DNA of 64,000 nt from Liolophura sinensis (lineage: Eukaryota; Mollusca; Polyplacophora; Chitonida; Chitonidae). The translations under genes and the position numbers were made by a program. Position 1 is the stretch's first letter. Each line of letters opens with the position of its first letter. The stretch covers positions 11,521,504-11,585,503 of the forward strand of contig NC_088298.1 of assembly GCF_032854445.1 (NCBI RefSeq), in the 5' to 3' direction. The notes under the pieces were generated by a model that saw only the letters and a list, made by a program, of their open reading frames with translations, did not search any database and was not told the DNA's origin. Below, one piece after another: positions 1 to 64,000 of this stretch.

Positions 1-3000
1 GTTAAGATGGAATTGTGTCATCATAAGGCTTCCTACAACAATGAAAGGATGAGAAATTATTAGCTGAGCAGTTTTATTTTCTCCATCCTTGTTAGTTGTG
101 ACGGCACTGTAGCCATAATCTCTATGATGAATCAAAAATGAGGTTTTCTTAACATTCCTTAAAATCAACGTAGTCTTTTGACATAATATTCCAGGCTTTG
201 GCTTTGGCATTCACGAAAGGTAATGAAAGAAAGAATTCAGAATATTTCACATCGTTATATTCAAATATTTCTTTCTTTATTTATTTATTTGATTGATGTT
301 TTGCGCCGTACTCAAGAATATTTCACTTATTTGACCGCGGCCAGTATTATTGGTGGAGGAAACCGGGTAGAGCCCGGGGCAACCCGACGACCATCCGCAG
401 GTTGTTGTCAGACCTTCCCACGTACGTATATTCAAGCAAGGCACTAAATTAGATTAAACTTGAAAGCAAATATTTATGCATTTAACACGACCCCAATTGT
501 CAGATACCTGGCAAACGGCCTGACATGAAGTCGCAACCAAATCAGCGAGAGCTTGATTCGAGCACACGACCACACTGACAACGAGTCTGAGATTGGCAAC
601 GAGCCAGCATTTTAAATTTCTGGGCCAACGAGGGTCCTGAAAAGAAAAAATAGAATCTTCCCGGTGTCGCATGCAAGTATTAACTGTAACATTGTCCCTA
701 CACAAATAGTCATTCTTTATTACTATAGGGGCCTATTTGTACGGGTCGGAGAGGAAATCACCATGAGTTGAACTTGAATTCAGAGCGACCGTATTGGTGA
801 GAGGCTCCGCGGTCATTGCGCCGCGTTGGCGTGTTACCCACGGTGACCCCCACTTTAGGTTTACCACGTACGCCACGGTATAATCATATGTACATGGCAA
901 TGGGTTGTTGTTATTTCATCTGAACATAGTGGAAACTTTATGCAAAAATGTTTTTCTTGTGCAAAGAAGTGTACATGAACCTTATGTAGAAAATATTAAC
1001 CTTCAACCACAATAGTTAACATCTTTCACCCAGTGCTGAAATCACACTATACTTTCTCAACTTTGGGGTGGCTTATTTTATCCCACAACGGTGAATGACG
1101 TCACATTTACCGTGGGAGGTCTTTGTTTCTGTAGCGCAAACTTCAAACATTATTGTGACGTCTTAAGGCTTTACGTCATTGATGCTGAAATGATAGTCTC
1201 TGTTGCACCAAACTTCTGACGTCACAATCTAGATGCTGACGTCGAATACCCTTGACCTCTCTACGTTACTGACGTCGCTATTGGTAACGCCTTTCTGGCA
1301 TCATAAGTCGAAGAACGACAAACGAACGACGTCTTCCTTTTTGCAAGACTACAACTTTGTCATAATAATGGGCCATCGATTTCGTCGACTACATCGTTTA
1401 CGCCAACAAGTGGTCAGAATCACCAGACGGCTGTTTAAGATTTGTTTCTTCTGTGGAACATTTCAAGAGGAGTACAGGAGTGAAGTTGTACCCGTGAGAA
1501 AGATTCTGACCAGCGACAAGCCCTTGGGAGCGCTTAGCTTCATCAGCCCCGACTGTGACCACAGACGAATGAGCTGTACAGCTCTCAACTGCGAACAGAG
1601 AACCTCCAAAGACTGCCTAGAGAAGCCGCCCAATCTGTTGTCTGATAAGCGATCTGGTGACGAAGTTCCTTGCCTGAATTTACCTTCAGGTAGTCCAAGA
1701 CAAATCGAAAACAGTAGAATGCAACATGTTTCCCCTACAATGCTTGACCAACGCTGTTCATCGCCAGGCAAGCTCAACTTTTCTGAAGTAAGAACAAGCT
1801 CTTGTCTCCAGATTGAGGTATGTCCTTCATATAGGCAGGAAATGGAAGGAAAATTGGAAAGTCTTAGTATATCATCCATAAACTCTGACTCGTGCACCCT
1901 AGGACAAAACACACTTGGAAATAGTTATGTTACTCAAATGAAGACAAACCTTAGTTCAAGCACTTCAGAGGAAATTTTGAAAAGCTACACAACCATAACA
2001 AACCAAGATAACAACAGTTTGATGAGAAACTGTGATGCATACTCTTCGGACGAAAATGTAAATGGTCAAAAAGCACTGAAAAACTTTCAGCTGACCAGGG
2101 GAAATCTCCGTACACACAATGACGAGGTGACATCTAAATCGCTCACTCCGGAAGGCAACGCTGATTTAAACACCCCCGTGAAGCAAACAAACTTTGGATT
2201 TGAATATTCGGGCGGTGATTCCAGATACGGCAACTTTCCCTTAGGGTGGAGTGTTGAAAAGAATTTATCCAGAGGAAGGTTTGGATATGTTGACATCGTA
2301 GAAGACGATAACAGTGACCAGAGGTATGTGCTGAAAACTTGCGACCTCGCTAGGAGTGAGCGAGAGTTCTCCATCCTTGCCGATTGTCAAGGAAAGTTTG
2401 TGTCAGCGTTATGTGGTTCGTTTGTGCGGTTTGATGAGCGGCTGATGTTCTTGAAACACTATCAACTGGGTGACCTCGGCCAGTGGCTGGAAAAAGATAA
2501 GCTTAGAGACAGGTTCGATGAGAAGACGGCTGTTTGGATTGCCGCTAATATATACAGTGCCGTAGATTTTATTGAACGACGTGGTATTTTACATTTGGAC
2601 ATCAAGCCGACCAATATCCTCATTGACGAAAAGGGATACCCGATTCTTGCTGATTTTGGGAACGCTAGGCGCCTTCACGAATGTCAGAGACCGGGGGACA
2701 ACAACGCTCTAACGTCTGCCTACACGTCACCTGAACTACTAAAGGGAAGACGAGCAAACAAGATGGCCGACCTGTGGGCGACAGCCTGTTGCTTTTATGA
2801 AATCGTCAAGGGGAGGTCACCTTTCCTGGGTAAGTCTGTGTCGGAAACTGAGCTGAAGATTTCACTGGGTGTTGCACCTGATTGTGACGGATTATCTTCT
2901 GCTGCCTGCAGCTTTTTGACTATTGAATTCGACCTGTCCCCCGCCCAACGTCTGGGCTACCATCGAGGGGCTTCTGCAGTCGTGTCTCATGAACTGTTCG

Positions 3001-6000
3001 CCGAACTAGAGTGGTTTGAGCGTCGACCGACACAGTCCCCATTACTGCGGGTTATCTCAGCTCTGGACCGGACATCAAAGTCCGCTACAAAACTGTTTCC
3101 ACTCTGCGATTCATCATCGTCTAGTGATTGCCTTGAAGACCAGGAAAAAGCGCCACCTAAGCGTAGACGGCGAAGAAGGGAGACAATCCCACTTAGAACC
3201 CAAAGTGCAGCTGACATCGACGGATATCTCGGTGACAACGAGGATCTCCGAGATAACTGGGGTTGAACTACAGTATCTCGGCACTGTTTCTATCATCTCA
3301 CCGATTTTCATCAAGTCATTGTATTTTACCACTTATAATGGACTTCATGTATATCATGGACTTTTATGGACGATTTAATAATACTTTGAACCCAAAACTA
3401 TTAAGACATTTTTTAAACATACATTATGTATTTATGTACATGTATGTTGCTTAAATGTGTAATAAAATTTTACATTTAGATTGTAAAATAAGTTTTGTTC
3501 CTTTACTTTGTTCATGGTAAATACTTACTGCGTATTGGACACGTGGGCATAAGTCTTGCCCTTGCCAGAATCAGTTAAGTCTTATTCAGAGGAAGCGACT
3601 GTTATATAAAACTACGGACTTTTGAGGATATCTTGTTATAAACGGATCCGATGTCCTCACACTGACAGGCATATGCCAACTAAGGACTTAAATTAATTAT
3701 TTATCTAGTTTCTATTCCAAATAGAGCGCAATTAAGATCTTTTTGTGTCAGGAAAATATCTGTTGAAGTCTCCTTTGATAACGAGAATGTATCGTTATAG
3801 GAAAAAAATGATGCCTAAAACTACACTACTACAGGTTCGCCTCCTGTAACGTATCAGCGAGGTCTAAGTTTGCTGTTGTCTGTTGTTTGCCCGTATGCAG
3901 CTTTCGTGAATTTTTTTCTCCGTTTCTACTGCTCCATCACACCAGTGTTTCTGGAACATGGACAGTTTTCACACGAGGGGGGCAATACAATCTCAATGTC
4001 TGAGTCGTTGATCAAATCAATTTAGACATACCCTCTTAGGACAGCTAACCAACCGTTAATGTTAATTTTAGTCACTTTGACATTTGGTATTTTTATTTAT
4101 TTATTTGTTTATTTATCTGAATGTTGTTTACGTTGTTACGGAATTTTGTTACTTATTCCATGGCGGTCATTTTCATGGGTGGAGAAAATCGGCCTGTCCG
4201 GGATAAACCACCGACCGTAGACAACATACTGCCTAACTTGTTCACGTGTAAAATGCAGATTTGTACATCAGATTGGTTGAAGACAAGTGTTCCTTAGCGA
4301 ACGCTTGGCTGCACAAACGAACACACGAGGGTAGTCGACGGCTTATTGTCATTAAGGCTCCTCAAGCAGTGAGAGTGAGGAAATCTGCAGATTCCCTGTC
4401 CCAGGCCGGTTTTGAACCGCCTCGTGTGTCCCAGTGACTGAAAGGCAAGCACTGTTAACCACTCGACCTGGACATCCCCTCTTAGAGCGTAATAATGTAA
4501 AGACGATACATGCCAAGAGACGATCCCCAATACCCACTATACAAAATATTTTCAAATACCATTTTCTCTTGAAAGAAGGTTAGGTTAGAATTATGTTGAT
4601 GCGACGGCAGTGTTTCTTGCGCTTACCTTGTAATAGTACAATCCAGGTGTGCGCAAATCCCAGCACGTGACCCCACGTGTTTTCCATTGGGTGGTACCAA
4701 AACGTGTAGACACAGGCCCACGAACATAGGTAACCATGGTAACGCTTCAGTATGTTGATTGGTTGAAAGTTGAGGCGCAAAAAGTTGCTAACCTTGTCCT
4801 TGTGTGCTAGTGTCGGCCAACCGAAAACCATGCCTCTGTGCCTGTACTCCATCAGCATAATGAACGTCAGCATTATAATCACCGAGCCTGGAAGCATGAG
4901 GAAACGAAACGACATACAGATATGCTCAACCGAGACCAGCAACTTAAGTTGAGAAAAAAACATGTTGCAAATTACTTTATGAACATAATTACGACCGCTT
5001 ATTGTTAAAAAGGTATCACAAACCGTGAAGGCGGAGGACTGCCAAATTTAATCTCCAGTATAGTGAACTTTGTAAACGCGAATTTTATATCACTTCAAGG
5101 TCAAATTTACTTGGTAACTGAACTATAACTACTTAGTCATATTCTAACGACAACAAGTCCAAGGAAATCTGTTAGCCCCTATTCTACAGTACGATTGGAC
5201 CAATGGAATCTGCTCTTACCTACACTTAGCCCATATTCTACAGTGCGATTGGACCAATGAAATCTGGTGTTACTTACACTTAGCCTATATTCTAAGAACG
5301 GCTCCACCAATGGAATCTGCTCTTACTTACACTGCGAGCTGGCGATGCTTACATCCTGAGCTGTGGCGTCATAAGTCGTGTGTGTTTGCAACAAATGAAG
5401 AAGATGGAAAAACACATTGATCCCGAAGAAGTAATAGTTGTATTTGTTGAGCGAAGGTGTGTATTCCATCCCTTGTTTTGCCTGGAAGTGAGAAAAAAGC
5501 CAATGGTTTATAGTGGTTGTTATAATTTGATACACACCTCAGGAAAAACATCCAAAGTAATCCTCTTTGACTGGCGATCAAATTTTGGGGTGAAGAATAC
5601 CAGGTTATGGGGGTCGGGGCGTGTAGATTTTAAGGTATCGCCAACTATCACGATTGGCTGATTTTACGGTCGGTAAAAATTAACATGTAAAGATTGCACC
5701 AGTCAACAAACACAGTATAGCCATGGTAAACGGCCCTGTATGCGACTAGTTCTACAAAACAGGGCGTTGTAAGTCACGAATCCAAGAAAGACATGCGTCC
5801 CAGGATAATTTCACACCAGTTTAAACGATTTTTTTTCTTTTTCTTATTGATTTGTGTTTTACGCCCTACTCAAGAATATTTCACTTATACGACGGCGGCC
5901 AGCATTATGGTTGGTGATAACCGGGCAGAGCCCGGGGGATACCCACGACCATCCACAGGTTGCTGAGAGACCTTCCCACCCAGTTCAAACGATGGATGGA

Positions 6001-7735
6001 AACGTGTTAGCAGACAAGGGTGACTAAGTGAAGTCTTTAGTTGGAAAATAGCGGATGAAATCGATTCGACCAGAGCGGTCATTGACGAGATCACGTTTCA
6101 TATAGCTGCCTGTTTTTTGTTTTGCATGGGAAATTATCGGATAATTAAGAATTTAGGTGTGAGATAGTGATCAAGACATGGATGTTGCATTCCGGCCGAA
6201 AGTAAACACTGTATATTTTGTGATCACAGAATTCTTGTAATAACTCTACCTTCATTCACCTATTAAAACCGTCGGGCGATACTTGACCGACCTATGTTAT
6301 CAAACGCTAACAAGTAAGATGTCAAGGTCTAAACGCTAACAAGTAAGATGCCAAGGTCTAAACGCTAACAAGTAAGGTGTCAAGGTCTAAACGCTAACAA
6401 GTAAGTTGCCAAGGTCTAAACGCTAACAAGTAAGGTGCCAAGGTCTAAACGCTAACAAGTAAGTTGCCAAGGTCTAAACGCTAACAAGTAAGGTGCCAAG
6501 GTCTAAACGCTAACAATTAAGGTGCCAAGGTCTAAACGCTAACAAGTAAGGTGCCAAGGTTCAAACGCTAACAAGTAAGGTGCCAAGGTCTAAACGCTAA
6601 CAAGTAAGGTGCCAAGGTCCAAACGCTAACAAGTAAGCTGCCAAGGTCCACAACTGACGCTCCCGGATGTGATCCACTGCTTTTTTAATAAACTTTTTCT
6701 TTTTTGGGAACTTTTTTGTGCTTGTTGTATGTTATATATGGTTTTGTAGGACAACATTCAAAGTTTCATTTCAGGTATAAATTTATGTATTTGATGCCAC
6801 ACCAGACAAAGACATCAGTAATAGGTTTACTGGCCTAACTCTCACTGGGTAATTTTAGACCCAATCTGCTGATAGTTAAGTCCTTAATTTGAATCCAGTT
6901 GTCCCAGTGTTGGAGGATTATCAGACCTGGGGTGCTCGGGGTTCGCAGATTTAGGTACAGATCAAACGTTAAAAAGAAAATGCTACTATAAACTTAAATC
7001 TAGTTAGATCAAACGATTAATAAGCATAAGTTGTCACAGCTGTTTTGGACTAACGTGATTGGTGACTTCATAAATCCACTTTCAATCAGGGATATTTCAG
7101 TATTCATAGATTATGCTATATTAAATAAACCAAAACACGTTTCTGTTTATTTTGGAGATATCTCCGTTACAAAACATCACAAAAATATAAAGGTGTAAGA
7201 TTTCAAAAATTTGTATCGGATAATTCATAGGCACGCATATTACATTTGGTCTATTGTCGTCTTTTTCATTTAATATATAAGTAAATGGAAAATTAGCTGA
7301 GGACTGTGACAAGCTGCGTCTCACCTTTTCCTGCTGTAAATTATAAATGACGATCCAGACGAAGAGCTGATGGGAAATGTAACAGACCCAGACGAATAAG
7401 CGGCTGTACCACGTGACCTGGTCTGGTGGCAGCTTCCAGTAATACCAACGTGCTGAGGCGTCTGTGCCATGCCTGGAACAGTGATGGTTGGACTCACTGA
7501 TTGATTCATGGAACGACTGATCGATTACAGAACGACTGATCGGTTATTACACTGATATGTGGATAGATCGAAACTCACCAAAGTATTATAGACGAGGTCA
7601 TTAACACGATATTCAGTTAATTCTTAATCGTTAGATTAACCGGATATTCAGTGAATTCCTAATCGATAAATCGGAAGATCATAACGAGTTTGTCTGCTGT
7701 ATATGGTGTATTGTGAGTCGCTCCCATTTCTCGGA

Positions 7736-7804
<69 letters not shown>

Positions 7805-9195
7805 ACTTTAAATATCACAACAATAATTATATTGAGGAACTTACTTAATCATGCCTGTGCACATTTGTTTTTGCTTTGCTCATAAGAACGACCCGAAGCA
7901 AAGAGGTCACAATTTTAAAATATTTAAGCAGATAAAAGAGATAAAAGGTCTCGAAGAGAAGTTAAGAGAATAGCCCATACCTTGTTTACCCTCTGTGCTG
8001 AAGTCTTTTATACTGTATAGTGTATATCAATCTAAATGTCTTTGTCAAACCAACCTTCCTTTCACTCCGGGCTCCTCGACATCAGGTTCTGGTAAAAACC
8101 GAATGGATGACGTCGCGCTGACGTTGTGCGAGAAACCCGAGTTAGCGTCCCATCCTCTAGAGCCTCCTACAGAAGATCAATTATGTGAAAAACATAGGAT
8201 CTAATGTCATAAACAGCTGTAGAGATTAAAGAGCCACAATTTGTACACCTATAGCAATTGGCGATGGTTTGATCCGGGCATTTCCATTACCCCCACCTAA
8301 AAAAACATGGAGTCTGTTTCATATGGAAAAAGTCTTGAATATATCAGACGTTAAATTAAAGTAACATTTCGTGTACATGGACCGCCGTATCCAACATCGG
8401 GCGACATATAACACCGTACCATAGTTATCACACGCAGTCGTATAACACACAGTCACGCAACACACAGTTGCATAACACACAGTCGTATAACACACTAAAT
8501 GTTGTACGGGAAACTTGAGACCAAATCTACAAACAAAACAAGCTAATTCAGAGAACCGATATTTCACGGTAAATGGCAAAAACCGTGAGCAAAGAGCAAG
8601 CTCTAAAGCTTAGAGTCGTGAGGACATGATAAGCTGGCACCGTATTTAAGCGCAGGTGTATAAAAAAAAACACCCAGCACGAATCGTCAGATTGATGTGA
8701 ACAGTCACCAAGAGTGCATGTATGCATGGTATGAATATAATGGGAGATGTCTAACCTGCGGGCAGGTTTGTGTTGTATAGATGAAAGATTGAAACTCTCG
8801 GAGAAAGGGTACACTGCGACGAGGCATTGAGTGACGTCCGATTGCCGTTACTAGGCAACCTTCCCTGCTGTTGCCAAAGGAAGGATCCAGATTTTGACCG
8901 TCAACTCAGTGTCAAGATTTTCAGTTTGTCTGCTTTGTCAAAGGTTAGCCAACATTCTCACCAATGCTTATTGGCCAGGGAATGCCCGGGCTAAGTTAAA
9001 TCACTTAACGTTAACATTTACGTTTGTACAAAATTTGAAAATGTCTGAGGGCAAATGTAACTTAATATCCCCCTTCCGCCTTTTTGTAAGACTGGGTTCA
9101 TCGTGAAAAATTGCAACTTACCGATGCCGAAGATAGTGCCCCCGAGCGCAACCATGAACAACACGCCACATATCCATAGTATGACGTCATGTCGT
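1..9195 (-). CDS. Multi-pass membrane protein gene, partial (six exons joined)
   Basis: Exons in transcript order are 9195-9122, 8166-8055, 7472-7325, 5481-5331, 4887-4627 and 32-1 (continuing off the window). All have AG acceptors and GT donors (GTAAGT, GTTGGT, GTGAGA, GTAAGT, GTAAGC), and every junction phase agrees, giving about 259 continuous codons. The product has about six hydrophobic segments: one in exon 1 (HDVILWICGVLFMVALGG), then a polar stretch with an N-glycosylation site (NVS), then TM segments around YSRLFVWVCYISHQLFVWIV, NYYFFGINVFFHLLHLL, SVIIMLTFIMLM, GYLCSWACVYTFW and HVLGFAHTWIVLLQGSL. The run FWYHPMENTWGH, rich in His/Trp/Tyr, stands out. I do not recognise a named family and assign no function. 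The start codon was not found: the first joined exon needs an upstream exon ending in phase 2. The GTTGGT donor at 8054 is weak, and the acceptor at 7473-7475 has an alternative. The splicing pattern and composition make this a real gene. Confidence 0.85.
272..850 (-). mobile_element. tRNA-derived SINE (family 1) interrupted by a second SINE
   Basis: The tail half (272-426, TTTATT-rich end, then the conserved GCCGTACTCAAGAATATTTCAC core) and the tRNA-like head half (739-850, with the inverted B-box region and the GTGTTACCCACGG end) are parts of one minus-strand SINE. They are separated by 427-738. The pentamer GTACG is present on both sides of the insert (422-426 and 739-743), as expected for a target duplication. 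Confidence 0.75.
427..738 (-). mobile_element. tRNA-derived SINE (family 4) nested in the first SINE
   Basis: On the minus strand this 312-base insert carries a B-box-like GTGCTCGAATCAAGC (around 551-571) preceded by a TGGC-rich A-box region. It shares the TGGCTCG...GTCGTGTG.TCGAATC.AGC arrangement with 24510-24645 and 53470-53600, which defines a small repeat family within this window. Confidence 0.55.
1096..1334 (+). promoter_or_regulatory. Cluster of CRE-like (TGACGTCA) sites at the 5' end of the kinase gene
   Basis: Seven CRE-like octamers lie in 239 bases: TGACGTCA at 1096-1103 and 1217-1224, TGACGTCT at 1156-1163, TTACGTCA at 1171-1178, TGACGTCG at 1237-1244 and 1270-1277, and CGACGTCT at 1327-1334. 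These match the CREB/ATF consensus. The last three fall inside the nominal first codons of the kinase, which suggests this is promoter or 5' UTR and translation begins at 1368. Confidence 0.6.
1233..3266 (+). CDS. Intronless AGC-like serine/threonine protein kinase
   Basis: A single open frame of 677 codons. Residues 1-335 are low in recognisable domains: basic around 47-67, then Ser/Thr/Asn-rich. The kinase domain spans about 336-600. The Gly loop is S346-R-G-R-F-G (first Gly replaced), the ATP lysine is K368 (YVLK), and the helix-C Glu is probably E378. The catalytic loop is H454-L-D-I-K-P-T-N (D456, K458, N461; the usual HRD Arg is Leu), followed by D474-F-G, S499-P-E and D513-L-W. An RLG motif at R573 followed by H..F....W matches the end of PKA/PKG-type (AGC) kinase domains. 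The C-terminal tail has an acidic/Ser stretch and a nuclear-localisation-like KRRRRRR at 643-649, and no visible AGC hydrophobic motif. The in-frame Met at 1368 (M46) is a likely alternative start, because the first 45 codons overlap CRE-like promoter elements. The gene lies antisense within an intron (33-4626) of the membrane-protein gene. Substrate is unknown; activity is plausible because K, D, N and DFG are intact. Confidence 0.93.
   Translation: MLTSNTLDLSTLLTSLLVTPFWHHKSKNDKRTTSSFLQDYNFVIIMGHRFRRLHRLRQQVVRITRRLFKICFFCGTFQEEYRSEVVPVRKILTSDKPLGALSFISPDCDHRRMSCTALNCEQRTSKDCLEKPPNLLSDKRSGDEVPCLNLPSGSPRQIENSRMQHVSPTMLDQRCSSPGKLNFSEVRTSSCLQIEVCPSYRQEMEGKLESLSISSINSDSCTLGQNTLGNSYVTQMKTNLSSSTSEEILKSYTTITNQDNNSLMRNCDAYSSDENVNGQKALKNFQLTRGNLRTHNDEVTSKSLTPEGNADLNTPVKQTNFGFEYSGGDSRYGNFPLGWSVEKNLSRGRFGYVDIVEDDNSDQRYVLKTCDLARSEREFSILADCQGKFVSALCGSFVRFDERLMFLKHYQLGDLGQWLEKDKLRDRFDEKTAVWIAANIYSAVDFIERRGILHLDIKPTNILIDEKGYPILADFGNARRLHECQRPGDNNALTSAYTSPELLKGRRANKMADLWATACCFYEIVKGRSPFLGKSVSETELKISLGVAPDCDGLSSAACSFLTIEFDLSPAQRLGYHRGASAVVSHELFAELEWFERRPTQSPLLRVISALDRTSKSATKLFPLCDSSSSSDCLEDQEKAPPKRRRRRRETIPLRTQSAADIDGYLGDNEDLRDNWG
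3461..3466 (+). terminator. Poly(A) signal of the kinase gene
   Basis: AATAAA about 195 bases after the kinase stop codon, followed by a T/G-rich stretch near 3480-3505. It supports an autonomous plus-strand transcript of roughly 2.3 kb. Confidence 0.7.
3485..4310. other. Intronic sequence 3' of the kinase gene with a diverged SINE
   Basis: No convincing exon on either strand. 4088-4250 reads as a heavily diverged minus-strand family-1 SINE (TTTATTTATTTG tail, GGGTGGAGAAAATCGG core). The rest is AT-rich and unremarkable. Confidence 0.5.
4311..4479 (-). mobile_element. tRNA-derived SINE (family 2), copy A
   Basis: The minus strand begins TGTCCAGGTCGAGTGGTTAAC (A box) and has GAGGCGGTTCAAAACC (B box), followed by a non-tRNA body. 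A second diverged copy lies at 42757-42928. It resembles a Leu/Ser-type tRNA head with a long variable-arm region. It sits in the same intron as the kinase gene. Confidence 0.7.
5168..5345 (-). repeat. 54-bp tandem repeat spanning an exon's 5' splice site
   Basis: About three copies of a roughly 54-base unit, each with a GATTGGACCAATG-like core (an ATTGG/CCAAT inverted pair, lost in one copy) and ending in TTACTTACACT. On the minus strand the last copy holds the functional donor AGT|GTAAGT at 5330 of exon 5481-5331. Further donor-like copies are at 5277 (AGT|GTAAGT) and 5223 (AGT|GTAGGT). Confidence 0.75.
5842..5985 (-). mobile_element. SINE family 1, 5'-truncated
   Basis: Carries the conserved tail-side core (TACGCCCTACTCAAGAATAT, CGACGGCGGCCAGCATTATGG, GGGCAGAGCCCGGGG), ending near CTTCCCACCCA. 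The tRNA head is missing. It lies in the intron between exons 7472-7325 and 5481-5331. Confidence 0.8.
6299..6652. repeat. 29-bp minisatellite, 12 copies
   Basis: Twelve head-to-tail copies of AAACGCTAACAAGTAAGGTG plus CCAAGGTCT, varying at few positions (AGATG, AGTTG, AGCTG, GTCAAGG). It lies in an intron of the membrane-protein gene. There is no spacer diversity, so it is not a CRISPR array. One isolated monomer-like match is at 49247-49263. Confidence 0.95.
7742..7799. repeat. (TA)n microsatellite
   Basis: About 29 uninterrupted TA dinucleotides in the intron between exons 8166-8055 and 7472-7325. Confidence 0.97.
8428..8496. repeat. Short tandem repeat, about 17-bp unit
   Basis: Four imperfect copies of ACACAGTCGTATAACAC, in the intron between exons 9195-9122 and 8166-8055. 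Confidence 0.7.
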
Positions 9196-9454
9196 CTGAA
9201 ACAAGACTGTGACGTCACAGTTTCCTGTACAAACAACAAACACAGTAATTGTACTTTAGAAAGCAAACGTGGTACAATTCACCCAGAGTGGTAAATTAAG
9301 GTAAAGGCAAGATTGCCTTCCTAAATATAAACCAATTTACTGGGTATGATTAGTACTTCTTTTACAAGCTGCGGAGAATCGTACAAAAACTCAATTATCT
9401 GTCTTTTCTATTAAATTTGCCCGATGTTACGTCACACAACAATACATGACGTCA
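9181..9454. promoter_or_regulatory. Group of CRE palindromes near the first joined exon of the membrane-protein gene
   Basis: ATGACGTCAT (9181-9190, inside the exon), CTGTGACGTCACAG (9207-9220, a 14-base perfect palindrome just upstream of the splice acceptor), TTACGTCA (9427-9434) and TGACGTCA (9447-9454). They match the CREB/ATF consensus. Whether they act as a promoter is unknown because the transcript start was not found. Confidence 0.35.
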
Positions 9455-9517
9455 CCATCGCTGAACTTAACACCATAACAAACACAGTATCCTCAAACAT
9501 ATCTAACCTCATTCTAA

Positions 9518-9769
9518 TAGTTCGGCTCAATTGGTTAGCGCCCTAGCGCAAAATAATGACCCAAGAGCCTTTCACCAATGCGGTCGCTGTGAGTTCAAGT
9601 CTAGCTCATTCTGGCTTCCTCTCCAGTCGTACGTGGGAAGGTCTGGCAGCAACCTGCGGATGGTCGTGAGTTTCCACCCACCATAATGTTGGCCGCCGTC
9701 GTATAAGTGAAATATTCTTGAGTACGCGTAAAACGCCAATCAAATAAATAAATAAATAAATAAATAATA
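9518..9769 (+). mobile_element. SINE family 1, near full length
   Basis: The tRNA-like head has an A box (GGCTCAATTGGTTAGCGCC) and a B box (GTGAGTTCAAGTCTAGC). The conserved central core follows, then CCAATCAAATAAATAAATAA. This is one of the most complete copies and defines the family's layout: tRNA head, conserved centre, (AAAT)n tail. Confidence 0.9.
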
Positions 9770-10003
9770 GCCGGGCCTAGTTTTTCATAAGTGTACTAGC
9801 AGCTAAACCCAGTATTAACCATTAGTTTTGTATCTGGCCAAGGCTGGCATTAAATATTTAAGCCTGGCTTCAAATGTATATTTGAAAAACCGGCCTCATG
9901 TGGTACTTTACTTTACGTCCTTCCGCCTTGCATAAACGTCACTTTCAGGCAAATAGTACGGAAACTACCGAAGATTTTATTTTGGAGGACACTTCAATTA
10001 TAT

Positions 10004-10139
10004 CCGGTCTCCAGCAACCTGCGGAGGATTGTGTGTTTCCCCGGGCCCTGCCCGGTTTCCTCTCACCATAATGTTGGTCGCCGTCGCATAAGTGAAATAT
10101 TCTTGAGTACGGCGTGAAACACCAATCAAATAAATAAAT
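10004..10139 (+). mobile_element. SINE family 1, 5'-truncated
   Basis: Starts inside the central region (CCAGCAACCTGCGGAGG) and ends CCAATCAAATAAATAAATC. The tRNA head is absent. Confidence 0.85.
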
Positions 10140-10576
10140 CAGTTATATCCGTTCAACGGAACCTTGGTGTTGGTTCTTTTACGTAAATTCAGCCAAGTTT
10201 CTTTCGTGACTGTTGTAGCTATGGCATATGAGTTCCAATTAAGATCTGCAGACTCATACACCAGAAACACTGTGCAGCGTAATGGATAAATGATTCATAT
10301 ACAAGGCTACAGGACCGATCAAAACTTAGTACAGAGCTATGTAGGCTACATTTCTATGGATGGCGAGATCCACGGTAAATCCGTACTGTTATGTATGGTG
10401 TGAGTACAAATTAAAGCGATATTTTATTGCCTCGGATTGCTGTATTGACATAAGGTCGGAGACCGAGAGTCGATATGGCTTCGTAAAGTCCTGAACAACA
10501 TACTCCGAAGTCTGCATTTTCCAGCCAAAAGCAGCTGTCCTCATTTATCATGAGTGTTCTCCGCTGTGTAGTTTGT

Positions 10577-10770
10577 GACCTCGGCTAATTCGGTTTTCAC
10601 TCGGCCAATGCGACTTTAAACACGCCCGTTATGACTTTCACTCGGCCATTATGACTTTAAACACAGTCAATAAGACATTCAACTAAGCCAATTTGACTTT
10701 GTAAACTGCCAATACGACTTATGCTCGGCCAGTACGACTTGAAACCCTGCTAATACGACTCGATCAATAC
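10577..10770. repeat. Diverged tandem repeat (CGGCC-AATACGACTT motif)
   Basis: About seven decayed units of 20-30 bases built around CTCGGCCAATACGACTTTAAAC. Unit length drifts, which points to an old array. Confidence 0.6.
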
Positions 10771-10977
10771 AGCCTTGCTCTGCACATGTGTATGTAATGT
10801 AGGGCGTATTGATTGTATTACAAAAATAACATATTCCCAGTTGATTGATAAAATATGCTATTGTCTTTAGCTACAGGATAGGGTCCGAGTTTTAACCGTG
10901 GCGTCTTTTTACGTTCCGCATATAAGCGCAAGTTAGCCTCAAATAACGGACGATCTGTAGTAAACTGTAAGTTAATT

Positions 10978-11078
10978 ACCCCCCCCCCCCCCCACCACAC
11001 ACACACACACACAGAGCAACAAAAAAACAAAAACAAACAAACAAACCAAAAAAAAAAAACAAAAACACACATAATGAT
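10978..11078. repeat. Poly(C), (CA)n and A-rich low-complexity tract
   Basis: A run of about 15 C residues, then CACACA repeats, then AAAC/A-rich sequence. It produces long spurious open frames on the minus strand. Confidence 0.9.
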
Positions 11079-11527
11079 GCATGTATAAGCATGGGTGAAT
11101 GTACCCACAGATAGCTAAATATGACCCACGAAAACGTCATATCACTATACAGGTTATTACTTACCATGCCGATTGATTTCCACTAAACAGAATAAAATTA
11201 GTCACATTGCCAGTTCTTGACCAATCTGTTCCCTAACGACGTTCTCGTGAACGAATTCTAGCCCTATAGATGTCACCGTGAAAACGTATAGCGTTGTATG
11301 CTCAATCAACACCGTCACGGACGGCAAACTTTCGTTGCCATGGCAATACGCCTTGTCTTTTTTTAGCCACGACCTTCATGTGCATATCTATATTAAGAGC
11401 ATTTGCTCATATAATTATACTTGGTATCTGATTATTGCAATTTGTAATTAAGATATAAATGTACTGCCCATCTGTGGTGGTAGTTTATGTTCCTGCCAAG
11501 GTGGAAAAAAAGAACTTTCAAAATAAC

Positions 11528-11630
11528 TGACTACATAAATAAATAAATTAATAAATAAATAGATAAATAAATAAATACATGTATGAATAAATACATATAT
11601 GAATTAATAAATAAAGAAAGAAAAATGCCA
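11528..11630. repeat. (AAAT)n-rich tract
   Basis: Tetranucleotide AAAT/GAAT repeats such as those ending SINE copies, but without a recognisable SINE core next to it. Confidence 0.7.
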
Positions 11631-12804
11631 TTTTAATATTTCATAGACTATCAATCATTCGTGTTTTTTCAGATTTACTAAATTAAAGTTCCCTTCAAAA
11701 AATACGTTTCAGATCTATTTTAGGTCATTTTTGTGTTAGTTTCTAGGTTGCTGTTTATTCTGATTAGTTGACCATATTGCCCCACCGCAGAACAGCACCC
11801 ATGGACCATCACATACATTATACACGTTGAGGGTAGTCTACATGGTCTTCGTGGCGTCCCACATATAGGTACATGTAGTGTGTGCCCTATATATAGATCA
11901 GCTCATTTTACTATACCATAAATCGGGGCATTAAAATGGCTGGGAATCAGCTATATGGTTATATCGTTGTATTGAGGGAGTTGTATTATTCTCATGTGAA
12001 TAAGCGAAGCTTACACACTCGAACGTGGTATACAGGCCAACAGTTTATTCATAGCTTGCTTATGTAGGGAGAATTTATACATACATAACATGTATACGGC
12101 GACTTGTGAGATCGTTCCACAAAGTGACCTGAACATCAGGGTGTGCTAACCCACATGGCTTGTGTGAGCCCAGAATGTGCGTAAGTACACAAACTACTAC
12201 ATCCACTTCAGATCATGGCAATGATTTATTTGAGGCTGTCAACACTTTCCATTCTTGCCACTGTGAAAAGCTTCGTTTGCTACATAGCCTACAATTGCAT
12301 GTACAAACTACAAAAGCGCCCTGGCAATCAACCATGTCTGTTGCACTGTTGGGTAGTTGACACGAACGTTTTTTTGATGTCAACAGACACGCACGTTCGC
12401 ATATGCACGTGAGTGACCTACATACATATTACGGCTAGCAAACTGGCTAACTCATTTATTACTTGTTGATTTGCTATTTTTATTTTTTTTTATTAGGGTT
12501 TTGCCTCTCGCGCCTGGATTCAAAACACGTGCACTGGTGCCGCTGAAGCTCTACATATTACGTCACGAGGTTTTTGTCAGCTGTCACGTGATAGGTATTT
12601 TCTACTCCGTACAGAGAATACTTTCTACTCAATGAGGAACCAGATTTTCAGAATGAACATCTTAGAAGGGCTCACTGACTAGCGAAAACATCAACCTGGT
12701 CTTTACTACAACTCCCTCTTAATTACACTGCCTCCAATGTGCCTTAAAACTACGAAAGCTAATCGCACTGCTGATTTTCCATGCCATAAACTACACAAGT
12801 TTGC

Positions 12805-12962
12805 CATCATGGAAACCATCTTCATCGGAAGCTGGACACAGTGTAGTTGGTACTTCACCATAATTCTGACCGTCGTTGTGTAAATGAAATGTTCTCAGTG
12901 GGGTACATGGTAAATATCCATTTATATAAATAAATAAATAAAAATAGAATAAATAAATAACA
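12805..12962 (+). mobile_element. SINE family 1, strongly diverged
   Basis: A weak match to the core (CACCATAATTCTGACCGTCG, TGTAAATGAAATGTTCTCAG) followed by an AAAT-rich tail. The match is by arrangement more than identity. Confidence 0.5.
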
Positions 12963-13289
12963 AATAAATGGCTGTTGTAAAGACATGGTTGCTGCCTTTG
13001 TTGTTGCTGGTCCCCTTCTCAGATGTCCATTGTGAAAAATAGATTCTTCAATAAACTGACATCACTCTACTATGCGCCAGCAACCTCACGTTAACAAATC
13101 CCCCAGTGACTGCGAGTACGGTAAATCACCCTTAATCTCATGACATGTTTTGTCAACAAATCGCTAAGCTGTAGGGACCGGGGTAGCATGTACAGAGGGG
13201 CGATATTTGCTGGCGAGAAAAAAAAAGCATACAAATAAACATTTTATAATACTCTAAATCATCTTTGATTTCAGATAATTTCTCACCAA

Positions 13290-13386
13290 CATACATGTAG
13301 TACAGCATGCACGTAGTACAGCATACATGTAGTACAGCATGCACGTAGTACAGCATACATGTAGTACAGCATACACGTAGTACATG
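13290..13386. repeat. 16-bp tandem repeat
   Basis: Six copies of GTAGTACAGCATACAT / GTAGTACAGCATGCAC, the two variants largely alternating, so the basic unit is close to a 32-base dimer. Confidence 0.9.
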
Positions 13387-13507
13387 AAATTACAGCTGAT
13401 TTACGGTGCCTTAACTTGTCCGCCTTCAGTCATGGTCAAATTTCAGGCATATTGATTTACCACGTGCAGCAAGTGTTATCAGAGGTTGTACATACAGCTG
13501 GTACTGA

Positions 13508-13560
13508 CCTTGCTTTCGTCTTCGGTCGAATCTGGTGTATTCATTTTAGAGCTGCTCGCG
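13508..13560 (-). other. Possible small upstream exon on the minus strand
   Basis: On the minus strand an acceptor-like TTTCTGTTACAG precedes 53 bases, open throughout, encoding MNTPDSTEDESK with an AAAATG start context and ending at AAG|GTCAGT. It could be a 5' exon of the membrane-protein gene, but its phase (0) does not match the first joined exon, so another exon would be needed. Weak. Confidence 0.2.
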
Positions 13561-13999
13561 GCTGTAACAGAAATCAAGAAAACGATGTTTCCAGTGTCAA
13601 ACCATTTCAGGTGTAGTGCTAGGGGTAAACAGGTATAAATACTGTCCAACCAGCCAGAATATGTGTACAAATACCTGTCACTGTTGATGATACACACGTT
13701 TGCTGTACATGTAGACCAGAGCTAAGCTTATGTGCCTACCACGCCATACAAAACCATCACACGGTCTGTACCACAGCAAGAGGCCAGAAACCTATTGGCA
13801 GGTTGCCAGCCCGCTATTATATATGGACAAATGGAAACACTCGACAGCACTTGAGTTCCAAGCCGTTACTCTGTTTGCCCTCCGTCCATTGGACTTGCAC
13901 TAGTTATGTTCCAGTAGGCTACTTATTCTGTGAGCGATTCTCCTAAGTCATATATATAATGCATGATATTACTGTGTTTCACAACGGAATAATAGTCCG

Positions 14000-15400
14000 T
14001 GCTCGTTTTCCCACGGACTTGGAAGCTATGGGTTAATTTGGCCAGACGCGATATGGTTTACGTGTAGACCTAAGCTATCTTTTAAATCAACATACTCGGC
14101 TGGAACGACTGCTCTATTTATGGCGTTGTTGTTGTAGCAGCAATGACTGTCGTCAATGAAGATTTTGAGTGGAGACCTTCCAGTTTTAGGGTAGATACCA
14201 TCGCTGAGGTTGAATGTTTAAAAAAACTTACCCAATCTTAGGTTAACTTTAAATTTGCATCGCCCACCTGAAAGTCCATCTTTTTTTGCTACAAAGACAA
14301 ATCCGTACAGCGTCGCGATGACAAAATCGCTTCGTCGCCCTGGCCGTCTTGCGCATGCGTGTAAGTGCATGCGGCGGCTAATGTAAACTGTTGCCAGGAC
14401 TCGATGCAAATGTAGTCTACATGTAGGGCCTTAGCCTCTAGGCTATATCTCTTGACGATATGCAGACTTACTTTCTAATCACCTGTTCAGCGCTTATTTT
14501 CGCTTTCTTCTTTAAAGTCCACTCCCATATACCTCAGGTTTATTATGATAAAAGCCCAGTGGAAGATTCTTCCGTGTTGTTCTAAATTCATACAGCCTGT
14601 GTGTTTTACGCGAACCTCATCTTACAAGTGGGGCTTAGGCCTATATACCGAACCTGTAAACAACTCCCCATCTTTCAAAATGTTCTAGGCAAGCGGTATA
14701 TACAATATATAGGATATAGGATCCTATACAATATAGGATTATGATTTACCCTACACTGTATGCAAGTCTAAAAAGTACATGTACGAATTATTTATATTGC
14801 AAAGCTTTGGAAAATTCCCAAGATAGCCCCAAACTCCATGATATGCTATATGGATTTTTCCTTTTAACTGTATGTGAGTTTAATATATTATTTACAAAAT
14901 AGATTTTGTTTCTATATATACCTACTGTGCGGAGAGGAGAAATGTTGAATGAAATGTTATACACTGGTAAACGAAATAAAAGAAAATATTTTGAAAAATA
15001 CAGTTATGCCTCTGTATTTGGAATAGGGTCGAGCTAGTGAAGGCCTCTAATGAGGGATGCACTAATTACTATACATAGGTTTGTGATATGTTCATGTATG
15101 CGTTAATTTAGCTTTAATGATTAACTTTTACAATGGCCACTACTTATGACCAACTTATCAACTTATGTTTAAAAGTTAGAAAATTATGAAAGTCTTGGAG
15201 GGGAGATGAGGGGAGGGCGGAACTCCCCTTAGAAATTTGACCTCCACTGGGTAGTTTGAATCGTATAAGGAATCCAGGTCACCACATTGCCTACTATTTA
15301 CATGTACGATGTTTTCAGCATTGAAAAAATATTTAACACTGAAGTTATGATCCTTTAGCTGAAAGGTTTGTCCCGGGATGACACTGATACGCAGTTATGA
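14000..15400. other. Gene-free stretch with an NRF1-like site and a short palindrome
   Basis: TGCGCATGCGT near 14350 lies in a locally CpG-rich patch and resembles an NRF1 site; it could mark a promoter. TATAGGATCCTATA (14715-14728) is a perfect palindrome within TATAGGA repeats. No exon with good splice signals was seen. Confidence 0.35.
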
Positions 15401-15401
15401 T

Positions 15402-15493
15402 ATTTTTATTTATTTATATATTTGATTAGTGTTTTACGCCGTACTTAAGAATATTTCACTTATACGACGGCGGCCTGCATTATAGTGGGAGTA
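15402..15493 (-). mobile_element. SINE family 1, short 3' fragment
   Basis: Tail plus the start of the core (TTACGCCGTACTTAAGAATA, CGACGGCGGCC), cut off after GGTGGGAG-like sequence. Confidence 0.85.
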
Positions 15494-16193
15494 GCATGTT
15501 TTTAGTAACAGTATATCTTTACGGTCTGTTCTTACCATTATGGTACAATACAGCTAGTCTGTACACTGGTCAGTTTCATTTCACATCATATGTGCCTAAG
15601 ACCTATCTATAAACATTAGCCATCTCGTATATTCGTATATTCGTGTATTCCTATAGACTAGTCTTGAATACAGGCCTATAACTTCAGTTAAACGTTTCTC
15701 TATCCTTACCCAGTGAGCCATGGACACGAGGCGCCCTCTGGCGACGATGAACATCACTGCTAGCTGACATGCCGGGTTTTTACTTCCACTTATAATGGTC
15801 AGTCATTCACGAGGCTCACACTGTGTAAAGGGTCGTCCTGTTCACATTCTATATCTTGCACATACCAGCCTATACCTTTACTTCAGGCCCTTTTATATGG
15901 GGATACACGAACTTTGATCAAGTGAAAACCGTTATCTTAATACACATATTCGGGCTAGACCCGAGTTACTATGTACACTGTGTGTACCGTATTACATTTG
16001 ACATGAGCAAAAGGGGATATAGTTTTCGAACAGCAGGACGAATATAGCCCATGTAAATTATATAGCCCGTGAAGTTAACTTCGCAGAAGTACTCATGCGC
16101 ATCGGTCCTGAAGCCGAAGTATTCCTCCTGTTCAGGAGGACAGTCCGCAAGCTAGTTTGGTGCGTTATATTACTGGAGAACATAGGCCCAAGG

Positions 16194-16302
16194 CCCACTT
16201 GCACGAAGCCCTCTTAACTGTTAAGAGCACGTAACTACCTTGACAACCGGCACTGTAGGCATTACGTGCTCTTAACGTTATGAGAGTTTTCGTGTAAGTG
16301 GG
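16194..16302. mobile_element. Small fold-back (MITE-like) element
   Basis: 109 bases whose two 41-base ends are imperfect inverted repeats. The outer CCCACTTGCACGAA pairs with TTCGTGTAAGTGGG at one mismatch, and the inner GTTAAGAGCACGTAA pairs perfectly with TTACGTGCTCTTAAC. There is no coding capacity. It fits a MITE or fold-back element; no clear target duplication was seen. Confidence 0.65.
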
Positions 16303-16484
16303 ACCCGGTGAATACTGTCGGATGCACGAGCGCATTGATTTTCCTATTTATATAGTAAATTGTCAACTTCAACCTCAAAAATATATACCTCCTAACTTTT
16401 CCGAGATACAATGCCATACCACCACATGCAGCTTGCAATTTTCTCCCAGAACATATCAAAAAATCAGTCTAGCCTGAACACGTC

Positions 16485-16995
16485 ATCACGCTTCACAGCG
16501 TAATAATGTGTCCCACAGGAACATGTCATCACGCTCACAGCGTAATAGTGTGTTCCACAGGAACATGTCATCACGCTCACAGCGTAATAATGTGGTCCCA
16601 TAGGAACATCTTATTTCGCTTACATGGACATCTCTCCACGCTAATTTCGAGATAATGTATTCCACAGGGGATCTTACCAATACTTATGGCGAGATAATGT
16701 ATCCTGCAGGGACATCTTACCATGTGTATTATACAAAGATAAAATATCCAACAGATCATCTCACCATGTTTTTTAGTGAGATACAGTACCCTGAAGGACA
16801 CCTTACCACGGTGATTGTTATACATTGTTTCCCACTGGAACGTCTTACCACGCTTATAGGGAGATAAAGTACCCTACAGGGACACCTTAGCACGATGATG
16901 TTATAAATTGTTTCCCACTGGAACGTCTTATTAACCTTATACCGAGATAAAGTACCCTGCAGGGACACCTTACCACCGTTGTTGTGATAAATTGT
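16485..16995. repeat. Complex tandem array, about 45-bp units with a higher-order dimer
   Basis: About eleven related units. The left part is GTCATCACGCTCACAGCGTAA type, the middle is GAGATAATGTA..CAGG..CATCTTACCA, and the right part alternates AGATAAAGTACCCT..AGGGACACCTTA with ATTGTTTCCCACTGGAACG. The right side forms a dimeric unit of about 90 bases. Open frames here are repeat artefacts. Confidence 0.8.
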
Positions 16996-17548
16996 GCAGT
17001 CGGTGCGATTGCCTTGTTATAGGTTAACGTGCAATCTGTTCATTCTTGTGGACAAAGTTGTCATTGTCTGTAGTTCATTCCGTTTTTTGCCATGAAGGTC
17101 TGAGGGCAAAGCTTGCTGACATCGTGCTCATGTATTACAAGAGTTACTTGGTCAGTCGCTTTGGAGCGAGAAAATGCAGACTATTTGGCCTAAACGAAGT
17201 TTTTTTCATTTGTAAATGTTCCCCAAAACTGAAAATAAGAAACTCAAATGAAAAAATATTCGGCGAAGTGTCTGTTATGTCCAGTCTGTTAACAACTACA
17301 GTGTGCTAGTGCGTTAACATATGTCGAATGACCAGAGCTTATCATCACAATATTAATGCTGATTAGAGTTAACCCCCTTTACAGAGGTACATCCTGCCTA
17401 AATATTCCGTGAGGAAAGGTTAACTCTTATTTGCCATAAAGACTTATTCTTGGATGGAATGGCTGGTTACTTCTTCATTATATTATCATCATGTACATCG
17501 CCTATCTAATCTACATGCGTATCCCTTGGGTCGATTTGTTTTAAATAT

Positions 17549-17692
17549 TCCATGGGTAGGTGTCCAGCAAACTGCAGATCGTCGTGGGATTCCTCCGGGC
17601 TGTGCCCGGTTTCCTCTCATCCTAATGCTGGCCGCCGTCGTGTAGATTAAATATTCTTGAATACGGCGTAAAATCAATCAAATAAATGAAAT
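17549..17692 (+). mobile_element. SINE family 1, 5'-truncated
   Basis: Begins at CCAGCAAACTGCAGATCGTC, contains GGGCTGTGCCCGGTTTCCTC and CTGGCCGCCGTCGT, and ends CAATCAAATAAATGAAA. Confidence 0.85.
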
Positions 17693-18774
17693 CCCATCTG
17701 TAATACATCTACATGTGCTCCCAATAAACCTAAATGTTATTCAGTCCCTAGGACACACAGATGATTGGACTTTCTTATATTTTTGTAGTGAACCAGGGAT
17801 GTTTTCAACGATTCTTCAGTAATGAGTGAAAAGACAGACAATAGTGCCCGAGGAAGTTTGAGCTGTCAGAGCTGCCTTCTGTTTATTAAGGGATTGGTCC
17901 ACTGGGACTGTATGCACAAAGACATTGGAACTACAATCGATTGTAGATCCCACAACTTAGTTTACACTTGATTTTAAAAATAAGTTGCGTCGCGTGCACA
18001 AATGAATTATAGGGCGATTTGTTAAGTTACAATCATGATCGTACAGATTTGATTCGTACATACAAGTGGCCTGCGTGAATGGACTATGTAATGGTCAAAT
18101 ACCTTTTCTTGCCTTCATTTTCAAAAGAGTTCTACATCATATGGAACCAGTACCTTATACAGTACGAATGTAATTCTGCGTGTTTTAGGGTGTAAAGGTG
18201 TTTTTCGTTGCCAAGCTGCCATTATTGGTGTACAAATACAGGCTTGATGGGAAATGTCTGACTTTGGACAGGTATGAGTTTTAATGATGAAGGTATGAAA
18301 TTCTGGGCGAGAGGACACAAGAAGACAGGTCATGAAAAGGCCGCGAGCGGCATGGCTGCTTTTCCACAGGATGGACAAGGCATTCAGCGATGCTTATTGG
18401 CAACGGCTTGCTTGACCTTAGAACTTTACAGCACAAATCGTTAAGATTGTCGCTTATGGAAAATTAATAGGGGTATGTGACCTCTAATGATTCTTCCGTT
18501 AACAACAAGGAGTGAAAAAATACCCGTAACATCTTTCTGGGGCAATTGCATTGCATGTATTTGCAAACCGAGTCCAAAATTACTATCTAACAGTATACTT
18601 ATGACGCCTGTTCGTACTGAACGTTAATTTGTATTGTAAATAATTACGACTTGGTCGACCCTGATCGCAATTATATCTTACAATTTTTCCGTGCAAGAGA
18701 GTGTTGATTATTAGTTCAGGCTACGAGTGCTTTAGAATCAACTTAAGCTTATGATCTCTTTGTGAAAGCGACCG

Positions 18775-19016
18775 ACCCTGATGCTCAGCATTAAGGGGAC
18801 AGTGCAACGACTGGTTGACCTGTATCAGTATAATGGCTCAGACGGTGCGGCTTACTTGCCTTCGGTAAGGCGTCTCAGTGAAGCAGCACTAGGTAAAAGA
18901 GCGGTGGAAGCCCGCCCTTCAACAAAGAGGCACATTACCCAGACATGCACTCTCAGAACTCCTTCGTCATATGACGGAAAAATTGTTGAGTACGACGTTA
19001 AACCCTAAGCACTCAC
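18775..19016 (+). mobile_element. SINE family 3, copy A
   Basis: Contains the segments GGTTGACCTGTATCAGTATA, TTACTTGCCTTCGGTAAGGC, GTCTCAGTGAAGCAGCACTA and the tail TACGACGTTAAACCCTAAGC with ACTCACTCA. These are shared closely with 52887-53230 and, inverted, with 36786-37020. The tRNA-like head is not evident here. The 75-codon frame inside is not a gene. Confidence 0.8.
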
Positions 19017-19589
19017 TCATTTGTGAAAGCAGCCCCAGGGCGATACCCTGTTGAAACTGACAGGGTGTATTAAACAGAATTCTGTGCACCGGCTACACAG
19101 AAAACCACCTGTTGAAACTGTACACGGTGCTTGCATTTGGTCTGAAGAAGTATGTATCGAACATGTGTTGACCTATGTCACATGACTTGGCGGTCATATT
19201 GGATTTAAATGAAAACACTTTAAAATTTGCATTACTTGAACATTAGAAATTTTGTAAAAAATCTTTTTCTCAACAGGTAATAAGCTGATTGTGCTAAAAT
19301 TGTATATTCTTGTTGAGTGACATCAGGTTCATAAAGTTTGAGGAAGGCATTGAAATTGGTGCACAACTTTTAAAGTTTGCCATTGATCTAAAAATATAAC
19401 TTTACAAAAACTTTTCAATTTTGGTATAACTTGGCGTATTCTGGTGTATTTTAGGCGGCTGAGTTTCTTTCCGCGCTTTGTTTTCCCCTGTGTTTTCCCT
19501 GTGGTTTTCATTAAATTTGCAACACAAATTTTCCAAACTGTTCGAAAGTCTCTAATTTAGTTTAAAACAAGCTAACTTTGTGTATATCA

Positions 19590-19770
19590 CCGATTCTTTT
19601 TTTACTTCGATGCTTAAGCACCTTCAAAATGTCAACGGTTCTTCTTTGCTTCGCTGCTTAAGCACCTTCAAAATGTCTGCGGTTCTTTTTCGCTTCGCTG
19701 CATAACCAAGTTCAAAATGCCAACAGATCATTTTTGCTTCGCTGCTTAACCACCTTTGTAATTTATGAAA
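19590..19770. repeat. 45-bp tandem repeat, about four copies
   Basis: Unit CGGTTCTTTTTCGCTTCGCT plus GCTTAAGCACCTTCAAAATG, four imperfect copies. Confidence 0.85.
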
Positions 19771-20910
19771 TGTCTCAGCACATTTCTTCGGTCATGTATT
19801 GTTTCGAAATCGTTGTTGTGTGTTGTACTCTTAAGACAAACGCTTGGATTGATTATAACAGCTGCCTCACCCGAAAGCGGAAGAGGGGATGAATGACTTC
19901 TTGGGTTCCGAGAACACAACGGGCAAACGCTCTACGGCAGGATTTTGACGCCAGTCTGTTATCGTCAAACCTCTCTTTCCCGGCTTATTACAATGACGTA
20001 ATAAAGACAACATGACGTTACAGAAGAAACAGAAATATTGTAAATCAATTTTGGATTTATCATTGACACACTTGTTTCACTTCATGGGGTAAAACAATTT
20101 TCTTCAAGACGATAGAAAACACACAAAAATATTGTAAGCAAAGCAAGCCGAGTCCTATCGGTAGACAAAACAACTGTTTCGTGAGTTTAGAACCATTCTT
20201 TATTTTCTTCGCTATTAAAGCTGCATTGCTCGTCTGTTTTTCCAACGTCAGAACTAGATGCTGCTTTCTGAGTATTACAGGTACGCATTCGACTATAAAG
20301 CTAGAACAACCGAGTTTGTTTAAAGGGTATTGATAGAAAGAAAAGTGAAATTTCCATGGCACACGATTAGTTATTTCCTATATCACAGATGGTAAAAGTT
20401 CATCTCTTAAGCAATCAATCGTTGAACTGCTATGCTTTATGTATGTAAACCTCTTTCAAAACTCGATTATAAACTTAATTTAGAGTTTAGTAAGTAATTC
20501 ACCTGACGTTATTTTTCTCCGCTTTATTGCATAAAAGCGTAAGCTGTGTGTGACCACCACCAATGCAGGGTAACTGTGGGTAATTGAATATCGGAGTAAA
20601 GGTTAACAAGTGAGAAAAAAAAAACATGCCGTGGTTAGGGAGGATTCATTTGTGCACCAAAAGATATTGTACAATAACTCATTTATAGTCGTTATTCATT
20701 TATAGATTAATGTGTTTGTATTTCGTTTCAGAGTGAAAGACTTATCATGAAAACTATTCTGAAGATATACCCTTAATTGTCCGACATTTTGTGGGCTCCT
20801 TCTGGAACTACCGACCAAGGGAGGTAAGTACATTATAGGGGACCTCTATTATGTAAATAAAGCAAACGACAAAGACAAGTAGGATAAATTTGTAAGTAAG
20901 TCTAAATGAT

Positions 20911-20911
<1 letters not shown>

Positions 20912-20960
<49 letters not shown>
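20912..20960. repeat. (CA)n microsatellite
   Basis: About 24 CA dinucleotides. Confidence 0.97.
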
Positions 20961-20962
<2 letters not shown>

Positions 20963-20999
20963 TTGCAGTACTACATGTACATCTATATAGGTTATTTTA

Positions 21000-22065
21000 A
21001 AGCCAGATAATAAAACGAAGCTTATTTACAAAGCGCACCATCATGCCAGGACTAGACTGGTACATAACCGATTTGTACCCACCCACCCAGAAGAGCTCCC
21101 CAATAAGGAGGAGCGCTCTTATCGAATATGCTACGATCGAAAATAAAAGCTATATAAGCGAACATGAAAAGCAATTTGTGCTCGCAGTTGAAAGTTCATC
21201 GTAGTGGAGATGATTAGTATAACATCATAAATAAATAAATACTCATTTTCGAATAAATTTCATGAGAAAAGATTTTGGAGTATAGCCTGCAGTATTGTAG
21301 AATTTGTTCGTACCGCGTTAAGTGCATATTTAAGCGTGGGGTTAGTTGAAATGAAAAGCGAATATCTACAAATTTGGCACACGGAATATTGGTAGATAAA
21401 CCAGGGTAATGGTCAAAAATAGAAAATAGGGGAAAAAGCGAGATAATAAAAGATAATCCACATATCTTGTGGTGCTACATAAGCAAGCGTGAAAGCAAAC
21501 ATATTGTTTTATACACATAAAAGATTACAAAGAGTGGAGTTTCTTTTCTCTCTCTACTTTAGGTTCATTTTAAGGACACTAACGTTTTGTCCCGTGAAAT
21601 CATTAAATAGATTTATGCTACAAAATAATCTATACTATCTATATAAACTATTATATGTTGACCGATCTCATATATACATACATCAATTACATAAAAATTT
21701 TTCGAGTGCATAACTGTGTCGAAAGGAAATGTACTATATAAAATTTAATTCAAGGACAGTTAAGGTTAGATAGGATGATGTCTGTTCTTATTTGCGTGCT
21801 ACTACGTAAGAAACCTTCCGTTGAAGACGTAAGCGCTGTCAGTGGTGGATATTTAAATGTCTTACAGGATACTGGCGAAGCTAACGACAACAAACATAAC
21901 TTCGTATACGTATACATCACAGTTTAGCTTGACATACTGTAAAGGGTTATATCTTCATGTCCTTCCCATCTAATTTGTATTTACATTACCAAGATGGCTA
22001 CAACGAATTTCAAAGTATCTGGCGTTTAGTAATTCCCATGCACGTCATTCTATGAAGCTATGAAG
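21000..22065. other. 3' flank of ependymin-related gene A
   Basis: AT-rich with no convincing coding exon. On the minus strand an ATTAAA at 21749-21744 lies about 317 bases after the stop of gene A and is the best visible poly(A) signal candidate; it is weak. Confidence 0.3.
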
Positions 22066-25000
22066 CTAGTGATGGAAGGCAATATAAGCATTCTCCACAA
22101 ACTTGGCCTGGTTACACTCCGGCGGTGGCACGAAGTCGTTAGGGTTGGGAATTCCCTCGATGATGTCATAATAGTTGGTGGTAACCGTGTCGGTAATGTT
22201 GGCATTGGCAATAACAACGGTTCTGATTGGATAACAATTCTTGTTGCTGAAAGAACCAATCCAAAACTCCCCTGAAATTTGAATAACAAAACACATGTTA
22301 TGTATATAATAGAATATGGTGGCTTTAGTGAGATGTAACGGAAACATACAACTGTTCTCGTGCACAGTCATTTTAGGGCTGTTGCATGGATTATTGCTAA
22401 AAAAAACAAACATAATGGTAACCAAGGAACTGTTGAAAAAAGACATATTCAAATTTCAAATAAGCAATAGTTTGACCAATGATTACAATGTCAAGGGGTC
22501 TTCATTCGCTACAATTATATTCCTTATTTAAGCAATAAATCTCTTTTCATAGCAGAGATATATAACAAATGCTGAGATAGTAGTTTTTACATCAATGATG
22601 AAAGTGTTTCCAAAACTTATGTCGGTTTCACTGGTGATTTGGTGAGATCGATAGCATTGTCTAAAAACTTCTAAATTTGTTTTATAATAAAACTGAAACA
22701 CACCATTTTCAAATTTATACTGTTGTCATAAGTTTTTTTATTTTGCGATTATGGTCTGGAGTTATTAAACAGATTTGCTTCTGAATCTAATTGTTATTTT
22801 CATTCATAGGTTACTCCCACTCTCTATAAAGGCTAATGTGGCATATTTTTTTTTTCAGAGAACAAGGGAATGTGGGAATAAGGACAAAGACGAGGAACAT
22901 GTGCATTAAATTAACCAAATCAAGTAGTGAACAAATCCACGAAGGAAAATTTGTATCATTCCATGTTCTTTGTTGATTTAAAAGCCATCTGCATACAATA
23001 TAATTGTCAAGATTGATAAAATATTTACTCAACGATGCTTTGCCATCAGTCAACTCAAAAAAATTAATAGTCAGCGTGGACTTACTTCTCCTCAGGGGAA
23101 TTCTATCAGACCACTCCGTCACGAAGATTTCCTCCCCAGGACCCCCCACGGTGTATTCGTCCTCGAAGGTGGCGTTCTGGGGGATTCCCCAGGAGCGCCA
23201 TGGCTGCGGTGTGGATCTCGTGCACTCACGCGTCTTAATGTTGATCGTGTACAACACGTTCTCGTTGTTCAGGATCAGGTACTCGTAAAATCTACGAATG
23301 TCAAGTGATTTCTGCAGTGGTTATATGATAATTAATTCGTTTCTCTAGTTTTTTTTACTCTAGTTTATTTATAAATACCGACATGTTCAAGCCTTACAGA
23401 CCTTTGATTTATTTATATCATTGATCCTTTACGCCGTATAATGGTAAGAAACCTGACAGAATCTTGGGAAACACCGACAGACCTTTGAGTTGCAAAAACC
23501 AAGCATGTATATGTATGCTTGGGCTTTTAAGTTGTATTTAACAATTCTTCTTTTATGAGACTTAACCAAGAGAGAATTTTAATTCCTTCATTCTCATCAG
23601 AGATATTTGCATAATGATCCAAAGCCGCTTCGTTTTTATTTTAACGGGAAGCCAAGGCATTACTTTCAACCTTATTTAACCTGTTGTCTACAAAGTGGTT
23701 TCCGGTCCTTACTTTTTCCCGGGAATGACCACGAGATCCTCCTCGAAGACGACAATCCGCCTGTTAGGCTCATCATAGGTAAAGATAAATTTCCTCTCGT
23801 AGTCCTGAGCGTGATTGTACTGAGCCACACGACCCTGTGACGACAGAATAATCAATTAACAAAAATGTATAACTACCAATAATTTGTGTTTTTGCTACTT
23901 GGGGTTAAACATTGCCTAAAACATCTTTTCGGCCATGACTAGACGTATATTTATATGCTTGAGGTTTTATCATGACAAGAAGGGGCCAGGGTCTAGTTTC
24001 ACAAAGCGGCGTACGACATTTATTATCGTACATTTGCTCTACGATGTCTTGTACGTCACCATTACCGTACTATTGTCCTATAAGTGCGATTATCGCCCAT
24101 GTATCTTTGTGAAACTGGACACTGCAGATGTTTAGAAGTGTACAAAAAAGTTAATCCAGGTTTAAATCTCAGTACCTGTCTTATCCTAATACAGTGTGAT
24201 TTAAGTCCAAATTAAAGTTAATACCGAGATTAACTGCTAATACGCATTTAACCAACTGGACCAAGGTGAGGAGTGTTAGCTTGTAGTTGGACGGTCTCAA
24301 ACAGGACATGCCTACCGAACACTAAAACACCATGCCGATGATGCGAGACATCACCATGCAGTTTTGGCCATCACAATACCATCCAATAATCCATTTGTCT
24401 GTGCATTTTTCTTACTCACATATCTTGTCATAGATTTCTGTGCAATAAATCACAAGTTCTATAATTTGGTGACTAGTCTTTAATCCATCAGATAAATCAT
24501 CCACTTAGGCGGCATAGCTGACTGAGAATGTTAACGCCCTGGCTCGCTGCCCTCAATATAGCCAATGAGGTCGTGTGATCGAATCCAGCTTTCGCTGTTT
24601 TTGCTGCGGCTTCATATATGCGAAAACGTAAAACCAATCAAGCAACCCATGAATCCTTGCAGCAGACCGATTCTGATCTCAGCATGTATATAACACTGTC
24701 TCACCTGAACACCATGCCGACCTTGAAGACCCGGAACACCTCATAGATATCAACGGCATTGAGACTATATTAACAACGGACTAAACGATATTGGGTCATT
24801 CCACTTCGACGCACGCCTAGCTCAGAGGCCGAACTGTGACAAGTTTTTTAAGCGGAGCTCACACAGGATTAACCTTAGCTACTAGGGCGGATGCTCTAAC
24901 CACTTGGCCATTGCAATATTATCTAATAATCAATAGATTGATCCAGTTATTATTATTATTCAAACAATTGGTTCCTTAAAGTTCTGTAATTTAATATCAA

Positions 25001-26304
25001 TTTTTTTACGCCAATTCTTCAAGTAAGTTGACCCATCGAGTTTTATTAAAGGACTCGATCTTGTAAAAATTAATCAACTAATAGAACAGAATTGTTGTCG
25101 AAGTCTTAGTAGGCCTTTCTTCAGACAAAAGAAAGTGTCTTTGGAAATGGCTATTGAGATTAAAATTGGCTAAGAACGTCTCTTCAGACTTTATGAGTGG
25201 TATACAAATTCTGACCTTGAGGCTTAGTTATACGTTTTGAACTTACTGTTCGAATAAGATGGGACGGCAGTAGTTTCTAGTTGTTGAACATGACACTTCC
25301 GGAAACATATGACAAAGTCGTTGTGTACAAGTATATCCGAAAGTAGGACATTCTGTATGAAGTTTTCCTTTAAACAGTTTTTAAAAATGACACGATTTCA
25401 CAAAATGTATAATGTTCAAGGATGAATATTTCTTCTTGGCTTTTAACGTGAAACCCAATACGAAAGTGTACGAGTGAATCTGACTGTACGCGCTCAGCGT
25501 TTATCTTCCTGTACCTTCAATAGTTTTGAAATATAAGAAGTACATCTGGGCTCGTGTGATCAGAGTCTAAACTGAACTTAAAGCCCGTTAGGTGCAAAAT
25601 GCAAAGTCACGAATGTTGTTTGTATCTACATGATGTTTCTCTGACTATAAAAAGATAATCCAGTATGGCATGAAATCTTTCCTATGTAATTAGCTGTGAA
25701 TAAGTCAGGGCACGGTCACGAAAAATCATGCTATTATTTTGTGATCGAAAAAAAATAAAAAAAATTACCTCATTCGATGACTTTAGGTTGGAGAAAATGT
25801 ATGTCTCTTATTGCATCTTCATGATGTTAACATGAACGTATGGCAAATCGGGTTCGGGTTGACAAATGTCTGTATAAATCTAATTTCTTACACTGTGCCT
25901 GAAATACTGGGCAGTTTTATACTTGATGACACACTCCTCACTTCTTCATAACCCAGTAGATCCGTTGATCAGTTTCGCGTATTACACAAGTAGTGTTACT
26001 CCGAAATACGTTAGCTTTATTTTAGATTCAATATTTCATCATTTTATTTTGTCATCATCAGAAGTTTCTGCATTTCTTCATGTTCGCTATAAATGATTTG
26101 AATGCTACACGATGAACTCCAGTGTTTATAAGGTGGAGAAGTTGTACCTCGCCATCTTGTGGAATTTTTAAATGAATGTAGATAAAAATACATTTTTGCA
26201 ATGGGTCAAACACTTACGTGAAATTGTCGAGGCGTGAAGCAGGGTGTTGGATCCTGGGCCAATATGGCCACAGCCGATATTAAGAGTAGCAAAGCGATCT
26301 GCAT
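22066..26304 (-). CDS. Ependymin-related protein A (secreted), four exons
   Basis: Coding exons are 26304-26218, 23834-23713, 23291-23086 and 22271-22066, giving 206 residues. Donors are GTAAGT, GTAAGG and GTAAGT, and the intron phases are 0, 2 and 1. Residues 1-16 form a signal peptide (MQIALLLLISAVAILA, cleavage before QDP). Family hallmarks are the PTPC..PRQF start, a central DYERKFIFTYDEPNRR segment, four cysteines (C22, C93, C151, C191) and the C-terminal GIPNPNDFVPPPEC typical of mollusc ependymin-related proteins. Possible N-glycans are at N109 (NAT) and N163 (NIT). Ependymin-related proteins are secreted or lysosomal glycoproteins with a hydrophobic pocket thought to bind lipids; a specific role here is unknown. 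The length is normal for the family. It lies 1.1 kb downstream of its paralogue B on the same strand. Confidence 0.94.
23400..23445 (-). mobile_element. SINE family 1 remnant
   Basis: Only TTGATTTATTTATATCATTG..TTTACGCCGTA survives, in intron 2 of ependymin-related gene A. Confidence 0.45.
23991..24120. mobile_element. MITE-like element in intron 1 of gene A
   Basis: 130 bases bounded by inverted repeats GTCTAGTTTCACAAAG and CTTTGTGAAACTGGAC (one mismatch), with internal inverted GTACGACAT / ATGTCTTGTAC. The 66-codon frame across it is an artefact. Confidence 0.65.
24510..24645 (+). mobile_element. tRNA-derived SINE (family 4)
   Basis: An A-box-like TAGCTGACTGAGAATGTTAA and a B-box GTGATCGAATCCAGC, followed by TTTCGCTGTTTTTGCTGCGG and CGTAAAACCAATCAAGC. 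Related to the nested insert at 427-738. It sits in intron 1 of gene A. Confidence 0.6.
24720..24911 (-). mobile_element. Possible tRNA-derived SINE (another family)
   Basis: The minus strand begins AATGGCCAAGTGGTTAGAGC (a good A box), then CATCCGCCCTAG. The B box is poorly preserved. Single copy in this window. Confidence 0.45.
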
Positions 26305-26640
26305 CGTGGATCTCCAAATTAAGCTCCTAGCATTACCGGTGCACTACATACACGAAAAGGAAGAGGGCAATGTCTTCATCCAGACACCTTAATATCGCGA
26401 ATTGAGGGGGCGTGGTTGAAACCACGTGTTACGGCAAGTCACGTGGGGAGTGTCTTGGGTCGTGGATTGATACAATGACCCTCATGATAACCAGCCCTGT
26501 TAAGGCCAGAGGTGAACCTTTGGCTGAGGGTTCAAGGGGCAGACTCGAGGAGATAACGACTTGTAAACCCCGTCCAGGTCTCAACACGTGGTGTCAGTAG
26601 CATTGTTGACATGGGTGCCCAGATAACACCGTGTTAGACA
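26305..26640 (-). promoter_or_regulatory. Upstream region of gene A with three CACGTG E-boxes
   Basis: CACGTG at 26423-26428, 26440-26445 and 26585-26590, about 119 to 286 bases upstream of the start codon. The paralogue B has one at 32858-32863, about 187 bases upstream of its start. These are consensus sites for bHLH-zip factors such as MITF/USF/MYC; function is inferred. Confidence 0.4.
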
Positions 26641-26924
26641 ATTAGAGTCTCTGTTGGGAAAAGTGGCCATCTTGAAAAAGAGGGAAGATTTCGATAAGAC
26701 AGCCTTCAGGTTTAGGAGTAATGGTTGATACTTAATCTGAATTTGATCTCAATGTACACTTGTCCGACAACACCCGAATGAGCGTATACCACATGTTGTT
26801 CCTTATTAAGAAGAACAATGAGCATTTCCACAATGTGCTTTTCGTCAAGATATCCTGGATACACACCATGATGAGGAATTGTTAAACTCTTGTCATTCAG
26901 AGTGCTTTAGAAGGCCAGCTGAAT

Positions 26925-27010
26925 GCAGCTGTGAATGACATCTTAATGATAATGTCGCAAGTTCGAATCCGCAGTCTGTCGCTGTGTTTAATTTTCATAC
27001 CGAAGAAAAT
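26925..27010 (+). mobile_element. tRNA-like SINE fragment
   Basis: Contains the B-box CAAGTTCGAATCCGC followed by AGTCTGTCGCTGTG, resembling family 4. It lies between the two ependymin-related genes. Confidence 0.4.
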
Positions 27011-27287
27011 CGTCCTATAATGGTTGCTGTTGGTAAAGGAAAAACATTACAGAAATAACTCTCTCACTCAGGTCAGACAGTCCAAAAGGTCAAAAACAGA
27101 GCAGCTCATCGGAATTTTATCTTAAACCATATGATCACAAATAATTAATGAATTGATTTCTTTTTAATTATAGAATTTTCTCCTTTTTAGACGGATCAAC
27201 ACTCATTTGGACAATAATAATGAAAACAGCATGTGATTAAAATGTTTAAGAACCAAAATAATATCAGATCTCTTACCCCAAAAATGT

Positions 27288-27293
27288 TTTATT
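27288..27293 (-). terminator. Poly(A) signal of ependymin-related gene B
   Basis: AATAAA on the minus strand, about 129 bases after the stop codon of gene B. Confidence 0.65.
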
Positions 27294-27421
27294 CAATTTC
27301 AGTTTATATAAAAAATGTAAAGATGACGTTCACACAAACACGGCCCAGATTCTGCGTGATAGTTTTACAGCATTAATAATTACGACATGGAACACCCGAT
27401 TTATGGCATTAAAAGATGGCG

Positions 27422-30400
27422 CTACATTCCCAGGAAGTGCTTGGGTTGTGGAACCCATTTGGCGGAGCGGCATTCACTGGGTGGCGTGAAGACACTGGTG
27501 TCAGGGATGCCCATCTGGAAGTCACGGTAGAACTCTGACACTGTAGCTGTAACGTCCCCTCGGGTCACGTACACGAAGCGGAGAGGGTAGCATTTCTGCG
27601 CAGTGAACTCGACAAGCAAAGACTCACCTGAAATGAAACTCACTAATTCATATTTTGTTTAAATCCGTCAGTGAGTTTCTGCAAACACGTAAATTGCCGA
27701 AGTTCTACTATTTACAGCATTCTTATGTATAAATTTAGTAGGATATTTATTTATTTGATTGGTGTTTTACGCCGTACTCAAGAATATTTCACTTTTACGA
27801 CGGCTGCCAGCATTACGGTGGGAGGAAACGGGGGCAGGTTGCTGACAGACCTTCCCACGTAATTTCGGAGAGGAAGCCAGCATGAGCTGGACTTGAAGTC
27901 ACAGCGACCGCATTGGTGAGAGACTCATGGGTCATTACGCTGCGCTAGCGCGCTAACCAAGTGAGCCACGGACCCGAAATGCAATTACAAAAATGAAATC
28001 TGACATTGAAAGCGGTAGGCTTGGGTGCTTTAACTGGCAACAAACATATCCATCGCTGTGCTGATCATTTTATTATGATATTTTAATTGAACCTCTCCCA
28101 GTCATTTTTTAGGGTGGAGGAAGCCAGGGGTTGCCTACCCGATATACCCCCGGACTTAAAGCCGTTCAAAACCTTGAATTAAGTTATATCACTGTGCATA
28201 CAAGCATGCAAACATGTCTACTGGGCTAAACATTAGGAATGACGTCTCGTATCCTTACGATTTTTAGTGAAGAAGCTAGAATACTTCGGTATACTGTGGA
28301 ATGCTTACTTTTTCTGAGTGGAACTCTGTCGGACCACTGACTGGCATAAATCACCTCCCCTGGTCCACCAAACGATAACTGATCCTCAAAGGTGGAGTTA
28401 GGAGCGATAGCGATTGAGCGCCATGTTGGATTTGGGGTCTTGGTACAAACGTGAGTCTTGTGGTCGATGGTGTAGAGAACCTTTTCTTGGACGAGAACGA
28501 TGTAGGTGAAAAATCTGACCAAAGCAACGAAAAATAAAAATTAGAATCTATACTCAGCGAGTAAAAATAACATTGATGATATATTTTGTACATATAATTG
28601 AATGTATACTTTTCTTGTCATAACATGCTGTATCATATATTGCACTGCTTATGAAAGATGTCCACTAAGCAGTTTCAGGTAAAAACTGATAACAAAAAGG
28701 GTAACTTTCATATCCTTAACTAGGCTCGACGGTAAAACACCGAGCGGGGGCTGCCGAGCGCCTAATCGTCGCCGAGGTGGTTAGCGTCCAGCACAGCGAA
28801 ATGACCCAGAAGCCTCACACCAATGCCTCGTGGAAAGTCAAATATCATTCAAATGTTCTTGGGAATAGTGTAAAACGCAAATCAGTTAAATAAATAAATA
28901 ACAAACAAATGAATAAATAAATGAAAAAAAATAAAAACACCGAGCGTTTAACAGATAAATTAGAATGTAATATGACACGGTTCATAATATGGTCATACGA
29001 TCTGAATGCACTGTGATTCAGAGATTATATTTGGACATGATGAATGAGACATTCGTTTAGTCCCTGATGAAAAGCGTTGTAAAACACAAAAAGTGCTAGT
29101 ATCGAAGCGAATCTTCTCTACTATATCAAATATGAACGGTACAAGACGACAGCACGGAGCTACGAAGTGCAACCAACTCAGGGAAAAAGTAACTGTTATT
29201 ACATATGATTCCCGTGATGTCTTGTGGTAACAAGAATATAGTCGTGTGGTGAGAATGTTCTAAAAGACGATCATGAACACTCCCGTGTTGTACTGAAACA
29301 TAATTTTGTCCTTAGCCCTTAGTGTGTTTCAAGTTTTAACAGTGTTGTGGGTAATCCTGTAGAGTAAACTATTTAAAGATATTTTTAAATTTATTTCATT
29401 TATTCATTTGATTGGTGTTTTACGCCGTACTAGAACATTTCACTTATAAGACGACGGCTAGAATTATGGTGGGAGAAACCGGGTAGAACCAGGGCGAAAC
29501 CCACGACCATCCGCATCCGTTGCTGGCAGATAGGACAGAGAGGAAACCAGTAGGAGAAGATATTTTTAAACATATAAGGATATTTATGCAAACTATACAT
29601 TTCATGTGAATTTTGTGTTTAATCCGTTTTTTAAAAAAAGGTGGTGTACTTTTTTGCTCTGATTTTGAATGTTATCATTCTCACGCGGAAAGCCAGAAGT
29701 GTTTCCTGGTTTTTCAGTTCTAACACGTTCTTGTCACGATATGGCTGAAATATTGCCTGAGTAGAGATCAACCCAAATAATGCATTAACTTATTCTAAAC
29801 GTGTGTCTGGGTTGGTGGACAAGATATACAACTAACTGGTTTCCTGGCATAAAGATAGTGAATGCCGTCAAACCCAGATATACAACTCACTGGTTTCCTG
29901 GCATAAAGAGATTGGATGTTGTCACACCAAGATATACAACTCACTGGTTTCCTGGCACAAAGAGACTGGATGTTGTCACACCAAGATATACAACTCACTG
30001 GTTTCCTGGGATGACGTTCCTCTCTTCTTCCACGATGTACTTCCGCCTGTTTGTCTCGTCATAGGTGACATTGAAGCTGCGGATAATGTCCCGGCCATGA
30101 TCGTACTGTGAGATACGGGTCTGTAATAATGTGAGATAAGGAATCCGATTATCTCATTAGTATTTAATGACGGGTATTTTCCTGGAACGCCACTTCTATG
30201 TGGAGGCTATTTATTTGATTGGTGTTTTTACCTTGTGCTGAAGAATATTTCATTAATAGAGCGTCGACGAGCATTATGGTTGGAGGAAACCGGGCATAGC
30301 CCTGGGGAAACCCACGATCATCCGCAGGTTTCTGCCAGACCTTCCCAAATTCGACTGGAGAGGAAGCCAGTATGGATGAATTGGACTTTTGGAGAGGAAA

Positions 30401-32671
30401 GTGATGTATAGTGCTAATTATAATGACGATAATAATTCATATCGGAAAAGGACGGTAATGCTAATGATAAATATAATTATGACCGCAGCAATGATGCTAG
30501 TAATAGTAATGATAGTCATAGTATGTTACAGTATTTATTCACTGATTTGTCCGACTGGTATTTAACGTCCAAATCAGCAATATTTTACAATGAGAATGTT
30601 TATTGGGTCTAGGAAATGAGTCAAATCACAGTGGAATGCACCGCTTTTTTCTCGGTGTGATAATAGGTCTCCTTGCGTAAAGCTGCAACTTAACCTGGTT
30701 TCGAGTATAAGATCGCATTTTGATGGCAATATTTGTAACATTAGTCATGGTGCTCAAAGACGCCATTCCTTTGCACAGTGTTGCGCATTTTCAGCTCTTT
30801 CCCTATAATGAACATCTTTGATTTTGAACGATCACACAAGTTAACATTTACATTGCTTTATTAAAACCAGGTGATTGATTGTCCGCGTTTACATTCAATA
30901 TCTATAAACCACTTCAGTAATTGTATTCAAAACCTATTAACTAAATATTATTTGACAACAACTGCAAACAAGCACATTTGAATGAATTGGGAATAAAGTG
31001 TATAAGAAATAATAGCTTTTATACTAATTGATTATAAATTGCAATACTATACTGGCAGTAGAGAAGACTCTGGAAGGCCTAAATAGGATTGCTTGTGTTT
31101 ATTTATTTATTATTTGAAGAGCGTTGTGAACAATAATTTGTTTCCAATTATTCAATGTGCCATTTTTTTGGTTTGTGGCGAAGTTGCTTGATATTACCAG
31201 ATAAACCCACGACAAATTCAAAGGCAGATTTATGGCCAATCGCTCTCTCTTACTGGTCATACCATAACACTATATAGTGTAACTCTCAAGATCGTTTGGC
31301 CATGCAAAGCTATTTCAAACAACACTTCCAAGCTAATAAGTGGGATGGTCTTGCAGCAACCTGCGGATGGTCTTCGGTTTCACCCGGGCTCTGCCCGATT
31401 TCCTCCCACCATAATGCTGGCTGCCGTCGTATAAGTGAAATATTCTTGAGTACAGCATAAAACACCAATCAAATAAATAAACCAATCACTCACTCACTCA
31501 ATCAATTACTCAATCACTCAATCAATCACTCAATCAATCACTCAATCAATCAAAGCTGATATGTATTAGTCGTTAAGTAATATTATCTGCTTTAGGCTGT
31601 CAGGATGCACTTGAAATTTAAGACTTCATTTTGCAGGTAGCATGTGATTTGTTGTCACGTAACCCATGACATAAGCATAATCGAACTACCTGAAAAGCAT
31701 AGAAAGCATACTTGTGACTTGTGTATAAGAAAACATGTAAATGGCCTTTATCGGTGTTAGACATGGCTGACACAAAGGGGCGTGCTCTCCAGATTAAATA
31801 AGAGCTTTTAGCGGTTAGGTCAAAATCTAGACTGCATTTATGATGTAAACTTTTATTTAGAAATTGAATTTGCAAATGTTCGGGCTCTAAGTAAAATGAA
31901 ACATCGCGAGCACCGAAACATAGACACATTTGAACAGATGTAACATCATCAAACGAATTTGTTGCAAATATCTTCCCAGTAGTGACTCTATTTAGATCTA
32001 CGTATAAACTATTTTGAAAGAACAGTTGTATATGTTTTAGCGCCAAAATAAATACTTCTCCATAACACTTTTTGATGTTGCCTCAATGTTTATCTCCTTC
32101 CCATGCTAATATTTCCATATCGTTTTTATTTTACTACATCTGAAAACGCCGGATCGCATTTATGCAAATGTTTGTTTTCCATAGGCTCAAACTATGAACA
32201 GCAGTGTTTTTAAATGTATGCGTGAGTTGGTATAGCTCATTCAAGCGTATACAAGTTGCTGAAAATACCAATTTTGTGTTTCCGTTATGCATAGGCTATC
32301 AGATAGCAAGTTTGTGATACAAAATAAGTATTAATATTACACCTGGCGTGCACAGGAAATATCCTTTGTCAATATTTTGTTTCTCTGCGAAAGACAATTA
32401 AGGAAATAACTCCAGAAGGCAAAAAGTCAAGATGTAATGCGGTCATCACAACTTTTGAGGAGTGTAAGTCTGTAAAATGATCTGACGCGGTTCGAGAGTA
32501 ACGTGTTAGAAATAAACCAGATGAAGCAAAGACATGCGCTCTTGATGGTTACAAAATGCTGAAGGTTTACCCCGTACTTACTCGGAACTGTGTGGGCGGG
32601 GTGCATGGTGTAGGAAATTGTGCCCAAACGGCGCCGAGGATGCCCAAAAACACGAGCCCAAACAACTCCAT
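27422..32671 (-). CDS. Ependymin-related protein B (secreted), four exons
   Basis: Coding exons are 32671-32582, 30120-29999, 28514-28309 and 27627-27422, giving 207 residues. Donors are GTAAGT, GTGAGT and GTAAGC, with intron phases 0, 2 and 1. Exons 2-4 have exactly the lengths of gene A (122, 206, 206). The signal peptide is MELFGLVFLGILGAVWA, followed by QFPTPC. Cysteines C23, C94, C152 and C192 align with those of A. Possible N-glycans are at N47 (NVT) and N110 (NST). The C-terminal GIPNPNDFVPPPEC of A is here GIPDTSVFTPPSEC, and the last 15 residues differ entirely. It is a tandem duplicate of A; the two have diverged enough to suggest an old duplication. The role is as for the family: a secreted, probably lipid-binding glycoprotein. 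The 5' splice site of exon 2 lies in a 54-bp repeat. Confidence 0.94.
27744..27975 (-). mobile_element. SINE family 1, near full length with internal deletion
   Basis: Both the (AAAT)n-side tail and the tRNA head (CGCTAACCAAGTGAGCCACGG end) are present; part of the centre (GGGCAGAGCCCGGG) is missing. It lies in intron 3 of gene B. Confidence 0.9.
28760..28905 (+). mobile_element. SINE family 1, internally deleted
   Basis: The tRNA head (GCCGAGGTGGTTAGCG, CAAATGACCCAG-like) joins directly to AAATGTTCTTGGGAATAGTG and an (AAAT)n tail. The central domain is lost. In intron 2 of gene B. Confidence 0.75.
29395..29555 (-). mobile_element. SINE family 1, partial
   Basis: Tail, core and CCACGACCATCCGCATCCG, with the head missing. 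In intron 2 of gene B. Confidence 0.8.
29822..30009 (-). repeat. 54-bp tandem repeat spanning the 5' splice site of gene B exon 2
   Basis: Three and a half copies of AGATATACAACTCACTGGTT plus TCCTGGCATAAAGAGATTGG plus ATGTTGTCACACCA. On the minus strand the copy nearest the exon supplies the donor CCA|GTGAGT at 29998. Copies at about 29944 and 29890 keep GTGAGT, and the one at about 29836 reads GTTAGT. Because the unit is 54 bases, long open frames appear on both strands here; they are artefacts. Confidence 0.9.
30207..30400 (-). mobile_element. SINE family 1, partial
   Basis: Diverged tail (TTTTTACCTTGTGCTGAAG), well-kept centre (GGAGGAAACCGGGCATAGCC) and part of the head (GAGAGGAAGCCAGTATGGAT). 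In intron 1 of gene B. Confidence 0.8.
31341..31481 (+). mobile_element. SINE family 1, 5'-truncated
   Basis: Starts at GGATGGTCTTGCAGCAACC and ends CCAATCAAATAAATAAACC. In intron 1 of gene B, followed directly by an (ATCA/CTCA)n simple repeat at 31482-31551. Confidence 0.88.
31482..31551. repeat. (AATC/CTCA)n simple repeat
   Basis: Degenerate tetranucleotides AATCACTCAATC, probably grown from the SINE tail. Confidence 0.85.
31618..32046 (-). other. 142-codon open frame of unknown status in intron 1 of gene B
   Basis: Open from an ATG to the stop with balanced composition, but with no recognisable domain, signal peptide or splice signals that would join it to a neighbour. It could be a decayed mobile-element or retrogene fragment, or chance. 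Confidence 0.15.
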
Positions 32672-33249
32672 CTTTACACCGATGTTTCGCTCTGAATTAC
32701 CGTCCAACCCGGATAATGGTGTACACAGCAGGTGCTGTAGGCAAATGAATCAAGACCTGTCAATCAAATTCCGGATACGTACACTCCTGACAGAGAAGGG
32801 GATTAAGTCAATTGTTTACTGAAGGTATTCCACTTTGAGCAGATTGTAACATATTGTCACGTGTCACGCCCTATTGTACATTATCTTAAGCTGCATTTAT
32901 CTACAGATTAAATGACAATCACTAACGAGAAACCCAGGCTTAAAGGTCGCCACTTGTTTCGTACCTGGATAAACGTGGTTAGAAGGTTGATTACTATTCC
33001 AAACCGCAGACTGACCGTTGAAATAAATGAAAATCACCATGTGTAACAGCTTTACTTTTATTAAAGTAGACGTAAGGTGTACAGCCCATTTTCCGTTTAT
33101 TAAATTAACAAACCTTTTTGAAAGATCCTTGATTATGAATACGAAACGGATATACCCAACAGATCCAAGTCAGATTGATAAATTTACAGGATACTATGTT
33201 TTTCTGTGTGTTGGCAGGATATAGATTATATCCTATGAGTAAAATATTT

Positions 33250-33288
33250 ATGATTACGGCGTAAAACCCAATCAAACATAAATAAAGT
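33250..33288 (+). mobile_element. SINE family 1 tail fragment
   Basis: TACGGCGTAAAACCCAATCA followed by AACATAAATAAA only. Confidence 0.5.
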
Positions 33289-33892
33289 TATAGAGTAATT
33301 AATGTGGGTTTGACTGTTTCCTTGTATGCTCTATTTATGTTCATTTCTTTCGGAAGTATGGTGAACTGAAAAATTTGTCAAAGCAGGTAGCTAGTGGAGG
33401 TGGCGGATTTCCTGGGGCACGGTCCACCGATAAACCTCAAAGATGTCGTATATTCAACTGAAATAATTTTAATTGTTTTACTTTATGTACATTTCTCTTT
33501 CCATCATTGGATAAAAACAGGTGCACGTGCGATTCAGCAATTCGTGATGATGCAGCCCGTGGCGTCGTCTATGCGACAAACGCAAAACCGTCGTCCGGTA
33601 AAGCAAACCACGTATTGTATGATGACATACGACTGCTTGCCCACTGTACATCAACTGTCTCGAGTCAACAAATCACGATGTTTCACTATGCGACATGCAA
33701 TAATAGGCGTTCAACACAGTCAAATAAATAAATGCGTCCGTATGAAGCGAAGGCACCATTTTACAAAGCTTAAGGACCATGTCTCGAAGCGATAGCACGA
33801 AGACACAAATCCAATGGACGAAGACATACAAGGATGACATCTTATCGTACCTTCGTTACGTCCCTTCGTGCATCGTCTGAGTAATTCCCACC

Positions 33893-34165
33893 ATCGTGTT
33901 ATATCGCTTTGTACCATCGTTCTATATCAGTTCGTACCATCGTTCTACATCGCCTCGTACCATCGTTCCATATCGCTTCGTACCATCGTGTTATACTACC
34001 TCCTACCATCGTGCTATATCGCTTCGTACCATCGTTCTATATTGCTTCGTACCATCATTCTATATCGTTTCGTACCATCGTGCAATACTACTTCCTACCA
34101 TCGTTCTTATCGCTTCGTATCATCGTGTTACACTCCTTCCTACCATCGTATATATATTGCTTGTT
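33893..34165. repeat. 23-bp tandem repeat, about 12 copies
   Basis: Unit GTTCTATATCGCTTCGTACC plus ATC, with a variant GTGTTATACTACCTCCTACC plus ATC interspersed. Because 23 is not a multiple of three and no stop occurs, all three forward frames are open, giving overlapping false frames of about 98-138 codons. Confidence 0.93.
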
Positions 34166-34308
34166 GACAACCACAACATTTCTATACTGCATGATGGTAT
34201 TTTAGTTCTGGCTTCGCGTTCTAAGTGTCACCTTGTCGGCAAAGCACAAGTACCGGAAGAACAAAGTTCAGAATGCACCGCTTCGGTCAGGAGAGAATGT
34301 TTCCTTGG

Positions 34309-34395
34309 GTGATGGAACGAAGTGATGACATGATGGAACGAAGTGATGACATGATGGAACGAAGTGATGACATGATGGTACGAGGCGGAGCGAAG
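34309..34395. repeat. 21-bp tandem repeat, inverted relative to the 23-bp array
   Basis: Three and a half copies of GATGGAACGAAGTGATGACA plus T. Its GATGGTACGAAG-type core is the reverse complement of CTTCGTACCATC in the array at 33893-34165, so the two could pair as a large imperfect hairpin. Confidence 0.85.
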
Positions 34396-34632
34396 GTCAT
34401 GGTGACATCGATGGTGCTAACGTTTAATGGCACTGTCACATTGCTTCTCGTCATCGTTTGAACACTTCGTACCCTCGTCGTGTGATTCTACAATGGCACG
34501 ACTGTGCGATGAAGCGCTTATCTGGCTGACACTATTTAAAAAACCCAAATCATGTATATAAAACAAGCTTTAAGAGTTTAACAATACATATACGAAGAAA
34601 CATTTTAAGTTGTGGTGAAAGGCATGTCATTA

Positions 34633-35357
34633 AGGAAAGGACATTTTGGTAGTGACCGTGAGGTATTTTACAGAGAGCTCAATATGTAAAGAAAGGTCAT
34701 TTTGGTAGTGACCGGGAGGGATTTTACAAATAGCTCAATATGTAAAGAAAGGTCATTTTGGTAGTGACCGGGAGGGATTTTACAGATAGCTCAATATGTA
34801 AGGAAAGTCCATTTTGGTAGTGACCCTGAAGGATTTTACAGATAGCTCAATATGTAAGGAAAGGTCATTTTGGTAGTGACCCTGAGGGATTTTACAGATG
34901 ACTCAATATGTAAGGAAAGGCCATTTGGTAGTGACCCTGAGGGATTTTACAGATAACTCAATATGTAAAGAAAAGTCATTTTGGCAGTGGCCCTGAGGGA
35001 TTTTACACATAACTCAGTATGTAAGGAAAGGTCATTTTGGTAGTGACCGGGAGGGTTTTTACAGATAGCTCAATATGTAAGGAAAGGTCATTTTGGTAGT
35101 GACCGTGAGGGATTTTACAGATGGCTCAATATGTAAGGAAAGGTCATTTTGGGACATTTTGGTAGTGACCGTGAGGGATTTTACAGATGGCTCAATATGT
35201 AAGGAAAGGTCATTTTGGTAGTGACCGTGAGGGATTTTAGAGATGGTTCAGTATGTAAGGAAAGGTCATTTTAGTAGTGACCGTGAGGGATTTTAGAGAT
35301 GACTCAGTATGTAAGAGAAGGTCATTTTGGTAGTGCCCGTGAGGGATTTTACAGATA
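34633..35357. repeat. 56-bp tandem repeat, 13 copies
   Basis: Unit AGGAAAGGTCATTTTGGTAG plus TGACCGTGAGGGATTTTACA plus GATAGCTCAATATGTA. Thirteen copies with low divergence and one small insertion (GGGACATTTT) near 35150. Each unit has AGGTCA and TGACC nine bases apart. Confidence 0.95.
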
Positions 35358-35764
35358 TAGCCGACAAGTTAAAAGAAACAGATCATAGCACAAATTGTTT
35401 ACGTGCGTGGCATTTAGAAATTGGTAAGGAAGTACACTGAACAATGTTCCTTGTGGTAGAGAACTTTCTGGTTCATTAGCATGACTATATAGCGTGACTG
35501 TCGCGAATTCTATAAATCTCTCGAAGAGCATAGTACACATAGGGGTTTTGCTATCATCGACGACGAATAAATAAATAAATAACCATGTGTATTGCAAAAA
35601 CAAGTGTAAATTAATAATTTGAACAATATGTAAATCAGGATGCTGATTAAAGTTTAGATATTGCAAACACTGACTAACAACCGACTTGCAAGTTGGAAGA
35701 GGATGAGAAGAGTAGAGAATTACGGTATAAATTTGTCTTAAGTTTTAAAGCTGCATAATATTTG

Positions 35765-36250
35765 TTACTGGGACGTGGGAAGCAAATGAAAAGTGGTGGG
35801 GTCGTTATCCCAATCAATGAGACGAGGGTGCAGCGATCGCCAAGGCCCCAGAAGTTTTTGAACCATACATATCCGTAGGCGAGTTTGAACGTGTTTTAAG
35901 AGAAAAAAATATCCATCCTCAAGGCTGTGACGAAGAAAGCCTGTACTGCACATTGTGACGCAAATTTAGTTTGCGAATCACGTACACACTTTACATGTTT
36001 ATACGTACTTTCCGTTGAAATACCGACACGCGCTATGTGAGTTGTAAAATATTTAATCCAATGGCGCATGCGGATAAACTGAACAGTGTTTGTTATACAC
36101 TGACCAGAGTAATCAGACCTGTACGCTGCGAGGTGGAGAGGTGGTGGGGTCGTACGTAGGCACGTGGAATAATTATCCCAGTCAGTTATAGGCGAGGGTT
36201 CAGGAAGCTCTGAAGTTCCAGACGTCTGGAGACATGTTCTGAATGCCTTT
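35765..36250. repeat. Diverged duplicated segment
   Basis: 35790-35845 and 36130-36200 share GGTGGGGTCGT, TATCCCA.TCA and GAGGGT.CAG in order. On the minus strand both read through a DWDN-containing peptide. They look like two old copies of one element or exon; the source is unknown. Confidence 0.4.
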
Positions 36251-36330
36251 TCGACCAGTTAAAGTAAATATAAACAGATGTACGGAGCCTTCAACTTGAA
36301 AATACATGTATTGAAAATTTGTGTGCTAAG

Positions 36331-36621
36331 ATGGAGATCATCGGAACGGGGAAGCTAGAGGCATCCACAAAATCGCAAAAGGCAATTCCAATCCAGCTTT
36401 GTGATAAAAACCTAGGTAAACTCGATATATATACTCTTACGTTCTTTGTGATAGAAAACATGCAGGCATGGCTTCATGAAACATCAGCATCGTTTGCAAG
36501 CATTATCGCCTTGCTAAAAATATGCAATAAAATAGGGCAAATACTGGCTGAGTTTCTCAGGGTGCTGGAGGATAGGAGGCCTCCGGAGGAATTAATAGAC
36601 GTTAGTTTTCACCCCATTTGA
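36331..36621 (+). other. Unassigned 96-codon open frame
   Basis: From ATGGAGATC to TGA. The predicted peptide has an amphipathic middle (QAWLHETSASFASIIALLKI) and a charged end (RVLEDRRPPEEL). Composition is protein-like, but no family is recognised and no clear splice sites flank it. It may be an exon or chance. Confidence 0.2.
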
Positions 36622-36785
36622 ATGCTTCGTTACATTGCCCAATTTTCTGCAAATTACAAAATTTCAGATACCATGACGACATGAACGCTTTTCCCCGAGG
36701 TTAAAATATCTGACCAAAAAAATTACAGTGAGTTAATCTGGTTGTATAAATTAAAAGAAATGTTTTAATATCAGATTCAAAAGAG

Positions 36786-37020
36786 TGAAGACTGATGGAG
36801 TGCTTAGGGTTTAATGTTGTACTTGACAATTTTTCAATCATATGACGAGGAAGGAGTCATTAGAATGCATGTACGTGTAATGTACCTCCTTGTTGCAGGA
36901 CGGATTTACACCGCTATTTTATCTAGTGCGGCTTTACTGAGACGAATTACCGAAGGCAAGTAAGCCGCCCTACCCGAACCATTATACTGATACTGGGTCA
37001 ACCAGTCGTTGCACTATTCC
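36786..37020 (-). mobile_element. SINE family 3, copy C
   Basis: Minus-strand copy with the diagnostic ACCGAAGGCAAGTAAGCCGC and GGGTCAACCAGTCGTTGCAC segments and the inverted tail GTGCTTAGGGTTTAATGTTG. Confidence 0.8.
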
Positions 37021-37149
37021 CTTCATGCAGAACGTCAAGTGAGGAAGTTACAACGTCCTCTTATAAGGTCATAGGGGTGACCGAACCTGGAGTGACCTGG
37101 ATCTACATTGACCTAGAAGAAAGCAATGAACGTTCACAATGATGAATTT

Positions 37150-37250
37150 TTTTTTATATAGTTTGGTCGGGGCATAACATATGCTAACCACGCCCCTCCC
37201 CCTCACCTCCACCCCCACCCTCCACCTCCACCACCACAACCACAAGCAGT
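37150..37250. repeat. Pyrimidine-rich tract
   Basis: CCCCTCCCCCTCACCTCCAC and similar C/T-rich sequence; G-rich on the minus strand. Confidence 0.8.
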
Positions 37251-38344
37251 ATGACACTTTTGAAAATGCTTGGCCTCCCAACCGCTGATCCCCGCCTCCC
37301 GACGCTTCCAATGCCACTGCGTTAGATTAAATGCTTTTAGAATGGAGATGGAATTTTCTTGTGCAATAAATAGGGGTTGTGTATAGATAAATTACAAGCG
37401 TTCGGCCAGTAGATAATACTTCCCAAGGTACAAATGGCACCATTCAAAAAGGAATTTTTGGCGTATATAAATAAAGCTGGTTCTTGGAAATATATAGGAC
37501 AGCCATGCTATGCCGATAGAGGATCTTTTCCTAGCTACCTGGAGATGCACATATCCCTTTTTAATGCGAGGTGCAATAACCACGTGCCTCATTTGTTATC
37601 TGTGTAATTCTCACATTACTCTGGAAAATTATGAAAATGAGTTTAAACCAGAAGTAAATAGCGTTTTATGATGAAGCAACAAGACAAGGTAGATAACTCT
37701 AATAGGACAATTCTCGGTATAGCTTACCAGTTATCTGTCCTTGGATCAAAAGTGATCGATGTCTCTATAAATAGTTTCGTGCAAATAACTCCAGTCCTTA
37801 GAACACAAAGGACGAGTGTTTGATTTTCGGCTTGGACAAACGAGTGGGTGTTGGTCGAGGCGGTGAGAAGAATAGAGGGTGTCCTTAAAGGCTAGAATAA
37901 GTCATGGTCAGTGGGTGAGCGACCAAGGTGTGGTCAGCTGGGAGTTAGAGGCTTCCTGTGGGGACTTGTCAGGGTGAATCATGGAGGTTGGTTGATCAGA
38001 TGATTTACTGCTTGACAGATCCATTCGTTCCTTAATATTCGTTCAATCATTCATGGCTACTTTGTAAGGTGTTTGTCTTGCAATATCACATGTGGTCATA
38101 GTGTCGTGTTTATGATATAATTTTTATCATATAATTTTATTACACTTGTTACTGTTAACAAAAGCTTTAGGTGTTGTGCCAGGTCTTCTTCGTGAAGTTC
38201 AATTTGCTAACATTGACGTCATTGTACAGCTGGATGTTTTCATAGAAGACTGTTAATCACTGACTACATGTAAGAATCATACAGGCACATCCATGGATTA
38301 AATCGTCAAGCTGCTGGGTCGTTGCGAATTTAAGTTTATAGAGA

Positions 38345-38466
38345 TACCTGTCGAAGGTCAGGGGTTTACACCGGGCACACACCCTACCGGCGTCATAAAA
38401 TGAAAAATTTTGAGCACAGTGTTAAAACATCAATTGAATAAATAAATGAATAAATAAATAAATCTA
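38345..38466 (+). mobile_element. SINE family 1, diverged 3' part
   Basis: CGGCGTCATAAAATGAAAAA, GAGCACAGTGTTAAAACATC and an AAATGAAT-rich tail follow the family order with many substitutions. Confidence 0.5.
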
Positions 38467-39404
38467 TAAATGCACTCAGCACCGGAGTACATCTACAGTA
38501 TGACAACATTCGTTTGTTATCCTGTATCGACCGTTTGAGTTATTAGTTCGAAATTTCGTCTAACGCAACTCGAAATGATGACAAAAGTCTTCCAGATACA
38601 CTGTGAAAACGGGACTAATGACTCTATCGATCTTTCATGTTGCAATGGTAAAATGCCGGAAGACATCGTTATCCACAGAAAGATTGTTTCATACATCTAA
38701 CAGAAAACGCATGCATCAGGTATTATTGACGAGGGAAGGATGTTATGACTGCTGCAGCCATTGAATCAACTGTTTGACACTGACTGTGGAACCCAACAAG
38801 TTTGTCAAACGTACAATCGTGGGTTCGAAGCAGCAAATATGCTGTGTAACTACGCAAAGCGGGTTTAAGCTTCGAATCGGGGTTTTCATTTTTGTGTTCA
38901 GCGAGGAATTTCAAGATGAAGCATGCAACACCTTTCTATATATGTAACATATTCAGTCATAATTCCATTGACAAGACAGTAACTGATACCAGTGGTTGGG
39001 GTATATGTCTTGTATTTTTAAAATCTTTTCTCAAACAGCTTTATGGTCAGGTATGCAATATATATTGGCCCTGACTGTCAGTAAATAAATGCATTTCATG
39101 TACAGTCGTGCCTAACCTGTTGTGAGTATCCCACGTCCTCAATTAAAACATGCACAAGGATGTTTTACGATTGGGTCATGAGTGTGACAAAGAGGTCACG
39201 AGAACGTTGGTGGTGATTGATTTGATGGCTCCATTCTAGCCTAGGTCATCAGAAGGTGTAGTAATTATCGACTTATTCTCACACCTTCGGACTGAACAGG
39301 TGAAAGTAGGCCCAAAGCCCACACTAAACAGGCAATCTTGTAATAACCTTATACATACGTAACATATATCTGTGTGTAGGTGCTCTGGCTCAATTCGCGA
39401 ACGT

Positions 39405-40548
39405 GCTGTGGCATAAATGTGTAAATAGTGTCAGTGTAGATTGTAGAGTTTGGCATAAATGTGTAAGCGGTGTATGTATAGATTGTAGAATGTGGCATAA
39501 ATGTGTAAACTGTGTATGAGTAGATTGTAAAGTGTGGCATAAATGTGTAAATAGTATGTGTAGATTGTAAAGTGTGGCATAAATGTGTAAATAGTATGTG
39601 TAGATTGTAGAGTGTGATATAAATGTGTAAATAGTATGTGTAGATTGTAGAGTGTAACACAAATGTGTAAATAGTGTAAGTAGTTATGGAGTGTGGCATA
39701 AATGTGTAAAAAGTGTATGTGTAGATTGTAGAGTGTGGTATACATGTGTAAAAAGTGTATGTGTAGATTGTAGAGTGTGGTATAAATGTGTAAATAGTGT
39801 ATGTGTAGATTGTAGAGTTTAGCATAAATGTGTAAACTGTGTATGTGTAGATTCTAGAGTGTGGCATAAATGTGTAAATTCTGTGTGTAGATTATAGAGT
39901 GGGGCATCATTGTGTAAATGGCGTATATGTGGGTTTTACGGTGTGGTATAAATGTGTAAATATAATGTGTAGATTATACAGTTTGGTATAAACGTGGAAA
40001 TAGTGTGTGTACATTATAGAGTGTGGCATAAATGTGTAAATATAATGTGTGTAGATTGCAAAGAGTGACATAAATGTGTAAATGGCATATATGTGGGTTA
40101 CACAATGTGGTATAAATATGTAAATAGTATGTGTAGATTATAGATTGTGGCATAAATCTGTAAATAGCCTATGTGTAGATTATAGAGTGTGGCATAAATG
40201 TGTAAATGGTGTATATGTGGGTTAAACAGTGTAGCATAAATGTATAAATAGTGTGTACATTATATTTATTTATTTGTAGGTGTTTTACGTAGTACTCAAG
40301 AATATTTCACTTACACGACAGCGTCCAGCGAGAGGAGCAAAAACACGACCATCCGCAGGTTGCTTGGTGACCTTCCCACGTACGTTCCGGAGAGGAAGCC
40401 AGCATGAGCTGGACTTGAACTTACAGCAACCGCATTGGTGACAGGTTCCTTGGTCATTACGCTGCGCTGGCGCGCTAACCAACTGGGCTACGGAGGCCCC
40501 ATGTGTAGATTATAGAGAGTGTGGCATAAATGTGTAAATAAGGTATAT
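39405..40548. repeat. 42-bp tandem array (about 20+ copies) split by a SINE
   Basis: Unit GTGTAGATTGTAGAGTGTGG plus CATAAATGTGTAAATAGTGT plus AT, with 39-base variants. It runs from 39405 to 40262 and resumes at 40501-40548 after the SINE. Near-multiple-of-three units make long false frames on the minus strand (up to 172 codons). Confidence 0.95.
40263..40500 (-). mobile_element. SINE family 1, near full length, inserted in the 42-bp array
   Basis: A complete tRNA head at the right end (CGCGCTAACCAACTGGGCTACGG..GGCCCC) and a tail at the left. The same array motif (GTGTA.ATTATA) flanks both sides, so it inserted after the array formed. Confidence 0.93.
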
Positions 40549-40903
40549 CCGTGGATATAAAAGCGTCATTGAGCTTTCTGGGTGTGAATTTAACAGATAT
40601 TTACAACTCTTCTGCTGGTTGTCTTGATTTGAGGAGCAGCTAAAATGATTAATACTTTCTTCCTGGCTCCTTTTGTCTCTTCGTGGTTTAATAAATTGAA
40701 TGAGTGGTCATTCACTGGAATAATCAAGAGCTTAAGTAATTTTATGCTGAATGTCATGGTTGTTTCGATCAAACGCAAAAAACGGTGCTGAAAATAATGT
40801 TTGTATAAGACTTGACTGAGAAAGATATTATTGAAAAACAATTTTGACGATGTGTCGCTCGTCTAGATATATTATGCATTTACATGTGTGGATTTATGTT
40901 AAT

Positions 40904-41061
40904 TTATTTATTTTATTTGATTGGTGTTTTACGCCTCACTCAGGAATATTTCACTTATACGACGGCGGCTAGTATTATGGTGGGAGGAAACCAGGCAGAG
41001 CCCGCGGAAAACCCACGACAATCCATAGGTTGCTCTCTGACCTTCCCACATACGGCCCGGT
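40904..41061 (-). mobile_element. SINE family 1, 5'-truncated, with target duplication
   Basis: Tail and central region only, ending at CCCACATACGGCCCGG. TTTATGTTAAT flanks it perfectly at 40893-40903 and 41062-41072. Confidence 0.9.
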
Positions 41062-42537
41062 TTTATGTTAATGTTCCTGACATCTGGTGGACTATGCCAA
41101 ATGACAGCAAAGTCAAACACAGTAAAAAGCTCTCTCCAGGCAAACAGAGAGCACAGGATTCACCGGGCAAACGATACTTTCTTTCTCCTCTTCAAAGTAG
41201 GGCAAACACCACGGATTTGGACATTTTTTAACATGTGCAGAATTAAACTAAAGAACAAATTAGCCAAAAGAAACACGTCTGAATCGGGAAGATACACACG
41301 GACGAATTTCTTCGTGTGTTTTTTTTTACAGAAATAACAGGCAAAATTCCTTCGTTTGCCGGGGAGATTAGGAATTTTAGAGCAACCAAACATTTAAAGC
41401 AAGTTCGTGCATCCCTATCATCAGGAATTCGATTGTTTTTTATGCTGACGGTTTTTATCTCAGTCAGGTGATATTTGAATTAGGACGAGGAAGTAGGCCT
41501 ATAGATCTGCTAAAGTAACAACATGATCAGCTGACATCTTAAGTGAAACAAACAAGAGCCCATAAAGAATATTAGGTTTACAGCGTTGGGCCTGTTTAAA
41601 CGGGTATAATTTATTGGAAGATTACTGGAAGAAAACAATTGCCTTGACTGTGCTGTAATAATGCATTTATTTCAGGTGCTGAAATTTCGTATATACGTCA
41701 GATATATATCTCCTCGTGTATTTCGTATCTAAATCAACACCACGATATACTGGTACAACGCAAATAACTTACTCTACTGTTTCAAGTTAAGTTATGTGCA
41801 TGTAGCTGCTGGACATCGGTTTTAAACGTTGGATTTTTCTCATGTTAAAAAACAATTCTTTCTTATTTTCCCATATACACAAATATGTAAAATGTAGACA
41901 GTATTGTAACATGCGCCTATGCGAGAATGATTCCGTGAAGAGGCTTTCATTCTGTGTTGCTCTACAAATCTGGTTACAGAGGCTACTATCGGAAACCGGA
42001 CACGAGTGGCTTGCACGCATGTAACAAAGGGTTTCCTGCCAGACTTCATTGATCGGAACCCGTACCTTACATATGACATATAATGAAGACCCTGGATACA
42101 AAATAGACTAACAGTCTATGCTTCTTCTTTGTTATTCTTGTAACATCGGAATTGTTCCTGGCGTCACGCGTATATTGACAAAACGTGACAATGTACGAGT
42201 CTCCGGTCATTGGCACCAGACACCTTTGGTTGTAGATAAGCGTGCATTGAAGACGGTTTATCTCCGAGGCTTTGTTGAATTGGTAAGAGGTTACGGGTGA
42301 GGATATTTATTATGTCAATAACCGTTTGTGGGGTTCCTTCAAATAAACGACACAGATACAATCTCTGTAGGCCTACTGGAATAAGTCGTAAGGGTGTACT
42401 CTTTCACCACTGATGCAGCTACATACGTCGGTAATGATCTTAGATTCTTCGTGCTTTATATAATAAACGATTATCAGTTTGAATAGCTACAGTTCGAGTA
42501 AGTGTCTCTCTGTTCTGACTGGGTGGAGAGTTGTCGA

Positions 42538-42676
42538 TTATTTATTTATTCATTTATTTGATTGGTATTTTACGCCGAACTCAAGAATATTTCACTTATA
42601 CGACGTCGACCAACGTTTTGGTAGGAGGAAATCGGACACAAGCCCGGGGAACCCATACACAACCATCCGCAAGTTT
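42538..42676 (-). mobile_element. SINE family 1, 5'-truncated
   Basis: TTTGATTGGTATTTTACGCC, ACTCAAGAATATTTCACTTA and ACAACCATCCGCAAG. Confidence 0.88.
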
Positions 42677-42756
42677 GGTTATCTGCGGCAAATTACTCAC
42701 GAACATTCGTATACGTGAAGTACACAAACGCACACCATATTTGTTGAAGAACAGTG

Positions 42757-42928
42757 GCCTCAACGAACGTTAGACGGTGCAAACGACCGTTTCTTTTCAT
42801 CAAGACACTATAAAAAACCACAAAAGGAAATTTACAAATTTCTTGGCCAATGCCAGATTTGAACCTGCGCCTCGTTTGTCCAGGCTGTTGAAATTTCAGC
42901 ACTTTAAGCACATGGCCACGGCTCACTC
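42757..42928 (-). mobile_element. tRNA-derived SINE (family 2), copy B
   Basis: Minus strand: CCGTGGCCATGTGCTTAAAG (A box region), GGCGCAGGTTCAAATCTGGC (B box), then a body matching 4311-4479 in order. Confidence 0.7.
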
Positions 42929-43983
42929 CCAGTGATTTGAAGCACTTTACATTCAGTAGTGTTGGGGCCGCCGGTCGATATCGTGGCGTGTACTTAGCTC
43001 ATTTCGAGATGATGAAAAACAGTCAATGTGACGTCAAAGCCCAACCATTCCACCCTTATCAGTGCAACAACAATCTGATACTAGTTACACTGGGGCACGA
43101 AACCACCTTTATGAAAAGCCACAGTGGATGCAACAACTATGACTTAGTGTGGATAACCAGGCGAATCCCCTGGCACAACACCATACACAAACACTCCCTC
43201 CCCCTCCCTAAAGGCCCCAACGTCCAGAAAGTTAGTCAGGATTCAGGCTTACCATAAGGGTGACCACAGAGTAAATATTCCTTCCTCGGGGTTTTCAACA
43301 AGTACGGGAACTACAATGGCAGGTTTTGTCATTATTGAGGAGAATAAAAAAGTTAACTATATATACCGGTATTTAAGAACTTGACTGAGCTTTTCAAAAG
43401 CATTTTAATGTATAGTTCACCATAGACCCATTTCTATTTGTTCATTGAAAAAAAAGGAACTTAATGCATTAGGAATGAGGTCTATATTAATCATTGTGTA
43501 GTTTCAAATGATACAATTCATCAACGCAGATGACCACATTTTGTTTAAAAGTAACCCGGTTTTTCTTGTTTTATGACGATCATTTAACAGACGGGTCCCT
43601 GCGTGGCCGAGGTGGGTATGCATCAGTCACGTGACACTGACCGTTAAAATATGAATAGATCGTCAGATAAAACCAGTTCTCGGCTTGTCAATTTGTGGAC
43701 GTTTAAGGAGCGTGACAGAGGTTTGCTCACGGATGTAAACTTCCTTCTGGTTGTAATATGTGATACATAGGCAAACAATCAGATAAATCGTGTCTTACAC
43801 TAAGCCATGACGTCATATAAACCGTACAAGCCAGTGTGTGATGGCTATGTCCGCCATTAAACAAACTGGCCCGATGGTTCGTCCATTAATTTATTAACTC
43901 CTTCATTCATTCAGTCGTGCTTCCCTCTGTTCATTCATACAGTTTGTCACTTTTTCATATCTTAATTCAGGTATTTTTTTTAC

Positions 43984-44009
43984 TTCACTTTACTTCACTT
44001 TACTTCACG
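43984..44009. repeat. 10-bp tandem repeat
   Basis: ACTTCACTTT repeated about two and a half times. Confidence 0.85.
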
Positions 44010-44321
44010 GAAACAAACAAAATTAAATATATACATAAATGAAGTAGAGACATTAATCTCTACTTGTATGTCCAGCAGGTAAAACGATGCCGTTAGCCGT
44101 GCAAAACTCTCGTGTCAAAACAGCCTCTACGGAAACAGCCGAGCATACTTCCGGAGCGTCATCACATATCCACATGACCTCGTGTACAAACAGTGTGTAT
44201 TTATGCTTGAGCAGGTGTTGCGGAAATTTGCATGTGATTTAAATACATTTACCTAGTTTTCAGTGACACTGGTCACAGCTATCAGGCCAGGACAGGTGTG
44301 TCCACAGCGCAGGAAGTAAGC

Positions 44322-44348
44322 GGGGACGGGGACGGGGACGGGGACGGG
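44322..44348 (+). repeat. (GGGGAC)n tract with G-quadruplex potential
   Basis: Four GGGGAC units followed by GGG: five G-runs separated by two-base loops, which fits a stable intramolecular quadruplex. Confidence 0.85.
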
Positions 44349-45839
44349 AAATTGAAAAAGCGGATTACTTCGCATCACCCATTTACGGAACTGCTTCAAA
44401 CTCAGGAGTGATCTGGTATCACGTGACATCCACACCAGAAACACTAGAACTGGGTACTTTCGGACCTCCCACATTTGGCCTAATTCTAGTACAAGTCAAG
44501 TCTGGTGTCCTTGACATGGCTTTTTAGTGAAACCGCACAAACTTGTATGTGTATGCAAGATACACAATAATGTGACTGTTTATATACTACAATTAATGTG
44601 TATCTGAGGTACTTTTCGTATAAACTTTATTTCACAGAGTGAAAGTACGCATTTCTGAAAATAAGTCTTGTGTTTTCTTTTTCTTTTTCTCATTTAATTT
44701 GGAAAAATGTAATTAGCGTGTATTATATATACTCGAATTAATTTGGGTTGTGTAGTTGGCCTTAGGTCAAACATTAATGAAAATATCATGCAGTTGATTA
44801 CTTTTACATCTATAAACCTATTATTTTTTTGTATTTATATTAATTTTAAATAACCTAAGGGTGAAGTTGTTTAAGTATAATAGATTAATTTATCATATCA
44901 ACGCCTCTTTGATTTTAAAGCAATTTAAGCCCGTGAATTTGCTAACTAGATTACCCACATTTTGTGGCATAAATATTCCAATGAGATTAATCAGAGCACT
45001 GTTATCAAGTACCAGACGCTGTTTGTGTGTTTGTAATATGGGGCAGCTTCTCAATTACAAAGTATATGTGTCTTTTTGATGAAACTGTGTGAAGAGCTTG
45101 TATGTTTGAATAAGGCGCAAACAACTATCTGCACGAACTTACTTAATATAGGGTTTAATATATGGCCTGTCAGACATGTCCTCATATACGGAAAGGTGTG
45201 TACGATTTATCCAAGTATTTTCTCTCTATGCCCGATCCCCAGGGCGCACGGTTGTACCCACAGAGAAAGTCAATCTTTGGCAACTGGTATTACATCTTTT
45301 CTCCAACGACACAGCAGGGGCACAACCTAACAAAGCTGTTAAAAGATTTTTCTGCTTAAAAGGTCTCCTGTCGGTTTTATTATACCTGTGGTTTGGGGCA
45401 TTGATTTAAACACTGGCCTTATTTACGGCAGTAAAATAGAAAACCCTAATCCGTTACACAATACATCACGTGGTTCTTGTCCCCAGTTCAGAACCGGTTT
45501 GCCGCAATCTGCCCGTCCGGGTTGGAAAGCAGTTTCGATGCATCATGCATCAGTGTACTAATGCAAATTAAAAGTTTTGAAGTGGACATTTAGTTTATGT
45601 GAAATTCAAATAAAACAAACAGGCAAAGTGAATGTAGTTTTTGTGGTTGGGTAGGATTGGCTTAAACAACATAATGTAACTCTATTGTTAAGTAGTTTTC
45701 GAAATGTTATGATCGCTAATCTAACCATTTTCAATCAGTTATTATGCTCGGATTTAAACATAACTGTGTACCAGTATGAGAAATAAAACGATCTTATGCG
45801 GCTAACGGTCAACCATAGGGATTGAAACCCAGAAAACTT

Positions 45840-45895
45840 CTTTTTTTTGTGGGGGTGGGGTGGGGGGGGGTGGGGGGGGGGGGGGTGGGGGGGTC
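45840..45895 (+). repeat. G-rich low-complexity tract
   Basis: Long runs of G interrupted by single T. Possibly quadruplex-forming; run lengths may be affected by sequencing error. Confidence 0.85.
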
Positions 45896-46214
45896 AGTGA
45901 AATATACGAAATGATTCTTTTCAGGGTAAGTTAAATACATGTAGTTAACATTATCATACTGGCCTTTAAGTATCCGATCGCGCAGTTTTAAAATGCCGTA
46001 TGATGTTGTGCAGATTGTATAACGCATTGTCAGAGCTGGGTCAATTAAGCAAAGCATGTTTTAGACTTACCTGTTTACAAAATATTTATGCAATTTTTTT
46101 AGTCTTTCTTATTTAATGCTTACATCAGAAACTTATTTTACCGTTTTAATCTTGTGCTTATTATATATCCGTAAATGTAACTATAATTTGGTTATTGGGC
46201 TTATAGCGCGTACA

Positions 46215-46289
46215 CTTATGAATATACATTACATTAAAATATAACATATGCATATTCATGAGAGGCCGGGGTTCTTGTATATTCATAAG
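46215..46289. repeat. Short inverted repeat (fold-back)
   Basis: CTTATGAATATACA (46215-46228) is the perfect reverse complement of TGTATATTCATAAG (46276-46289), separated by 47 bases. Confidence 0.75.
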
Positions 46290-47649
46290 GCTGAAATTTA
46301 AGGGCAGTGTCGGATTTTGGGATTAGGGGGACGCCTGTATACCTCCTGGTTACAAAAATACCAACATTTTCTTCATCTGGGTCACGATATGATAAATTAA
46401 GATCTGTTTAGGATACACATATCCGTGATTATTTAAAAACATGTCTGTTCTATTTCAGAAACAACAAACGGACGCCAGGCGGGTAATTTTGTAAAGTCAA
46501 TCCTTCTTAACCTCTCATCCGTCCATTTTAGCCGACACAGGATATGAACAGACGGGATATGTTACTAATAACAGTTCATACACACGATAGTGCGCGCATG
46601 ACTCTTACATACACGCATCAGTTCGATTATTTTCATAAAATGACAAAGGGAAAAGGCGGTGTTATGACGTGTTTCCAAACGTAACATCAAGAAAGAATTT
46701 TAATCTGATGTATATACACTTATATACACAGTCAACTGATTTTCATTACTGGACGGCTTTATTACCAGGGCGTTTCTCCTTATGTAGATACATGGCGTAT
46801 TGAGTTACGTAAGTTGTTTTTACATATATTTATTTATACTCATGATTATTATCACATGTAGACTAACACTTTAACGTTTTTCGTCAGTTTACACGTATTT
46901 TGCTAGATGTGCTGAGTTAGTCATACTCTTTCCCTTGATCTTTTGCCTGAAATACTGTCATTTTCACATCTTTGTCGTGAAACAAAATGTATTTAAACAT
47001 AGACAGTGTCTCTTTTTTGTACGCGTGCGTGTGTTTAGCCATTTTCTTTTTACTTTGGTATCTTACATTTTCACTATGAGGTGTTAAACTAGTGAGATAA
47101 ATAAATAAATAAATAAATAATGCCATTTTAATATACACATACATTTTACAATACACTGTTTTCTAATTTGTGAGAGGAATGTAAAAAATTTGCAGTATGT
47201 ATAAGTATCGTCTAATTGTCAGGTTTGCCGGTAAAATCCAGCAAGTGAGTGATTCGCAACTGTATATATCTGTCTATGCGTATAACCGTATTAGGGAACA
47301 GTGTACGTTCCATCACAGATCCGCCTGGTTTGATGTGACCTCGTTTTAACATACATGTATTCGTTTCACACTGGTTGGGAATACATCTTCCACATCTGTT
47401 AATAGGGCCCATATATGTATGTATGCCTAACACGTTGGGGGACGTTTTTATTTACAGTTATTTGTGAACAGCTGATAGTGAAGTCCCCTACGGCGCCCCT
47501 CACTCAACAGCGCAAGACCGGAACTCAGCTAGACTCGTCTTTTGTGCAGAGCGCCTGTCGTTTCGCTATAGAGCATCTGGTGTAGCTACCTTACTATCAA
47601 ACTATGGATGTTACCTGGTGAGAGCTCGATCAGTCTGGCAGGTGACAAC

Positions 47650-47712
47650 ATGGCTACCCGACGTTTACCCATGTCGGTGAAGGACTGCCTGGAATGGGTG
47701 AAAGAGAAACAG
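47650..47712 (+). CDS. Probable first coding exon of an unidentified gene
   Basis: ATG in a strong context (ACAACATGG) opens 21 codons, MATRRLPMSVKDCLEWVKEK then Q, ending CAG|GTATGT, a good donor in phase 0. An in-frame ATG at 47608 would add 14 residues but has a poor context. The peptide is charged and protein-like. The downstream exons were not found within the window, so the gene may have long introns and extend beyond 64000. I do not recognise the protein. Confidence 0.5.
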
Positions 47713-49699
47713 GTATGTAAAGCTATGATCTGATTACATTTGACAATCTCCTCCGCCCAGGTAAAAATCGGTTCTCAGGTGAAAATACGCCGGTATGCTG
47801 AGCCTTCACCTCAGTGAAAGGCGCTCAGCGCGAGCGACACAGTGAAAACTACATCTCACTTGACGGACGGGGCTATTTATAGCCTAGGTCGGGTAGTCAT
47901 CTTATGTTAAAGGGATGGACTAAATTTGATAAAATCACTGGTAGAAAAATCACAGACATGCCGAAGTTTTGGCTCCTATATGATTCACAGGTGTGTGTTC
48001 AATAATGCAATACGACACAGGTAACTCGTTTCATGATTGATGTATCTGTTTCTATCTAGAACGAACGAGCAGCAAGTAATAGTAAGGCAGAAGTTAGGGC
48101 TGTGTATACATGTGTATGTGGGCTGACTGGCTGTACTCAGTCTATATACAAGCTGTCATAGTTAGGGCGCCCTAATATTCGCTAGTTCATCCGTAGGCTT
48201 TACATGAACAGCATCTGACCTACTTTAACCCTGTTGAGCATTCAACACACCTGGCTGTATATTTCCAGTCGAAACTGGCCTTTGAAAAATACCTGTACGT
48301 CTCATCAAGCTGTCTAAACGGTCGTCGCAATTTGCACGCAATCGGCCACCTTTGAAGTCACCGAAAGGCAATCAGCATTTAGCTTACATGTAAGGCGGGC
48401 GGGAAGGGGTAAAGACCGCCGGGTTATTGCCTGTTACCTGTAGTAATTATTCGGCCTGTTATCGATGAATGCAAGCTTGATCGATCTATTATGAATCTAA
48501 CAATAACATCGGAGTGTTTATAGTTATAACCAGGATCTTCAACGGCTGTAACCGGGCATTTTCAGAGAACTATACTACACTATACTAACGACAGTGAATA
48601 AATAGCATTCAGTGTTTTAATGCATTACTATGCGCATGACAACACAAATAATACATCGAGTTCTAGCTGAACGCAAAAAACATTTTTCGTGTCATTTTCG
48701 ATGCCCATAGAAAATAAATCAATGGGCGTTGTGAGATACATAGCTGATAAGTGATATTTCTTTTCATCTTTATATTAAACTCATAAACTTTTGCTCTTCA
48801 GCACTTAAGCATAGGTGAGGGAAAACTGTCCATTTGCAGTTTGGCGAAAAATATTGAAGTGGATGTATGTATCGCGCAATGTTTTCTGTATGTATACTTA
48901 AAAGACATTGTCTTAAGTTATAAAAGCATGTATCCGTTTTATTAACAGGCACCGGATTTCGTTTCGGAAATGATATCTTTTATCATGTATGAATGATTGA
49001 ACAGAGATATAATGCTAATGTACTTTACATTTGATTTATTTGTACTGATAAAAAGTAGAGCTAATCTGACACTAAACTATCTGTTTGTAAACATAACTTT
49101 GGTAGGTAAGTGACACAGGACCTCCAGTGTTCGCCCATACTTGAAATGCAAGTGTAATGTAAAACCACTTCCTTCATGGGCTGTAATATTTAATATACAC
49201 CAGTAGTTTGCATATCAGGAATGTTACTGTACAGAGAACTCCCATACTAAACGCTAACAAGTAGGCCTAAACTCAAATCGATCTCATTTCCTATTTCCTC
49301 TCCGAAATGCTGTTCTTAGTTTTGTTCAGAGAAAAGAGCATGTGATTTTGTTGTGTTGTTGTTATTAATGGTAGCCTGATCAAAGCGCGATCACAGCTTA
49401 TAACAAAGTCTGGTTATCACCATTGTTTGGCTTAGCGTGATGTAATACAAGATTTATATCATTGTGTCATTCAATTGTAATTGCCAGCTGTAATCTTTAA
49501 TGTACACGTAATGCATGACTTATCACCAGAATCACACGTGAGAAACTCCCTGGAAGGCAATGTACGAGGTTTAGTGTGCAAAGGTAGAAATGCCGGCTTG
49601 CTCCAAACATGGAGGTAAGCCTGGTCACAACGCGGAAGGATGAAGTCTTTTCAGGGCAGACCCCCGGGGAGGTCCCTCTTTGAGGGTCACCCGGGGTTA

Positions 49700-49790
49700 G
49701 AGTGGGCGTGAGAAGTGTCAGGTGGGGAAGCCCCGGCGAGGTGTTTGAAGTTCCCGAGACTGAATTTATGGGCAAGAATGTATGCCAGGT
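49700..49790 (+). other. Possible alternative first exon
   Basis: In a locally GC-rich patch, ATGGGCAAGAATGTATGCCA plus G ends at a GTATGC donor in phase 0, the same phase as the exon at 47650. The frame is open upstream for about 30 codons (SPGEVFEVPETEF). It could be an alternative start for the same gene; unsupported otherwise. Confidence 0.22.
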
Positions 49791-49799
49791 ATGCCTTCC

Positions 49800-50785
49800 G
49801 CTTCATGTTTGTGTGCAAATTATGTCACCTGCATTTCTGCAGCCACGCCCCTTACCCAGCCTAATTGCCCCTGGGGTACCGTACTGTGACTACTGCTGTC
49901 ACTTGAAGTAGATTCCTGTTTGTTAATTTTTCATGAATCACTTTAACTGCTATAGCCTTCTGATGCACTCCATACTTCAGACAACTGCATAAAACATTGC
50001 ATTTAAATTTATTACCGAAATTTTCAACTCTCAAACTCATTTGAATACTCCCTGAAGCACCACTATTATTTGTATTGCCGAATAGACTGTGACACAGGTG
50101 CGTACCACTTGGCGAAACTGACACCGTACGCTCGAACACCTGTTGCATATTCATGCATTTAGACAATGTTAGATATATATGTAGTAACTGCGCATACGCA
50201 GTGATACCATCTACACGATACTTATCTGCACTTCAATAATTTCCCTTGTCATTCTGCCATGATAGGGAAATGTTTCACTTCCGGAAATCATGCAAAGTTT
50301 TTCGCACACTGATAGCATGGATTTTTTTTGTGCATCAAAGCATGTAGGATATCGTATTGAGGAATGGCAAATACTGAAAGACAGGTGTCATATATGTTCT
50401 ACTCTCATCCCTGTGGTTAACCGTAAATTTCAAAAATTAAAAAAATATATCCAGGTGTATAAATATTTGCTTATGTCGATATGTGATATGCTCAGGTTAA
50501 TATTCTGGCTGACATTAATTTCATAGAGTTGCAAACACACCACTTATTTCAGTAGTCTGATTAGCATATTAATAGCCTAATTACCTGCACAGTATTTGAC
50601 TAGATGACAACATCAAGCCACACCTTAGGAACAAAATTCAAAAATTGGTAAGGGTTAGACTGGAAAGTGATGAGAAAGCGTTTTATTAAAGAACGACTGT
50701 TAAGCAAAGCGGTATTGGATCAAAAACTTGTATTACTGTACCTCACTTCGTTTAAACATATTATTGTCATTCAAATTTAAACACC
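49800..50785. other. Gene-free stretch
   Basis: AT-rich, with no repeat family member and no exon with convincing splice sites on either strand. Confidence 0.5.
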
Positions 50786-50787
50786 AG

Positions 50788-51004
50788 TCGCTGTGAGTTC
50801 AAGTCCAGTTTATGCTGGCTTCGTCTCTGGTCGTGCGTGGGAATGTCTTCCAGCAATCTACAGATAGTCGTGGTTTGTCCCACCATAATGCCGGCCGCCT
50901 TCGTGTAAGTAAAATATTCTTGAGTACGGCGTAAAACACCAATCAAATAAATAAATAGATAAATAAATAAATAGATAAATAAATAAATAAATAAATAAAT
51001 AAAT
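50788..51004 (+). mobile_element. SINE family 1, lacking only the A-box end, long tail
   Basis: Begins at TCGCTGTGAGTTCAAGTCC (B box) and runs to a long (AAAT)n tail with GATA variants to 51004. Confidence 0.92.
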
Positions 51005-51756
51005 CAAACTTAAACACAAAAAATGATAATGAAAACATAGTTGTAATTCATTTATAAAAGCACGAAGGAGTGTATATATAAGTTGCCTGTCTGGAAACAT
51101 TGACTCTAATGCCATCCGCCACGAGACAAGGACGCAGATGTCATGGATCTGACAGTGTCTCCAGATGTTACTTAAGAGCTGAAATAAAACATGGTAATCT
51201 CATGGCTAACACATAAACCTTCTCTGCTTTCTCACGATTGTTTTTGCGATATGACGATTCATTCATGCTCATTATGTACATCCCTTTGTGCATTGACATG
51301 GTGACAAAGATCGACCCTTTCCGGTTCGCGAATCATCTCTGCCTCTGTTCAGCTGATATAATGTTGTTGTTGTTCAAGACGGGTAGATTGAATGACGAGT
51401 CCTTATCTGTCCCGGATGGGTGCCCGTCACGTGACTTTTGACACTCCTGCTCGGTGAAATCATCCCTATAGCTATGTGTAGGCAGATGAACTCTGTACAT
51501 AGCCTGAGGTGGGAAAGAAGGAAAATAATAAGCACATAAAAACTAATGTAGGAAGAAAAAATGTCACAAGATTTGTATTCATTGCGGGTTGAGGTGTATG
51601 TGGATTATACATTTACGTATCAAGTACATTTGTTGTTTGTTGCTGGTTGTGACAGTCCCGTGACGGTGGAGGTCATCGGTATAAAAATATCAGCCTGGGC
51701 ACTGGTATAAAAGTAGCGCTCTGTGCTTCTTGGTATCAAATAGACACCTGTACATT

Positions 51757-51857
51757 TCGGCCCGGTTTCCTCCCACCGTTTAATGTTGACCACCGTCGTA
51801 TAACTGAAATGTTCTTGAGCATGGCGTATAACTCCAATCAAGTAAATAAATAAATAA
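51757..51857 (+). mobile_element. SINE family 1, 3' fragment
   Basis: CGGCCCGGTTTCCTCCCACC, ACCACCGTCGTATAACTGAA and CCAATCAAGTAAATAAATAA. Confidence 0.85.
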
Positions 51858-52886
51858 CATAATCACCGACCCCACCCAACAGCCCCTCGCTCTGTAGCTC
51901 TTGGCCACGAGGTCATGAGCCTCTCTTTCTTTCGACAGCCGTTTTCGCATACAGTTATACGTTTTTTGTCTTTTCAACACGCCATTTTTATGACGGAATT
52001 CATGGAATATTCATGTAAACAATAAACTTTTCATTGCTTTCATACCTCAACTTGTCGCGAATTGACATACTTTTTTTTTGAAAATAATTATGCGGTATGC
52101 ATTGTGCATAAGCGAGGGCTACACTAAAAACAAATTCCTGAGTTTGCATTCTTATATATATTCCCACGGACAGGAGACCTGGGCTACCTAGTGTGGGATT
52201 CAACATTCTCATCGTTCTGCTACTTTCTATGCTGGATGTCTTATACGTTAAACACCACACAGTAATAATTGCGAACATTTTTGTAACATAACTCCGTGAT
52301 CCTTTTTCGAGAATTAACATATACCGTCATGTGGAGTTCATTAAGTCTGGTTTAATTTGACACTGTGATGACATGGTCACCTAGGCTCCATTTACTCCGC
52401 ATGTTTAGCGTATTACATTGTTGATAACTGGGGTTAAATATAAAACACAGGTAAAACTGAGTAACTGTCCCTTAGCACGGCCAGTTTCATAGGTGCATGA
52501 CTCATACCTGGTGATCGGGCACGTGAACAGGTGTGATGGCTAATATTTTACACCTGATCTGGCCAGGTACAAAACTCCATCGAGAACATAACCGCGTTTG
52601 GCATAGTTGTACATTTCTCTGTACAAATTTATGTGGTATACTAGTATGTTATCACAACCGGCCATGCAACTGTTCTTTATGTAAAAAGGCGATGCGGCAG
52701 TTGCTGTTAGTAAAACACACCTGTGTATTAAAACAACTTCCCGTGTAAACATTAGCATGGCAACTTGTCGCTTGAAATACGAATTGATTGTCATACTCGT
52801 ATGTTATCACATACCAACTCATATTCCATATTCCTGGTATGATTATGATTAACTTTCAAACAATATACTATAAAGATTAGGTTCAA

Positions 52887-53230
52887 GACAGCGTCGCACA
52901 GTTGGTAGAGCGTCCGCTTCGGGAACGGTAGATCCAGGGTCAATCTTGGGTCGAGTCACACCTAACACCTTAAAAGAGGAAGTTCGGTTGGCGTCCAGCG
53001 TGGAGGGCATAGTGCATCGACTGGTTGACCCGTATCAGTATAATGGCTTGGGCGTGGCGCCTTACTTGCCTTCGGTAAGGCGTCTCAGTGAAGCAGCACT
53101 AGATAAAAGAGCGGTGGAAATCTGTCCTGCAACAAGGAGGCACATCACATGCACTCTTAGGATTCCTTCGTCGTCATATGACTGAAAAATTGTTACGTAC
53201 GACGTTAAACCACAAGCACTCACTCACTCA
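52887..53230 (+). mobile_element. SINE family 3, copy B, most complete
   Basis: Keeps a tRNA-like head (GCACAGTTGGTAGAGCGTCC, then a weak B box GGGTCAATCTTGGG). The shared body follows (GTCGACTGGTTGACCC-like, TTACTTGCCTTCGGTAAGGC) and then the tail GACGTTAAACCACAAGCACT with CACTCACTCA. Confidence 0.85.
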
Positions 53231-53469
53231 TTCATCCAAGACAGCGTATGAGTCTTTTCCTTATAGGTTATTAACTTGTATCCCAACGAAACACCAAATG
53301 TGGTAAACATGCATTGTATGTTATCAGAAACATAGAAAAACAGATGGTCCCTGGATAGTAGCTTTAATGCACTCTGTGTGCACAAACTGTATTCCTTCTG
53401 TGACTGATAGATTTATTGGCTGGTACATTATATCATGCACAAGAAATTTTCATTTTTAATATGACGGTG

Positions 53470-53600
53470 GTTAGGCCTGTGGGTGCGGGAGCCGGTGTGT
53501 TTGATTGAGAGATGGGTTGGGAAACACGACCTGATTCGCCCGAGGGTTGATGGTCGCAACGAGCCAGCGCTAGCTTTAAACGTGCAAGCCAGAGAGGATT
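53470..53600 (-). mobile_element. tRNA-derived SINE (family 4), diverged
   Basis: Minus strand: TTTAAAGCTAGCGCTGGCTC, GTTGCGACCATC, GGGCGAATCAGGTCGTG. The order and wording follow the nested insert at 427-738. Confidence 0.45.
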
Positions 53601-54595
53601 CTCATTCCTGCTGGTGAAGACATTGTGTATACGTTGTGCAAATTACAAAATACCTGTCCAATTTCTTTACGTTTTTTATTGGCTACAATCCTTCACAAAA
53701 GACAGTCCGAACTTTTCCTAATGAAGAAATCGAGGCTTTGGAAGTTTCACAAGCTTTCGAAATTTGTTCCTTGGCACCCTTGGGATCTTTGTCACGTTTG
53801 GTCGAAAGAAAGTCAAAACATTTTACATTTACGTTGTGATGCTTCGGTTGTCTATCTTATTTTGTTGACTTCACAGCTGGTATTTGCTTTTGTAACGGAA
53901 GGAGAAGTTCAAGCTTCACGTCACAAATGTTTAGTTTCCTTATTTGGTGAACACTTGAGGCTGTCAGAGACCCGTGTATAATAAACTGGGCCATCGTAAA
54001 GTCTCGGGAGATGAGTGTGCTACCTAACCACAACAATCCGATCCCTAGTAAGATCAGGGTTTGTAATATAAAACAAACATTGAAGTATTAGAGAGTGCTC
54101 CCTGTTTATGTCGCCATATTTCTTCTCAGGCTTATATATAGATTGTTGAAGGTATTTAATCAACAAAAGCTAGAGGCCATCTAAGCATAAATTCGTTAAC
54201 GTAACCAACAATTGCTTTTATAAACTCGAAGACTCGAGTATACACGAATATTTTATGTAGGTGTCTCCATATCTCTTCATGTAGGTTTATTGGAAATGAA
54301 AGATACTTATACTTAAATAAGGGTGGACATTTAAGTATACAGGTATTCTGTTTGGTGTCTCCGTGTCTGTTCTTAATCTTGTCAAGGAAATTACTTTACT
54401 CAAGCTCTGGGGATCACAAACTCGTGGAAAATTTTATTCACTATGATTCTACTAGCTAATTTACCGCAAACTCAACAGCGGTGTTATTAACGAAGAACCA
54501 CGAAGGCGTAACATATTTTAGTGGATTTTAATAGGTCTGTTTCCTTTAAATTTGACATTTAAACGCAGCTTGTGTCAGGGATTCGCGGGGTTACC

Positions 54596-54705
54596 ACTCC
54601 GACCGGATTACTGGTTCGCATGGATATCCACCTGACTGGATTACTGGTTGGAAAGGATTATCCACCTGACCCGATGACTGGTTCGAATGGATTACCCAAC
54701 TGATC
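54596..54705. repeat. 33-bp tandem repeat, three copies
   Basis: Unit GATTACTGGTTCGAATGGAT plus TATCCACCTGACC, decaying after the third copy. Confidence 0.8.
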
Positions 54706-54759
54706 TGATTTGCGATTACTGATTGTGAATTATGCATGAATGGATTATCCAGGCAGCTT

Positions 54760-56425
54760 TCTGTTTCAAACTCACGGCTGTGGCCAAATCTAAACCTTGT
54801 TGGAAGTAATTAGATTATAAACTGGATTTCTTCTAATCACATATTATGATCTGGTTGATCTAGTGTAACACTGAAGATTACGGTTGGATTATGTCATGCA
54901 TTTAACATCTCTTTTACTATATTGGGAAAATCAAATTGTTAACAATTATCCAAGCATACTTTGCAAATACCAGCTAATAAGCTGAATTTTATTTTTGGAA
55001 ATGTTGAGACGACAAGCCTAATAATGTAGCGTTAACTCAAAATTATCTTCCTGAAATTTGAGCGTTAATGATGGGATTAAGATTTTATATCGGAATGGGC
55101 GAAGATTTGAATAATTCACGATCCTGCGTTTGTAACCCAGGAACAGTGACACTCTGATGGAAGTTCCGATCATCACCGATCTGTAATAGAATATTAAAGC
55201 GAGGAAACTATTTTGAAGCGGCGAAAAGAATAAGTTCCCTCAGTTACCGTTAAAAAGGCACTTTTGTCAAAAATCTGGCCAGCAATACGCTATGTAAGGA
55301 GGATAAATGACGCAGATTCGCTGTTGCATGTACAGGCTTTTATTATTGCCAGTTGTACTCACATACAAACCAGTACAGCAGGGCATAGTGTACACCATAG
55401 GGTTTCTCTTTCCTAGATAATCACAGAATACCTGAAACTCTCGATCCAAGTTTCAACCTGAAACTGATGCAGACTTATATGACAATACTATTGTTATAAG
55501 CATTTTCAGCTATTGTGGACTCTTCCAGCCAATGGTAACCATCCACGCGTTTCTACAGAGCTATCAGTTCAATTTCATAAACAATCCGAGATAAATCTGT
55601 GTTAGAAAAGCCTGAAATTCCTAGAAATGTGCGAAATACACGAAACACCACGGATTTTCTTGTTTTAATTTACCAGTCAATCTCACTACACACTACGGAC
55701 TTGAACGAGGCCTATGATTCCAGCACTGGGATGTTAAAACGCCTGGTGATTTAGCTTTTGTGTGACGTATAAACATAGGTTTTGTCGATGCACATCACGC
55801 CTCCACTACTTAACACCATGCAACAATTGTTTTCATTTTAAAACTTGTTAACTTCAGCTTCTTTGTACAGTTGTATGCGTTCTGTGAAGTACTCATTGGG
55901 CCATTCAAGCATTTGTGTTGAACAAATAGCTCTTTCATGCTAAGTTGCAAACTTTAAGACGCAATGCAGTTCGGACATTTTCATCCCCAAAAAATGTCAT
56001 CTAAAAGGCTAACTGTTGACCTATATGGAACTATAGAAGATCGCGCGTGATCAAGCGTTAAGCTTCACTGTGCCTTTGGATCAGTCTAAAAGCGCCATCT
56101 ACTGGATTTAGGTTTCCAGTGCACAAGCTCGCCTTACTAAATAACCCGGTATATCCGACACCTGTGGTGTTTAACATAAAATATTAACGGAGTTGTCTTA
56201 ATTACATTCTTTATTCTCCTGTGTTCGACTTTGTTCACTTCAAAACACATCAGACAAGCTGACATTTCGTGACGCTATACCTTCCAGCGGCTAGGAATTA
56301 CTACAGATTATAACCGTATGGCCAGGAAATTTGTGCAAAGCTTTCAGATTTTCTTGGCGGAGATCTCTGGACAATCACGGAGACGTACGCGCTTTCAGTG
56401 ACGTTTTGGGGTCAGTGGAGTATCT
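54760..56425. other. Gene-free stretch
   Basis: AT-rich; nothing with coding or repeat character was recognised on either strand. Confidence 0.5.
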
Positions 56426-56436
56426 TCACTACCTTG

Positions 56437-57245
56437 TGAAGAGTTCTAAACGTACATGCTCTACACTTTGCTGTTGCAACACTTGTGAAGAGTTCTAACC
56501 GTACACGGTCTACACTTTGCTGTTGCAACACTTGTGAAGAGTTCTAACCGTACACGCTCTACACTTTGCTGTTGCAACACTTGTGAAGAGTTCTAAACGT
56601 ACACGCTCTACACTTTGCTGTTGCAACACTTGTGAAGAGTTCTAAACGTACACGCTCTACACTTTGCTATTGCAACACTTGTGAAGAGTTCTAAATGTAT
56701 ACGCTCTACACTTTGCTGTTGCAACACTTGTGAAGAGTTCTAAACGTATACGCTTTACACTTTGCTATTGCAACACTTGTGAAGAGTTCTAAACGTACAC
56801 ACTTTACACTTTGCTATTGCAACAACTGTGAAGAGTTCTAAACGTACACGCTTATGAAGAGTTCTAAACGTACGCGCTTTACAATTTGCTATTGCAACAT
56901 TTGCGAAGGGTTCTAATTGCGTTTTGACACCTTATTACAACACTTGTGACTGAAGGGCTCTAAATGTATATGTTTTATACCATGTTATTGAAACACCCGT
57001 GAATGGTTCTGAATGTTTGAGCTGTACACTTTGTATTTGAAACACTTGTTAAGGGTTCTAAATGTGTATGCTTTACAACTTGATTTGCAACATTTGAAAT
57101 TGTGAAAGGCTCTAAATATATATTCTTTACACCTTTTATTGCAATACTTATGAAGGGTTCTAAATACTTATGTTTTACACCTCGTTATTGCAACACTTGT
57201 GGAGGGATCTAAATGTATATGCTTTACACCTTGTTTTGCAGCGTG
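56437..57245. repeat. 49-bp tandem array with a decay gradient
   Basis: Unit GAAGAGTTCTAAACGTACAC plus GCTCTACACTTTGCTGTTGC plus AACACTTGT. About nine to ten nearly identical copies to 56920, then increasingly diverged copies to about 57245. Confidence 0.93.
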
Positions 57246-57249
57246 TTTA

Positions 57250-58880
57250 GAGTTTCCATTGGAAACATTCTTGCAATAAAAAAATGTTAATTTATCTTAG
57301 TGATTCTACCTGAAAACCACGTCTTTTTCAAACAGTATTTTTATCAATGCATGGCTGTGTCGCAGTACTTTTAAAAGCATAAAAATATTAAAGAACCAGC
57401 ATTGCTATGAGTACAGGTATGTGTAATCGCAATTCACCACCACAGAACGTTATTCAGCATTAAAAAGTACAGCAAGGAGAATAAGACTAGAGGTGCGACG
57501 ACAGTGTGATAGTTGGCAAATGGTCACCTGTAAACGGTGAAATACGGCTTATTGTCATTTTACCATAGTTACGGTTTTAAATGCTTAAATAGGGGAAAAT
57601 TAATTGCCTCCTAGCAGATTACACGCCTTCTAACAAATTACACGCCTCCTAACACCATGGCAGGTAAGTTACTACCAAATTACACCAAAATAATGCGGTC
57701 GAGTCAGCTGTTTAATAGATGTTAATGAATTTTTTTTTGGAATGCGAACATATGAAACGTAATAAGAGTCCGCTAGTTACACCCGACCTCTTTTGTGCTG
57801 GAGGGAAGAAAAACATTCACATCAATCTGCAAAACGTTCAACAACTTTCCTTGTAGATCGAGCAAACTGTCTATTGTACCCTGAAAAACGATGAATTTGT
57901 TGGATGGCTTTAGAGTTGAAAGGGTAGGGCCTTAGGCCGGCCCAGACTTTATATCTCACAGTCGCCTATATGTGTTTGTTTGGTACGCAGACATACCTTT
58001 CTAACCTAGGTACACCCTAGTATACGAGATTTTGTGGACACAAGGACTGATCCATACATAAGGTCGTGTTTTTGTCAAAAGCATGTGTCAACGTTGTTTT
58101 ATGTGTGACCGATGGTTGTGTGAAGGATACCACACAAATATACAGCAGAGCTCGAGAGCTTTTGGCGTACCTGCGTGCAGTGATAAGAAATCTATGTGTC
58201 ATGCTTACAGCGTATGCGTCGTTCTATACCTTTCGCTTTCCATCACTGCCACCACTTGTAAATTTTGTACAGAAATCTTGAACAACGCCTAGGTCACGGT
58301 GATGAGACAGGAAGTGATGTATGAAGACACAAACAATCCGTCTCAACCCTTGTCTCTCATAATACTTTACAGACATGCACTCTGTTTATCTAGAGTATGT
58401 ACAACATGGTTCTAACCAAAACGTAAAACAATTTTATTCATGGTTTACCCTGCGTCCACCGTCTTATACTACACAAACCTGACCAGGGTCGAATAACTGG
58501 AAAAAACTTCAGTTCCTTATCACACAAGGATGTGGTACAGGCATAGCGGAAGATGACGCTGCATGTGTCGCCTAAATACAGATAGTTGTGTGTAAAGTCA
58601 CGTGTGCTACCGTACAAATGCGCATATCACATTTCACTTTTTGTTTTACGTTGAATACATGATGCTATAAAGAGCTTCCTTAGTTCCACTCATTTGTCGC
58701 AACTCTAAACCATGACTGCTCTAATGCAAATGTGGCTTAACCGTGCTTAACCGGTTATGTCGGACAAGACACCAATCAACTCTAGCCCCTGTTTTTGTTT
58801 AGCTGTCCCACATTTCCTCCCAATGCTGAAACGTTTACCGGAAATGCAGTTACATGTGCAGCATAGCCATGGAGACTGGA
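57250..58880. other. Gene-free stretch
   Basis: Several 60-70-codon frames overlap near 58020-58290 on both strands, which is typical of chance. No repeat family was recognised. Confidence 0.45.
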
Positions 58881-58896
58881 CACTAAACAGAAATTA

Positions 58897-58963
58897 TTTA
58901 TTTATTTATTTGATTGGTGTTTTACGCTGTACTCCAGAATATTTCACTTATTCGACGGCGGCT
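58897..58963 (-). mobile_element. SINE family 1, very short 3' fragment with a perfect target duplication
   Basis: Only the tail and the first part of the core (to CGACGGCGGCT) are present. ACTAAACAGAAATTA flanks it at 58882-58896 and 58964-58978 (15 bases, identical). Confidence 0.95.
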
Positions 58964-59267
58964 ACTAAACAGAAATTACTTAGTATCTCTGTTCACACTG
59001 AATGAATCAGAATGAAAAATCTGGCCTGGTTTAATATTTACCTCTCTCATCTATAAGTTGACCACCATTGAAATGTTGACAAACGGTGCTCCTTCTAAGT
59101 GAGGAATGTAGCAATACTTCCCTTTTCACTTTTTCGGTCATTTGCAGTTGAACAGAAAACCTAAATACGAGCGGTTGATTCACAGTGTATCTATCGACCA
59201 AAACAGGTGGGAACGAATTCAGCGGCGCCATGCATGCATAAACAGTAACGATTGAACGTAACTACGG

Positions 59268-59332
59268 TCGTATATGTGACAAATTCTTGAGTGTGACGTT
59301 AAACACAAATCAGTCAGTCAATCAATCAACAA
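59268..59332 (+). mobile_element. SINE 3' tail fragment (family 3-like)
   Basis: TGACAAATTCTTGAGTGTGACG then TTAAACACAAATCAGTCAGT and CAATCAATCAAC; a related but different tail from copies A-C. Confidence 0.45.
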
Positions 59333-60006
59333 TGGCGATTGGAGCTAATTTTAATAGGGTATGTGTGATTATCAAGCCTGACATTGCAAACACTGCTTAT
59401 TTAATTTTAGTAACAAGCGTTTGTCGATCTGTTTATTTTAGTGAATCATTGCACAATGTCTCGTGAAATACCCCACGTTGGTCATCCGTTCCCTTGGTAA
59501 CCTTTATAGTGCAATGTGGCTGATGACATTTTAGCTGTTAATCGATTAGTCATGTGATAGTGAACATAACAGCGTAATGGTTTGTACTGATTTCATCAAC
59601 ATCAAAGGAGGCATCCATTATTGTCAATTCTATCATGACTATTGATGAAACTGGTGTGGGGATGTTAGTCTGATTCTATTTGTAAAGGCACGATATGGTT
59701 TCCAACACATTTTAGTTGCGAAAAGGCACGCAATTTCTATTTAGAACCAACCGTCAAATTATATGTGAATGGCTAAGTGTACTTTCAAAACAGACGTGAA
59801 TGATTCTTTTTACTTCGCATTTATACCATAAAAATGCAGATGACCTTTTCTGACTCGTGTCATTCGATGTGCCCACGTATTCACTCAACCAGGACATGTT
59901 TCATTACATATAACATTTATAACATCCGATGGTGATTTAATTAATGTCTAGGTTGTTCTTCGAAACAGTTGCTCATCCTTAAAGAGTAGTGTCAAAGTTT
60001 CTCAGT

Positions 60007-60048
60007 GAGTGAGTGCTTGGGGTTTAACGTCGTACTCAACCAAAGTTT
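60007..60048 (-). mobile_element. SINE family 3 tail fragment
   Basis: GAGTGAGTGCTTGGGGTTTA then ACGTCGTACTCAACC is the inverted 3' end of family 3. Confidence 0.65.
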
Positions 60049-60049
60049 C

Positions 60050-62040
60050 GCAGAACCTTGAAGGTCGGAGATGGGCTCATAAGAAAACATCGTTTACTGA
60101 GTTTAAATGTGCACAGGCAGGACTTAATATAAATTATCTAAGTTAGTTGTCTGCCTTATAACTTTACATTATCGGTGTATCTGACAGTTAGCACGTTTAA
60201 AGTGATTATTCCTACAGACTGTTTATATATCAGCATACGGTGACTCATACGCTACCCTGGACCTGACTTAGCGACTCTCTTGTGTTAACAAGGATTAGAT
60301 GTCAAAAGTCAGGACTTCATATTGTCAACGGGTGAAAGCGTTTTGACAGAAAACTGTCAACGTAACAAAACACGCTCATAAAAGCCATGTGTCACCGGAA
60401 TATCGTATATGTATAGACCTTCAACGAAGTATCCAGCGTTAGAAACACTAAAGGTGGGACGTGGCTTGAGTGGTGAAGTATTTACATTTCGTCTACTGCC
60501 TGCGAAAATTATACTGTAGTTTTGAACCCAATTGTGGATGTATAAATAATAAAGTGTTATCGACTGTAGATTCCTGTATGAAGTGGATATGAGGTCATGT
60601 GGATACATATGCGCTTTCATCAACAGTATAGTACGTTTTTGTCCATTTCGTCATAGAATTCATGAAACCATTACTTGTGGAAGGAATAGGCCTATTTACT
60701 TTCCTGTCAGGATTGTGATGATATTCGATATGAATCCAAAGGCATATGAAGACTTGAAAAAAGGTGTGAATCAAGCAGTGATAATACTGTGCTTCATGCG
60801 GAAACATGCAGATCAACCGCTTTCATGCTTAATTATAGTCACCTTAAAACACCTGCCAATATTATTAGTATTTTAAATCTTGCAAGTGTAACTAATAAAA
60901 AAAACCAGAAAAAACTTAGTCGGATTTGTACGTATAGTGTCGTGAACTTCGACTTACAGTGGATGCCGCTGGCGATCTTTTGAGATAACTTTACAAAACT
61001 CTGTCAAGACTGTTAATCATTGAAATTATAAGGTCATCTGCGCATGTCTCGCTGAATTATACCTGTCTTAGTAGACTTATCTTCCACTGTACCTACCCAT
61101 ACGCATTAATAACACGCACAATTGCTTCAGGTTTTTGACATTTGGTTTTACTGACTGTAACAAGAGAAAATCTTTTTAAAGGTTGAGTGGCACGCTAGTG
61201 GACTGATTGACATTTCACGGGACAAAAATTCCGATCTCGTGTACATTTCTAAACACCTGGAGACAGAACGAGGCAGTTTAGGTCACACTGGGTATACGAC
61301 TACCTGTTGTTTTATGCAGGTATCTATGCGACGTTTCCATGGTAACGGCATGAGTGTTTGTCTAGTTTTACATGTTGCACGGGTTGACGTTCAAGCCTAT
61401 GAACAAAAAAAAAAAAGACTCGGATAGGTTGATAAAGTGATTTGCCAAGATAAACTTCATGGCAAATCACACTGGTCAAGAAAATAGGACATAGACTGTT
61501 TGTGTCGCGTGAAGTATAAATTATTTAACTCATATACTAAAATTATAAAACGCAAAGCTTGTGGCCATTCGCTATTCAAGGAAAAAAACAGCGTTCCAGT
61601 CAGTAGTTGGAGCGCTGGCTCTAAATGTAAGTTGTATATAGGTGTAGCATAAATTCCATGACCATGGTCACAAAACTTGACTGTCACATCCTAAAGTTAC
61701 CCCTTCTTTCCGTCTTATGGGTATGTGCTTCGGATAGGGGCCGTCATCATGCAATTTCAGTGCCTTGTTTTGAGTAAAGGCTTGCCGTTATGAGCTTGAT
61801 TTCTAAAACTGGACGATCCGCCGGTGAATTGCCGATGTTTACAACTATAATTTCTCCTGTTGTGTCGTGTAGCATCGCATCACGCCAGACTCCACAAGAT
61901 GACTGCGGGCAGAACGTGTTAACTGAGGCGGCGCTAGCGAGGCACGTTCCTGACAATCCTCATAGATTGTGTCCAATCAACTGAAGCTACGCGATCAACC
62001 GAAAGCGTATATACCATTTTTACTGCACTGTTATAGATAC
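60050..62040. other. Gene-free stretch
   Basis: Frames at 60583-60876 and 61747-61984 are open on both strands at once and show no known motif; treated as chance. No other structure was recognised. Confidence 0.45.
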
Positions 62041-62044
62041 CAGA

Positions 62045-62375
62045 TAAACTTGATGCTGTTGTTGGCAGCATTATAACTTAGTGCTGTTATTGACACCGGT
62101 GTATGCTATAATGCTACTGTGGACACTATTATGACCTGTTGTTGTTTTGGACGTCCGCATAGCAAATGTTGTTGTGAAAATCGTCATGACTTAATATTGT
62201 TATGACCGAATGATGTGTTAGACACCACTACACATTGCACAATAATGTTTTGGACATCATTATGACCTGGAGCTATTGTGGACACCATAATGGCATAATG
62301 CTGGATATATCATTATGACCTAAAACTTGTATGGACACCATAATGACCAATTGCTTTTCCGGACGCCGTTACCAA
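62045..62375. repeat. Diverged tandem array (GGACACCATTATGACC motif)
   Basis: About nine decayed units of 30-45 bases around TTGTGGACACCATTATGACC with ATAATGCTG spacers. Bounded on the right by a SINE. Confidence 0.75.
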
Positions 62376-62383
62376 TGTCATCA

Positions 62384-62645
62384 GGGGCCTCCGTGGCTCA
62401 GTTGGTTAGCGCGCTAGCCCAGCGTAATGACCCAGGAGCCTCACACCAATGCGGTCGCTGTGTGTTCAAGTCTAGCTCATGCTGACTTCCTCTCTGGCTG
62501 TGCGCGGGAAGATCTGCCAGCAACCTGCGAATGGTCGTGGTTCCCCCGAGCTATGCCGGGTTTCCTCCGAACACAATTCCATTCTCCGTCGTATATGTGA
62601 AACATTCTTTAGTACGGCGTAAAACACCAATCAAATAAATAAATA
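62384..62645 (+). mobile_element. SINE family 1, full length
   Basis: Starts at GGGGCCTCCGTGGCTCAGTT (A box), has B box GTGTGTTCAAGTCTAGC, the central domain, and ends CCAATCAAATAAATAAATA. TGTCATC occurs at 62376-62382 and 62650-62656, a possible short target duplication. Confidence 0.95.
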
Positions 62646-62649
62646 CTAT

Positions 62650-64000
62650 TGTCATCTCTCCTAAGTCCTCTTACATAAATTTCAGCCGGCGTGATGATGT
62701 TGTGAAATGGTAGAGTGTAGAGTTTAAATTGGATTGATTTTCTGCTTCCTGAATTAATCAATGATAACGTGGAAGGGGCATATATTTGATTTGGGCCCCA
62801 CCTTTGATGATGCCATCGTCAGCATAAACCACTCTGAGGCTTCTTGTAGATGCAGACGATGCATAAATATACAAGAAAAACCAATGCTTTTTATTCCCTA
62901 TATCCAAACATTCGACACTGTGGTAAGTCTAAAAATACCTGCACATTGATTAAGGCCTTTGGTGATTAGCCACCAGGTGAAGTCACGTGGGCAGGTAACA
63001 CGTGAGTTAGACTCCACTGGAATATTGTGTTAGCCTTCCGGGTAGCGATATCAATTTGCTAATGAGTGTACCTGATTTCACGTTCCAGTGAGCTGTCATC
63101 GGCTGGGGTAGTTCCATATCACGCTAACATCCCCCAATGATAACATGAGTTGCTGCCTAAAGGGTAAACAGAGAAATATGGATTTGAAATAGGTCCTGGA
63201 TCAATTAGGCGAACTGTAAATACATGTACGATCCGGAGTAATGTAGAAATAAACACGGTGTATTTGTAAATTGCATGATAATGTTGTGCAGCGTGATAAT
63301 AGCTGATAGGTATAGAGGAGAGCGAAAGTATACCGGACGTCACCTAGCTGATAGGTATAGAGGACAGAGAAAGCTATGCCGGACGTCCCTGATTTTCATC
63401 GGTTTTTGGCCTAAATCAAAACGAAAGCTTCCATAAAACTTAATGGATGTTTTGATGATCTGCCGGCGTGCATGTTTCATTATCGTTGTGAGTTCGATTC
63501 CGACTATTGCACATTTTGTCTACGTTTGCTTGACAATTGAAAAGAGATCGTAATGTACATATTACATGTGGCCTTTGCAAATTATCACTCAGTCGTCGCT
63601 GCTCTGCATTTAGTCACTATTTAGTATTTTGTATTTTAGTACTCCAAGTATTCCCCAGGTTCAGTTTCCTAAATTGGAGTTAAATGTTAGTTACAAAGCC
63701 GGCAGTTTACATTTGTTTGTCCTCAACTATATTTATGGTCTGTTGTGAGATGTTGGAAGATTGCTCCACTCATAAGTGCATGTATACTCATGTAGTATTA
63801 TGAAGCAACATGGCTGTGAATGTTTACTGTATAAGCGTCACACTCGTCACAAGGTGAGATATATAACTGAGCTACATGTTTAGTGATTGGTCCGTAAGAC
63901 ATAGTTTGGAGAAGAGGTGGCCATTTTGTACTGATGGACTCCCTATCTGCTTTTATACTTTAACAATAAGCTAATAATACCACTCCACTGCATACAATGT
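62650..64000. other. Right end of the window, no gene recognised
   Basis: A 53-base direct duplication (AGCTGATAGGTATAGAGGA..) lies at about 63300-63392. GTGAGTTCGATTCCGAC near 63490 looks like a B box of a further tRNA-derived element. No coding exon was identified. Confidence 0.4.

Follow-up and report, generated by a model that had tools for sequence, protein, structure and literature searches.

The closest described counterparts of the locus presented here are the LRRTM genes, which are nested in introns of alpha-catenin genes; in the frog, ctnna1 has a 434 bp intron without a passenger (PMC3933685, in the part of that paper available). In mammals and Drosophila, the internal genes of nested pairs are typically short, intronless and often duplicates, and the partners lie on opposite strands in 220 of 296 simple human pairs (PMC8467205, available part). 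Among kinases, TSSK genes lack introns in most amniotes, as do some TSSK-like genes of bivalves, and the TSSK1-like gene of the abalone has four exons (PMC6905558, in the sections available). The oyster kinome has 28 AGC kinases, and the available part of its description reports no expansion comparable to the one set out below (PMC4883820).

Here we analyzed a window of 64,000 nucleotides (C4:11521504-11585503) in the genome assembly (609,464,459 bases, 632 contigs) of a chiton which was published as L. japonica and renamed Liolophura sinensis in a correction (PMC12441733). Published RNA reads of this species come from digestive gland, foot, gill, gonad and heart (PMC11068029). On the predicted exon structure, a kinase gene lies in this window between two coding exons of a single host gene, on the other strand, that is, as a nested gene.

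The host gene and its tandem copies

In one scan of prokaryote genomes, the part of the host protein encoded by 5481..1 matched 27 loci with 37-53% identity in the best segment, mostly from Chloroflexota, with some Actinomycetota and Pseudomonadota records. A search of the chiton genome with a bacterial homolog gave 11 matches, none of them outside C4:11.486-11.529 Mb, and these represent three tandem host copies, A, B and C, the last being the one in the window. Six of its exons are visible, all with AG/GT borders, and joined they give one open frame; the exon carrying the start codon (ATG) was not placed, and the numbering covers the exons seen.

9122..9224, minus strand: host exon 1 of those seen; conserved in copy B apart from a 3-nt indel; placed by splice sites and frame
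8055..8166, minus strand: host exon 2 of those seen; kept in copy B; placed by splice sites and frame; no clear bacterial counterpart
7325..7472, minus strand: host exon 3 of those seen (DASARWYYWKLP..); 20 of 27 prokaryotic homologs match it (best E 2e-10), as do copies A and B
5331..5481, minus strand: host exon 4 of those seen; 24 of 27 prokaryotic homologs match it, as do copies A and B
4627..4887, minus strand: host exon 5 of those seen, upstream of the nested kinase; best prokaryotic match 51%, copy B 90%, copy A 71%
33..4626, minus strand: host intron holding the kinase; 4594 nt, GT..AG ends, phase 1 on both sides
1..32, minus strand: start of the next host exon, which extends to about -146, past the left window edge
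266..426, strand not assigned: first part of a SINE-like interspersed repeat with many copies in the window; second part at about 739-840

Exon 4887-4627 ends in CAAG/GTAAGC, the next exon begins at base 32 after TTGTAG, and the junction of 4627 to 32 reads CAA G/GA AGC (Q-G-S). The intron at this place had first been proposed from the letters alone, and it is borne out by its matching phases, by the frames of the 27 prokaryotic homologs, which cross its position unbroken, and by copy A, where the corresponding junction (labeled E4-E5 here) holds a 334-nt GT..AG intron at the same codon and in the same phase. A single weak match, lying at about -601 to -672, suggests that the host may have a further exon.

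The partial host protein had no match in Pfam. Across 16 aligned members of its family invariant residues are numerous, six histidines among them, and when these 16 were compared with Pfam, seven families were returned, each matching one member only (best E 0.0028). A modeled bacterial homolog is predicted to have ten long helices (pLDDT 84), and a search for solved structural relatives of this membrane-protein family found none.

Copy B, at -22551 to -6400, aligns colinearly with window positions 1-13718. Over five host exons the two differ at 63 of 775 positions (about 92% identity), with a dN/dS of 0.123. The intron of copy B contains a relic of the kinase, the nearest relative of the window kinase, which matches it at 68-83% depending on the piece and has internal stops. 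This relic retains 1368-1458, including the start, and 2495-3889; most of the sequence between is gone, and a SINE-like element is found there. Copy A is more diverged, its exon DNA being 71-75% identical to the window, and no kinase match was found within the 4 kb examined (best E 7.5), so that the kinase would be either specific to copies B and C or lost from A. Between the window and copy B, dS is 0.336 for the kinase and 0.305 for the host, and these near-equal values fit one joint duplication. Within about 45 kb, copies A (no passenger), B (broken passenger) and C (intact passenger) form a natural series of nested-gene birth and death.

The nested kinase and its family

The plus-strand frame at 1233-3266 is unbroken, opens right after a TAG and matches the Pfam Pkinase family with an E-value of 3.2e-34.

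1096..1276, plus strand: cluster of CRE/ATF-like sites, the proposed promoter; TGACGTC at 1096, 1156, 1217, 1237 and 1270, ACGTCA at 1173
1233..1367, plus strand: in-frame extension of the ORF, probably untranslated; follows the TAG and lies upstream of the conserved start of the family
1368..3266, plus strand: kinase CDS from the likely start; 632 codons and stop, no introns; family start motif, A at -3 and G at +4
2250..2990, plus strand: protein kinase domain (Pfam match), residues 340-586 of the 677-aa ORF
3461..3466, plus strand: AATAAA poly(A) signal of the kinase gene; missing in the copy B alignment

The sequence-only reading had described 1233-3266 as a complete intronless kinase gene inside the host intron, with AATAAA at 3461. 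The signal is present, and intronless, nested and uninterrupted the frame indeed is, but the likely start is ATG 1368, rather than 1233, because family members begin at M-x-x-R-(F/L)-x-R. The protein retains the catalytic Lys, the aC Glu, the catalytic Asp, the Asn and DFG, and has Leu in place of the HRD Arg; by these residues it should qualify as an active kinase. All 60 PDB relatives listed for the profile of its family are proteins that we take to be AGC kinases (RSK N-terminal domain, SGK, S6K, PKA and PDK1), and among solved structures the window kinase domain appears closest to AGC members. No AGC C-terminal domain (PF00433) was reported for the window protein at E-values up to 0.1. The AGC-related kinases RSKR/SgK494/S6KL may be orthologs.

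Over 256 codons of 2495-3266, the kinase dN/dS between the window and copy B is 0.257, a value that spans both lineages, although copy B now carries 3 stops there; the first, second and third codon positions differ at 23/256, 23/256 and 54/257, respectively. Homology together with this ratio excludes a chance ORF, and on these comparisons the window kinase is a constrained, real coding gene. Other pairs in the family gave values of 0.347 (C7), 0.271 (C12), 0.365 (C1) and 0.305 (C5), and the near-identical C6 pair, with very few changes (dS only 0.007), gave 0.723.

A whole-genome search with the 632-aa kinase, in which 70 of 104 candidates were scored, returned 68 matches. At 19 places, including the window gene, the match lies within one open frame of 444-2344 codons; two of the C5 matches continue beyond the TAG closing it. 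At 15 of these places the same frame contains the start motif; the remaining four, with starts unread, belong to the C5 array. Some seven sites are degraded (copy B, C1:64.59, C6:2.509, C6:2.559, C13:10.5, C1:83.0 and C6:5.94 Mb), and the rest of the matches, with E-values of about 1e-8 or weaker and 23-49% identity, are other kinases or fragments. No close relative split by introns was found by this search (70 of 104 candidates scored), an exon-by-exon procedure which could miss a very divergent intron-bearing parent. Judged by its relatives, the intronless state of the kinase is older than its insertion into the host intron.

Twelve members were aligned, near-identical tandem copies being excluded. 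The ten N-termini aligned all share nine invariant columns starting at the Met of the start motif, and an N-terminal Arg/Cys motif is common to the aligned members. All the catalytic residues examined are intact in eight members, among them the window protein; L040, L045, L046 and L057 are missing catalytic residues. The HRD arginine is replaced by L or M in all 12, and the set, AGC-like throughout, comprises both kinases and pseudokinases. The window kinase clusters with L040 on C3 (support 98/96).

CRE sites upstream of the kinase starts

TGACGTC occurs five times in 1096-1276, whereas no 181-nt span contained more than two when the whole window was simulated 200 times with a Markov model. 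We compared the 300 nt (288 nt in one case) upstream of 12 family starts, taking one start per near-identical tandem set and leaving four C5 copies unread. These stretches contain 41 TGACGT sites (simulated mean 4.2, maximum 12), with at least two at 10 of the 12 starts and at least three at 8; C1_31687 and C5_13463 have one each. Among hexamers at the family starts, GACGTC and ACGTCA show the strongest enrichment, about 19-fold relative to background, and at least two TGACGT sites are present in 2.8% of 300-nt windows of background DNA. The degraded members C6_5939 and C6_2559 have no CRE site upstream.

As controls, with the first Met of the longest frame as the start codon, GPCR genes had 3 TGACGT sites at 12 starts and HSP70 genes, which are clustered on C10 and not independent, had 0 at 5 starts. 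Other kinases had 7 sites at 6 starts, with at least two at 3 of the 6, so CRE sites are not exclusive to the family; this set derives from eight loci (L028-L035), from which L030 and L033 were excluded as their frames fall short of a plausible start. Three of these loci (L028, L029 and L034) we take to be TSSK genes from a motif; two of the TSSK-like starts have CRE sites and the third, L028, has none within 300 nt. Triples of GACGTC number 772 genome-wide, many of them within tandem repeats.

In the mouse, Tssk2 and Tssk6 are bound in a list of CREM targets, with Tssk1, Tssk3 and Tssk5 not bound (PMC10454534, in the part available), and intronless genes specific to germ cells are described (PMC3428356, likewise in part). 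With the mouse Tssk and germ-cell intronless genes serving purely as analogies, we infer that the chiton kinases may be under CREB/CREM control and may be used in the germ line.

Between -300 and -35 the promoters of the C12 pair align weakly, scoring 31 where the highest of 200 shuffles reached 24.5. Between -600 and -35 the score is again 31, barely above the highest shuffle value of 30, and similarity of the 3' flanks stays below that of shuffles (33 versus 35.5). This pair probably arose by DNA copying that included the promoter, its flanks diverging later, with gene conversion within the coding part possible. Because most family members are CRE-rich upstream and the C12 promoters align weakly, the promoter probably traveled with the gene. 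A weak promoter match with unmatched 3' flanks is a pattern also explicable by retroposition or gene conversion.

Origin of the nested kinase and comparison with known systems

As far as sequence comparison can establish them, the gene structure, the homology, the selection and the duplication are established. The explanation we favor, and consider probable, is that the kinase is an independent single-exon gene whose family spread by DNA copying together with the promoter, and that it was nested before the tandem duplication; our confidence is slightly reduced since a single pair speaks for copying with the promoter. An AGC-like kinase family without introns would have multiplied in the chiton, most likely as DNA copies including the promoter, and one member would have entered the E4-E5 intron of the membrane-protein gene. 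A tandem duplication would then have copied the host gene and its passenger together; the passenger of copy B would have decayed after losing the promoter and the greater part of the N-terminal half, and that of the window would have remained under purifying selection. CREB/ATF/CREM-type factors may transcribe the kinase from the CRE cluster, the male germ line being one candidate site. Since the HRD arginine is Leu, its activity may not be gated as usual by activation-loop phosphorylation, and the basic, Cys-containing N-terminus may attach the protein to a membrane.

Compatible with this explanation, and to our minds an even bet, is that the founder of the family was an ancient retrocopy of an AGC kinase, which was followed by DNA duplication. 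Single frames that reach 2344 codons and the AGC character of the PDB relatives listed agree with such a founder, but intron loss without retroposition, or a non-animal origin, would look identical.

A more recent event had been suggested from the letters of the locus, namely that a spliced kinase mRNA was retroposed into the host intron and acquired its promoter afterwards. The kinase has no introns, and nested single-exon genes are presumed to be products of retrotransposition (PMC3933685, available part). We nevertheless regard this origin as unlikely: the intron-containing parent for which a genome-wide search was made was not found (70 of 104 candidates scored), the relatives are already single-frame with mostly CRE-rich starts, and the promoter was probably carried along. 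Among the marks of a retrogene the intronless CDS alone is present; neither a poly(A) remnant nor a target-site duplication is visible around the kinase on inspection, as had also been noted before, and both may have eroded.

We give slightly less credence to the kinase exon being part of a longer spliced gene, with 5' UTR exons elsewhere, perhaps beyond the host intron; DNA alone cannot map 5' ends, but the conserved start motif at ATG 1368 and the promoter-like CRE cluster directly upstream argue against it. That the nested kinase is a functionless, decaying duplicate, like its broken tandem twin and with a closest intact relative (L040) without catalytic residues, is highly improbable given an open frame of 632 codons, a full catalytic set, the dN/dS of 0.257, the poly(A) signal and the CRE cluster.

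Returning to the favored explanation, that of an independent gene copied with its promoter, a wider interpretation can be offered tentatively. Chitons may possess an expanded and so far undescribed family whose members, AGC-like kinases and pseudokinases of the non-RD type, have a single exon, a common basic/Cys N-terminal anchor and mostly CRE-cluster promoters; together they would form one cAMP-responsive program, possibly specific to the germ line. The window gene would be the catalytically complete clade partner of the C3 pseudokinase, housed in a membrane-protein family otherwise known here only from bacteria. The similar promoter motifs of most members examined, despite differing flanks, make it testable whether intronless genes gain promoters or carry their own.

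The nested arrangement itself is ordinary, a fresh case of a known type; what is newer is the kinase family with its promoter signature. The family resembles AGC kinases in its best PDB matches, which include an RLG...F..W segment after the catalytic core, and differs from them in having Leu or Met for the HRD Arg in 12 of 12 members, in the absence of a reported PF00433 match in the window protein, and in the 4 of 12 members without catalytic residues. From the TSSK genes it differs in belonging to a different kinase group. Like the nested genes of mammals and Drosophila, as the available text describes them, the chiton kinase, known here from sequence alone, is intronless and on the opposite strand. 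With the LRRTM/alpha-catenin pairs, as portrayed in the part of that account available, it shares its layout, in which a passenger with a single main coding exon lies antisense within an intron of the host, as well as a joint duplication of host and passenger and one relative with a short intron without the passenger. Unlike those pairs, the chiton case involves other genes; its duplication was local and in tandem, one of its passengers has decayed, and its passenger family is mostly dispersed on other chromosomes.

Probable ependymin-related genes and tandem repeats in the window

Two minus-strand frames matched the Pfam Ependymin family and are probably ependymin-related genes. Four long tandem repeat arrays were also located.

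22814–23320, minus strand, Pfam Ependymin match (E-value 3.8e-12)
28229–28540, minus strand, Pfam Ependymin match (E-value 2.3e-11)
6302–6648, long tandem repeat array, 29-nt unit
34631–35357, long tandem repeat array, 56-nt unit
39407–40254, long tandem repeat array, 42-nt unit
56433–56852, long tandem repeat array, 49-nt unit

Kinase copies outside the window

In one member of the kinase family (L041+L069, C12 at 22.09 Mb), one open frame extends over 2344 codons. It includes a long linker, made up of degenerate repeats with a high content of Asn, Ser, Thr, His and Gly. The broken kinase within copy B, a further tandem copy of the host gene, contains a SINE-like repeat (on C4, at about -21.6 kb in window coordinates) of the same kind as one which occurs many times in the window.

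The host membrane-protein gene and its origin

In the intron following host exon 7472–7325, the initial 42 nt (7324–7283, minus strand) are identical to copy B, which is unusual for an intron at the level of divergence between the window and copy B; gene conversion is possibly the source.

The host gene (9224–1, minus strand) specifies a multi-pass membrane protein. Screening of this protein and its prokaryotic relatives (L001–L027) against Pfam and NCBIfam gave no consistent match, and no solved fold was found. The chiton gene possesses introns and is present as three copies in tandem. It may have been acquired by horizontal transfer, or may represent an old family lost elsewhere. In sequence comparisons its product shows 37–53% identity to the proteins of the 27 prokaryotic loci, which belong to the Chloroflexota, the Actinomycetota and a few Pseudomonadota.
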